The notes under the pieces were generated by a model that saw only the letters and a list, made by a program, of their open reading frames with translations, searched no databases and was not told where the DNA came from. Source: Acidimicrobiaceae bacterium (GTDB lineage: Bacteria; Actinomycetota; Acidimicrobiia; Acidimicrobiales; RAAP-2). From it: a DNA stretch of 38,429 nt. This document shows, in pieces, positions 1 through 38,429 of the stretch (positions are counted from its first letter, which is position 1; each line of letters opens with the position of its first letter). The position numbers were made by a program, and so were the translations under genes. The stretch lies in NCBI GenBank assembly GCA_003167415.1, contig PMTF01000015.1, positions 17,575-56,003 on the forward strand, written 5' to 3'.

Positions 1-1014
1 CGTCAGATCGCTGGTTGACGCCGTGGGCGCGACACCGACGGGTGCGCGAACCGTCGCGGCACCCAGGGCGTCAACCAGGAAAGTGAGTGCCGTCAGGGTG
101 TCCGTGCCCGGCGCTCCGACGTCGATGAGTTCGCATTCGGGCGCGCGGATCTCGCTGGGCACGTTGGGATAGGCGAAGAACGACACCGGATCGCGAGTAC
201 CTATGAGCACCAGGGCCTCGAAGTCCTTGAGTTGCGCAAGGGCGAATTCAGCGACGTAGATGAGTCGTTCCGGACTGGCGACGCCCGCTCCACGCTCCAT
301 GATGGTCGGGAAGGTTTCGACGAATACTTTGGACGACGTGGCGACGGCGAGTCGTTCGGCGAGGTTCAACTGTTCGGCGTCCAGTGCCGTGCCACCGACC
401 AGGATCGCCGTTCGCTTGGTTCGAAGAGTGTCGACCGCTCGAAGGAGCTCGTGCTCGTCGGGCGCGGCGAGGGGACGACGCGACGCGACGGGCCACGTGG
501 TGGGCACCGTCGACAGTTCGTTCCAGGAAACGTCGGCGGGGAGGATCAACGTCGCGATCTGACCGGGCGGTCCGTACGCGGCGGCGAGCGCCTGGACGGT
601 ATCGGACGCGACGGTGTCGCTGTTCAAGGTCGTTCGGTGCCAGCCGTCGAGCGCCGAGGCGAGCGCGCCGATGTCGCTCTGGAGCGGCGCGTCGTAGGTC
701 GCGTGATACGTCGCGTGGTCCCCGACAATATTGAGGATCGGCACGTTCGCTCGGCGGGCGTTGTGGAGATTGGCCCAGCCGTTCGCGAGTCCCGGTCCCA
801 GGTGCAGCAACGTGACGGCCGGCGCGTGAGCGACGCGCGCGTAGCCGTCGGCCGCGCCGGTGGCGACGCCCTCGAAGAGGCACAAGATGCCTCGGACCTC
901 GGGGAAATCGTCCAGGCCGGCGACGAAGTGCATCTCCGACGTGCCGGGATTAGCGAAGCAAGTCGTGACGCCGTTGGCCCTCAGCGTCGCGAGTAACGCG
1001 TGAGCGCCATTCAC
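1..1014 (-). CDS. TPP-dependent enzyme, acetolactate synthase / benzoylformate decarboxylase-like (partial)
   Basis: The frame is open for 338 codons from a GTG at 1014 to the window edge, so the C-terminal part, including the TPP-binding half, is missing. An in-frame TGA lies four codons upstream of the GTG, which fixes the start. The N-terminus shows the usual TPP-enzyme pyrimidine-binding pattern: FANPGTSEMHFV, then CLFEGVATGAADGYARV with the catalytic-type Glu, then LHLGPGLANGWANLHNA. A middle domain with ILVGG and VLIGTRDPVSFFAY follows, as in the IlvB/MdlC/Xsc superfamily. Substrate cannot be assigned; family members decarboxylate 2-oxo acids or make acetolactate. It lies 45 bp downstream of the class II aldolase gene on the same strand, so the two probably form one catabolic operon. 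Confidence 0.85.
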   Translation of the reverse strand, partial: MNGAHALLATLRANGVTTCFANPGTSEMHFVAGLDDFPEVRGILCLFEGVATGAADGYARVAHAPAVTLLHLGPGLANGWANLHNARRANVPILNIVGDHATYHATYDAPLQSDIGALASALDGWHRTTLNSDTVASDTVQALAAAYGPPGQIATLILPADVSWNELSTVPTTWPVASRRPLAAPDEHELLRAVDTLRTKRTAILVGGTALDAEQLNLAERLAVATSSKVFVETFPTIMERGAGVASPERLIYVAEFALAQLKDFEALVLIGTRDPVSFFAYPNVPSEIRAPECELIDVGAPGTDTLTALTFLVDALGAATVRAPVGVAPTASTSDLT

Positions 1015-1059
1015 GGACGTCGTCGTTCAATCGCTACGGCGCGCGAACGCGCCGATGAC

Positions 1060-1857
1060 TTAGTCAAAGAGTTCGGGGTCGGTCTTTACGATGTCGTCCC
1101 ACAGCGGCTGGAACGAGAACCAGCCGGCCAGTGGGTAACCGGTCTGATCGCGGGTGTAGCGCGCATCGACGGCGTTCACGAGAATCGGCTTTCCGGCCGC
1201 TTCGGCCAGCAACTGCGCTTGGCATGTGCGCTCCATCGTGATGAACCACCACGCCGCTTCGTCGACGGACTGTCCGACGGTGAAGAGACCGTGGTTCTGG
1301 TGGATGGCGGCCTTTTTGTCGCCCAGTCCCTTGGCGAGAATGCGGCCGCTCTCCTCGTCGAGCACGATGCGCCCACCACCCTCGGTGACGAGCGCGTGGT
1401 CCTCGAAGAAGATGCAGGCGTCTTGGGTGAGGGGGTCGAGCTCTCGGCCGAGCGACGAAAAGGCCTTGCCGTAGATCGAGTGGGCGTGGGCCGCGGCGAT
1501 GACGTCCGGACGCGCGGCGTGAACGGCCGCGTGGATCACGAAGGCCGCTCGATTGACCGGGCGCTTACCGTCGACCACTTGGCCGTCGTGATTCACCAGG
1601 ATCAGATCCGAGACCCGAATGTGTCGAAAGTTCATGCCGAACGGGTTGACCCAGAAGTGGTCGAGCAGTTCGGGGTCGCGCGCCGTGATATGCCCGGCGA
1701 CGCCCTCGGAGAATCCGAGCTTGCCAAAGATGCGCAGGGCTCCGGCGAGACGCTCCTTGCGATGACGTCGCTCGGCTTCAATCGTGGCGAAGGTGGGCGG
1801 AACGTTGAAGACCAGTTGGGACTGGCTTTCCGTGAATCGATTCACTACGTCAGTCAT
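1060..1857 (-). CDS. class II aldolase/adducin family protein
   Basis: A 265-residue protein of class II aldolase/adducin fold. The metal-binding His pair is visible as AAAHAHSIYG (about residues 121-130), and a third His lies in IHQNHGLFTVG. Family members are zinc-dependent lyases or epimerases of sugar phosphates, or decarboxylase-like enzymes. The long form with an N-terminal extension, as here, is common in uncharacterised actinobacterial degradation clusters. The start is well supported: a strong Shine-Dalgarno sequence (GGAGGTAAC) lies just upstream of the ATG at 1857. It precedes a TPP-dependent decarboxylase-like gene in the same direction, which suggests a short pathway acting on an oxo- or hydroxy-acid. 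The exact substrate is unknown. Confidence 0.9.
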   Translation of the reverse strand: MTDVVNRFTESQSQLVFNVPPTFATIEAERRHRKERLAGALRIFGKLGFSEGVAGHITARDPELLDHFWVNPFGMNFRHIRVSDLILVNHDGQVVDGKRPVNRAAFVIHAAVHAARPDVIAAAHAHSIYGKAFSSLGRELDPLTQDACIFFEDHALVTEGGGRIVLDEESGRILAKGLGDKKAAIHQNHGLFTVGQSVDEAAWWFITMERTCQAQLLAEAAGKPILVNAVDARYTRDQTGYPLAGWFSFQPLWDDIVKTDPELFD

Positions 1858-1901
1858 GCGTTACCTCCGATTAGTCCCTAGCGAACTATACCGCCGACCT
1901 T

Positions 1902-3515
1902 TTATCGCAAGGTCCTGGGCTGGTCCGCGGACGCGAGCGCGTCGGATGATTCCAACTCGGCGCGAATCGCGGCCAAGCGGGCCCGTCGCGCGTCACCGGT
2001 GAGTGGCGCGTTGCGTTTTTCTATCGCGGCGATGGCCTGTTCAATCGGTGCGAGGAACCTCGACGGCGCACGATCGGGATAGCGAGGATCGTTACGGCCG
2101 CGACTCCACGTGATGAGTACCGAGTCCTCGGCGCGGCTGAGGGCCACGTAGGCGAGGCGTTGCTCCTCGGCCAGTTCGAGCGCGGTGGTGGCGTTGTAGT
2201 TGGGCAGTTGCCCCTCGGCCCAGCCGATCGCTGCCACGTGTTTGAACTCCAAGCCCTTGGCCCGGTGGATCGTCGAAAGGGCGACGGCGTCATTTGGTTC
2301 GTCATCGGGCCGTCGCGCCGACGTTTCGGCCGAAGTGAAGAGGTCGGACGCCGGTGAGTGCTCCGGCCCGCGACGCTCGTTGGGGATGCCGGCGGCCTCG
2401 AGGTAACCGGACACGACTTCGAGTTGCGCGTTGGTGCGAGCGAGGACGGCCATCGATCGCCACGTCGTACCAGGCTGGTGGTTGGCGGCCAGCCACGTGG
2501 CCACGTGCTCGGCCTCTTCGGCGTCGGTGTCGTAGGCGCGGACCATCGGCACGTCGCCGTCGTCTTTGGCGGGCACGATGCCAGCCGCACCGTCCTCGAG
2601 CAGCGTGCTCGCCACCTCGATGATGTGCGCCGTCGAACGATGGTTGCGCGTGAGGTCGAGTACCACGGTGTCCGGCCACGTGCGAATGATCTCTTGGAGG
2701 AACTGGGGGTTGGCGCCATTGAAGCCGTAGATGGACTGATTGGGGTCGCCGACGCAAAAGAGATCGGGATCGTCACCGGCCATCTGGCGCAGCAGGCTGA
2801 ACTGCAGCGGGTTCATGTCCTGGGCCTCGTCGACGTAGAGGGACTTCGTGTGGTGTCGAAAGGACGCCAACACGTTGGGCTCGTCCGTTAACAGTGCGAT
2901 CGCCTCCGACAGTAAGAGGTCGAAGTCGAGTACTCCTCGTGCGCGACAGAGTCCGACGTAGCGATCGAGGACTTCGGCAAACTGCGACGGCGGTAACGGG
3001 GCGTCGCGGCGGAGTTTGCGAACGCTCTTCACGTAGAGCGCGCCGTTGAAGCCCTGAGAGAGCGCCCAGCCGATCTCTTGTTCGACGCGCGGCAGTTGCC
3101 ACTCCTCGAGCTTTAAGTCACCGCTGTCGCGTAACTGAACAGCCAGCGCCGCGACCAAACGTCGTCGGCTCGGTTCCAAGGTGAGCGCCTTGAGGTGTTG
3201 ATCCTCGCGGTACTGCGTCACGATGGTGAGCGCCATCTTGTGGAACGTGCCGGCGCGCACGTCGCGAATCCCCGCGCGAAACAGACGTTTGCGAAGTTCG
3301 TCGCCGGCCTTTCGCGTGAAGGTCATGGCGAGCACTTGGTCGGCGCTGACCTCTTCGTCCGCGATCCGACGTTGAATTCGAAGTCCGAGGACGTGCGTCT
3401 TACCCGAACCGGCGGTCGCGCGCACCAGCAGTCGGCGCGACGGCGACATAACGGCCTCGCGCTGTTCGGGCGTGAGTCCGACGAGCAATTCGCGCGTGAA
3501 CGTCGTCTCTTCCAT
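1902..3515 (-). CDS. UvrD/Rep-family superfamily I DNA helicase
   Basis: A 537-residue SF1A helicase. Visible motifs: Walker A ATAGSGKT (residues 33-40), motif Ia AMTFTRKAGDELRKRL, Walker B VDEAQDMNP, motif III VGDPNQSIYGFNGA, motif IV LTRNHRS, motif V STIHRAKGLEFKHV and motif VI QRLAYVALSRAEDSV. It is shorter than full-length UvrD/PcrA (about 700 aa), mainly through reduced 1B/2B inserts and no long C-terminus, so it belongs to the small actinobacterial UvrD-like group. The presumed role is ATP-driven 3'-5' unwinding in repair. The reading frame extends to a TTG at 3536, but the ATG at 3515 fits the family N-terminus better. The gene is convergent with nothing and sits between the aldolase gene and a TnpB element. 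Confidence 0.9.
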   Translation of the reverse strand: MEETTFTRELLVGLTPEQREAVMSPSRRLLVRATAGSGKTHVLGLRIQRRIADEEVSADQVLAMTFTRKAGDELRKRLFRAGIRDVRAGTFHKMALTIVTQYREDQHLKALTLEPSRRRLVAALAVQLRDSGDLKLEEWQLPRVEQEIGWALSQGFNGALYVKSVRKLRRDAPLPPSQFAEVLDRYVGLCRARGVLDFDLLLSEAIALLTDEPNVLASFRHHTKSLYVDEAQDMNPLQFSLLRQMAGDDPDLFCVGDPNQSIYGFNGANPQFLQEIIRTWPDTVVLDLTRNHRSTAHIIEVASTLLEDGAAGIVPAKDDGDVPMVRAYDTDAEEAEHVATWLAANHQPGTTWRSMAVLARTNAQLEVVSGYLEAAGIPNERRGPEHSPASDLFTSAETSARRPDDEPNDAVALSTIHRAKGLEFKHVAAIGWAEGQLPNYNATTALELAEEQRLAYVALSRAEDSVLITWSRGRNDPRYPDRAPSRFLAPIEQAIAAIEKRNAPLTGDARRARLAAIRAELESSDALASADQPRTLR

Positions 3516-3570
3516 GATCACACTGACGCTACACAAGACCAGTCAGCGTGCAATCCCCTGACCGACCTCG

Positions 3571-3585
3571 GGTGGCGTTACCACC
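3571..3585. repeat. small hairpin beyond the tnpB 3' end
   Basis: A perfect inverted repeat, GGTGG-CGTTA-CCACC, lies about 36 bp beyond the tnpB stop. IS200/IS605-family elements carry short imperfect hairpins at their ends, and the region just past tnpB is also where omega (guide) RNA scaffolds lie. It could be part of the right end of the element or simply a weak terminator. No left-end partner was identified. Confidence 0.35.
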
Positions 3586-3620
3586 ACCCCTTCCACGACC
3601 TACGACAAGCAAGACAACTC

Positions 3621-5021
3621 TCATACTGGCTGCGTGGTTCTGCTCTGATAACGGTCCCCGCCATCGCACCTGAGTGCATCGGTCTCACGGTCCCTCGAGT
3701 CAGCGTTTAACGTCTCAGGTTGGTGCCCCGCGACGGTTGATTCTTCGTTCGCGAGAAGTCGAATGCCCTCATCACGGATGTTGCGCGCGGCGTTCACGTC
3801 CCGGTCGAGACTCATACCGCATTTACCGCATTCGAAGACGCGATCACTGAGGGCGAGCTTGGCTTTCGTCTCGCCACACTGGGAGCACTTCTTCGATGAG
3901 GGGTAGAAGCGGTTCACCACTATGACGCGGTGTCCCCGGTCTTCAGTTTTATAAGTCAGCTGGCGCCGTAGTTCGCTCCATCCGGCGTCGAGGATCGAAC
4001 GCCTTAACTCATTGGTCGTGTTCTTCTTCGACTTCTTCACCATGCCCGCCACGCGAAGGTCCTCTATCACGACGGTCTCGAAACCTCCGGCCAATGTCGT
4101 GGTGAGCCGGTGCAAGTGGAGGTCTCTCGTACGCGTGATCCGCCCGTAAAGGCGCTGGCGCCGCTTCAGGACCTTCGCGCGGTTCTTCGAGCCCTTCACA
4201 CAACGTGAGTGTTGGCGATTGAGTTTGGCGAGGCGAACGAGCTGGGCGTCAAGGTGTCGTGGGTTCTCAACGTAGCCACTTACATCACTAAGCCCAATCA
4301 CTGGTGACGTCAGGGTGGCGAGGTGCTTTACTCCGAGATCGATTCCCACCAGTGGCTTGAGGTGGTGAATCATGGATGGAGCGGGAGCAACGAACTGACG
4401 CACCGAAAACGAGGCCTGCCAACGACCACCCACGAACGAGACCGTCACCGCCTGGATCGTCCACTCGCCACACGTGACCTTCTTCTTGAAGCGACTTACT
4501 GACTCAGTTGAGTGGATCCATTGCAGTTGGACACGACGTCTGGCGATGCGTGGATCAGTGGCACGAAGTGGAAGAATAAGTCGCACGTGTCGCGAGTCTT
4601 CTGCGAACCATCCGCCCTGCGTGCCCGTCTCGGTGAAGGTCACCGAGAGTTTCGAATATCGGTTCTTGAACTTTGGGAATCCAAAGGGTTCTCCCTTGCG
4701 CACACCCTTCTTCGACTCGTGGTAATTCTTAAGCGCTACTGCGGCGTTGGTCACTCCACTTCGAAAGGCGTGCTTCGTGACGTCGCGGTGCCACGGGGCG
4801 ACATCGTCCTTCACCGAGTTCCAAAGTGGGGTCAACGACCACGGCGACCAGGACAGGGACTTCGTGAGGTTGGCTTCGTCTATGCCTGCCCGGCGTTCGT
4901 CGCGCCGCGTGTCTATGTTCTCTTTTGCGCGAGCGACGGCCCAGTTGTAGGCGAAGCGCGACGCCCCGCAGTAGCTGCGCAGCAGCTCGGCCTGGGCTGG
5001 TGTGGGGTCCAGCGGCACCAT
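3621..5021 (-). CDS. tnpB: RNA-guided endonuclease TnpB family protein (IS200/IS605 OrfB)
   Basis: A 466-residue TnpB. It begins with the typical LDPTPAQAELLRSYCGASRFAYNWA helical region. The RuvC-like catalytic acidic residues are visible: D228 in GIDLGVKHLATL, E320 in VVIEDLRVAGM, and D408 in LDRDVNAARNI. Between the last two lies a four-Cys zinc ribbon (CSQCGETKAK ... FECGKCG; Cys379/382/398/401). TnpB proteins are transposon-encoded, omegaRNA-guided nucleases. No TnpA (Y1 transposase) gene is present beside it, so this is a TnpA-less, IS1341-type element. All catalytic residues are present and the frame is intact, so it may be functional. Codons upstream of the ATG (LYRTRAV) also look TnpB-like, but contain no alternative start. 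Confidence 0.92.
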   Translation of the reverse strand: MVPLDPTPAQAELLRSYCGASRFAYNWAVARAKENIDTRRDERRAGIDEANLTKSLSWSPWSLTPLWNSVKDDVAPWHRDVTKHAFRSGVTNAAVALKNYHESKKGVRKGEPFGFPKFKNRYSKLSVTFTETGTQGGWFAEDSRHVRLILPLRATDPRIARRRVQLQWIHSTESVSRFKKKVTCGEWTIQAVTVSFVGGRWQASFSVRQFVAPAPSMIHHLKPLVGIDLGVKHLATLTSPVIGLSDVSGYVENPRHLDAQLVRLAKLNRQHSRCVKGSKNRAKVLKRRQRLYGRITRTRDLHLHRLTTTLAGGFETVVIEDLRVAGMVKKSKKNTTNELRRSILDAGWSELRRQLTYKTEDRGHRVIVVNRFYPSSKKCSQCGETKAKLALSDRVFECGKCGMSLDRDVNAARNIRDEGIRLLANEESTVAGHQPETLNADSRDRETDALRCDGGDRYQSRTTQPV

Positions 5022-5140
5022 TACGGCTCGGGTTCGGTAGAGCTGGTCTATGTGATCGAAGGTACTTACGTGGTGTGACGCGTCGGTGTTTGGGATGAAG
5101 ACACATTCGCTAACGGGAAGGCGTGACGTGATCGAAGGCC

Positions 5141-5914
5141 GTGCACCATGTCAGTAACCTGAAGTACGTGCTGCGTGCCTACGGCGACGGAACCCTTTTC
5201 GGTGAGCCTTACGGCGAAGGTCCGGTGCGGGTCATCTGGCTCCACGGGTGGGCGCGTCGCGGTCAGGACTTCGCCGCGGCCGCGAACGAACTGGCCCGTC
5301 GGGGCGTCGCCTCGGTGGCCCTGGATCTCCCGGGATTCGGCGCGTCCCCGGCACCTTCGTCGGCCGGTGGGGCGCGTCGCTACGCCGAACTGGTCATGCC
5401 GGTCTTAAGAGAAATTGGCGACGGACCATTCGTGCTGGTCGGACACTCCTTCGGCGGGACCGTGGCCTGCGTACTGGCGGCCGATCATCCCGAGTTCGTG
5501 CGATCGTTGGTGTTGACCGGTGCCCCGCTCCTTCGGAGTCCGTCGTCTTCGTCGTCGCCCAAGATCTATCGCGTCCTTCGTTGGCTGCACGCGCGCGGGG
5601 TCGTGCGTGACGCTCGAATGGAAACGGCGCGTCAAAAATACGGTTCGAGTGACTATCGCAAAGCGACCGGCGTCATGCGCGACGTGCTCGTAATCAGTGT
5701 CAACGAGAGCTACGAAGATGAACTCGCTCGCCTCGACGTTCCCGTGACGCTGCTCTGGGGCGAAGCGGACCGCGAGGTTCCCTTGGACGTCGCCACGCGG
5801 GCCAGTGCACTCCTCGCCACCACGCACACGCTGCAGTCGCTTCAGGGGATTGGGCATCTCTTACCGAGTGAGGCGCCCGATGAGTTGGCCAATGTCGTGG
5901 GAGCGCTCATCTAG
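5141..5914 (+). CDS. alpha/beta-fold hydrolase
   Basis: A 257-residue alpha/beta hydrolase. It has the oxyanion HG motif (WLHGWARRGQD), nucleophile elbow GHSFGG, acidic residue in LLWGEADREVP and catalytic His in GIGHLLP. No signal peptide is present, so it is probably cytosolic. The substrate cannot be inferred from sequence. The stop codon overlaps the GTG of the following MurF-like gene by one base (position 5914), and ddl follows, so it is translationally coupled to peptidoglycan-precursor genes and may act on a cell-wall-related ester or amide. The GTG at 5141 is the first usable start. A GTG at 5168 is an alternative; neither has a well-spaced ribosome binding site. Confidence 0.88.
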   Translation: MHHVSNLKYVLRAYGDGTLFGEPYGEGPVRVIWLHGWARRGQDFAAAANELARRGVASVALDLPGFGASPAPSSAGGARRYAELVMPVLREIGDGPFVLVGHSFGGTVACVLAADHPEFVRSLVLTGAPLLRSPSSSSSPKIYRVLRWLHARGVVRDARMETARQKYGSSDYRKATGVMRDVLVISVNESYEDELARLDVPVTLLWGEADREVPLDVATRASALLATTHTLQSLQGIGHLLPSEAPDELANVVGALI

Positions 5915-7578
5915 TGCGCGTCGCTCTCGATATTCTCTTCGCCGTCGGACTGAGCGCCGCCTACGGCGCACAGATGCTTCGTTGGCTACGCGTCTTGCAG
6001 CGCGAGCACTACGAGGCGGCCGCCTTGGCCCGCTTCGTCGGTCGCTGGTCCTCGCCGCAGGTGACGTTGATGCCGAAAATGAAAGTACGCCTCGAGCAGT
6101 CCGATGGCGCCGTGCGCAGCGCGCCGCGAGACGATTTTCAAGGCGCCCCCCGTTTCGAGCAGGACCGACTTCGGCCCCGGCCGGAACGGGGAGCGCGCCG
6201 ACCGATCACCGTGTCGCACGTGCTGATCTTCGCCTTCGTCGCGGCGCTCTTGTTCAAGAACGAAGCGGTGATCGTCGCCGTCGCCGTCGTCTACGGACTG
6301 ATCACTCCGTGGGGACTTTCCATCAAAGGTCGCACCGGCCCCTTGGTGTGGACGCGCCGAGTCACGACGACCGCGATTGTCGCCACCGTGATTGCGCTCG
6401 CTATTGCTCTCATCGGACTGGTCGTGCCGAGACCGTGGTACCCGGCCGCGGTCGTGGTGTGGGCCGTTCCGGTGATTCTCGATTTCACGACCCGGGTCTT
6501 GAAACCCTACGAAGAGCACCGGTCCAAGAGGTTCGTCGATCTGGCGGTGGCGCGACTCAATCAGGTTCACCCTCGCGTCGTCGCCATCACCGGTTCCTAC
6601 GGCAAGACCTCGACGAAGAACCATCTCGCTCAACTCATGGGCGACGAGGGGATCGTCGTGACGCCGCGCAGCTTCAACAATCGCGCCGGTCTCTCGCGGG
6701 CCATCAATGAGAACCTCGCCGACGGCACCCGCGTGTTCGTCGCCGAGATGGGGACCTACGGCCCGGGCGAGATACGTTCGCTCTGCACGTGGTGCGTGCC
6801 CGAGATCGCCGTGGTAACGGCCATCGGGCCGGTCCACCTGGAACGCATGAAACGGCTCGAGGTCATCGAGTCCGCGAAGTACGAGATCACCGAGCGCGCG
6901 AGTGTGGTGATCGTCAACATCGATGACCTGGTGCTGTCGCGATGGCCCCAAAGGCTCGTCGAATCCGGCAAGCGCGTTCGCACGGCGGGCTCGACGAGCG
7001 AATCGGCGTCGGTGCGCGTCGCGGTTGACGGAGCGAACTGGACCGTGAGCGTCGACGGCACCGCCGTCGGCACGGGACCTACCATCGTCGGGGTGCAGCC
7101 GACCAACCTGGCTTGCGCCGTGGCGGCCGCCCTCGAACTCGGCGTCGGAACCAGTGAACTGCTCGATCGTCTGCGGCGCGTGAGCGCCGTGGAGAATCGC
7201 TCCAACGTCGTGACCGCCGCCTCGGGCGTCGAAGTGATTGACGACACTTTCAACGCCAATCCCGCCAGCGCGGTCTCCGCCCTCAAGCTCCTTAAGAGCA
7301 TGACGCTGTCCGGTCGACGCGTGGTCGTCACGCCGGGACTGGTGGAACTCGGTCGCGAACAGTACGGCGAGAATCTCGCCCTGGCGAGAAAGGTCGCGTT
7401 CTACGGGGCCGAACTCGTGATCGTCAACCGCACCAACGCCGTGCCCCTCACGCTCGGGTTCGACGGACCGGTGCGTCGATTCAACACCCGCGATCAGGCC
7501 GTCACGTGGGTCCGCTCGGCGCTGGTGCCGGGCGATGGCGTGTTGTATCTCAACGACCTGCCCGACCACTACCCTTGA
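5914..7578 (+). CDS. MurF-like UDP-MurNAc-tripeptide:D-Ala-D-Ala ligase with N-terminal membrane domain
   Basis: A 554-residue protein. The first ~195 residues form a membrane domain: a possible helix at 1-20, then helices near 98-130 and 150-190 with a basic loop. A complete Mur-ligase region follows: P-loop AITGSYGKTSTKN (about 225-236), FVAEMGTYGPGEIR, the ESAKYEITE segment carrying the usual carbamylated Lys, and the MurF hallmark DDTFNANPAS. MurF ligates D-Ala-D-Ala to UDP-MurNAc-tripeptide. The membrane extension is not found in E. coli MurF but is known in actinobacterial MurF-like proteins. The context supports the call: ddl, which makes the D-Ala-D-Ala substrate, lies 30 bp downstream, and the hydrolase gene overlaps upstream. 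Specificity for tripeptide is inferred from this context. Confidence 0.88.
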   Translation: MRVALDILFAVGLSAAYGAQMLRWLRVLQREHYEAAALARFVGRWSSPQVTLMPKMKVRLEQSDGAVRSAPRDDFQGAPRFEQDRLRPRPERGARRPITVSHVLIFAFVAALLFKNEAVIVAVAVVYGLITPWGLSIKGRTGPLVWTRRVTTTAIVATVIALAIALIGLVVPRPWYPAAVVVWAVPVILDFTTRVLKPYEEHRSKRFVDLAVARLNQVHPRVVAITGSYGKTSTKNHLAQLMGDEGIVVTPRSFNNRAGLSRAINENLADGTRVFVAEMGTYGPGEIRSLCTWCVPEIAVVTAIGPVHLERMKRLEVIESAKYEITERASVVIVNIDDLVLSRWPQRLVESGKRVRTAGSTSESASVRVAVDGANWTVSVDGTAVGTGPTIVGVQPTNLACAVAAALELGVGTSELLDRLRRVSAVENRSNVVTAASGVEVIDDTFNANPASAVSALKLLKSMTLSGRRVVVTPGLVELGREQYGENLALARKVAFYGAELVIVNRTNAVPLTLGFDGPVRRFNTRDQAVTWVRSALVPGDGVLYLNDLPDHYP

Positions 7579-7608
7579 GGCTCACATGACGAGGCTGCGA
7601 GGAATCCG

Positions 7609-8712
7609 ATGACGGTCGGCGTGCTGTTCGGCGGACCGACGCCGGAACACGACATATCGATCCTGACCGGGCTGTTGGCCCTGCACGAACTCGAGCGGTC
7701 GAGCAGCGACGTCGTCGGGATCTACTGGACCAAGACGGGCGCGTTCTACCGCGTGCCGAGCGGCGTCGAGGCCGAAACGTTCCTGGACGGTGTGCCCAAG
7801 GGATCGAGTGAACTCAGCCTGCGCCTCGGCGATCACGGTGGCTTCTTCGAGAGCGCTCGCATGGGCAAGGATCGCTCGATCGACTTCGAAGCCGTCGTGC
7901 TCGCCACCCACGGCGGGCCCGGTGAGGATGGTTCGTTGCAGGCCGCGCTCGATCTCGCCGGCGTGAATTACACCGGACCGAGCGTGGCCGGCGCGGCGCT
8001 CGGGATGGACAAATGGTCCTTCGGCGCCGTGATGGCCGCGAACGGCCTGCCGACCTTGCCACGGGTGTTGCTCGACTCTTCCACGACCTCACTACCGTTC
8101 GACGGTCCGTACATTTTGAAGCCGCGATTCGGTGGCTCCTCGATCGGCATCGACGTGGTGGCCGACGTGGCGACGGCCACGGCGCGACTGACCTCGAATC
8201 CGCACTTCGCCCTGGGCTGCGTCGTGGAGCCATACCGCGGCGACCTCTCGGACATTCAGATCGCCGTGCGCACCTATCCGTCGCTCGCCCTCTCGGCGAT
8301 TGAACGGCCCCTACGACGCACGGACGAAACCGAGATCCTGAACTACCGCGATAAGTACGTGGGCGGCGAAGGAATGGTTTCGGCGCCGCGCGAACTGCCG
8401 GCCGTGATGACCGGGGGTCAAGCCGACGCCGTCCGGCTCTACACGACGAGCATCGCCGAGGTGGCGTCCGTTCGCGGCGTGGCGCGCGTTGACTTCCTCG
8501 CCAGTGACGACGAACTGTTCGTCAACGAGATCAATACGATTCCCGGTTCACTCTCCAAACATCTCTTCGTGGACCCACCAATCGCGTTCGCCCAGCTACT
8601 CAGTGACCTCATTGCGGAAGCCGTTCAACGACCGGCTCATCGTTACAGCGCGGCCGGAGCCGACGGACAGGTGTTGCGCGGGGCCACGTCCATCGCGGCC
8701 AAACTCGCGTAG
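7609..8712 (+). CDS. ddl: D-alanine--D-alanine ligase
   Basis: A 367-residue ATP-grasp enzyme that joins two D-Ala molecules with ATP to form the peptidoglycan dipeptide. Motifs seen: N-terminal LFGGPTPEHDISI, the HGGPGEDGSLQA loop, LDLAGVNYTGPSV, the ATP-grasp segment YILKPRFGGSSIG, and the C-terminal metal-binding VNEINTIPGSLSKHLF. Length and motif order match the family. It lies 30 bp after the MurF-like gene, so the product of one enzyme feeds the next. Its last ~50 codons and about 20 bp after the stop are repeated in degraded form at 9175-9393, beyond a VOC gene, showing a past local duplication. Confidence 0.95.
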   Translation: MTVGVLFGGPTPEHDISILTGLLALHELERSSSDVVGIYWTKTGAFYRVPSGVEAETFLDGVPKGSSELSLRLGDHGGFFESARMGKDRSIDFEAVVLATHGGPGEDGSLQAALDLAGVNYTGPSVAGAALGMDKWSFGAVMAANGLPTLPRVLLDSSTTSLPFDGPYILKPRFGGSSIGIDVVADVATATARLTSNPHFALGCVVEPYRGDLSDIQIAVRTYPSLALSAIERPLRRTDETEILNYRDKYVGGEGMVSAPRELPAVMTGGQADAVRLYTTSIAEVASVRGVARVDFLASDDELFVNEINTIPGSLSKHLFVDPPIAFAQLLSDLIAEAVQRPAHRYSAAGADGQVLRGATSIAAKLA

Positions 8713-8733
8713 TCACGGGACTCGGGCGCTGGC

Positions 8734-9087
8734 TTAGTCCCAGGGCGGGGCGAGCTGCACGTAGTTGCCGTCGGGATCTTCCACCGTCGCCAGCAAGAAA
8801 TCTTGATCCGCCTCAGGTTTGTACGGCTCGGCAATTACCTTCGCACCGAGACCCACCAATGTCGCGAACGCTTCGTTCACGTCGGCCACTTCAATCGAGA
8901 GCATGATCCGCTGCGGCGCGGCGCTCTTGCCGTGCACTTCACTGTGCGCGCCGAGCATTAGAGTCGCCTCCTTACCCCAGCCGTACCACGAACCATCATG
9001 AAAACCGGGTTCGCCGAGCACGCTCGTGTAAAAAGCGCCAAGGGCGTGCGGGTCCTCTGAACCAATCATTACGCCACTGAATTTCAT
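8734..9087 (-). CDS. VOC (glyoxalase/bleomycin-resistance) family protein
   Basis: A 117-residue single VOC domain with two beta-alpha-beta-beta-beta halves. It opens with MKFSGVMIGSEDP and ALGAFYTSVLGEP, has the central IMLSIEVADVNEAFATLVGLGAKV, and ends ATVEDPDGNYVQL with the usual metal-ligand-type residues. VOC proteins range from lyases and dioxygenases to resistance-binding proteins, and no substrate can be assigned. The ATG at 9087 is preferred over the in-frame ATG at 9105, because AGGAGAA lies just upstream of it. The gene is inserted between the intact ddl and a decayed copy of its 3' end. Confidence 0.85.
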   Translation of the reverse strand: MKFSGVMIGSEDPHALGAFYTSVLGEPGFHDGSWYGWGKEATLMLGAHSEVHGKSAAPQRIMLSIEVADVNEAFATLVGLGAKVIAEPYKPEADQDFLLATVEDPDGNYVQLAPPWD

Positions 9088-9174
9088 GTTTTCTCCTGGC
9101 TTCAACCGAAAGAGTTGCCGAGCGTCGAGGTCAATCTCCTAGAAGGTAGCGCACGATCGTGCCGGTCGTGCCAA

Positions 9175-9393
9175 GAATGTCGCGGTCCCAATCAATGCCA
9201 ACCCTGGATTTCTGTCACATCATCTCGTGGTGGACCCACCACCGTGTTCGCCCAATTACTTGGTGACCTGATTGCTGAAACCGTTCAACGACCAGCTCAT
9301 CGTTACCGCGCGGCCGGGATCGACGGTTTCGTGTGGCGCAGGGCCACTTGCATCGCGGCCAAACTCGCGAAGTCGCGGGACCCGTGCGCTGGC
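9175..9393 (+). pseudogene. decayed duplicate of the ddl 3' end
   Basis: This stretch clearly aligns with the last ~70 codons of the upstream ddl and 20 bp past its stop. The conceptual residues INANPGFLSHHLVVDPP match INTIPGSLSKHLFVDPP. After a one-base frame change, FAQLLGDLIAETVQRPAHRY matches FAQLLSDLIAEAVQRPAHRY. The ddl stop (TAG) is changed to AAG, and the similarity continues through TCGCGGGACCCGTGCGCTGGC. No start or upstream ddl sequence is present. It is therefore the relic of a duplicated ddl. Its antisense strand now supplies the C-terminal codons of the regulator gene ending at 9256. Confidence 0.85.
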
Positions 9394-10986
9394 CTCGATC
9401 AGGACGTCGCTGTAGGGATCGATGAGCAGACCCTGTCGGAGAGCCCAGAAGGCCATTTCGTAACGGCCGTTCGCGAGGGCGTCGTGGTGCAGCGCGAGGG
9501 CGGCCCATTCGCCGTCGCGCGAGAGACGCGCGCCGAATCCCTCGGCGAGGAACCACTCGAAACCGCGAAGCGCGCTCGCCAGGGGCTCGCCTTTCACCAT
9601 CGCCAGGGCCTGGTGCGCGAGGGGAGCGGCCTCGGCGTTGGAGAGTTGTCGGGCTCGTGAAATCAACGTCGAGAACACTTCGACGTCGCAGGTTATGCCG
9701 TGGGTCACGTAGAGACCCGAAGAGGTGACGGCGTGCAGGCGCGGTCCCTCGGCGTCGGACCCAGCGCTTCGTCGAACGACGCTCGCGGTATTGGCGAGGG
9801 TACGGAGTGACGCGTCCACCTCGGCGTGGGTCAAAACGCGAGTGCGCAGTCGTTCGCCGGTGATCGGCTCGTGGCGGTGCATCGCCAAATAGGCGAGCAT
9901 CTCGATGCCGCGACGGCGAAGCGTGGGCGCGAGCGGTTCGCTGAGTCCCACCACGTGCGCTTCGGCGCGCAACAGTTCGACGCGAACCTCACCGTGACGC
10001 GAATGAGGGGCCACCGTCGACCACGGCGACGTCATCGCCGGGCGGGGTCGATCACTGTACGGCGTCACGGTGATCGAACAGGCCGCCAAATCGTCGTCGA
10101 GTTCGGCGCGATCCCCGAGGTAGAGCACGAGCGTATTGCCAATGCTGCGCGTGGCGAGTGCTCGTAACAGTTCATTTTCATTGTCGGCGAACACCAGCTT
10201 GCCGTTGTGGAGCGCCACCACGGCTTCCACGACGTCGCGGCTGCTCCACGTGGGAAGGATGGCCAAGGTGCCGCCCTCGCGGGCGAAGCTGACCAACGTT
10301 CCGAAGGGTGACGGTTGCAAGGCGCACGCGACGTAGGCGTCGACAAAATCGATCGACGTCTCCGACGTCTCAAGGGCGTTCGGCACGTCGAGGACGCCGT
10401 CGAGTCCTTCTCCGATCATCTGACGCAAGCGTCGCAACAGTGCAGGATTGAGTGCCCGCAAGAGTTCAATGGACTCATCAACGTCGTAGTTGAGGTCAAC
10501 GAACTGGTGCTGTCGAATCAAATCGCTGCGCCGTTTCGCCATGAGGGCCAGCGGTAAGACGTCCAGGCTCGACGGCCACGGCACGGGTATTCGATTCGGC
10601 GTCTTGGTGGGTTCGTGGCGCGAGGGCGAAATCTGACGCGCGCTGTGCCCGGTCGAATGGGGCGCCCCCGACGCGGCGCCGGCCGCGGACGGAAGGAACA
10701 GCGACAAGAGCGCCACGAGTCCCGCGGCGAGCCAGGCGCTGCCGCCGGTTCCGGCGCTTCCGCCGCGGCGAAGACGCCACACGTCGCGCACGACCTGATA
10801 GAGAAAGACCAGCCAGAACAGGGCGAGGGCCACGAGCAGAACTCGGACCAACGCGCCATCGTTTTGTCGTTGCGTACGGTGCCACTTCGTCACGACCACG
10901 TAGGGCAAGAGGACGAAGTAGATCGCCAGCGCGGAGCCCTGGAGCGGGGCGACGACGCGCTTTAGGTGGTTGACGTGAGTTGCCAC
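9256..10986 (-). CDS. membrane-anchored regulator with C-terminal BTAD (SARP-like) domain
   Basis: A 576-residue protein read from a GTG at 10986 that overlaps the end of the preceding gene by 25 bp. The N-terminus has two hydrophobic segments (about residues 8-24 and 38-58) and a third near 85-105, then a linker. A cytosolic domain with ALFAREGGTLAILPTW-type sequence follows. Next comes a winged-helix-like region (LRRRGIEMLAYLAMHRHEPITGERLR) and a bacterial transcriptional activator domain (AHQALAMVKGEPLAS ... ALRQGLLIDPYSDVLIEASAR). Similar membrane-tethered BTAD proteins occur in actinobacteria, some with LysM domains; DNA binding is inferred. Residues after about 530 are encoded antisense to the ddl relic, so the native C-terminus was probably replaced. 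A longer upstream frame to 11586 is rejected as shadow. Confidence 0.75.
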   Translation of the reverse strand: MATHVNHLKRVVAPLQGSALAIYFVLLPYVVVTKWHRTQRQNDGALVRVLLVALALFWLVFLYQVVRDVWRLRRGGSAGTGGSAWLAAGLVALLSLFLPSAAGAASGAPHSTGHSARQISPSRHEPTKTPNRIPVPWPSSLDVLPLALMAKRRSDLIRQHQFVDLNYDVDESIELLRALNPALLRRLRQMIGEGLDGVLDVPNALETSETSIDFVDAYVACALQPSPFGTLVSFAREGGTLAILPTWSSRDVVEAVVALHNGKLVFADNENELLRALATRSIGNTLVLYLGDRAELDDDLAACSITVTPYSDRPRPAMTSPWSTVAPHSRHGEVRVELLRAEAHVVGLSEPLAPTLRRRGIEMLAYLAMHRHEPITGERLRTRVLTHAEVDASLRTLANTASVVRRSAGSDAEGPRLHAVTSSGLYVTHGITCDVEVFSTLISRARQLSNAEAAPLAHQALAMVKGEPLASALRGFEWFLAEGFGARLSRDGEWAALALHHDALANGRYEMAFWALRQGLLIDPYSDVLIEASARVPRLREFGRDASGPAPHETVDPGRAVTMSWSLNGFSNQVTK

Positions 10987-11540
10987 GTGAGCGAGGTCCC
11001 GGCCGAGGTGGAAGCGATCTCCAGTTGACAGCTCTGGTCGGAGCCCACCACCACTTGGCTCACGACCGGGCTGGTGTCGGCCCCGCAGTTGAGTGATTGG
11101 TCGGTTGGGCCGCTCGCGGTCAGGGTCCAGTTTCCCGGGCCGCGTAGGGGCACGTCGACGGTTTCGAAACCCGGTCCGAGCGTTCCGGACAGATCGCCGC
11201 TCAACGCGCTCGCGTTCGATATCGGCGCGGCAGGCTTGACGCTCGTCGTGGTCACGCTGGAGAAGCTCTTGGCGACTGACGACGTAGTCGGCCGGGTATT
11301 CGCCGCCACTATTACCGGTGTCGAGCGCGTCCTCGGAGCGATCGTCGACGTGGTCGTCTTGGGGACTTTGGTCGGGACCTGGGTCGTGACCGGTGACGTC
11401 GAAGAGGGTGGGGGCGACGAAGCCACGGGGACGCGCGGGGTGGACGTCGCGGTCAGGGTGAAGACGAGTACCAGGAGCAAGAGCGGACTTGACCACATCA
11501 AGAGATGGGCGCTCTTCAGCGAAAAGGGTGAGCGCGGCAT
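10962..11540 (-). CDS. predicted secreted or signal-anchored Thr/Ser/Pro-rich protein
   Basis: A 192-residue protein of unknown function. It has a short basic N-terminus, a strong hydrophobic segment (about residues 13-32, LLMWSSPLLLLVLVFTLTA), a low-complexity Thr/Ser/Pro-rich stretch to about residue 110, and a compact C-terminal beta-rich domain with two Cys residues. It is most likely exported and tethered to the membrane. Its end overlaps the GTG of the BTAD regulator gene, so the two are co-translated. An extracytoplasmic sensing or accessory role for the regulator is possible, but that is inference from context only. Confidence 0.6.
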   Translation of the reverse strand: MPRSPFSLKSAHLLMWSSPLLLLVLVFTLTATSTPRVPVASSPPPSSTSPVTTQVPTKVPKTTTSTIAPRTRSTPVIVAANTRPTTSSVAKSFSSVTTTSVKPAAPISNASALSGDLSGTLGPGFETVDVPLRGPGNWTLTASGPTDQSLNCGADTSPVVSQVVVGSDQSCQLEIASTSAGTSLTWQLTSTT

Positions 11541-11605
11541 TGTTTTCGAAGGGTAGCGGTGACGAGTTCAAATAGCGATTCGACATTTCCGGACCTGTGT
11601 TTCAT

Positions 11606-12307
11606 TCAAATAAGGAAGCGCACAGCGAAGTGCTGCAGCTCTTTCTGCAACGTGGCCGGCGCGGAATGGTCCTGGGCGGCGACTTCGCGAAGCGATCGGC
11701 CCTCGTACACGCGCGCGTAGGTGAGGCGGGCAATCCGGTCGTACTTACTGTCGCGAAAGCTGTGTAGTCGCGCCAGTAAGGGTGAGGCCTCGCGGGCCGG
11801 TTCATCGTGTTGATCGAAGTAAGAGATCGTGCGCCGGGCCGCCTTCTCCTTGAGCAGCCAGCGCCGCAGTCGACCGCGTAGGGCCGAGAGAATATCGGGC
11901 GCCGCGTACTGCCGGCTCTGTCCGGCCCAGTCCGTCAGGAGCTCACTGGCCAGGCCGAGCGCCACGCCCACGGTCTCACTCGCGTCCTCGACAATGCCGT
12001 CGCCGAAGCGCAACTGGCGACAGACGCTCACGATGCCCGGGATGAGCGTCTGCAAGAGTGCTCGATGGATTTCGGGATCGCCGGCCTCTTCGAGAAGCGC
12101 GCGCACGATTTCGGCGCGCTCGAGGACGTTGCGTCCGCCGCGAGCCTCGAGGAGTGACACCACGTCGTAGAGGTCATTCAACGAACCAAGGTCCAGATCC
12201 CGGTGCCCTTCGGCGAGCGACGCCATCGCGGCTCGAGCTCGCGGCGCGTGTCCCACGTGGAGCCATTCGTATCGCATCTGTCCTAAGAGGTCGTTCTTGA
12301 GTGTCAT
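11606..12307 (-). CDS. uncharacterised helical protein with C-terminal helix-turn-helix-like segment
   Basis: A 233-residue protein of unknown function, rich in Ala, Leu and Arg. The middle is predicted helical. The last ~45 residues (IARLTYARVYEGRSLREVAAQDHSA, split here for length) resemble a sigma-factor region 4 or LuxR-type HTH, so a regulatory role is possible. The reading frame extends to 12451, but the extra 48 residues are low-quality arginine-rich sequence. The ATG at 12307 (MTLKNDLLGQMRYEWL) looks like the true start. It lies just upstream of the secreted protein and BTAD regulator genes on the same strand. Confidence 0.6.
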   Translation of the reverse strand: MTLKNDLLGQMRYEWLHVGHAPRARAAMASLAEGHRDLDLGSLNDLYDVVSLLEARGGRNVLERAEIVRALLEEAGDPEIHRALLQTLIPGIVSVCRQLRFGDGIVEDASETVGVALGLASELLTDWAGQSRQYAAPDILSALRGRLRRWLLKEKAARRTISYFDQHDEPAREASPLLARLHSFRDSKYDRIARLTYARVYEGRSLREVAAQDHSAPATLQKELQHFAVRFLI

Positions 12308-12443
12308 GGTGCCCAGTACAGGTGGCGCCACGCATCCAAGAACCCCTCGACGCGCGCCACGGCGCAGTACATTTCTCACGCCGGTCATCATGCGCCGAGC
12401 CACGCACATGGCAGCGCACATAGCCGAGACGTAGGCTGGACCC

Positions 12444-12788
12444 ATGGACATCGAATCCTTTTACGAGCAAAATGAGGCGCGCCGCGAGAGCGCCGAGTTC
12501 GAGTTCGGCGGCGAGTGGACCGACGCCGTGGACAACGAATACGAACTGTCGTGGGTGGAAGCAACCGGCGAGCTCTACCTGATGGTCGAGCCCGACGCCG
12601 TCGTGACCGAAGACGCCTTCGGCGACTTTTTCACGCACGGAGAGTTGGTCACCGACCTGACGGTCGTGATCATCGGCAAATCGCCGTCACTGGCCGCCCT
12701 CGAAGACACCTTGTCGGGTTGGGAAGACGCCATGCTGGAGCCGAATTCACTGGTGTGGCTGCACCAACGCTTCCCGACGGCTCCCTAG
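12444..12788 (+). CDS. hypothetical acidic protein
   Basis: A 114-residue, strongly acidic cytosolic protein beginning MDIESFYEQNEARRESAEF. It has no signal peptide and no recognised domain. Codon choice and composition match the surrounding core genes, which supports it being real. It is divergent from the gene ending at 11606 and overlaps the convergent lipoprotein gene by 4 bp at its 3' end. I do not recognise the family. Confidence 0.6.
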   Translation: MDIESFYEQNEARRESAEFEFGGEWTDAVDNEYELSWVEATGELYLMVEPDAVVTEDAFGDFFTHGELVTDLTVVIIGKSPSLAALEDTLSGWEDAMLEPNSLVWLHQRFPTAP

Positions 12789-13159
12789 AGATACGGCGTC
12801 GACGAATCGGCGACTTTGCACAGTCGCGTCAACGAGGGCACCAGATTCTTGAGCGGTACCCGCTCGGACTCGTTAATGGTGGTCATGAGGGCGTTCCAAC
12901 CTCCGTCGATCGACGTGGCGTCGGCCGCGGCCGGGGTCGCCTTCAGCAGTTCGCTCATCGCTCGTCCCTCTAAGGTGGCGCGCTGGGCCGGAGTGAGATT
13001 CGGCGCCTCAACCCGCGATTGAATCACGAGCGCACGTTTCACTAACACGCACGACGCGCGCGCGTCGGTGACCGCACCGCTCGTACCGCACGAACTGAGC
13101 ACGACACTCGCGAGTACGAGTGCGCTAAGTGGGACGAGGACTCGAGCTACCCGAGCCAC
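12785..13159 (-). CDS. small predicted lipoprotein
   Basis: A 124-residue protein with a classical lipoprotein signal: basic MARVAR start, hydrophobic core, and lipobox LSSC (Cys near residue 24). The mature part is ~100 residues, helical, with two further Cys residues. Function unknown. It starts at a GTG (13159) inside the last codons of the upstream gene, so the two are probably translationally coupled. Confidence 0.65.
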   Translation of the reverse strand: MARVARVLVPLSALVLASVVLSSCGTSGAVTDARASCVLVKRALVIQSRVEAPNLTPAQRATLEGRAMSELLKATPAAADATSIDGGWNALMTTINESERVPLKNLVPSLTRLCKVADSSTPYL

Positions 13160-13704
13160 GAGTCGGCAGCCTGCAACAAAAAGTCGCTGACACTGCGCCC
13201 GCGTTCGAAGATGTCGCAGAGGGGATCCTCTCCCTTGGCGACTTGACTCAATGAGATGGCGCGGCGAGCCACAATGGAGATTCGACGTTCACTGCTCTCG
13301 GTCGGCGACGCGAACGCGTCGGTCGCGGTGACCTCGAGGGGCATCTCCAGGCCCCCAATCGGCGCGAGGTCAATGGCGAGACGCAAGAGATCGGGACCGT
13401 TCGGCATGGGCGGCAGACTCCAGGTCAGCACCAACGGGAAGTGAAACTCGTCCGGGGGATCGACCTCATCCGGCAGACCCAGCACGGCGTCTTCGAAGGC
13501 GAGGAGGGTTCGAGGATCGACGTCGAGTTCGATGTGCAGGTCGACCGGACCGCCGCAACCGTCTTCGGGATGGAGGTCGACCTCCCACGCTTGGCGCAGC
13601 GAATACGTCTCGACAAAGTGACGCTCATCATGGACGTGGAATCCGTGCGTCACCGCATGGTCCTTAAGGTCAGCGACGAAACCAGCGACGTCAATTGCGG
13701 CCAT
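13147..13704 (-). CDS. hypothetical protein
   Basis: A 185-residue, acidic, soluble protein beginning MAAIDVAGFVADLKDHAV. It has no recognised domain. Segments such as VDLHIELDVDPRTLLAFEDAV suggest an alpha/beta fold. It is divergent from the inositol-monophosphatase-like gene, with only 40 bp between them, and overlaps the lipoprotein gene at its 3' end. Codon usage is that of the core genome. Confidence 0.6.
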   Translation of the reverse strand: MAAIDVAGFVADLKDHAVTHGFHVHDERHFVETYSLRQAWEVDLHPEDGCGGPVDLHIELDVDPRTLLAFEDAVLGLPDEVDPPDEFHFPLVLTWSLPPMPNGPDLLRLAIDLAPIGGLEMPLEVTATDAFASPTESSERRISIVARRAISLSQVAKGEDPLCDIFERGRSVSDFLLQAADSWLG

Positions 13705-13744
13705 TGACCATCAGCGTAGCCCCCACGCCAAGTACCGTGGCAGC

Positions 13745-14476
13745 GTGAATGACTCGCTGTTGACCCCATTGCGCGCGTGCGCGCAAGAAATCGGTGAGGC
13801 CGTATTGGCCCACCGCGGACGAGGACTTTCCGGGGACCGAGCGACGCAGTATCACCTCGACGTCGCCGCCGACGACGTCGCGCTGCGCGTTCTCTGTGGC
13901 GCTGGGTTTCGAGTAATGAGTGAAGAGTCCGGCGTCACGGGCGACGGCGAGTTCACCGTGGTCGTTGATCCAATTGACGGATCGACCAACTGCGATCGGG
14001 GCATTCCCTTCTACTCGACGAGCCTCGCCGTGCTGCGCAACAGCGAACTCGTCGCGGCGCTGGTGATGAATCAAGCGACGGGCACCATCTATGAAGCGGA
14101 GAAGGGGAGTGGCGCGCGTCGAGACGACGCCACAATCGCCCCGAGCGGCCAAGTGGAGATTGCGTACGCCATCGTGGGATCCTCGGGCTACCCCTCCCAC
14201 AATCTCGGCTGGTCGCAAAATCGATCGCTCGGCGCAGCGAGTCTGGAGATATGTCTCGTCGCCGACGGATCGCTCGACGTGTACGGCGTAGCCCAACATT
14301 CGGGACTGAATGTGTGGGACTACCTGGCGGGACTACTGATTACTCGAGAAGCCGGAGCGTTCGACGCCGACTACCACGGCGAAGAACTCGTAACGACTGA
14401 TGACGTGATCCGACATCCTGTTTTTGCCGGCTCCCAAGAACTGCTTACGTTCATGCTTGGGGTGGGGACCATCTAG
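13745..14476 (+). CDS. inositol monophosphatase family protein
   Basis: A 243-residue member of the lithium-sensitive, metal-dependent phosphatase family. Metal ligands are visible: MSEESG (E60/E61), DPIDGSTN (D75, D78) and the late GLNVWDYLAG Asp. Members hydrolyse inositol phosphates, fructose-1,6-bisphosphate, histidinol phosphate or 3'-phosphoadenosine phosphate; the sequence alone does not decide between these. Length is slightly short (usual ~260) but complete. The start is a GTG at 13745. It ends 12 bp before the tRNA-Val gene and is the last core protein gene before the island. Confidence 0.88.
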   Translation: MNDSLLTPLRACAQEIGEAVLAHRGRGLSGDRATQYHLDVAADDVALRVLCGAGFRVMSEESGVTGDGEFTVVVDPIDGSTNCDRGIPFYSTSLAVLRNSELVAALVMNQATGTIYEAEKGSGARRDDATIAPSGQVEIAYAIVGSSGYPSHNLGWSQNRSLGAASLEICLVADGSLDVYGVAQHSGLNVWDYLAGLLITREAGAFDADYHGEELVTTDDVIRHPVFAGSQELLTFMLGVGTI

Positions 14477-14488
14477 GATTTTGCTCTC

Positions 14489-14565
14489 GGGCGCTTAGCT
14501 CAGTTGGTTAGAGCAGCTGATTTACACTCAGCAGGTCGGGGGTTCGAGTCCCTCAGCGCCCACCA
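14489..14565 (+). tRNA. tRNA-Val (anticodon UAC)
   Basis: A 77-nt cloverleaf with acceptor stem GGGCGCT/AGCGCCC, D-arm TAGCTCAGTTGG, anticodon stem GCTGA/TCAGC with loop TTTACAC giving anticodon TAC, T-arm GGGGGTTCGAGTCCCTC, and an encoded CCA end. It reads GUA valine codons. Its 3' end is the probable integration site of the downstream island, which begins with an integrase. Confidence 0.97.
14531..14565 (+). other. probable left attachment site (attL) in the tRNA-Val 3' half
   Basis: Tyrosine integrases of the type found immediately downstream usually recombine at the 3' half of tRNA genes and leave the tRNA intact with a direct repeat at the far island end. The integrase frame opens 14 bp past the CCA. 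No second copy of this segment was seen elsewhere in the window, so attR should lie beyond 38,429. The exact core is not determined. Confidence 0.5.
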
Positions 14566-14669
14566 GATGTAGTAAGGAAATGATAGGGTTTGGACGTGAA
14601 GACGTTTCAACAATCCCTCAAAAATCCCTCACAAGGGGTGAGCGACCACACGTCGTGGAAGGCGCGACG

Positions 14670-15857
14670 ATGCGTGGGAGATGCCTCGTGAGCGGTTCAC
14701 TTCGCCAAATCCGTCCTGGATTCTGGGAAATGCGGGTCAGGACTGGGCGCGACCCGCTCACGGGTCGATATCGCCAGATCAGCCGTACTTTTCACGGTTT
14801 GAAGAAGGACGCACAGATGGCCTTGAACGAGCTGGCCGTCGAAGCTGATCAGGGAAAATTAGCCAACACCAATGCGACTTTCGGCCAATTGGCCGAACAG
14901 TGGCTCAACCTTGCCAAACCCAATCTCGGTCCTCAAACTCTTCGCTCCTACAGTGGCCTACTGGACAACCACATCCTCCCCGCGCTCGGGACCAGACCGC
15001 TGCGTCAGATTCAGACGGCAGATTTGGACTCGCTCTATCACAGTCTTGTGAAGCGTAAGGGTCTGTCAACGAGCAGTGTCCGGCGAGTTCACACGGTCGT
15101 CCACCGTGCCTTTCAGCAAGGCGTGCGATGGAAGTGGGTCCGAGAGAATCCAGCCAGTCTGGTGAGTCTTCCGAAGTTGTCGCGACACGAAGTAACGCCG
15201 CCCGATGTGGAGCAAGTGAAGCAGTTGTTGGCGGCAGCAGCGAAGTTCGATCCCGTCTTTGGACGCTTACTTCATTTGGCGGCCACTACGGGTGCACGCC
15301 GCGGCGAACTGTGTGCATTGAAGTGGAAGCAGGTTGACACGGATTCCTCGGCGCTTCTAATCGAACATGCGATCATCGAGACTCCCGGCGGAGGGTGGTT
15401 GGAGAAGGACACTAAAACCCACGCAAGTCGACGAATTGCGCTCGACGGCGAAACGCTTAGGGTTCTCGCCGAGCAACGGGCATACGTAGACGAGTTGTCG
15501 CGTGTGGCGGAACTTACACTCTCGGACGAAAGTTACGTCTTTAGCCTCGAACCCGACGGTCGGCGTCCGTTCCTGCCCACGTATGTCACTCGGCGCTTCG
15601 AAATAGTAAGGGCCAATCTTGGTCTGACGCAGATTCGACTGCATGATTTTCGTCATTTTGCGGCCACCCGACTTATATCCTCCGGTGTCTCGGTTCGGAC
15701 AGTTGCTGGTCGGCTCGGGCACTCCAATGCTTCGATGACACTTCAGGTGTACAGCCACTTCGTCGAAGCGAATGACCGAGAAGCGGCGGAACTAATCGGT
15801 TCGCTTGTCTCGAATGCCTCGACGAAGCGAAGTACGAAGCCACGTCAGCGAAAGTGA
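14670..15857 (+). CDS. int: tyrosine-type site-specific integrase
   Basis: A phage-type integrase of 395 residues from the ATG at 14670, which has a well-spaced GGAAGG upstream. The frame is open from 14580, but the extra 30 residues do not look like the family. Counting from 14580, the catalytic residues are Arg240 or Arg241 (TTGARRGELCALKW), His355 and Arg358 (LHDFRHFAATRL), His381 (GRLGHSN) and the nucleophile Tyr391 (LQVYSHF). The N-terminus is an AP2-like arm-binding domain (GFWEMRVRTGRDPLTGRYRQ), followed by a SAM-like core-binding domain. It presumably catalyses integration and excision of the island at the adjacent tRNA-Val gene. Confidence 0.95.
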   Translation: MRGRCLVSGSLRQIRPGFWEMRVRTGRDPLTGRYRQISRTFHGLKKDAQMALNELAVEADQGKLANTNATFGQLAEQWLNLAKPNLGPQTLRSYSGLLDNHILPALGTRPLRQIQTADLDSLYHSLVKRKGLSTSSVRRVHTVVHRAFQQGVRWKWVRENPASLVSLPKLSRHEVTPPDVEQVKQLLAAAAKFDPVFGRLLHLAATTGARRGELCALKWKQVDTDSSALLIEHAIIETPGGGWLEKDTKTHASRRIALDGETLRVLAEQRAYVDELSRVAELTLSDESYVFSLEPDGRRPFLPTYVTRRFEIVRANLGLTQIRLHDFRHFAATRLISSGVSVRTVAGRLGHSNASMTLQVYSHFVEANDREAAELIGSLVSNASTKRSTKPRQRK

Positions 15858-16003
15858 AACTTGGGGTTGCTGAATTCGGCACTCTCGCTTTAGCCCATAT
15901 ATCGCTTGAGGTCCGGGCGCACTTTGATTCTTCATCCCGTCGTTAGAGAATCGAACTTAAGACGAAGATTGAACATTCGGAGCATGAGAGTCATTGGTGT
16001 TTT

Positions 16004-16330
16004 TCATTCCGCAGCAGTGACCCATCCGCGATATCCAGGCTGGTCGACAAATACCCTTCTAAGTAACGGATGCGCTTGGCGTTCGCGGTAAATTGAAATT
16101 GCGCGATCAAATTCAACCCGTTCAACGAACCAAAAGCTTCCGATTCGAACTGTTCTAACTGTTTCTGTCCCAAAGGACACCCATCCCCGTCGCCTCGCTT
16201 GCGCTGTGTATGTAGCGAGACTCTGCTTGTAGACCCTCTGGTCATTGAAGGTGTGCGCAGCCACGGATAGCTTGACTAGATTTTCGATGGGCGGGTGGCT
16301 TGCTTCCACGGTTGAACAACTTAACTCCAC
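16004..16330 (-). CDS. possible small DNA-binding protein (excisionase-like), uncertain
   Basis: A 108-codon frame with a GTG start and no clear ribosome binding site. The segment LSVAAHTFNDQRVYKQS and the later VRTVRIGSFWFVERVEFDRA resemble the HTH_17/excisionase pattern: a helix-turn-helix followed by a wing ending in R-I/V-G-x-x-W-x-V. The middle is longer than usual, so it may be a divergent or decayed copy. Its position next to the integrase would suit a recombination directionality factor, but this is inference. It could also be non-coding. Confidence 0.35.
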   Translation of the reverse strand: MELSCSTVEASHPPIENLVKLSVAAHTFNDQRVYKQSLATYTAQARRRGWVSFGTETVRTVRIGSFWFVERVEFDRAISIYRERQAHPLLRRVFVDQPGYRGWVTAAE

Positions 16331-16846
16331 CGGACAGCGTGAGCGATAGAAAAACTACCAAACACATTCTTCGAGGTAATCGGGCTACAGCAATCCCGCA
16401 TGCATTTGTACCGAATGTAGAGGTCAGGTTCTCATCGAGTCGCGATGGGTATTGCGTCGACCAAAACTCTCCCATCCAGGGCAATTCTCGCTCCAAATCG
16501 CCATGGTCGCGACAGTTTGGATTCACGAGCGTGAACGTTCACCCTACTTATTGCCCGCCGGGGCGTCGATTCCGGCGCCTTCATAGTGTTTCCGCAATGT
16601 CAAGGGCCGTCGCTCAGTGCCCAGATCTTCCGGTCGGACGAAGTGGAATGTCCACCACCGTCCACAGAGGTCCTTTCTTATTTCAATTGGTGGATAGACA
16701 GTTGACTAGACCAGGACTCGTTTCAAGGACGAGGCACTATTCAATATTGAGGCGCTGTTAGTAACGTGCTCGATTTACGACTGAGGAACGGATCGACAAT
16801 TTCCCAGACGATCTGGCGACCAGCAAACCTGTCGCGATTCGGACAG
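16331..16846. other. intergenic stretch without a supported gene
   Basis: Short frames occur on both strands (for example 16242-16526 minus and 16300-16761 plus), but they show no domain pattern, credible ribosome binding site or coding bias. I see no repeat or hairpin array here. It is probably decayed island DNA. Confidence 0.5.
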
Positions 16847-17308
16847 TTAGAACTTCCATCCTTCGGCACGAGCGAATCCAAAGAAATCTATGGTCGCAAC
16901 CTGGTAAATAGCTGCGACGTTTGGAATTTTCTGATTGCGTGGTTCGACGCCCCTTCCCGCCATTTTCTCATCGGTGACGATCGTCCTATCTTCAACTATG
17001 GCGTGCGCGATTACGAACGGATCTCCTGCATTAGTATCCTCGCGAACCCAATCGGGAAACGCGGATGAAATTTCGGTAGCCAGATCTATATCCGCTTGGG
17101 TCGCATCGCATACCAAGTGGGGATACCGCTTAGCCCAGTCATAAAGTTCGTCGGTCCCTCGTTCGAGTTCGTCGAGCACCGCCTGGCAAGCACAGACTTC
17201 GCCACGATCGACGGATTGCTCGAACGTGTCCCAGAGCGTCGGAAATACGTCTCGAGGATAGTTCCGCCCAAATCCGATGAGCACTGTTGTATCGAAGGTG
17301 TACGTCAA
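16847..17308 (-). CDS. PIN-domain protein (DUF4411-like), putative toxin
   Basis: A 153-residue PIN-fold protein with the acidic active-site set in order: D6 in YTFDTTVLIG, E47/E49 in LDELERG, D96 in NAGDPFVIAHA and D113 in TIVTDEK. PIN domains are metal-dependent RNases, often type II toxins. DUF4411-type PIN proteins are typically encoded directly after an XRE-ImmA/IrrE protein, which is exactly the arrangement here. The ATG at 17308 overlaps the upstream gene's stop by 4 bp (ATGA), so the pair is translationally coupled. Confidence 0.85.
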   Translation of the reverse strand: MTYTFDTTVLIGFGRNYPRDVFPTLWDTFEQSVDRGEVCACQAVLDELERGTDELYDWAKRYPHLVCDATQADIDLATEISSAFPDWVREDTNAGDPFVIAHAIVEDRTIVTDEKMAGRGVEPRNQKIPNVAAIYQVATIDFFGFARAEGWKF

Positions 17309-18432
17309 TGGGATTCGCCGGATCGCTGAAAACCTCGCATCATTCTTTCAATCGTGGGAACTTTCGCGTCCAAAAAATAAGTTGCATCGAGCATGCTGAT
17401 CCGCTGGCTCTCTATTGCTTGGAAAACGATCGATGTGTAACTCTGCCCGAGATCGCGCAGTCGTAGCGTCCATTGCGGTGGAACGCCGTCGGATTCGGCA
17501 AGTCTCTCTCGATTCCGCTGCCATTCAGTATGACTCTCGGAACGGACAGCTTCGAGTTCATCTTCTGTCAATCGATTCATGCTCTTCAATTTGATTGCCG
17601 AAGCGAGTTTGCTGACTCGAAAGTGAGTGGCGACTTTCGTGACATCTTCGAAATGATCGGCGCTACTAGGTATCCTTTCAACTTCGGAACTGGGCATTAA
17701 GAATTCGGCCGCGAAAGCATTGCAAAGCGATTCATCGGTGTTGCGTTCCTCCAGTAGACAGAGACCGCTTGTCCGATTGGCCAGGTGCGCCAATTCATGA
17801 ATGAGGGTGAATATTTTTCCGCCAGCCGAGTCGGCGCCGTTGATGAGAATTATCGGACGGGTCTCGTGGTGAATAGATAGTCCTCGGTATGTGTCGAGCC
17901 CTATTCCAGTAGATTGAAATATCACATACCCTGCGTGTTCGAGAAGTCCCCTCCAGTAATTAAATGAAGCATTGCCGAGGGCAGTTCGTGGCACGGTCGA
18001 GATTTCGAGTCCGAAGGCATGACGTGCTTCGGCCGCACTCAGAGTTAGGGATTGCCAGGAAACGGGCGAGCGAAACGGGGGAGGCTCCGCCGAGCCCTCC
18101 AGATCATCGAGCGTTCGTCGATGTGCTTCGGACCGCTTAATTTCTCTCGCTAATAGGGAAGGTATTTCGTCTCCTCGACCGCGAAAGTCGGCGGTCGCGG
18201 GGATGTCCGCATATGCGGGTGGAGGAGCCAAAAAAAACGCTGTAGGCCGATCCAACTTTCTTGCTATCTTGCGAGTTTGAATGTAGGTCGGTCTTTCGCT
18301 ACCTTCTTCAAATTCTGTTACCCGAGTTGCCGATATTCCCGCGGCGCGGCCCAATTCATCTTCGGTCATGTGGGCAAGGTTTCGCGCCCAGCGGAGGGTC
18401 GCCCCATTTATGGGAACACGTACCGTTGGCAT
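17305..18432 (-). CDS. XRE-family HTH and ImmA/IrrE metallopeptidase fusion protein (putative antitoxin)
   Basis: A 375-residue protein. Residues ~10-65 form an XRE/Cro-type HTH (LRWARNLAHMTEDELGRAAG, then SATRVTEFEEGSERPT). A helical linker follows, then an ImmA/IrrE (M78) zinc-peptidase domain with HELAH at 212-216 and a downstream AFAAEFLMPSSEV segment carrying the third ligand. In ICEBs1 the ImmA peptidase cleaves its cognate repressor. In XRE-ImmA/PIN pairs the fusion is thought to neutralise and autoregulate the toxin. The divergent upstream region (18433-18922) contains a cluster of TCGGA inverted repeats that could be operators. Confidence 0.9.
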   Translation of the reverse strand: MPTVRVPINGATLRWARNLAHMTEDELGRAAGISATRVTEFEEGSERPTYIQTRKIARKLDRPTAFFLAPPPAYADIPATADFRGRGDEIPSLLAREIKRSEAHRRTLDDLEGSAEPPPFRSPVSWQSLTLSAAEARHAFGLEISTVPRTALGNASFNYWRGLLEHAGYVIFQSTGIGLDTYRGLSIHHETRPIILINGADSAGGKIFTLIHELAHLANRTSGLCLLEERNTDESLCNAFAAEFLMPSSEVERIPSSADHFEDVTKVATHFRVSKLASAIKLKSMNRLTEDELEAVRSESHTEWQRNRERLAESDGVPPQWTLRLRDLGQSYTSIVFQAIESQRISMLDATYFLDAKVPTIERMMRGFQRSGESH

Positions 18433-18922
18433 GGCTAGTCCCCTTTCTAAGTAATCCGCGCCTAACTCTACGCGCTACTTGTTTCGTGAGATTGGCTGGA
18501 ATTCACGTAGATCCTGATCTAGGGAAGATTTCCAGTTGTGGACAAACGCGCACTCTCACATGAGGCGAGGAAATCGACAACTTTGCAAGTTGGCCATTTA
18601 ACCGTGTCACCGAGTCTGCTGGTCTCAGCGTTGGTCTCCGAATCAATTTCAGCTATTCCACCGCAGGAGAACTGAAGGAAACAATTGGTGCACCTGTTGA
18701 TTAAGAGAGGGATGCAAACCGTCGGATTTGTCCGACGCAGTCGGATTCATCAGAAATTGCAAGGAATTTCGTCGCGTAGTGTCGCATTAGTCCGATGGCG
18801 TCGGAGTGGTCCGTGGGACAAAGCGTGGGATTTTTTTGCGGTTAAATTTGATCAGCGCACAGGTTGAAACGCGGCGAGAAAATTGGAGATAGTCTCCGGC
18901 AAACACGCCGCGATTCATCTAG
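18433..18922. other. 490-bp gene-free region with an inverted-repeat cluster
   Basis: No coding frame here looks real. The first ~50 bp upstream of 18432 should hold the XRE-ImmA promoter. The middle holds the TCGGA/TCCGA cluster described separately (18720-18805). The rest is AT-richer than the core and shows no recognisable RNA gene. Confidence 0.55.
18720..18805. repeat. clustered TCGGA/TCCGA inverted repeats
   Basis: CGTCGGA-TTTG-TCCGACG (18720-18737) is a perfect 7-bp-stem inverted repeat. Another TCGGA lies at 18741-18745, and TCCGA-TGGCG-TCGGA at 18791-18805, with a further GTCCG just after. Such spacing suits an operator for a dimeric regulator, a plasmid-type iteron/origin, or a small structured RNA. 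No function is proven. Confidence 0.6.
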
Positions 18923-19489
18923 TCAAGACGCTTTATCTTCGGAGAACCAGTCCCAACTACCAGATCTAATATTCGCCCGGCGCGACACCCCGAGCCACTT
19001 CCCGGTTGCTATGGGTCCCTTTTCCGCTCCGCGAACGAGCTGGAGCTGAAAGGTACCGTAGAAGTTCCTTGATGCCAAGTTGGAACTCCACCTCCCTTCG
19101 ATGATTCCTTCCGAACGAATGTTGGCCACGATCTTGTATTCGAAAGATGGTAGGTCAACGTCCCCTCGAACGCTTGTGCTTCGGCCCGTGCCCAATACCA
19201 AAGCACCGATGACTCTTAGGGCAATGATGTCATCGATAACGGCCGAACCCTCGCTCGTGTCGAACTGCCATTCACTACGGACTCTCGTAGGGAGTGTCCA
19301 CTTGCCCTTCCCGGACAGCATCAATGCGAGTCGCGATTGATAGTTGATCACGACGATCGTTAGTCCAATTGCGAGAAGCGTCCAGAGTATCGTCCCTACG
19401 TGAGGCTTTGCACCGATGAAGACCACTATGAGAGTCCCAACGGCGGCCGTCAGAATATTAACTACAACAGTGGCAGCAACTTTCGTCAT
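18923..19489 (-). CDS. two-TM protein with C-terminal beta-barrel-like domain, resembling Cap15/STING-like CBASS effectors
   Basis: A 188-residue protein with two transmembrane helices at the N-terminus (about 7-27 and 31-50) and a beta-rich soluble domain of ~130 residues. The C-terminal pattern (EGRWSS, YGTFQLQL, ATGKWLGVSRRANIRSGSWDW) resembles the 2TM-plus-beta-strand effectors associated with SMODS/CD-NTases (Cap15). These bind cyclic nucleotides and disrupt membranes. That assignment is by pattern memory and is tentative. No CD-NTase gene is seen in the window, so it would be an orphan, or another kind of membrane beta-barrel protein. Confidence 0.5.
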   Translation of the reverse strand: MTKVAATVVVNILTAAVGTLIVVFIGAKPHVGTILWTLLAIGLTIVVINYQSRLALMLSGKGKWTLPTRVRSEWQFDTSEGSAVIDDIIALRVIGALVLGTGRSTSVRGDVDLPSFEYKIVANIRSEGIIEGRWSSNLASRNFYGTFQLQLVRGAEKGPIATGKWLGVSRRANIRSGSWDWFSEDKAS

Positions 19490-19590
19490 TCGTTGGACTC
19501 ACGATCAATTTTCTAGTCGATTCAAAAGTCATGTTCAACCTTAAATCAGAATGACATAACTGGTCCGCAGGCGAGTCACTTTTCGACGAT

Positions 19591-19928
19591 TCAATCGACA
19601 GCAGTCCCATCAGCCGTCGACGCCGAATCCTTGGAGAATCTGAGGTTTCGATCAACAAATTCGTCATCAAATACTCTGACGTTGCTCCAGAATAAGTCGC
19701 TCGCAGAATTCACTGTCCTTTTCGATTCACCGGACTCTGCCGTCACTCGCAAACCTTGCGGCCATGTCGCATCAGTTGGAGCATCGTGGAGCAAGGAACC
19801 GAATGTTGACTTGCCGCTACTGTTGAACCCGAAAACTACTTTGTACCGTGCAAAGAAGCGCAAAGAAGCAGACGAACGCCATTTTTCATTCCACGAAACT
19901 CGTCAACCTCGTCAATCCTCAACAGCAT
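19591..19928 (-). pseudogene. 5' remnant of an AAA_13-type (RloC/PrrC-like) ATPase gene
   Basis: The conceptual product begins MLLRIDEVDEFR (ATG at 19928), then shifts frame by one base to reach VSWNEKWRSS. It continues through RYKVVFGFNSSGKSTFGSLL, a Walker A with Ser for the usual Gly, and VRVFDDEFVDRNLRF. This pattern is typical of the N-terminus of AAA_13 large coiled-coil ATPases, found in RloC, PrrC and other anti-phage proteins. It ends at a stop shortly after, so more than 80% of a normal gene is missing. A TTG-started frame from 19863 is open but lacks the first part. Confidence 0.65.
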
Positions 19929-20000
19929 TAACCAATTATGGGCCCATGACTGCCTGAATGCAATCGTCGTACATGTTCGTTCGCATTAGATTCGGCCTCA

Positions 20001-20648
20001 ATGTCATTTGAAGCCATCGAACCGCTTTCGGATCTGGATGTCGAGATTCGATCGACGTACACACGCGTCTTGCAACAGATTCGATTGCGATTGGCATCCA
20101 GCGACGCTCAAATTGACAATGTCCCGAGCGGCGATTCCTTTGAAGACGTCATGAGTTGTGAGAAATCTGCACTTCAACTTCGTAAGGTACTTGAGCTAAT
20201 CGTCCTATCGAGTCTCGTATCGAACAGAGAGTCCCTAGAAGCTGTGTCAGCAGCCTTCAGGCACCATGATCGCAATGCGAACAATGCACGAAAGCTTGTG
20301 CGAATCGTGAATCCGAATTACTGGCCGGTGCCGGCGGTTCCCATTCCCCTGTCGAGAGGAATCTCACTCTCGAAGCCAATCGAAAGTGGCTACTTGACTG
20401 AAGATGCATGGGGCCATGCATTTGGCATGACAAGTGAGCTGGTGCACGCGACAAGTCCGTATCGCAAACTATCGAAGCCGGCCGAAATCAAGAAGTCGCT
20501 CGCAGACCTTGCTTCTACGATTCGAACTCTCCTGAACGAGCACTATGTGGTTCTAGTCGGAGGAAAGAAGTGGGTCACAGGGCGACTAGATGATGGTACG
20601 GGTAAAGCCCAAGCTGGCATTGCTCAACGATTGGAAATCAAGAAGTGA
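20001..20648 (+). CDS. uncharacterised protein
   Basis: A 215-residue, mostly helical protein beginning MSFEAIEPLSDLDVEIRS. I do not recognise a named domain. The pattern CEKSALQLRKVLELIVLSS, then NARKLVRIVNPNYWPVP and DAWGHAFGMTSELVHATSPY, has the look of a conserved family. The HATSPY region could be functionally important. A preceding stretch encodes only the broken ATPase on the opposite strand. It stands alone on the plus strand in a cluster of defence-like genes, so a role in that context is only inferred. Confidence 0.65.
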   Translation: MSFEAIEPLSDLDVEIRSTYTRVLQQIRLRLASSDAQIDNVPSGDSFEDVMSCEKSALQLRKVLELIVLSSLVSNRESLEAVSAAFRHHDRNANNARKLVRIVNPNYWPVPAVPIPLSRGISLSKPIESGYLTEDAWGHAFGMTSELVHATSPYRKLSKPAEIKKSLADLASTIRTLLNEHYVVLVGGKKWVTGRLDDGTGKAQAGIAQRLEIKK

Positions 20649-20704
20649 CTCCACGCACGAACTAAATTCAAATTCCGTCAGCCGAGTTGTGAGATGGCGA
20701 ATAT

Positions 20705-21391
20705 CTATTGAAACTCCGTCAACTCCCGCTGATAGTTACTGAGCATGTCGTTCGTAGCATCAAATCCGAAAGCGAAAAGGATCTCCTTTGTCATGTTGAT
20801 CGCAATTTCTCTAGAACCAGCGATGAGCTCTTCGCGTACGTACTCACGACGGATTTCGATATCTGGAGGTTTCGCGATGAACGTTTCGTGAAACGCCCGC
20901 TCGGGCTTCCCGGCAACGAGTTGCCGGGAAGCTGTCTTGTGGAGTCCGACATCAATCACTACCGACGATGAACCGGCGGGCCCAAGAGAGATTCGTGCAG
21001 CAAATTCGGTGAATTCCGTCAGATAGAACAGTATCTCCCAAATCTCAATGACACTTTCCGCGCCGAGCGGCACTGGAGTTGCGTCAGCTCCTACTCGCCA
21101 ATCAGCGGAAACAACGCGAATTTGTGTGAACTGCCCACTTGTGAAAAGACGCCATGCCTCCCAATGATCCACAGTTCGGGCATCAATATCCTGGCCAATC
21201 CAATCGGAACCTCTGAGTGTGCTCACTCGCTGATCAAACATAGGAACTGGCCACCCTCGCATTCGAACGACGGCCCGCAAAACTGTGTCCTCAAGTTGAT
21301 CGAGCGCAATTCGTGTTTCATCAAACGATGACGGTCTAATGGAAACTTCCCAATATCCTCGTGAACGAATTCGGTCAGTTATTTCACTCAT
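20705..21391 (-). CDS. uncharacterised protein coupled to the AlbA/Schlafen gene
   Basis: A 228-residue protein beginning MSEITDRIRSRGYWEVSI at 21391. This ATG overlaps the last codons of the upstream AlbA-domain gene by 8 bp, which makes it the likely start rather than the longer frame to 21451. Repeated hydrophobic-aromatic strands (IEIWEILFYLTEFTEFAARI) and a C-terminal helical region are visible, but no known domain. Translational coupling suggests it works with the AlbA/Schlafen protein. Confidence 0.65.
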   Translation of the reverse strand: MSEITDRIRSRGYWEVSIRPSSFDETRIALDQLEDTVLRAVVRMRGWPVPMFDQRVSTLRGSDWIGQDIDARTVDHWEAWRLFTSGQFTQIRVVSADWRVGADATPVPLGAESVIEIWEILFYLTEFTEFAARISLGPAGSSSVVIDVGLHKTASRQLVAGKPERAFHETFIAKPPDIEIRREYVREELIAGSREIAINMTKEILFAFGFDATNDMLSNYQRELTEFQ

Positions 21392-22028
21392 CCCAAGCGC
21401 CGCTCTTTTGAGTATTGAACAATGCCTCTTGTGAAATCGACGCCGTAACATCGACGAAAAGTGTTACGCCAGCTCGCTCTGCAGTCGAGACGTACGCCCG
21501 AAGAGCCTTCTCTGTCGCCAAGTCAATGACGTCTCGCATTTCAACAGAGTTGGCAACTTCCGATGTCTGAGGCTTCTTTCGCGGCCGTACGTAGAGCGCA
21601 CCCTTCCGCAATATATCGCCACCTCTTTCTCCTGGAGATTGATAGCCCTTCGCACAAATGTGAGGTACATCGTCAAATTCAGAAACGCTGATGACGGCAA
21701 TCGAAACACCGTTTGAAAGCTTCATTGCGGAGCACTGGAAACGCAGAGGTGGGTCTGCGTATACGGCAAGTCGGTCAGAGAGATTGTCGAAGTTCGTCCA
21801 AGACTCGATCTCGCGTTCGCTGAGCCCAGGAAGCATCGTTGGGATTTTGTCGTCATCGATTCCGATGATCACGTGGCCTCCGTCGCGAAGATTGCCGAGA
21901 CTTAGAGATGCGCGCGCCACCTTGGCAAAAAGGTACGTATCACTTAGCTCACTAGGCCCCTTTATCTCTAACCAGCGAGTCTCATTACCGCTTTGAAGAA
22001 TCTCTTCAATTTCAAAAGGCACGACCAT
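21384..22028 (-). CDS. AlbA_2/Schlafen-type nucleic-acid-binding domain protein
   Basis: A 214-residue protein whose N-terminal ~130 residues match the AlbA_2 (divergent AAA-4/Schlafen-like) domain: ETRWLEIKGPSELSD, then KVARASLSLGNLRDGGHVIIGIDDD, then ISVSEFDDVPHICAKG and GALYVRPRKKPQ. Such domains occur in transcription factors and in antiviral Schlafen-like nucleases. The C-terminal tail is helical, with no winged helix seen, so it is shorter than typical AlbA_2-HTH regulators. It is translationally coupled to the gene ending at 20705. Function in this island is unknown. Confidence 0.82.
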   Translation of the reverse strand: MVVPFEIEEILQSGNETRWLEIKGPSELSDTYLFAKVARASLSLGNLRDGGHVIIGIDDDKIPTMLPGLSEREIESWTNFDNLSDRLAVYADPPLRFQCSAMKLSNGVSIAVISVSEFDDVPHICAKGYQSPGERGGDILRKGALYVRPRKKPQTSEVANSVEMRDVIDLATEKALRAYVSTAERAGVTLFVDVTASISQEALFNTQKSGAWDE

Positions 22029-22629
22029 TCCACCACGCTAGGTCTAAGACGATGAGCTCCAGCGAGTAGTCCCGGAACGAGACATGATGTGAGCCGCACC
22101 AGCGCTACAGAAGCACTGTCTGGATTTCGACAAAGTGCGCGATCATTCATGCGACCTGACAAGTGTTGAGCTCGTTGAAGGCGACAGCCACGTTGCCTTG
22201 CAGCGTTCGCGACTCATTCCCGTTCCGGAGGAGGAAGTGGATTGAAGCCAACCCCAGGCGCGAGCCAGTCCCGTCCGCTCGATTCACTCGACATTTCTGT
22301 CGCACGCCCTTCGAGATCCGGTAAAAGATCAATGAGATCAGAAATCTTCTTGGTAACGACAGTCCCGTTTCGTTTATCAGCGCGAGTGGTCTTTACTGAG
22401 TGGATGGCAGTCTTGTCAGAGCGCCTGGAATTACCGTGGCGCGGGAGTTGTTATTTTCGATGCGCGGTTATTTTAAGGAGATTGCCACCGATCCTCCGTG
22501 GGGCTGCGAACCTCGACACATCAGATCCAGTATTCGCCATTCTCCTGTCGATACTTAGGGAAAGTGAAGGAAGCCTGATTCTTGGAACCCATCGATGGTT
22601 CCAGTAGTGCCCGAGGGGACGTGATAGTC
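22029..22629. other. 600-bp stretch without a supported gene
   Basis: Short open frames on both strands (for example 22242-22607 plus and 22147-22332 minus) lack domain patterns and ribosome binding sites. The left end should carry the promoter of the AlbA-domain gene (minus) and the right end that of the SIR2 operon (plus). I see no repeat array or RNA gene. Confidence 0.5.
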
Positions 22630-22818
22630 ATGGGCTACAAGGTTCAGAGTTCTATCCAGGACGCGACAGTCAAGGTAAATGCGGGGGTAAGTCAGGTTAC
22701 GGGCCAACCTCAAACTGATGTCATTGTCAGTGAGGCCGGATTTCCAAACGACCACCGCCGCCTCGTCTTTGATTTGGATGGAAATCAGGTTTACGACCAG
22801 ATAAACCGGAACCATTAA
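22630..22818 (+). CDS. small uncharacterised protein upstream of SIR2-TPR gene
   Basis: A 62-residue protein, MGYKVQSSIQDATVKVNA at its start, with alternating hydrophobic residues suggesting a small beta-rich fold (DVIVSEAGF, RRLVFDLDGNQVYDQI). The ATG at 22630 follows an AGGGG ribosome binding site at 22614-22618; a GTG at 22621 is an alternative. It stops 9 bp before the SIR2 gene, so the two form an operon. It may be an accessory or inhibitor of the SIR2 protein, inferred only from coupling. Confidence 0.65.
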   Translation: MGYKVQSSIQDATVKVNAGVSQVTGQPQTDVIVSEAGFPNDHRRLVFDLDGNQVYDQINRNH

Positions 22819-22827
22819 GAAGGCAGT

Positions 22828-24795
22828 TTGTCATCATTTAAGTCTACGGATTCCTCTCTTGAGCAAGTTGTGGTCTTTGTTGGAGCTGGTATTTCTGTGT
22901 CAGCAGGTCTCCCTGACTTCGACACACTTAGAGAAGAGCTCTACGCTGACGTTGTTCACTCGATGTGGTTAGCGCCGCGAACGCAGCGGAGAATTACTGA
23001 ACGTCTCCGCGCGCTCGCGCCTGAGTATGCGGTCTCACTTCTAGACGATGACGGGAAAGGTCCCCGCGAGTACATCTGCGAGAGGATGCAGAACGCGCGG
23101 CCTTCTTCGGAGCACTTCGTATTAGCAGAAGCGCTTCGACATGGCGCATGCGTTTACACGCCAAATTTCGACTCGCTCATTGAGAGTGCGGTCGACTTCC
23201 CAGTGAGCATCGCGATTCGTCGGTCTCTCGAAGATGACCCGGGTAGCGCTCACATCCTCAAACTCCATGGAACATGTCCGGAGATAGCGGTGAGGGCCGA
23301 AGATGTCATGCTATCCATTACAGGGCCGTGGGCGGATCGATTCCTCAGTGACTGCAGAACAGCAGACTCACATTTGGTTGTGTGGGGTTATCGCGGCGCC
23401 GATCCCGATCTTGCCCCACTAGTACGAGAAGGGGCAGCGCTTGCTACGCAGTGCACATGGATCGCGTTTTCACAGAACGACCTCGATCGTGTTCGAACTT
23501 TCATAGGTAACTCGGATCACACGTCGGTGGTTTGTGCGCATTCGCAGACTGGGCAGGCGAGGCGCCTAGCGGCGGCGATTCTCGATCCAAAGGGAGAGGT
23601 GGATCTGAACATTGACGACAACAGGATCGAAGGGAGCGAGTCTCATTACAGTTACGTCATTAGACACCGCGCAACAAAAGCACGTGCTCTTGGGCACCTC
23701 GGCGGAGTTCGAATTGGTCGGCGCGCGTGGTGGATCGCTCTGTTCTCAGGGGATAGGGCGGCGGTCCGGCCTATTGGCCGCTCCTATCTGTTTGACTCCC
23801 GGCTCGTCCAAACCGCAACCCTGATGTGTTTTCCACCAGTGGCGTTGCGACGACCTAGTAACCAATTGTGGAATGTGATACTCACCGCTGCGGAGGGTCG
23901 TGGGGCGAGGTCGACTGATGATCGACTAGTTCGCGATGTCCAAGTTGCTCGTAGACAACTAGCCGCGAAGGAACAGAGGATGAGTACCGAGGTTGCGGCG
24001 AGAGCCGTTTCCATGATGCGCAGAAGAGGGCTTTTGCTCAGAGCGCAACACGCTCTCGATGAACTCGAACAGAGTATCCGGGAACACGGAGAAGTTGTTA
24101 CTGCGACTTGGAGAGGACGATTGGCTTATGAGCGTGCGATCATTCTTCGATCAAGAGGAGAGATCGATCTTGCGCACCGGACTTTGAGTTCTATTGATAC
24201 TGAGAACATCGCCATCGTTGGCGCTAACTGGTCTATGTGGCTTGAAGATGAAAAGTGTGCACTCGCAGTCTGGCGCGAAGACACAGTTCTGGCTCGTAAG
24301 CATTTTTCACGAGCGCAGGAACTTGCATCGGCGTATGGAGAACATCCACGCTCCACCATTGACCTTGCGATTCGAAAGCTTCAAATCGGAGTCACTGAGG
24401 GTTGTTCGTACAGCGAAGTCACGCTCGGTGCACGGAACCTCGAAAAACTGGCGTTGCGAGGTGGTTTCCTCACGCCGTCACGGCGTGCTTGGTTGAACGG
24501 AGTCAAGGCAGATGCCGCCAGGAGATACGGTCAATACGAACTTGCAGTGAAATATTACCGTCGATTGCAAAAGAGTCCAGATCTCATGCACCATTTAGGC
24601 GGAGTCGTGGGAATACTTGCCTGTGAAAAGAAAATCCTTCTCGACCCGATCGTTGAGATCGTCAAGGCCACGGGTGACAATTCGACAACAAGGATTATCG
24701 AACAATTCTTACAAGGGACTCCCTCATTTGATTTGGAGTCAATCAGGTGGTATGAACTCCTCAAATCTCAACGTGGATTCGTCTTTCTCAGTTGA
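22828..24795 (+). CDS. SIR2-like NADase domain protein with C-terminal TPR-like region
   Basis: A 655-residue protein. Residues ~12-260 are a SIR2-like Rossmann domain: VVVFVGAGISVSAGLPDF (NAD-binding), VYTPNFDSLIES with N113 and D115, ILKLHGT with H147, and LVVWGYRGADPDL. The long C-terminal part (from about 370) is alpha-helical, with repeat-like segments (LLRAQHALDELEQSIREHG, AYERAIILRSRGEIDLAHR, YGQYELAVKYYRRLQ) fitting TPRs. SIR2 domains fused to such sensors are known in anti-phage systems (for example Thoeris ThsA, DSR and SIR2-TPR), where they deplete NAD+ after infection. The start is a TTG with GAAGG four bases upstream. Catalytic residues appear intact. Confidence 0.85.
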   Translation: MSSFKSTDSSLEQVVVFVGAGISVSAGLPDFDTLREELYADVVHSMWLAPRTQRRITERLRALAPEYAVSLLDDDGKGPREYICERMQNARPSSEHFVLAEALRHGACVYTPNFDSLIESAVDFPVSIAIRRSLEDDPGSAHILKLHGTCPEIAVRAEDVMLSITGPWADRFLSDCRTADSHLVVWGYRGADPDLAPLVREGAALATQCTWIAFSQNDLDRVRTFIGNSDHTSVVCAHSQTGQARRLAAAILDPKGEVDLNIDDNRIEGSESHYSYVIRHRATKARALGHLGGVRIGRRAWWIALFSGDRAAVRPIGRSYLFDSRLVQTATLMCFPPVALRRPSNQLWNVILTAAEGRGARSTDDRLVRDVQVARRQLAAKEQRMSTEVAARAVSMMRRRGLLLRAQHALDELEQSIREHGEVVTATWRGRLAYERAIILRSRGEIDLAHRTLSSIDTENIAIVGANWSMWLEDEKCALAVWREDTVLARKHFSRAQELASAYGEHPRSTIDLAIRKLQIGVTEGCSYSEVTLGARNLEKLALRGGFLTPSRRAWLNGVKADAARRYGQYELAVKYYRRLQKSPDLMHHLGGVVGILACEKKILLDPIVEIVKATGDNSTTRIIEQFLQGTPSFDLESIRWYELLKSQRGFVFLS

Positions 24796-25152
24796 GATTT
24801 GCGTGGTCGGCCGATGAAGTTCGATGGTTGGCTGTTTCCGGAGGACCGGATCTTGATGTGGCCAGGGTGCTGCAACTCGCAGCGAACTAAACCTTCCGAG
24901 TTCGAATACGATTGTCTTTCATTTCCGATTGATCGTGAGATTTCGATTGCATAATTGAGTTGTGGGGATAATTACCTGATAAGGGCTTGATTTTCCTGCC
25001 GTATCCCTTCATTCGAATAATAGGAACTGGCCGAAAATAAGTGCACCTTCTTCGAAAAGGCTGTACAATAGTTAACAGTTGTTAGGGACATAGGGGCCCA
25101 GTCTGGAAGAAGGTGGCCGAAAGGCCACTTTCTTCGTTTCTAGACCAGTCGA
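24796..25152. other. intergenic region with hairpin and possible promoter
   Basis: No gene is seen in this 357-bp stretch. It contains a TACAAT box (25064-25069), an inverted repeat TAACA-GT-TGTTA shortly after it, and the GNRA-loop hairpin with T-rich tail described separately. The layout could give a short leader or small RNA ahead of the NYN gene. Confidence 0.5.
25113..25135 (+). terminator. probable intrinsic terminator or leader attenuator
   Basis: GTGGCC-GAAA-GGCCAC (25113-25128) forms a 6-bp GC-rich stem with a GAAA tetraloop. It is followed directly by TTTCTTCGTTTCT. It could end transcription from the SIR2 operon side, or attenuate transcription into the NYN gene that starts 20-60 bp downstream. 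Confidence 0.6.
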
Positions 25153-26442
25153 ATGCCCGGGTCTTTTCCTTCGAACTTGGGTGGTCCAACAATAGTGAGC
25201 CATTTCACTCGCATCCCCGCCCACGTCGTGGTCGATGCACGGAACCTTATCGGCATGGCCGCCTCTCTGAGTATGTCAAAGCCAACTCTTACGTTCCCGG
25301 GGTTTCGAGACTTATTGACTCATTACGGATTTGAAATGGTCAAACTGAACGTCGGAATTGGGTTGGCGAGAAATGCGGGCTCAGGAGTTCTGTCTCACAT
25401 ACACACTGATAACTCAAGACTCAGAACCTCACTTCAACGCGACGGGGCATCGATTCTTGAGGGCGAAATTCGGTTCGAGGAGGACAAGGTCAAAGAGAAG
25501 ATGGTCGACGTTAAGTGCGCTTTGAAGGTCGTTGAGATCGCGCGTATGAATGATGAAGAACGGCCAAAAGCAATCGTTCTGTTTTCGCGAGACCTTGATT
25601 TGTTACCTGCTGCGGAGCAAGCCACGGCGCTTGGCGTACCGACTTACATCATGTCGAGCGACGCAGCTTATCTCCGACACCAACATCATTTACTCCTTAC
25701 GCCTGCTTCATACTCGCAGTTGAGCGATGGCGACGCGGACCTTGCGTTTGGAAACACTGATATTGCGAAACTTATTGGTGACCCCGGTCCTCACCTGTGG
25801 ACAGTCGATTCTTCGACCACCCTATTAGGAGTATCTGGCCGTAATCTGACCCACGAATCAGGAATTCGAGGATTCGCGTCGGACGTAGACATCGGCGTGG
25901 CGACCGCTGGTGAAGAATTGACCCTATATATTGCTGACACAATTTTCGACCAAGAGCTCCCAGTTCCCTATTGTACGTCTGCTGACACATTTGACGTTGA
26001 AAGACCGTGGTTAGTAGAAACCGAAGTCGCTCTTAGAAAGGACTCGTCAAAAATCGAGATTGAGCTAAACGGCCAAGTAGTACGAGTCAAGTGTCCGGTT
26101 GGCACAGCGACGCCAGGACAGAGAATTCTCATACGTTGCAAAGGGGGCCTTTACCATCAGCAGGCGGTGGCGCGCCTCATCGGCCCGCTTGACGAAGCCG
26201 ATTCCTCGGCTATTGAGTCAGCACATCTCGAACTGGGGCGTCCCATAGTTGTTCAAGTCGAGACGATTGCAATTGGCGGTAATGCCTTCGTTGCACTGAC
26301 CCCCGACGCACAAAGATATCCGTTAAAGAAAGCACTCGGAGTTAGGCCTCGCTTGGGATATTGGTATGCAGCAGTACCCTCACCGACAGCGGGAGGATCG
26401 TTTGAACTTGAACTCGTCTCCACTGAATTGTTGCAGCGTTAA
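25153..26442 (+). CDS. NYN-domain (PIN-like) putative RNase with C-terminal beta-rich region
   Basis: A 429-residue protein (413-415 residues if it starts at the GTG at 25195). The N-terminal half resembles a NYN/PIN-like nuclease: HVVVDARNLIGMA with the first acidic residue, VDVKCALKVVEIA, IVLFSRDLDLLPAAEQATALG with the DxD pair, then VPTYIMSSDAAYLR. NYN domains are metal-dependent RNases. The C-terminal ~200 residues have beta-strand patterns (RILIRCKGGLYHQQAVARLIG, VVQVETIAIGGNAFVALT), perhaps OB-like nucleic-acid-binding domains. I do not recognise the full architecture. It follows a terminator-like hairpin and stands alone. Confidence 0.75.
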   Translation: MPGSFPSNLGGPTIVSHFTRIPAHVVVDARNLIGMAASLSMSKPTLTFPGFRDLLTHYGFEMVKLNVGIGLARNAGSGVLSHIHTDNSRLRTSLQRDGASILEGEIRFEEDKVKEKMVDVKCALKVVEIARMNDEERPKAIVLFSRDLDLLPAAEQATALGVPTYIMSSDAAYLRHQHHLLLTPASYSQLSDGDADLAFGNTDIAKLIGDPGPHLWTVDSSTTLLGVSGRNLTHESGIRGFASDVDIGVATAGEELTLYIADTIFDQELPVPYCTSADTFDVERPWLVETEVALRKDSSKIEIELNGQVVRVKCPVGTATPGQRILIRCKGGLYHQQAVARLIGPLDEADSSAIESAHLELGRPIVVQVETIAIGGNAFVALTPDAQRYPLKKALGVRPRLGYWYAAVPSPTAGGSFELELVSTELLQR

Positions 26443-26559
26443 CAGGGCAACCAGGTTTCTCAAAGGATGTTTCGCCATTGGCGCTGTTAGCCCAAAAAAA
26501 CACTTGAGGATAAGTCCGCAACTGGGCTCGTGAATCGCGACGGTAAAATTGGAGTGATG

Positions 26560-26928
26560 TCAACGGCGAGACGAAGCCGCCGTCCACAGGTTGTATCGAA
26601 CTATTCGTGCGTCAGGATAGTCGCGGCCATAGTGGATTTGGCGAATTCCTTGGTCCCAGTCGGCCGCTGATCGTGACGCCACACCAACGCGTCGCGCGGC
26701 GTCTGTTCGTGAAACCCCCTCAGCGCGTAAGCACAAGATCTCCTCCCTGTTAGGACTCACGTCTCGCCCGGTGCAAATGCCGGCCTGGTGGGCCCACTTG
26801 AAGCACGTGATTCGGATGAAGCCCAATTCGCGGGCCACCGCCGTGACGTTTCGATTGAGTTCGGGTCGACGAAAGAACTCCGCTTTATCTTCATCGGAGT
26901 AACTCCGATTCGCTTGGCGTACAGCCAC
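26560..26928 (-). pseudogene. 5' fragment of an IS30-family transposase gene
   Basis: A 122-codon frame with HTH repeats of the IS30 transposase N-terminus: RSYSDEDKAEFFRRP, NVTAVARELGFIRITCFKWA, EEILCLRAEGVSRTDAARRVG and SAADWDQGIRQIHYGR. The catalytic DDE domain is absent, and the sequence diverges after IVRYNLW. No terminal inverted repeats were identified. It is an insertion-sequence relic between the NYN gene and the ACP operon. Confidence 0.75.
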
Positions 26929-26960
26929 AGTGCGCTGGTCCAGAATTGGTCACTTCCTAC

Positions 26961-26989
26961 TAGCACTCTCCTAGCTATTAGCACTCTCC
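26961..26989. repeat. direct repeat of TAGCACTCTCC
   Basis: Two identical 11-bp copies (26961-26971 and 26979-26989) lie 18 bp apart, upstream of the ACP operon promoter. TTAGCACTC is the left half of a CIRCE-type element, but no inverted right half (GAGTGCTAA) follows. It may be an operator for another regulator, or a remnant of a promoter carried by the IS relic. Confidence 0.55.
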
Positions 26990-27037
26990 AAGGTTGACTT
27001 ACTGTCAGAAAAAGAGCCAGATCTGTATATCCTTTGC

Positions 27038-27066
27038 TTGTAATTCCGACGGCAATGGTGTATCCT
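27038..27066 (+). promoter_or_regulatory. predicted promoter of the ACP-protease operon with ACTGTCAG repeats
   Basis: TTGTAA (27038-27043), a 17-bp spacer and TATCCT (27061-27066) fit a housekeeping sigma promoter. Transcription would begin near 27073, giving a very short leader before the ATG at 27089. ACTGTCAG occurs twice, at 27001-27008 and overlapping the start site at 27068-27075. It is a candidate operator, for example for the XRE protein encoded in the operon. Confidence 0.5.
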
Positions 27067-27088
27067 AACTGTCAGGAAATCTTACAGA

Positions 27089-27442
27089 ATGACTCAAAAC
27101 CCGTCGGAAAGACAAACAGAGATGGTGACGATACCAGAAGTTCTACCGATTACAATTCCCACTCGGCTTGAATTGATCCGCTCGGTGATAGTTGCCCTTG
27201 CCGAAGTTCGCGGCTGTTCGAGCGTGGAACTAGAAGGCGAAATGCACAAAGCGGGTGGAGAACTGGAGATGGAGTCTCCTGAGGCCGTCGCGGTCCTCTC
27301 CAAGGTCGAGCGTCGATACGGCGGACGAAGGCTCGCGAAGGTTGAGGACCTTGAACCTGAGGAATTGACTTCCGTAACAGTGCTCGCTGGTCTCATCCAC
27401 AGCAGATGGCCTGCCGCAGATGACGACCGGAGTAACGAGTAA
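27089..27442 (+). CDS. acyl-carrier-protein-like protein
   Basis: A 117-residue protein whose residues ~25-110 resemble an acyl carrier protein four-helix bundle. Helix 1 is LIRSVIVALAEVRG. The attachment region AGGELEMESPEAVAVLSKVE has Ser63 in ESP where DSL is usual, and the protein ends TSVTVLAGLIHSRW, like the ACP final helix. If Ser63 is phosphopantetheinylated, it would carry an acyl or aminoacyl group. This is strongly supported by the AcpS-type transferase encoded two genes downstream. The first gene of the operon, it overlaps the next by one base. ATG 27122 is an alternative start. Assignment is by pattern and context. Confidence 0.7.
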   Translation: MTQNPSERQTEMVTIPEVLPITIPTRLELIRSVIVALAEVRGCSSVELEGEMHKAGGELEMESPEAVAVLSKVERRYGGRRLAKVEDLEPEELTSVTVLAGLIHSRWPAADDDRSNE

Positions 27443-28257
27443 TGGCCATCTTCGTGTCCGAGACGAACATTTCTGTGGCCTGGGTCACCGGATTGACCAA
27501 ACTCATTGAGGCCGGTGGAGAGGCGGTAAATCTCATAGTTGCAATCGCAAAGCCGCTCGTCGAGATTCAGGAAGTACGGTCAACGTTGGACGAGTTCATT
27601 GCCGCTCGTCGAATGGGCAACCGTAAGTCAATGGAAAAGGTGTCGACCGTTGCAAATACTCTCTTCCCTCAGTCCTGGTATCGAGCGAACCTCGGAGAGG
27701 CGGCGGCAGATCACTTGTACGAGCTGGAACGAGAGACCCGTTCCGCAAGTCATAGGACGGCTAAACATGGCACTTATTTCGAACGGATGGTGGCGTGGCC
27801 AGATCCCGAAAAGGGGCCGGTCAATCAACTATCGCGCGCCATAGAGCGACTTAGTGCGGCCCGTGAAAGAGGACACCAGCGTGGCAACCAGTACGAAGTT
27901 GGTGTCACGGGTCCGATGGAGGAGGGAATTGCGGCACCAATTGTCGTTCCCGGCCACGACAACTCGACCAGAGGCTTTCCTTGCTTGAGTCATATCAGTT
28001 TTAGCCTTCACAAGGGTGAACTACATTTGGCTGCGTTGTATCGCAGCCACGACTACGTGAGTAGGGCGTACGGGAACTACATCGGTCTCGGTCGCGTACT
28101 TTCATTTGTCGGAAACGAGTCCGGCTGGCCAATCGGCGAAGTGACATGCATTTCGTCGTCGGCTACGTCTGAGTTCTCGCGGGGCGGCAATTTTGGAAAG
28201 GGAGCCGTAGAGGATTTGCTTACGAAGTGTGTTGCTTTGGTTGAGTCAGAGCAATGA
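27442..28257 (+). CDS. divergent thymidylate-synthase-like protein
   Basis: A 271-residue protein. The C-terminal half follows the thymidylate synthase core: FPCLSHISFSLH with the nucleophile-position Cys181, GELHLAALYRSHDYVSRAYG with R201-S202 and D204, then N212 and LGRVLSFVG. Family members methylate or hydroxymethylate a pyrimidine nucleotide at C5 (TS, dUMP/dCMP hydroxymethylases, MilA). The later HiY motif of TS is absent here, and the N-terminus is short and unlike TS, so the substrate or reaction may differ. It is coupled on both sides (1-bp overlap with the ACP gene, 4-bp overlap with acpS), which suggests that the three proteins act together. Confidence 0.7.
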   Translation: MAIFVSETNISVAWVTGLTKLIEAGGEAVNLIVAIAKPLVEIQEVRSTLDEFIAARRMGNRKSMEKVSTVANTLFPQSWYRANLGEAAADHLYELERETRSASHRTAKHGTYFERMVAWPDPEKGPVNQLSRAIERLSAARERGHQRGNQYEVGVTGPMEEGIAAPIVVPGHDNSTRGFPCLSHISFSLHKGELHLAALYRSHDYVSRAYGNYIGLGRVLSFVGNESGWPIGEVTCISSSATSEFSRGGNFGKGAVEDLLTKCVALVESEQ

Positions 28258-28727
28258 ATCACGGCGCACTATTTGATTTGCTGGACGATGCGGTTGCACT
28301 GTCTTTGAACCATCTCACTCTTAAGGTAGGAATCGATCGTGTGGAGATCGAGACCTTTACCCAACTCCTCGCCTCGGGCGGTGAAGAATTTCTTTCAGAG
28401 GTTTATAGATCCGACGAGATCAATTACTGCTCGGGCAGGATTGAGCACTTGGCGGCGCGACTTTGTGCAAAGGAAGCCACGCTAAAAGTTCTTGGGACGG
28501 GAATTCGTGGCATCGCCCTCGCAGAGGTCGAAGTCACACACGCAGCTAACGGACAGCCGGACATATCACTCGTTGGGCGCGCGAGCGACCGAGCATCGGC
28601 ACTTCACGTCGTTTCAATTGCCGTCAGTATGACGCATACAAAATTCGCAGCGGAGGCGGTAGTTGTTGCACTGCTCGATGCACGAATAGACGGATTCAAC
28701 TTTGAAAGGAGTGTTAATAATGGGTGA
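28254..28727 (+). CDS. AcpS-type 4'-phosphopantetheinyl transferase
   Basis: A 157-residue member of the AcpS (holo-ACP synthase) family. The metal-binding motif is VGIDRVEI (D28), and the second is LAARLCAKEATLKVLGTG with K73, E74 and K78. The usual later segments are ALAEVEVTHAANGQP and VSMTHTKFAAEAVVVA. It transfers phosphopantetheine from CoA to a carrier-protein serine; the obvious client is the ACP-like protein of this operon. A dedicated AcpS beside its ACP on a mobile island is unusual. Its ATG overlaps the TS-like gene's stop by 4 bp. Confidence 0.88.
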   Translation: MNHGALFDLLDDAVALSLNHLTLKVGIDRVEIETFTQLLASGGEEFLSEVYRSDEINYCSGRIEHLAARLCAKEATLKVLGTGIRGIALAEVEVTHAANGQPDISLVGRASDRASALHVVSIAVSMTHTKFAAEAVVVALLDARIDGFNFERSVNNG

Positions 28728-29124
28728 TGCTGATTCAGAACTGTTGCCTGATCACAAAAACCTGACCGACGAAGAGTACGTGCGCATGGGCGTGCGCCTG
28801 CGTGAGGCTCGAGATTACCTCGATCTCTCTCAAGAGGCGGTGGCTGATGCACTGAAGATTCCCAGAGCGTCCGTGTCAGCGATCGAGAGCGGTAAACGGA
28901 AAGTAAGCAGTCTTGAGTTACGAGATCTAGCCCGCTTGTACCGCCGTCCGTTGGACACATTTTACGACCCACATAATGATTCAGTTCCACCCGAAAGCGA
29001 AGCTGACCAGGCTCTCTATCGAACCGTTCGAGAGTTGAGCGAGGACGATAAAGAGCAGGTGCTTAAGTTTGCCGAATTCATCAAGACCTCGGGTCAAGCA
29101 CCGGCAAGACCGAAGGCTCGCTGA
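28720..29124 (+). CDS. XRE-family HTH regulator
   Basis: A 134-residue protein with an HTH at ~25-80: MGVRLREARDYLDLSQEAVA, then LKIPRASVSAIESGKRKVSS, then LRDLARLYRRPLDTFYD. A charged C-terminal helix (ELSEDDKEQVLKFAEFIKTS) probably mediates dimerisation. AAGGAG lies eight bases before the ATG at 28720, which decides the start over the longer frame. It is followed by an ImmA/IrrE gene, the usual XRE/ImmA pair. It probably represses the operon promoter and is cleaved or relieved by the peptidase, as in ICEBs1 ImmR/ImmA (inference). Confidence 0.88.
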   Translation: MGDADSELLPDHKNLTDEEYVRMGVRLREARDYLDLSQEAVADALKIPRASVSAIESGKRKVSSLELRDLARLYRRPLDTFYDPHNDSVPPESEADQALYRTVRELSEDDKEQVLKFAEFIKTSGQAPARPKAR

Positions 29125-29151
29125 GTTGTTCACTCGTCCTACTTTCAAGAA

Positions 29152-30177
29152 ATGCCTGCTTTGAGTCCGCGATCGGCGTACGAACGAGCACGTCTTCGGG
29201 GTACCAAGGCCGCACTGGATGAGCACAATCGTCTTGGTCTGCAGTTGCGCGAACGAATCGACATCTTCGAAGTCATTGAAGACCAACGACTCTGGTTATT
29301 CAGCCAACCGATGCGTGACCTCTACGGGGCGTACAAGCGGTCGGGGACTTCTGGCGGTATCCTACTCAACTCACAACATCCTGCAACTACCCAGCGTTTC
29401 ACTGCGTCACATGAATACGGCCACCACATCCTCGGGCATGAAGCAAGCGTCGATGAGGAAGAACAGATGTTTCAAAGCCAGAAGTTAATTGAGGTTGAGG
29501 CCCAAGCATTCGCTGGCGAGTTTCTGATGCCGCTTCAACTCGTCAATTACACGTTGCGCACGATGGGATTCGATCGTCAGAATCCGCAGCTTTCTCCCTT
29601 GGACATTTACAAGGTCGCCCTCGAGTTAGGCGTGAGCTACCGGGCGGCCGTGACGCAGTTGACGAATCACAAAAAAATCAGTCGTCTGCTCGGACGGCGA
29701 TTCGCGAAAATTAGTCCCCTTAAGATAAAGACCTTCGTTGGGGGCGTTAAGCCGGAGTTCTCCTGGGCCGACGTATGGATTCTCGATCCGACGCAAGAGG
29801 GGAGAGAATTCTCTCCGAGTTTGCGAGACGAGATTCACGTCGAGCTGCCTGAAACTCCCTCGACTGGATATGTCTGGGAGATTGTTGATCCGGCGGCGGA
29901 GGTTCTCACGTATGTGGGTGAATCTTTCGAACCGCAGGGAGGCGAAGAGTCCATCGGCTCCTCTGGTGAACGGCACTTCCTCTTCCGAGTTATCACCGCT
30001 GGCCGGGGACAACTTCGTTTGGAAATGCGCCGACCGTGGCTGGAAGATGTGCAGCCCCGAGTCCGATTCGAAGCAACCATAAGCTCGGTACCCCGACTTT
30101 CCGGCGAGTCGGGTTCAGGCCTCAGCCATTCCCAAAGAGAAGCCTTGCTGGAAGAGGTTGGTGCGACGCAGCTATGA
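29152..30177 (+). CDS. ImmA/IrrE metallopeptidase fused to a chagasin-like cysteine-protease-inhibitor domain
   Basis: A 341-residue fusion. Residues ~30-185 are an ImmA/IrrE (M78) zinc peptidase: HEYGH at 87-91 and the third-ligand helix with E116 in VEAQAFAGEFLMP. Residues ~205-312 resemble a chagasin (inhibitor family I42) domain with its three inhibitory loops: TPSTGYVWEI (235-244), GSSGERHFLF (269-278) and RRPWLED (293-299). Chagasins inhibit papain-type cysteine proteases. The next gene, overlapping by 4 bp, encodes such a protease. I infer that this protein holds the protease inactive, while its peptidase domain responds to a signal and may cut the XRE regulator or itself. Confidence 0.85.
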   Translation: MPALSPRSAYERARLRGTKAALDEHNRLGLQLRERIDIFEVIEDQRLWLFSQPMRDLYGAYKRSGTSGGILLNSQHPATTQRFTASHEYGHHILGHEASVDEEEQMFQSQKLIEVEAQAFAGEFLMPLQLVNYTLRTMGFDRQNPQLSPLDIYKVALELGVSYRAAVTQLTNHKKISRLLGRRFAKISPLKIKTFVGGVKPEFSWADVWILDPTQEGREFSPSLRDEIHVELPETPSTGYVWEIVDPAAEVLTYVGESFEPQGGEESIGSSGERHFLFRVITAGRGQLRLEMRRPWLEDVQPRVRFEATISSVPRLSGESGSGLSHSQREALLEEVGATQL

Positions 30178-30884
30178 CGGTAACAGTTGATCTTCGTCCA
30201 AGGCTTCCGCCCGTCCGTGACCAAGGAGATCGTGGGACCTGCTTGGCCTTCGCAGTTACTGCTCTTCATGAAATCCTTCGCGCTGGTGGTGCGCCGGCGG
30301 GACAGGATCTCGCCGAGGAGGCGTTGTACTGGGGCTGCAAGCAGATTGATGGCAATTGGACCACTGGAACTTCATTTCAGTCTGCCTCTGTGGCGCTGCC
30401 CCGATGGGGTCAACCGATCGAAACAATGTGGCCGTACGACCCCAACCGACCAGATGGTGCCCCTTACCACCCTCCGATCACGCCGGGTGGCGTCGATTGG
30501 TTTCAAGCGGGACTCCGTTCCGAAGCGGCGACGTCGACCAAAGTTCGTACTCTCCTTGCTGGCAATTTGCCGGTTGCCCTTGGCATCACGATCTATCCAT
30601 CCTTCTACCGGCCCAGTACCTCGGGCCATATCGCTGACCCGCGACCGGGCGAACCGCAAAAGGGTCGTCACGCGGTCGTCGCCGTTGGCTACGACGCCGG
30701 CCGCATCTTGGTTCGCAATTCGTGGGGAAACTATTGGGGACTTAGCGGTTACGGATGGATTAGTAATTCGTACGTCGACAGCCATGCCAGTGATGTGTGG
30801 ACTGTAGTAGTGAGCGCCGGGACGTTGACCCCTCCTACTCCACAGCTGCACGCCTTAGCGATAAACACATATGGAACAGGATGA
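30174..30884 (+). CDS. papain-like (C1 family) cysteine protease without signal peptide
   Basis: A 236-residue C1A-fold peptidase with all catalytic elements: oxyanion Gln17 and nucleophile Cys23 in VRDQGDRGTCLAFA, His166 in KGRHAVVAVGYD and Asn182 in LVRNSWGNYWG. There is no signal peptide and no pro-domain, so it would be made active in the cytoplasm, where uncontrolled activity would be harmful. Control may come from the chagasin-like domain encoded just upstream, with which it is translationally coupled (ATGA overlap). An upstream in-frame start at 30036 lies inside the previous gene and is rejected. It could be an effector or a processing enzyme for the ACP/TS-like proteins. Confidence 0.9.
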   Translation: MTVTVDLRPRLPPVRDQGDRGTCLAFAVTALHEILRAGGAPAGQDLAEEALYWGCKQIDGNWTTGTSFQSASVALPRWGQPIETMWPYDPNRPDGAPYHPPITPGGVDWFQAGLRSEAATSTKVRTLLAGNLPVALGITIYPSFYRPSTSGHIADPRPGEPQKGRHAVVAVGYDAGRILVRNSWGNYWGLSGYGWISNSYVDSHASDVWTVVVSAGTLTPPTPQLHALAINTYGTG

Positions 30885-30987
30885 ATTTCGAGAAATTGTC
30901 ATCATGGCTGATTCCTGTGAACTGATCAACTTTTAGAAGATAGTCTGATCGAATGTTGTCGCTTTTTGAATTAGTCGGCATCGGGCG

Positions 30988-31701
30988 GTGACCGGCTTTT
31001 GGAGCACCGAAACCTTACGGATAAGGTCGAACGATCTGATTAGCCCTTTCAGTGAGGAACGCATACGCAATTGCGCATACGAGTTGAGTCTTGGTAATGA
31101 GGTCTTCATTACCGGTGAGGAGAGTGAGACCAAGCGCGTCCTTAATAATCGAGGTGACCAGATCTCGATACGTCCTGGGCAATTCGCCGACTTGCTCACA
31201 GAAGAAGTTGTAAAAATCCCTGCCAACGCGATTGGCTTAATCTCGATGAAGTTCGGGATCAAGAAGAGTGGTCTGATAAACGTTTCGGGATTTCATGTCG
31301 ATCCCGGCTACAAGGGAAAGCTGCTCTTTTCTGTTTACAATGCTGGGCCGTCCCCAACGGTCTTGTCCCGTGGCGATCCAGTTTTCCTGCTTTGGTATTG
31401 TGATTTGGATCGTGAAACAGAAGATCTCTATCTGAATAGTCCGCAACGAGATTCGTTAACGTCAGACGATGTGTCCCAATTATTGGGTGACGTTTGGTCT
31501 CCTGAGGCCCTCGCCTCCAAAGTGGCCGCGCTGGAAAGACAGATGAATCTTTGGACGTGGCTTGGCCGCGCAGTGCTGGTTGCGTTGATTTCTGGCCTCG
31601 TAGGTCTCGGGATTGGTTGGGGCGTCCATATCGATAGGCCGACCTCGAATATAATTCCTACAACGACAACGACCGTTCCCGTATCGTCTAACTCTCATTG
31701 A
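30988..31701 (+). CDS. membrane-anchored dCTP deaminase/dUTPase-fold protein, probably non-catalytic
   Basis: A 237-residue protein. Residues ~10-142 follow the Dcd/Dut fold: CAYELSLGNEVF, RPGQFADLLTEEVVKIP, GLISMKFGIKKSGLINVSG, VDPGYKGKLLFSVYNAG and LSRGDPVFLLWYCDL. In dCTP deaminases the strand after PGYxG carries the catalytic Glu; here it is LLFSVYN, so the Glu is missing, and the SSxxR loop is also changed. A transmembrane helix at ~193-213 and a short Thr-rich tail follow. It may bind pyrimidine nucleotides as a sensor at the membrane. GTG 30988 is the first start after an in-frame stop. Confidence 0.8.
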   Translation: MTGFWSTETLRIRSNDLISPFSEERIRNCAYELSLGNEVFITGEESETKRVLNNRGDQISIRPGQFADLLTEEVVKIPANAIGLISMKFGIKKSGLINVSGFHVDPGYKGKLLFSVYNAGPSPTVLSRGDPVFLLWYCDLDRETEDLYLNSPQRDSLTSDDVSQLLGDVWSPEALASKVAALERQMNLWTWLGRAVLVALISGLVGLGIGWGVHIDRPTSNIIPTTTTTVPVSSNSH

Positions 31702-32014
31702 TTCGTAAATGTGCGCAACTCACCTTGCGATGATGCCAACTAACTCGGACGGTTTCACGGTTTATCAACACATTGTCAAAAGAATGTTGCCCGTGTTACC
31801 AGCTAGATTTCCGAGAGTTGCGTCGTAAAAATGTGATTCCACATGGATTAGTGATCATTAGCCACCACCCTTGTCCGTTAACGGGCGCTATGCGACGCTA
31901 AGGTTTCGTCCTGTCACGTCTTTCGAAGTGCCCGCTCGAGCTGTCATAAATTGAGGCTAGGGGTAGCCTGTAACACATCCATGGAGCCACACCAGTACGA
32001 GGAAGGAGTCGGCC
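31702..32014. promoter_or_regulatory. palindrome-rich intergenic region upstream of the nucleotide-modification genes
   Basis: This 313-bp stretch has no gene but several short palindromes: ATGTG-ATTC-CACAT (31831-31844), TGATCA (31852-31857), CCGTTAACGG (31875-31884) and AGGCTA-GGGG-TAGCCT (31954-31969). The last lies ~45 bp before the next start codon. Operators, a structured leader or a transfer origin are all possible. No clear -35/-10 pair was found. Confidence 0.5.
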
Positions 32015-32623
32015 TTGTCCCAGGTGACACTCGCCCTCAACCCCGGAGTTTCAGTGGTCCTCGAAGGACTCGACGGCACAGGCAAGTCGACGCAGTTGAG
32101 CATTCTCAAGAGCGCACTTGACCCTGGTTCGGTCGTTCTTGCACATATGCCTGGCGGCTTCACACAGTTCACTCGGCGGGTAAGCGAGGCTCTCGAGGGC
32201 GACGGCGAGGGGCCTACTTCTGGCCTGGCCCAGCAACTCGCACATCTTGCTTGCCACGCGGAGTCAATTGCACTTCTCGTGGCGGCTATTAATTCTGGAG
32301 CACTTGTGCTTGATCGGTGGTGGTGGTCGGCTCTCGCTTATGGTTGGTACGGTGGCCCGGTGAGAGGATCTGGTCTCTCCGAGAAGAGCTTCAGAGAACT
32401 AATAGACGTAATTTGGGCGCCGGTTGTGGCGTCAGTAGTCTTTGTGTTCTTGGAACCGCACCAAGTTGATAGTAATAATCTCGCGGGCGTCGAAGTCGGT
32501 TATCGTACGCTCCTCGATCAGTATCCCGATCTTTCGGTGGTGGTGTCCGGTGGTTCTCCGTCAGATACCCATGACTTTATTGTTCGAACACTTATTCAAC
32601 GTGGCCTCGCTACCCGGGTCTAA
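32015..32623 (+). CDS. thymidylate-kinase-like nucleoside monophosphate kinase
   Basis: A 202-residue P-loop kinase of the dTMP kinase family: EGLDGTGKST (17-26) is the family's Walker A, and LVLDRWWWSALAYGWYGG holds the DR(Y) motif at D100-R101. The region VGYRTLLDQYPDLSVVV matches the late TMPK helix-strand. The lid Arg residues are not obvious, so the substrate could be a modified pyrimidine monophosphate. Start is a TTG with GAAGGAG upstream. It lies 16 bp before a thymidylate synthase homologue. TS-type enzyme plus TMPK is the pairing seen in phages that make hypermodified pyrimidines. Confidence 0.85.
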   Translation: MSQVTLALNPGVSVVLEGLDGTGKSTQLSILKSALDPGSVVLAHMPGGFTQFTRRVSEALEGDGEGPTSGLAQQLAHLACHAESIALLVAAINSGALVLDRWWWSALAYGWYGGPVRGSGLSEKSFRELIDVIWAPVVASVVFVFLEPHQVDSNNLAGVEVGYRTLLDQYPDLSVVVSGGSPSDTHDFIVRTLIQRGLATRV

Positions 32624-32639
32624 GGCAAAGTGACTTGGA

Positions 32640-33635
32640 ATGCCCGCATACAGAAATGTCGAGGCTGCTTTTCTAGGTGAGTTGCGTGCTTTGGTCGGGG
32701 ATGGGACGGATATTGAGGTACGGGGACAGCTTACGCGTGAGATAACTGCCCGAACTGTCCAGGTTGACAACATCCGTGAACGCTATTTGGTTGTCCCCAA
32801 TCGACATAACAACGTGTTCGCATCAATTGCGGAGAGTTTGTGGGTCATTGCAGGAAGAAATGACCTTGGTTACCTTAGTACCTACCTACCTCGCGCTAGT
32901 GAGTTCTCAGACGACGGCATTACTTGGCGCGCCGCTTACGGTCCAAGACTTCGCAATTGGAACGGCGTGGACCAACTGGCCGAAGTCGTGTCGATTCTTC
33001 AGGCCGATCTCACATCACGTCGTGCCGTGGCCGTTCTTTATGACCCCGATCGCGATTTCGTGGAGAGCAATGACATCCCCTGCAATAACTGGCTTCACTT
33101 TATTGTTAGGCATGGGCGAGTCGACCTCCACGTCGTTGCTCGAAGCACCGATATTTGGTGGGGATTTTCGGGAATCAATGCATTCGAATGGACCCTTCTC
33201 TTGGAGATGGTGTCTCACTGGCTCGGCCAAGAGCCCGGACATCTCGTGTTCTTCACTTCTTCAATGCACATCTATGAACGCCATTTTGAACAGGCCGCAC
33301 AGATCTTGAGACATCAAAGCTCCGAAGTCTCCGAGGATGATGGCATTAACCAATTTCCAGCCTTCGCGACGCACTGGGAGAACTTCGCCGCTGAGATCAC
33401 TGAGTGGATGCGAGTCGAACAAGGCATGCGCTCTGGGCAGGAACTTGATTATCTCAAATGCTCTCTGACCGATCCGCTGTTGACTTCCTACGCCCAAATG
33501 ATTGACCTCTTCTGGATGTTCAAGAGGCGTGAGGAGAGTGGAACGATGAAGCAAAAACTCGTCGCCATTTCGAATGCAACCCTGAGAAAGGCAGCGGTAG
33601 AATTTCTAAGTCGGCCTCGAGGCCAATTTCATTAG
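32640..33635 (+). CDS. thymidylate synthase-family protein (possible dUMP hydroxymethylase)
   Basis: A 331-residue ThyA-fold protein with most active-site features: FASIAESLWVIAGRND (Glu/Trp region), AYGPRLRNW, phosphate-binding R127-R128, nucleophile C148 in NDIPCNNWLHF, VARSTDIWWGFSGINAFEW with R168, S169, D171 and N180, and MHIYERHF (HxY). N180 at the dUMP-specific Asn position favours uracil nucleotides over cytosine. One residue is inserted between D171 and N180 relative to E. coli ThyA, and the C-terminal ~110 residues diverge. It could make dTMP or 5-hydroxymethyl-dUMP; the neighbours favour the latter (inference). Confidence 0.88.
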   Translation: MPAYRNVEAAFLGELRALVGDGTDIEVRGQLTREITARTVQVDNIRERYLVVPNRHNNVFASIAESLWVIAGRNDLGYLSTYLPRASEFSDDGITWRAAYGPRLRNWNGVDQLAEVVSILQADLTSRRAVAVLYDPDRDFVESNDIPCNNWLHFIVRHGRVDLHVVARSTDIWWGFSGINAFEWTLLLEMVSHWLGQEPGHLVFFTSSMHIYERHFEQAAQILRHQSSEVSEDDGINQFPAFATHWENFAAEITEWMRVEQGMRSGQELDYLKCSLTDPLLTSYAQMIDLFWMFKRREESGTMKQKLVAISNATLRKAAVEFLSRPRGQFH

Positions 33636-33654
33636 ATCCTCAACGATTGGTGAT

Positions 33655-34689
33655 TCATAATCGCACGAGCGCGTGTTCCAATTGAACGTTGGCATCACTG
33701 TTGATTCCCCACTTCGGTGGGAAGAATGGTGCAGGCGAGGATCCATGTTGAAAGAATTGCTGCTTGATTCGAGTCCGATTTCCGGATCCAGGTATTTCAG
33801 GGTGCATAACCCGCGCGTACTTGTCGGTTTCGCAGAAGAGGTTCTGGCAATCGATGAGCGTAAGCGAACGGCCAAAAAGGTCATGGAAGAAAAGATCGTA
33901 GTGATCAAATTGATCCACCTGATTGTCTACCATCCAACGGATCACATCTTCATGCGACAAGCCGTCCAGGTCCAGGAAGCATTTGGCGATTCCGCTGCGG
34001 GCGCCTGGTCCGGGCACCACGAAGTCGTTCTCATCAAAATCAAGAAGCTTTGTGTAGTTGAAGTCGATTGCGAGTTGATATGCGAGGAACGGCCCTAATG
34101 AAGGGTAGGACTGAATCGTCTCGTAGACGGCTTGCAGGGACTTTGCAGATGCCAAGTCGCGATCAAGTCCGGATTTAAGCATGTGTTCGATCAGCATTAG
34201 ATGGTTCCGGTGCTTCCTCTTTGCACCAAATGGTGGCGGAGGAACAATGTAAGCCGCAGAATAGACACGTTCGTCGCGCATGAGCATCTGATCCAGGACA
34301 AGGCCGAACGCTTCTACGTCGAATGATTCTGTGGTGATTTCTCCGAACGCGTCATTAAGTGCGCGCCACGTCGACGGCTTGTTGAAGAATCGGAATAGCA
34401 AGACTCGAAGCACGATATTCTCAGGCGTCTGCGGTCCGTCGTATGCGATGCGGATTAAATCCTGCGAGACGCGGTCAGCTGCTCGGTACGCGTTAGTGAA
34501 TCGGTATTGAGAGATAACTGGATCTATGGTCCAAGGTGGCGAGTCACCCGCCAATCTCGCGTGATAGACGCGCTGCCGCTCTTGTGCGAAGTACCAGTAC
34601 GATTGAAGGACCCCAGAAGCCACGACATTGTGATGACCAATTCTGAATCGTTCCACTTTCATGGCAAGCCCACGAAGATTCTCTGTCAT
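33655..34689 (-). CDS. putative DNA base hypermodification protein (5-hmdU DNA kinase helical-domain / thymine pyrophosphorylase family)
   Basis: A 344-residue, mainly helical protein. Its N-terminal half follows the family of the 5-hmdU DNA kinase helical domain and the alpha-glutamyl/putrescinyl-thymine pyrophosphorylases: FAQERQRVYHARLAG, PPWTIDPVISQYRFTNAYRA and ADRVSQDLIRIA. Later conserved segments include FLAYQLAIDFNYTKLL and GPGARSGIAKCFLDL. In hypermodifying phages these proteins act on 5-hydroxymethyluracil in DNA. There is no separate P-loop kinase domain here. It is convergent with the TS-family gene (19 bp between stops) and downstream of the relaxase gene on the same strand. Confidence 0.8.
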   Translation of the reverse strand: MTENLRGLAMKVERFRIGHHNVVASGVLQSYWYFAQERQRVYHARLAGDSPPWTIDPVISQYRFTNAYRAADRVSQDLIRIAYDGPQTPENIVLRVLLFRFFNKPSTWRALNDAFGEITTESFDVEAFGLVLDQMLMRDERVYSAAYIVPPPPFGAKRKHRNHLMLIEHMLKSGLDRDLASAKSLQAVYETIQSYPSLGPFLAYQLAIDFNYTKLLDFDENDFVVPGPGARSGIAKCFLDLDGLSHEDVIRWMVDNQVDQFDHYDLFFHDLFGRSLTLIDCQNLFCETDKYARVMHPEIPGSGNRTRIKQQFFQHGSSPAPFFPPKWGINSDANVQLEHALVRL

Positions 34690-34772
34690 CTCAACAAGAC
34701 TGGCACGCGGCCGGTGTCTGGTGGTGGAGGTATCTTTTGCGCTACCTGATCATCATTTCCGACTGGCATGAG

Positions 34773-37700
34773 TTATAGATCGAGTGCGAAGTCAGTGATT
34801 GTTGGCTCTACGAGGGAATCGCCGGCAAATACATACGCCGTCGGGGTCAGCGCGGCCTCGAAGGCGGTGAGCGCGCGGGCTCGTTGGGCGGCACTGAGCA
34901 AGAGACTGCGGTGAGTTTCTTGTTCGTGGCCAACAATTGATTGTTCGAGGTTCGTCGAAGAGTTGTCAATGCCCCAGCGCTCTAGGTAGGCGGCGCCAGT
35001 GGCAACTTCTAGTACCCACCGTTCGGAGAGTTCCGCCGCCGGGGGAGCTTCGCCGAAGTTCCGCACCCAGCTGTCACCGTGTTCAATGGCGATTGTGGCG
35101 AGTTCGCGTGCACGCTGCTCGATGGCGGCGGCTAGATCGTTGAGTGCGGGCACAATGTCGGGGTCGGTGATTCTTCTCGATCGGGGGAATAGACCGGCTA
35201 CGAGCTGACTTGTCGGTGGATTGGGGTAGCCCACACCGGTCAAGTAGCGACCGATGCGGGAGTGCAGGATGCTAGCGATGTCTGAGGCGTCGCCGAACGA
35301 GCGACCCATTACCAGCAACTGCAGTTCGGTGGAAACATCGAAGCCTCGACTCTCAGCATTTCGTAGAAGTGCGAGAAGTCCTGAGTAGGCGGGGGACGCC
35401 ATAGCTTGGGTGAGCTCGACGTCGCTGAGTCCCGACTGGCTCAGCACCTCATCCCAACGTGGGCCTTCAGCCATTGAGATGATGGTGTCGTACTCGGCGA
35501 CGAGAGCGGCGATGGACTGAGTCTGGGACAGACGGATTATGTCGGTAGCGGACACGTCGGCTCCCTGGTGGCGCAGTACGCTGGCAAGCACTTCGCGAGC
35601 GGTCGGATTTTCGGCAAGACCGTCGTGGCCGGTTGACGGATCGGGGTCGTATTGCGTGTCGACGTAGAGATGGTTGGATTCTGAACCTCGCGTCAAGGCA
35701 ACGTAAAGCACTTCGCGAGTGGTAGTAGGACTCGCGAAGGCATGCGCTGTGTCCACGGTACGCCCTTGGGCGCGATGCGCCGTCGTGGCGTAGGCCAACT
35801 CCACGTTCTCGGCGACGTAACTGGCTGGCAGATTCACCGTGCCGCGTCCACTGAATCGAGTGAGGGTCATAGAACCATCTGCGTGCGTAGCCGAAACGAT
35901 CCACATGTCACCGTTCTTCACCCATCTCGCGCCCGTCGTGATCCGTCGGTCGTTCTCGCGAGTCACCACATGGTCGTTGACGCCAGCCGTCATGGCCCCC
36001 GCAACGTTGACCCCTTCTTCGACGACGACGCCACTGGCGACACGTTCGGCTCGGGCACGAGCGTTGAGTTCGTTGACGGTCGCGGTATCACTGGCCAGCA
36101 TCAACGAGTGCAGGCCACGATCGGTGTCGCTCTTCCACGCCGCGAAGAGGGCATCGAGCATCTCGTCGCGATTTCCGTCCTTGATTCGTCCGTGCGTCGC
36201 GTAAGTCCCAAGAGCGGCGTTGCTACCCCGGCGGACTCCGAGGCTGGCATCCCTTTCCCACGCTGACCTGAAGCGACGAACGTCCGTGAGCGTTGGGGTG
36301 CTATCACCGCGGTCGCGCACGAGGGTGCGAAACATTCCTCCGGCATCAACGCTGGAGAGTTGGCCCCAGTCACCGACGAGAACGACTTTAGCCTTCATGT
36401 CGATTGCGGCTGACGTGAGTTCGTCGAGCGCGAAGGTCGATGCCAGGCTGGCCTCGTCGACTACTACCAGTTGGCCTTTCCGAAAAGTCCAGCGAGCCAG
36501 TACTTCCTCTCGTCGGCGAATTACTTCGTGCAGTCGAGGACTAGTTGCTTGGCCACTACGTTTGATCAACCGCATTTTCTCGCGGAGTTTGTCCAGTTCG
36601 CGAGTTCGTTGGCCGTGCTGTCGGTGCTCGTGGAGCCATTTGGCGAGATTGTCGGTGTCAATGCCCATGTCGTCACCCAGGGCCTGCGCCGCTACCGCCG
36701 ATGGTGCGAGACCGATTACCGAACCGGGACCGTGCTCTAATTCCCATGCGGCGCGCAGTCCCGCCATGGCCGTCGACTTGCCCGTGCCCGCGGGACCCAC
36801 CAGAAGATCGAGGGCGCGGCCCGACGTTGTGATCTTCTCTACGCAGTGGGCCTGGTCGAGCGAGAGCCTGAAGTTCTTGTTGAGGAGTCGTTGCTTGGTC
36901 AATTTCGCCGCCGTGGCGCTTGTGGCCACAGCAGCGTCGAGGCGCTGGCCCGCGTCGAGCAGTCGTGCTTCGGCGTCGAGCAGTGTCCTCGAGGTGTAGA
37001 GCCAGTGACCGGTTGCCTGAAATTTGGAGGTGCCGTCGCTGCGAAGAAGGAAGTGGGGCGTGTGGTGCAAGTTGGGAGTCGTGATAAGCAGCGCCTGTGC
37101 GACGGCGAGGTCGGTGGCTCGAGCGGCGGTGAGAATTCGCTCCGCCGGTTTGGTGAAGCGCACATCCTGCATCTGGCGATAGACCTCGGCTTGGACGTTG
37201 GCGCGAGAGAACGTCGGGCGCTTGGCGCTCACGACGTCGAGGGCCGAGTTGGCGATATCGAGCAGGACGGCGTCATCGAACTCGGCGTTGCTGAAGGCGT
37301 GTACGACCCTGCCACCCAACTCGTGCACCCACGCCATGGGCTCGTCGTCGAGGTATGGTGCGGCCCGAGTTATCCACGCTTTGGTGAGGTCTCCCAAGCC
37401 CAGGCCCGGCTTGGCCCGTCGGGTAGAGAGGGTGGCCGTCTGGCGGAGTTTGAGAACTTCCACGTCGGTGGGAGCGCGGTGGTGATCCACTTCGAACTGG
37501 GCGATGAGGCGATCCTTTGCGCCGACGATGGCGGTCGTGCGTTGAGAGAACTCATCCATAAGACGCGTCGACACGCCGGCCACTTCCCACTTCGGGGCGG
37601 TGCTGGAGCGCCGGGTGTGGGCCGACCAGTCCCAGCCGAGCTCGGCGGTCAGAAGGTCGGAAAGTACGCCCTGGTGCATCTCCGAGAGCATCACCGTTGA

Positions 37701-38345
37701 CGCGAACAACCCCCGACTGTCGAGGGTGCGCCACACGCCGTCACTCTTGGCCTGAGCACGGTTGAGAACAACTACGTGGTCGTGCAGTTGGGGATCGCCG
37801 TCTCGAGAATCGAAGTGGGTGAAACTCGCGGCGACGACGCCAACAATGTCCTCTTCGACGCACCCCTGCTTTCCTGAGCGCGAGTGGAAGACCTTGCGCT
37901 CGGCGTAGGCGAGGACCTCCGCGATCGCTAACTGGTGGCACTCGTAGATCACTTCGCGGGTCTCCCGGTCGGCCAGAGCCCAAGCGGTAGAGACGCTCTT
38001 GGAGGGACTGAACGTCAAGTCGAAACCACCCACGGCCTTCGTGCTCGGAATCCTTCCGAGCACCTCGCCGGTGATCGGATCGGCGCAGTCCTGGAGCATC
38101 CGCTGGAGGTTCTCTGCCGTCACCGACTGCCCGACAGCAACACCCAGACCGTTGTTGAGACCGACGAGTCCGGCGCCGAGAAAGACTCCCGGGGGAGTGC
38201 CAGTTTCGCTGTAGTAGCGAACCAGGTTCGACTTGTCGGTGCCTTCAGGTCCATCGCCCACCGCGATTGATTTGAGCAGGTACTGGTAACCCGCTCCGAT
38301 GCTGAGGCGTCGAATCGTCATCATGTCGGAGGCGCCTGCATGCAA
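34773..38345 (-). CDS. MobF-family conjugative relaxase with C-terminal helicase (TrwC/TraA-like)
   Basis: A 1190-residue relaxase-helicase. The N-terminus has candidate catalytic Tyr residues (GAGYQYLLKSI, Y20/Y22) and the HUH triad: H177 with H188 and H190 in FTHFDSRDGDPQLHDHVV. A superfamily I helicase follows: Walker A VGPAGTGKST (about 512-521), Walker B VVVDEASLAS, VLVGDWGQLSSVDAG, and late motifs TTAHRAQGRTVD and EVLYVALTRGSE. Such proteins nick the transfer origin and unwind the strand during conjugation. The family N-terminus (MTIRRLS) suggests that the ATG at 38324 or 38321 may be the true start. It marks the island as transmissible. Confidence 0.93.
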   Translation of the reverse strand: MHAGASDMMTIRRLSIGAGYQYLLKSIAVGDGPEGTDKSNLVRYYSETGTPPGVFLGAGLVGLNNGLGVAVGQSVTAENLQRMLQDCADPITGEVLGRIPSTKAVGGFDLTFSPSKSVSTAWALADRETREVIYECHQLAIAEVLAYAERKVFHSRSGKQGCVEEDIVGVVAASFTHFDSRDGDPQLHDHVVVLNRAQAKSDGVWRTLDSRGLFASTVMLSEMHQGVLSDLLTAELGWDWSAHTRRSSTAPKWEVAGVSTRLMDEFSQRTTAIVGAKDRLIAQFEVDHHRAPTDVEVLKLRQTATLSTRRAKPGLGLGDLTKAWITRAAPYLDDEPMAWVHELGGRVVHAFSNAEFDDAVLLDIANSALDVVSAKRPTFSRANVQAEVYRQMQDVRFTKPAERILTAARATDLAVAQALLITTPNLHHTPHFLLRSDGTSKFQATGHWLYTSRTLLDAEARLLDAGQRLDAAVATSATAAKLTKQRLLNKNFRLSLDQAHCVEKITTSGRALDLLVGPAGTGKSTAMAGLRAAWELEHGPGSVIGLAPSAVAAQALGDDMGIDTDNLAKWLHEHRQHGQRTRELDKLREKMRLIKRSGQATSPRLHEVIRRREEVLARWTFRKGQLVVVDEASLASTFALDELTSAAIDMKAKVVLVGDWGQLSSVDAGGMFRTLVRDRGDSTPTLTDVRRFRSAWERDASLGVRRGSNAALGTYATHGRIKDGNRDEMLDALFAAWKSDTDRGLHSLMLASDTATVNELNARARAERVASGVVVEEGVNVAGAMTAGVNDHVVTRENDRRITTGARWVKNGDMWIVSATHADGSMTLTRFSGRGTVNLPASYVAENVELAYATTAHRAQGRTVDTAHAFASPTTTREVLYVALTRGSESNHLYVDTQYDPDPSTGHDGLAENPTAREVLASVLRHQGADVSATDIIRLSQTQSIAALVAEYDTIISMAEGPRWDEVLSQSGLSDVELTQAMASPAYSGLLALLRNAESRGFDVSTELQLLVMGRSFGDASDIASILHSRIGRYLTGVGYPNPPTSQLVAGLFPRSRRITDPDIVPALNDLAAAIEQRARELATIAIEHGDSWVRNFGEAPPAAELSERWVLEVATGAAYLERWGIDNSSTNLEQSIVGHEQETHRSLLLSAAQRARALTAFEAALTPTAYVFAGDSLVEPTITDFALDL

Positions 38346-38409
38346 CGCAACTGTCGCGACAATTCCCGGTTTGACCTCTAGTGCCAGACGTGTGAGACAA
38401 CTTGCAGAA

Positions 38410-38429
38410 GCCAGGAAGCCAGGAAGCCA
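38410..38429. repeat. short tandem repeat at the window edge
   Basis: GCCAGGAA repeats two and a half times at the very end of the window. It may continue beyond it. At this length it could equally be a sequence-end artefact. Confidence 0.4.

Follow-up and report, generated by a model that had tools for sequence, protein, structure and literature searches.

A ten-gene cluster on an actinobacterial mobile element, with two thymidylate synthase-superfamily proteins and an aGPT-type protein, as a candidate pyrimidine-hypermodification module

The window is the whole stretch of DNA analysed, 38,429 nucleotides of contig PMTF01000015.1 (Acidimicrobiaceae bacterium, assembly GCA_003167415.1). Three adjacent gene classes had been predicted at 32015–34689 (thymidylate kinase-like, TMPK; thymidylate synthase family, TS; 5-hmdU-kinase family), and their placement was borne out by open reading frames of 202, 331 and 344 aa and by matches to PF02223, PF00303 and PF18723. 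Reading this trio as the full module was rejected: it closes a ten-gene cluster (27089–34689; Table 1) and related larger sets were found at other loci, so that the original prediction had missed a second TS, an acyl-carrier-protein (ACP)-like protein, a phosphopantetheinyl transferase (PPTase), a CapH/CapP-like pair, a papain-like protease and a DCD-like protein. Family membership, hydroxymethylase-type residue changes, the lack of a kinase domain in the third protein, gene co-occurrence and the integrase/MobF context, as given below, were read from sequence and structure prediction.

Table 1. Features of the ten-gene cluster (window positions).
Feature	Position	Strand	Evidence
Small acyl-carrier-protein-like protein, 117 aa	27089..27442	+	conserved Ser63; Streptomyces homologue with PF00550
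Second TS-superfamily enzyme ("TS-like"), divergent, 271 aa	27442..28257	+	TIGR03283 partial; predicted fold
Holo-ACP synthase/phosphopantetheinyl transferase	28254..28727	+	PF01648 8.9e-11; NCBIfam TIGR00556 66.3 bits (cut-off 45.35)
XRE-type HTH regulator, CapH-like	28702..29124	+	PF01381 2.4e-11; PADLOC capH 2.6e-12
ImmA/IrrE (M78) metallopeptidase, CapP-like, with chagasin-type I42 inhibitor domain	29152..30177	+	PF06114 2.1e-16; PF09394 1e-17; capP 8.2e-16
Papain-like C1 cysteine peptidase	30174..30884	+	PF00112 2.4e-11
dCTP-deaminase/dUTPase-fold (DCD-like) protein, C-terminal hydrophobic helix	30988..31701	+	PF22769 2.5e-12
Thymidylate-kinase-like P-loop kinase, 202 aa	32015..32623	+	PF02223 37.7 bits; P-loop GLDGTGKS
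TS-family enzyme, hydroxymethylase-like, 331 aa	32640..33635	+	PF00303 3.8e-26; MilA 2.9e-24; residue table
aGPT-Pplase1-type protein (Pfam HMUDK_hel), putative, 344 aa	33655..34689	-	PF18723 343 bits; fold; phage synteny

The TS at 32640 scored 92.2 bits against PF00303 (cut-off 24.3), and residue alignment showed that the features credited to it, Cys148, Asn180 and the HIY motif (His210), had all been named correctly. In E. coli numbering Trp80 is replaced by Ala and His147 by Asn, and the residues of the protein (80A, 83F, 146C, 147N, 166R, 177N, 207H) match the hydroxymethylase-type TS set; the contrast at W80 and H147 was drawn against two non-type TS rows only, E. coli ThyA and the TS homologue on the host chromosome, which has Val and Ile at these positions. 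Six phage TS-family proteins carry Ala or Met at position 80 and Asn at 147, and were matched by BLAST at 117–218 bits versus 62 for E. coli ThyA. "Hydroxymethylase type" is a label assigned to these six in this analysis; they are annotated as hydroxymethylase or either (PhiW-14, LKO4, Montesquieu), as thymidylate synthase (Det7, LuckyBarnes) or as hypothetical (SPO1L1). T4 gp42, which is a genuine dCMP hydroxymethylase, retains W80 and differs from the window TS at 80, 147 and 177, which counts against the residue argument. The nearest solved relative was MilA, the CMP 5-hydroxymethylase of mildiomycin biosynthesis, at 2.9e-24, versus 1.3e-16 for the best thymidylate synthase. All eight NCBIfam models listed stayed below their cut-offs, including the thymidylate synthase equivalogs, the best being TIGR03283 (86.2 bits; cut-off 174.55). 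By these comparisons the protein is a hydroxymethylase-like member of the TS superfamily with predicted activity. In a tree it grouped with the TS of the named actinobacterial loci; the tree had long branches and ten of its 23 inner forks open, and was therefore used for that grouping alone.

The PF02223 match of the TMPK-like protein (cut-off 27) covers profile positions 1–100 of 185 only, which counts against the hypermodification scheme, and its score with the dTMP kinase equivalog TIGR00041 (37.5 bits) was under the cut-off of 83.25.

The 33655 protein covers positions 3–279 of the 281 in PF18723 (HMUDK_hel; cut-off 25 bits). Its earlier identity as a 5-hmdU-kinase-family member follows the Pfam name and was not upheld: the protein consists of the helical domain only, with PF18723 as its sole Pfam match and neither PF18748 nor a P-loop motif. 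PF18748 (5-hmdU kinase) was absent from Pfam scans of all ten cluster proteins, which counts against the scheme at the point of leaving-group installation. A third gene encoding a kinase was rejected on these grounds, together with the separate kinase gene of phage LKO4 and the best fold match. An AF2 model (pLDDT 84.9) was compared by VIA-align; the best match was the glycinyltransferase gp46 of PaMx11 (8z2n; Z 10.6, rmsd 3.8, 224 aligned), moderate for a helical model, followed by queuine-salvage DUF2419 structures (Z 8.9–9.6) and then mostly DNA glycosylases (Z 5.4–7.6). Plain Foldseek found no PDB structure at E≤0.001, and a PDB sequence search with the protein likewise gave no match; viral models of the PF18723 family matched well. 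Phage synteny and, moderately, the predicted fold point to a putative aGPT-Pplase1-type group transferase. Proteins with PF18723 only should not be called kinases, a misleading name corrected here.

Ser63 of the ACP-like protein, the one position invariant across 14 aligned sequences (14/14), is a possible phosphopantetheine site. The window protein had no Pfam match up to E 1; a Streptomyces homologue (6.9e-08 with the family's own HMM), annotated as acyl carrier protein, matched PF00550 (PP-binding) over cut-off at 1.2e-07, and matches of the family profile to ACPs in the PDB were weak (best E 0.21). The neighbouring TS-like protein had no Pfam match; NCBIfam TIGR03283 matched its C-terminal part at 3.5e-12, under the model cut-off. 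Its AF2 model (pLDDT 83.1) aligned by VIA-align with MilA at Z 17.3 and with ThyA at about 15. Equivalents of Tyr94, Cys146, Arg166, Ser167, Asp169 and Asn177 are retained; those of Arg21, Glu58, Arg126/127, His207 and Tyr209 are missing.

The HTH and M78 neighbours both match PADLOC models and form a CapH/CapP-like pair. Of those cluster proteins that were run against PADLOC, none matched a CBASS cyclase. The I42 domain was present in 15 of 22 M78 family members scanned, that of the window included. For the C1 peptidase, which has the Q-x5-C, His and Asn motifs, the ATG at 30174 was chosen as start (4-base overlap with the previous stop); the ORF lists give GTG 30036, and the PF00112 scan ran from 30123. 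Residues 195–213 of the DCD-like protein have a mean hydropathy of 2.15, and this C-terminal helix is probably a transmembrane anchor. When the protein was aligned to E. coli Dcd, the catalytic deaminase glutamate, Glu138 of the E. coli enzyme, was replaced by Ser; four relatives have Ser (two) or Ala (two).

When the three-gene set was surveyed elsewhere, 15 of 20 loci had both a TS and a TMPK homologue close to the PF18723 gene. These loci were fetched with the window's own protein, served to build the HMMs and are biased to near relatives (L003/L004 and L005/L006 are almost identical). In an evenly drawn phylum sample (396 genomes) PF18723 was found in six and the pair in two of these (the window and L065), being absent from four of the five other genomes. 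In all six the PF18723 gene lay among nucleotide-handling or immune-type genes. The grouping of TS, TMPK and PF18723 genes exceeds chance. TS and TMPK are optional: four of the 20 named relatives carry MazG-MazG_C instead of TS, and L021 has neither TS nor TMPK. In twelve of the 20, the aGPT-TS-TMPK set precedes genes for a zinc-ribbon protein, ThsB-TIR and either SLATT (seven) or TPR-S with TIR (five). Neighbours in relatives were ThsB-TIR, SLATT (SLATT_3/SLATT_1), TPR-S and SLOG cluster 2; scans of 30 window proteins turned up neither TIR nor SLATT. TS-like, HTH and M78 genes occurred together at all 21 TS-like loci (40 loci tabulated), and aGPT was present at every one of the eight genome loci other than the window in the TS-like survey. 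That TS-like always travels with aGPT was rejected, since three plasmid loci (L086–L088) had no aGPT match, and all three of these carry a gene annotated as uracil-DNA glycosylase there (the Pfam test for UDG covered L087, that for MazG_C covered L087 and L088, and L086 was covered by an HMM built in this analysis). An E. coli plasmid (L084) carries a metallophosphoesterase, a protein with a weak TS match, MazG and TS, with no aGPT match. Related clusters were found in several phyla, carried by plasmids, mobile elements or viral contigs.

A location in a bacterial island, as had been proposed, agrees with the neighbouring integrase and MobF relaxase. Conjugation-like ORFs lie downstream (judged by eye), and the element would be moved by conjugative transfer. 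No exact repeat of at least 14 bases of the tRNA-Val region occurs elsewhere in the 96 kb examined of the 207-kb contig, and so no second att end lies there. The host genome has its own ThyX and a further TS homologue, together with a Tmk that scores 136 bits; the island genes are therefore not needed for dTMP.

We tentatively favour the cluster as a mobile, probably infection- or damage-inducible pyrimidine-hypermodification module, most likely for defence against phages or other elements, with a product on DNA, a nucleotide or a signal. Substrates, products, regulation, transfer and defence we infer as follows. The TS at 32640 would convert dUMP into 5-hydroxymethyl-dUMP, which the TMPK-like kinase would phosphorylate, and the aGPT-type protein, acting on DNA or nucleotide, would exchange the activated 5-methylene substituent for an amine-bearing group. 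The second TS, ACP-like protein and PPTase may contribute an additional group or step. The CapH/CapP-like pair would keep the cluster silent until stress, and the chagasin domain may hold the papain-like protease in check. The hypermodification idea stood in so far as the hydroxymethylase-like TS, the TMPK-like kinase and a family known from phage hypermodification are present, and failed in that the third protein is no 5-hmdU kinase. Further points against the scheme are that TS and TMPK are optional in relatives, that plasmid loci L086–L088 show no aGPT match, that neither TIR nor SLATT turned up in the 30 scanned window proteins, and that the fold match to gp46 is moderate. The capH/capP matches and the ThsB-TIR, SLATT, TPR-S and SLOG neighbours in relatives were counted as immune context and probably speak for defence. 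In a more specific version, which we consider unlikely, a carrier-protein-dependent nucleobase hypermodification immune system would operate: the second TS would form a reactive 5-methylene pyrimidine that is passed to an ACP-held group or the phosphopantetheine thiol, aGPT (uracil-DNA glycosylase in sister systems) would complete or remove the mark, and the CapH/CapP-like switch and chagasin-restrained protease would exert control.

A soluble modified nucleotide, serving as poison for phage polymerases or as messenger for TIR, SLATT, TPR-S, SLOG or membrane effectors while DNA is never deliberately modified, is possible though doubtful. It would suit the ThsB-TIR, SLATT_3/SLATT_1, TPR-S and SLOG cluster 2 genes adjoining relatives, the nucleotide-handling folds of MazG-MazG_C and the DCD-like protein, and the hydrophobic C-terminal helix and lost deaminase glutamate of the latter, as a sensor-effector might have; however, the aGPT model matches best the fold of a DNA-acting glycinyltransferase and, further down the ranking, those of DNA glycosylases, and TIR and SLATT were not found among the 30 window proteins scanned. 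The element might instead modify its own or host DNA against restriction, like hypermodified phages. The adjoining MobF relaxase and the conjugation-like ORFs seen by eye downstream would fit this, as would the like role credited to these enzyme classes in M6-like phages (passages of PMC9476957 and PMC6449724); such self-protection is nevertheless rather unlikely, as host replication would have to tolerate or use hmdUTP, no 5-hmdU kinase was found among the ten cluster proteins and the regulators resemble the CapH/CapP defence type.

MilA as best solved relative, with a dedicated ACP-like protein and PPTase, could also indicate a small nucleoside natural-product pathway (MilA-like hydroxymethylase, carrier protein and PPTase) yielding an antibiotic or toxin. 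We regard this as improbable: no ligase, condensation or export family is among the matches of the ten cluster proteins, and the clusters, which carry defence-type regulators, are spread over plasmids, mobile elements and viral contigs from several phyla. Least probable of the uses considered, and rejected, is ordinary thymidylate supply or nucleotide salvage for the element; the TS and TMPK families fit it, but the host already holds ThyX, Tmk and another TS homologue, the TS has lost W80 and H147, the TMPK-like protein lies far under the dTMP kinase cut-off, and the partner gene encodes aGPT, no dTMP enzyme.

Thymine hypermodification is familiar as a strategy of phages. If the defensive hypermodification reading is right, bacteria make unusual pyrimidines for conflict by a recurrent mobile module with two TS-fold proteins, a carrier-like protein, a PPTase and immune-type regulators; the function of genes annotated "nucleotide kinase domain-containing" (PF18723) becomes open to direct tests, and there would be a testable reason for TS, MazG-MazG_C and aGPT genes beside TIR, SLATT and SLOG genes.

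Among known systems, CBASS CapH/CapP resembles the window pair in its adjacent HTH and M78 proteins and differs in that the window M78 protein carries a chagasin domain. Thoeris-like TIR/SLATT loci have their TIR genes in relatives only, and the window cluster, with no TIR among the scanned proteins, is not Thoeris. The PaMx11 gp46 5-PmdU glycinyltransferase (PDB 8z2n) is the best structural match of the 33655 protein but has 8% identity. No description of an operon with ACP, PPTase, second TS and chagasin was found in the literature searched, which lay outside subscription journals and supplements. DefensePredictor (2026; PMC13092281) reports, in its text, thymidylate synthase and 5-hydroxymethyluracil kinase domains among newly validated E. 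coli phage-defence domains; its Fig. 3C legend names TS, dNMPk, 5hmdUk and NMAD, and its predicted systems include aGPT-Pplase, MazG, MazG-C and dUTPase domains. Phosphopantetheinyl, acyl carrier protein and chagasin have 0 occurrences in its main text, and Fig. 6F may include a sister system. These E. coli systems share the enzyme classes of the window, a likeness drawn from text and legends (PMC13092281). The M6-like phage cassettes (SN1, LKO4) likewise combine a TS-family hydroxymethylase with a PF18723 protein in the aGPT-Pplase1 slot, with nucleotide kinase and Nmad5 adjoining, and passages of PMC9476957 and PMC6449724 credit these enzyme classes with protecting DNA against restriction. 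The phages differ by a separate 5-hmdU DNA kinase gene beside the aGPT gene (PF18748 in LKO4), and SN1 also by radical SAM and PLP enzymes, whereas the window has the TMPK-like kinase, second TS, ACP-like protein, PPTase and protease regulators.

The TMPK-like, TS and aGPT genes form the end of a ten-gene cluster; their ORFs and Pfam families were as the original prediction had described them (32015-34689; ORF calls, Pfam), and the Cys148, Asn180 and His210-Ile-Tyr that it assigned to the TS were correct by residue alignment. Nine genes lie on the + strand, most of them overlapping or almost touching; clear gaps precede the DCD-like gene (103 bases) and the TMPK-like gene (313 bases). The aGPT gene is convergent on them. 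The island carrying the cluster is probably an ICE: it adjoins tRNA-Val and carries a tyrosine integrase and a MobF relaxase, VirB4- and TraG-like conjugation ORFs (named by eye) follow downstream of the window. G+C was 0.59-0.65 up to the tRNA region versus 0.50-0.57 over 15427-36426 (3-kb steps). A second att site was not found in the 96 kb of contig searched. The SIR2-like, Schlafen and NYN entries of the table are further candidate defence genes, and the second HTH+M78 protein and its neighbour look, by eye, like a toxin-antitoxin pair.

Features of the window, related loci and the host genome
Feature	Sequence	Positions	Strand
TnpB/IS605 OrfB-like gene (PF07282, PF01385), in flank	Window	3621-5021	-
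tRNA-Val	Window	14489-14565	
Tyrosine integrase	Window	14580-15857	
Second HTH+M78 protein (375 aa; PF01381, PF06114), then 153-aa ORF, PIN-like by eye	Window	16847-18432	-
Schlafen AlbA_2 domain protein, same island	Window	21384-22028	-
SIR2-like protein (PF13289), same island	Window	22828-24795	+
Protein with NYN match below Pfam cut-off, same island	Window	25153-26442	+
Nine cluster genes	Window	27089-33635	+
M78-chagasin protein and adjacent papain-like peptidase	Window	29152-30884	+
DCD-like protein	Window	30988-31701	+
TS	Window	32640-33635	+
aGPT	Window	34689 to 33655	-
MobF relaxase	Window	34773-38345	
DNA-methyltransferase-like ORF, then possible restriction enzyme ORF (by eye)	L089, same contig, downstream of window	5684-8187	
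TS, two glycosyltransferases and PF18723 protein, adjacent	L022, Brevibacterium phage LuckyBarnes	3822-7837	
Gene order: TIR protein, hypothetical gene, aGPT, radical SAM protein	L082, Parabacteroides plasmid	5847-8937	
Cluster of metallophosphoesterase, protein with weak TS match, MazG and TS	L084, E. coli	3918-6849	
Hydroxymethylase-type TS and neighbours	L085, Apilactobacillus plasmid	2092-6056	
Gene annotated uracil-DNA glycosylase	L086, plasmid	7680-8381	
Gene annotated uracil-DNA glycosylase	L087, plasmid	7729-8433	
Gene annotated uracil-DNA glycosylase	L088, plasmid	7780-8463	
Adjacent pair of ThyX matches, each within a 536-aa open frame; also another TS homologue on the chromosome	G000, host genome	C29:7464-8726 and C21:161099-161491	

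Judged by its sequence, the TS resembles hydroxymethylases. Among solved structures the CMP 5-hydroxymethylase MilA was its best match (2.9e-24; best thymidylate synthase, 1.3e-16), and it fell below the cut-off of 8/8 NCBIfam thymidylate-synthase models listed but above the broad Pfam cut-off. Relative to E. coli ThyA, Trp80 is replaced by Ala and His147 by Asn; Arg21, Glu58, Tyr94, Arg126, Arg127, Cys146, Arg166, Ser167, Asp169, Asn177, His207 and Tyr209 are retained. Ala or Met at 80 together with Asn at 147 was found in 6/6 phage TS-family sequences (SPO1L1, PhiW-14, Det7, LKO4, LuckyBarnes and Montesquieu), the contrast being formed by two other TS rows only. A further limit of the comparison is that gp42 of T4, a dCMP hydroxymethylase, retains Trp80. 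Calling these six "hydroxymethylase type" is our own assignment, as record labels vary: deoxyuridylate hydroxymethyltransferase (PhiW-14), either activity (LKO4, Montesquieu), thymidylate synthase (Det7, LuckyBarnes) and hypothetical (SPO1L1). SPO1-type phages carry 5-hmdU. In ThyA lacking Trp80, the 5-methylene intermediate is diverted to outside nucleophiles. The TS of L085 (37.8% to the window TS) has as neighbours a gene annotated deoxynucleoside-phosphate N-hydrolase, a hypothetical gene and a D-Ala-D-Ala ligase.

The third protein, placed originally in the 5-hmdU-kinase family, is not a kinase: PF18723 spans its whole core, no other Pfam family matched, and a motif check of the sequence found no P-loop. 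The best viral-model match was a '5-hmdU DNA kinase' of SP10 (637 residues), the window protein corresponding to only part of its length, and several rows were named '5-hmdU DNA kinase helical domain'; aGPT clade 1 (ranks 7 and 9) and amino acid:DNA transferase (ranks 11 and 12, E > 0.001) appeared lower. Homologues in phage Montesquieu and Morrigan records are labelled aGPT-Pplase clade 1 or aGPT-Pplase1. An AlphaFold2 model (15 sequences, pLDDT 84.9) gave no significant PDB match by plain Foldseek; in VIA-align against PDB chains, 8z2n, the PaMx11 5-PmdU glycinyltransferase gp46, came top (Z 10.6, rmsd 3.8, 224 aligned; a Z near 10 is only moderate for such a helical model), followed by DUF2419 queuine-salvage enzymes (Z 8.9-9.6) and then mostly DNA glycosylases. 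The protein is assigned to the aGPT type on a moderate fold match and, for the remainder, on synteny and family names.

The model of the protein at 27442 has a TS fold, the second in the cluster, with Z 17.3 against MilA and about 15 against many ThyA. The active-site Cys and Asn are invariant across a 20-member TS-like alignment; the window protein lacks His207/Tyr209 and the Arg residues that bind phosphate. It is preceded by an ACP-like protein, in which Ser63 is the one invariant residue in 14 sequences (a Streptomyces homologue passed the PP-binding cut-off of Pfam, the window protein did not), and followed by a holo-ACP synthase (Pfam, NCBIfam). By sequence match, the HTH protein of the cluster is CapH-like and its M78 protein CapP-like. 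A chagasin domain on the M78 protein is present in 15/22 family members, including that of the window, and the next gene encodes a papain-like peptidase in which the catalytic motifs are present. Chagasins inhibit this peptidase class, and such a protease-inhibitor relay would be of interest in itself. The DCD-like protein lacks the deaminase Glu, and its C-terminus is a hydrophobic helix; 4/4 aligned relatives (L021, L075, L079, L081) have Ser or Ala in place of the Glu, and similar tails by eye.

For recurrence, 40 loci were tabulated by HMMs (E <= 1e-4): 20 named loci retrieved in a single search by the window aGPT protein, five from a PF18723 survey (396 genomes; the sixth match was the window), eight from a TS-like survey (395 genomes) and seven IMG/VR contigs. 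The named loci nearest to the window were mostly actinobacterial, which makes an actinobacterial host likely. Three locus types were distinguished: type I (12/20 named loci) with aGPT, TS-TMPK, a zinc-ribbon protein, ThsB-TIR, then SLATT or TPR-S plus TIR; type II with aGPT, ACP, TS-like, PPTase, HTH, M78, C1 and either MazG-MazG_C or DCD/TS/TMPK, often with at least one missing; and type III with aGPT, SLOG cluster 2 and TIRs. The window cluster belongs to type II, with TS, TMPK and aGPT genes at its end that are type I-like: its aGPT shares 73% identity with the aGPT of a type I locus (L002), and in a tree its TS clusters with those of type I loci.

TS plus TMPK occurred in 15/20 named, 1/5 PF18723-survey, 0/8 TS-like-survey and 0/7 IMG/VR loci; the HMMs derive from the window and these same named loci, so matches in the latter are partly by construction, and L075 had both genes by tblastn, its TMPK being missed in the HMM table. 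TS-like, HTH and M78 were found together in 21/21 loci having TS-like. The TS-like survey matched 12/395 genomes: the host genome (with a second, weak match to its own chromosomal TS), eight clear and three short weak (E 3e-5 or worse). Among the clear ones, G573 matched in pieces, a further contig end (L077) bearing only a partial TS-like gene. aGPT was found in 8/8 opened loci of this survey, and alone in 4/7 IMG/VR contigs. TS-like occurred in 24/72,556 plasmid records, 15 of the 24 conjugative, and in 0/50,697 phage records. Plasmid loci of Rhizobium, Streptomyces and Sinorhizobium carry, taken between them, the same set under NCBI annotation (acyl carrier protein, holo-ACP synthase, ImmA/IrrE, C1 peptidase, deoxycytidine triphosphate deaminase, thymidylate synthase, and 'nucleotide kinase domain' or 'putative DNA base hypermodification protein'). 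L086-L088, three of the 24 TS-like plasmid loci, gave no aGPT match and have in its place, beside TS-like, C1, M78, HTH and MazG-MazG_C, a gene annotated uracil-DNA glycosylase (Pfam check covering L087); the swappable partner may therefore be a base- or nucleoside-acting enzyme. The L084 stretch had some match in 88/5426 E. coli genomes and at least 80% of its length in four.

The most economical reading is that the TS would hydroxymethylate, the TMPK-like protein phosphorylate the product and the aGPT protein transfer a group, under control of the CapH/CapP-like pair and for defence. Its weak links are the missing 5-hmdU kinase and the place of the ACP and the second TS, and the reading as a whole is therefore held tentatively, at somewhat less than an even chance. 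In view of these same gaps, action of the enzymes on the nucleotide pool, or production of a signal, is retained as a less likely alternative. Ordinary dTMP supply is not what the cluster is needed for, because the host has ThyX, Tmk (136 bits) and another TS homologue.

That TS and 5-hmdU-kinase-named genes serve in defence is an idea already in print, since DefensePredictor (PMC13092281) lists both domains among those for which it newly validates a role in phage defence. TS, dNMPk, 5hmdUk and NMAD stand in a row in the legend of its Fig. 3C, possibly as one system; among its predicted systems are some with aGPT-Pplase, MazG, MazG-C and dUTPase, and it credits Burroughs 2015 with predicting several such domains. 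An ACP/PPTase/second-TS/chagasin architecture did not turn up in the literature searched, which lay outside subscription journals and supplements. In phage LKO4, PF18748, PF18723 and Nmad5 are three neighbouring genes (Pfam), and the 5-hmdU DNA kinase proper is PF18748, a gene separate from PF18723; for the M6-like phage SN1, a nucleotide kinase, aGPT-Pplase1 and Nmad5 are given as neighbours in PMC9476957.
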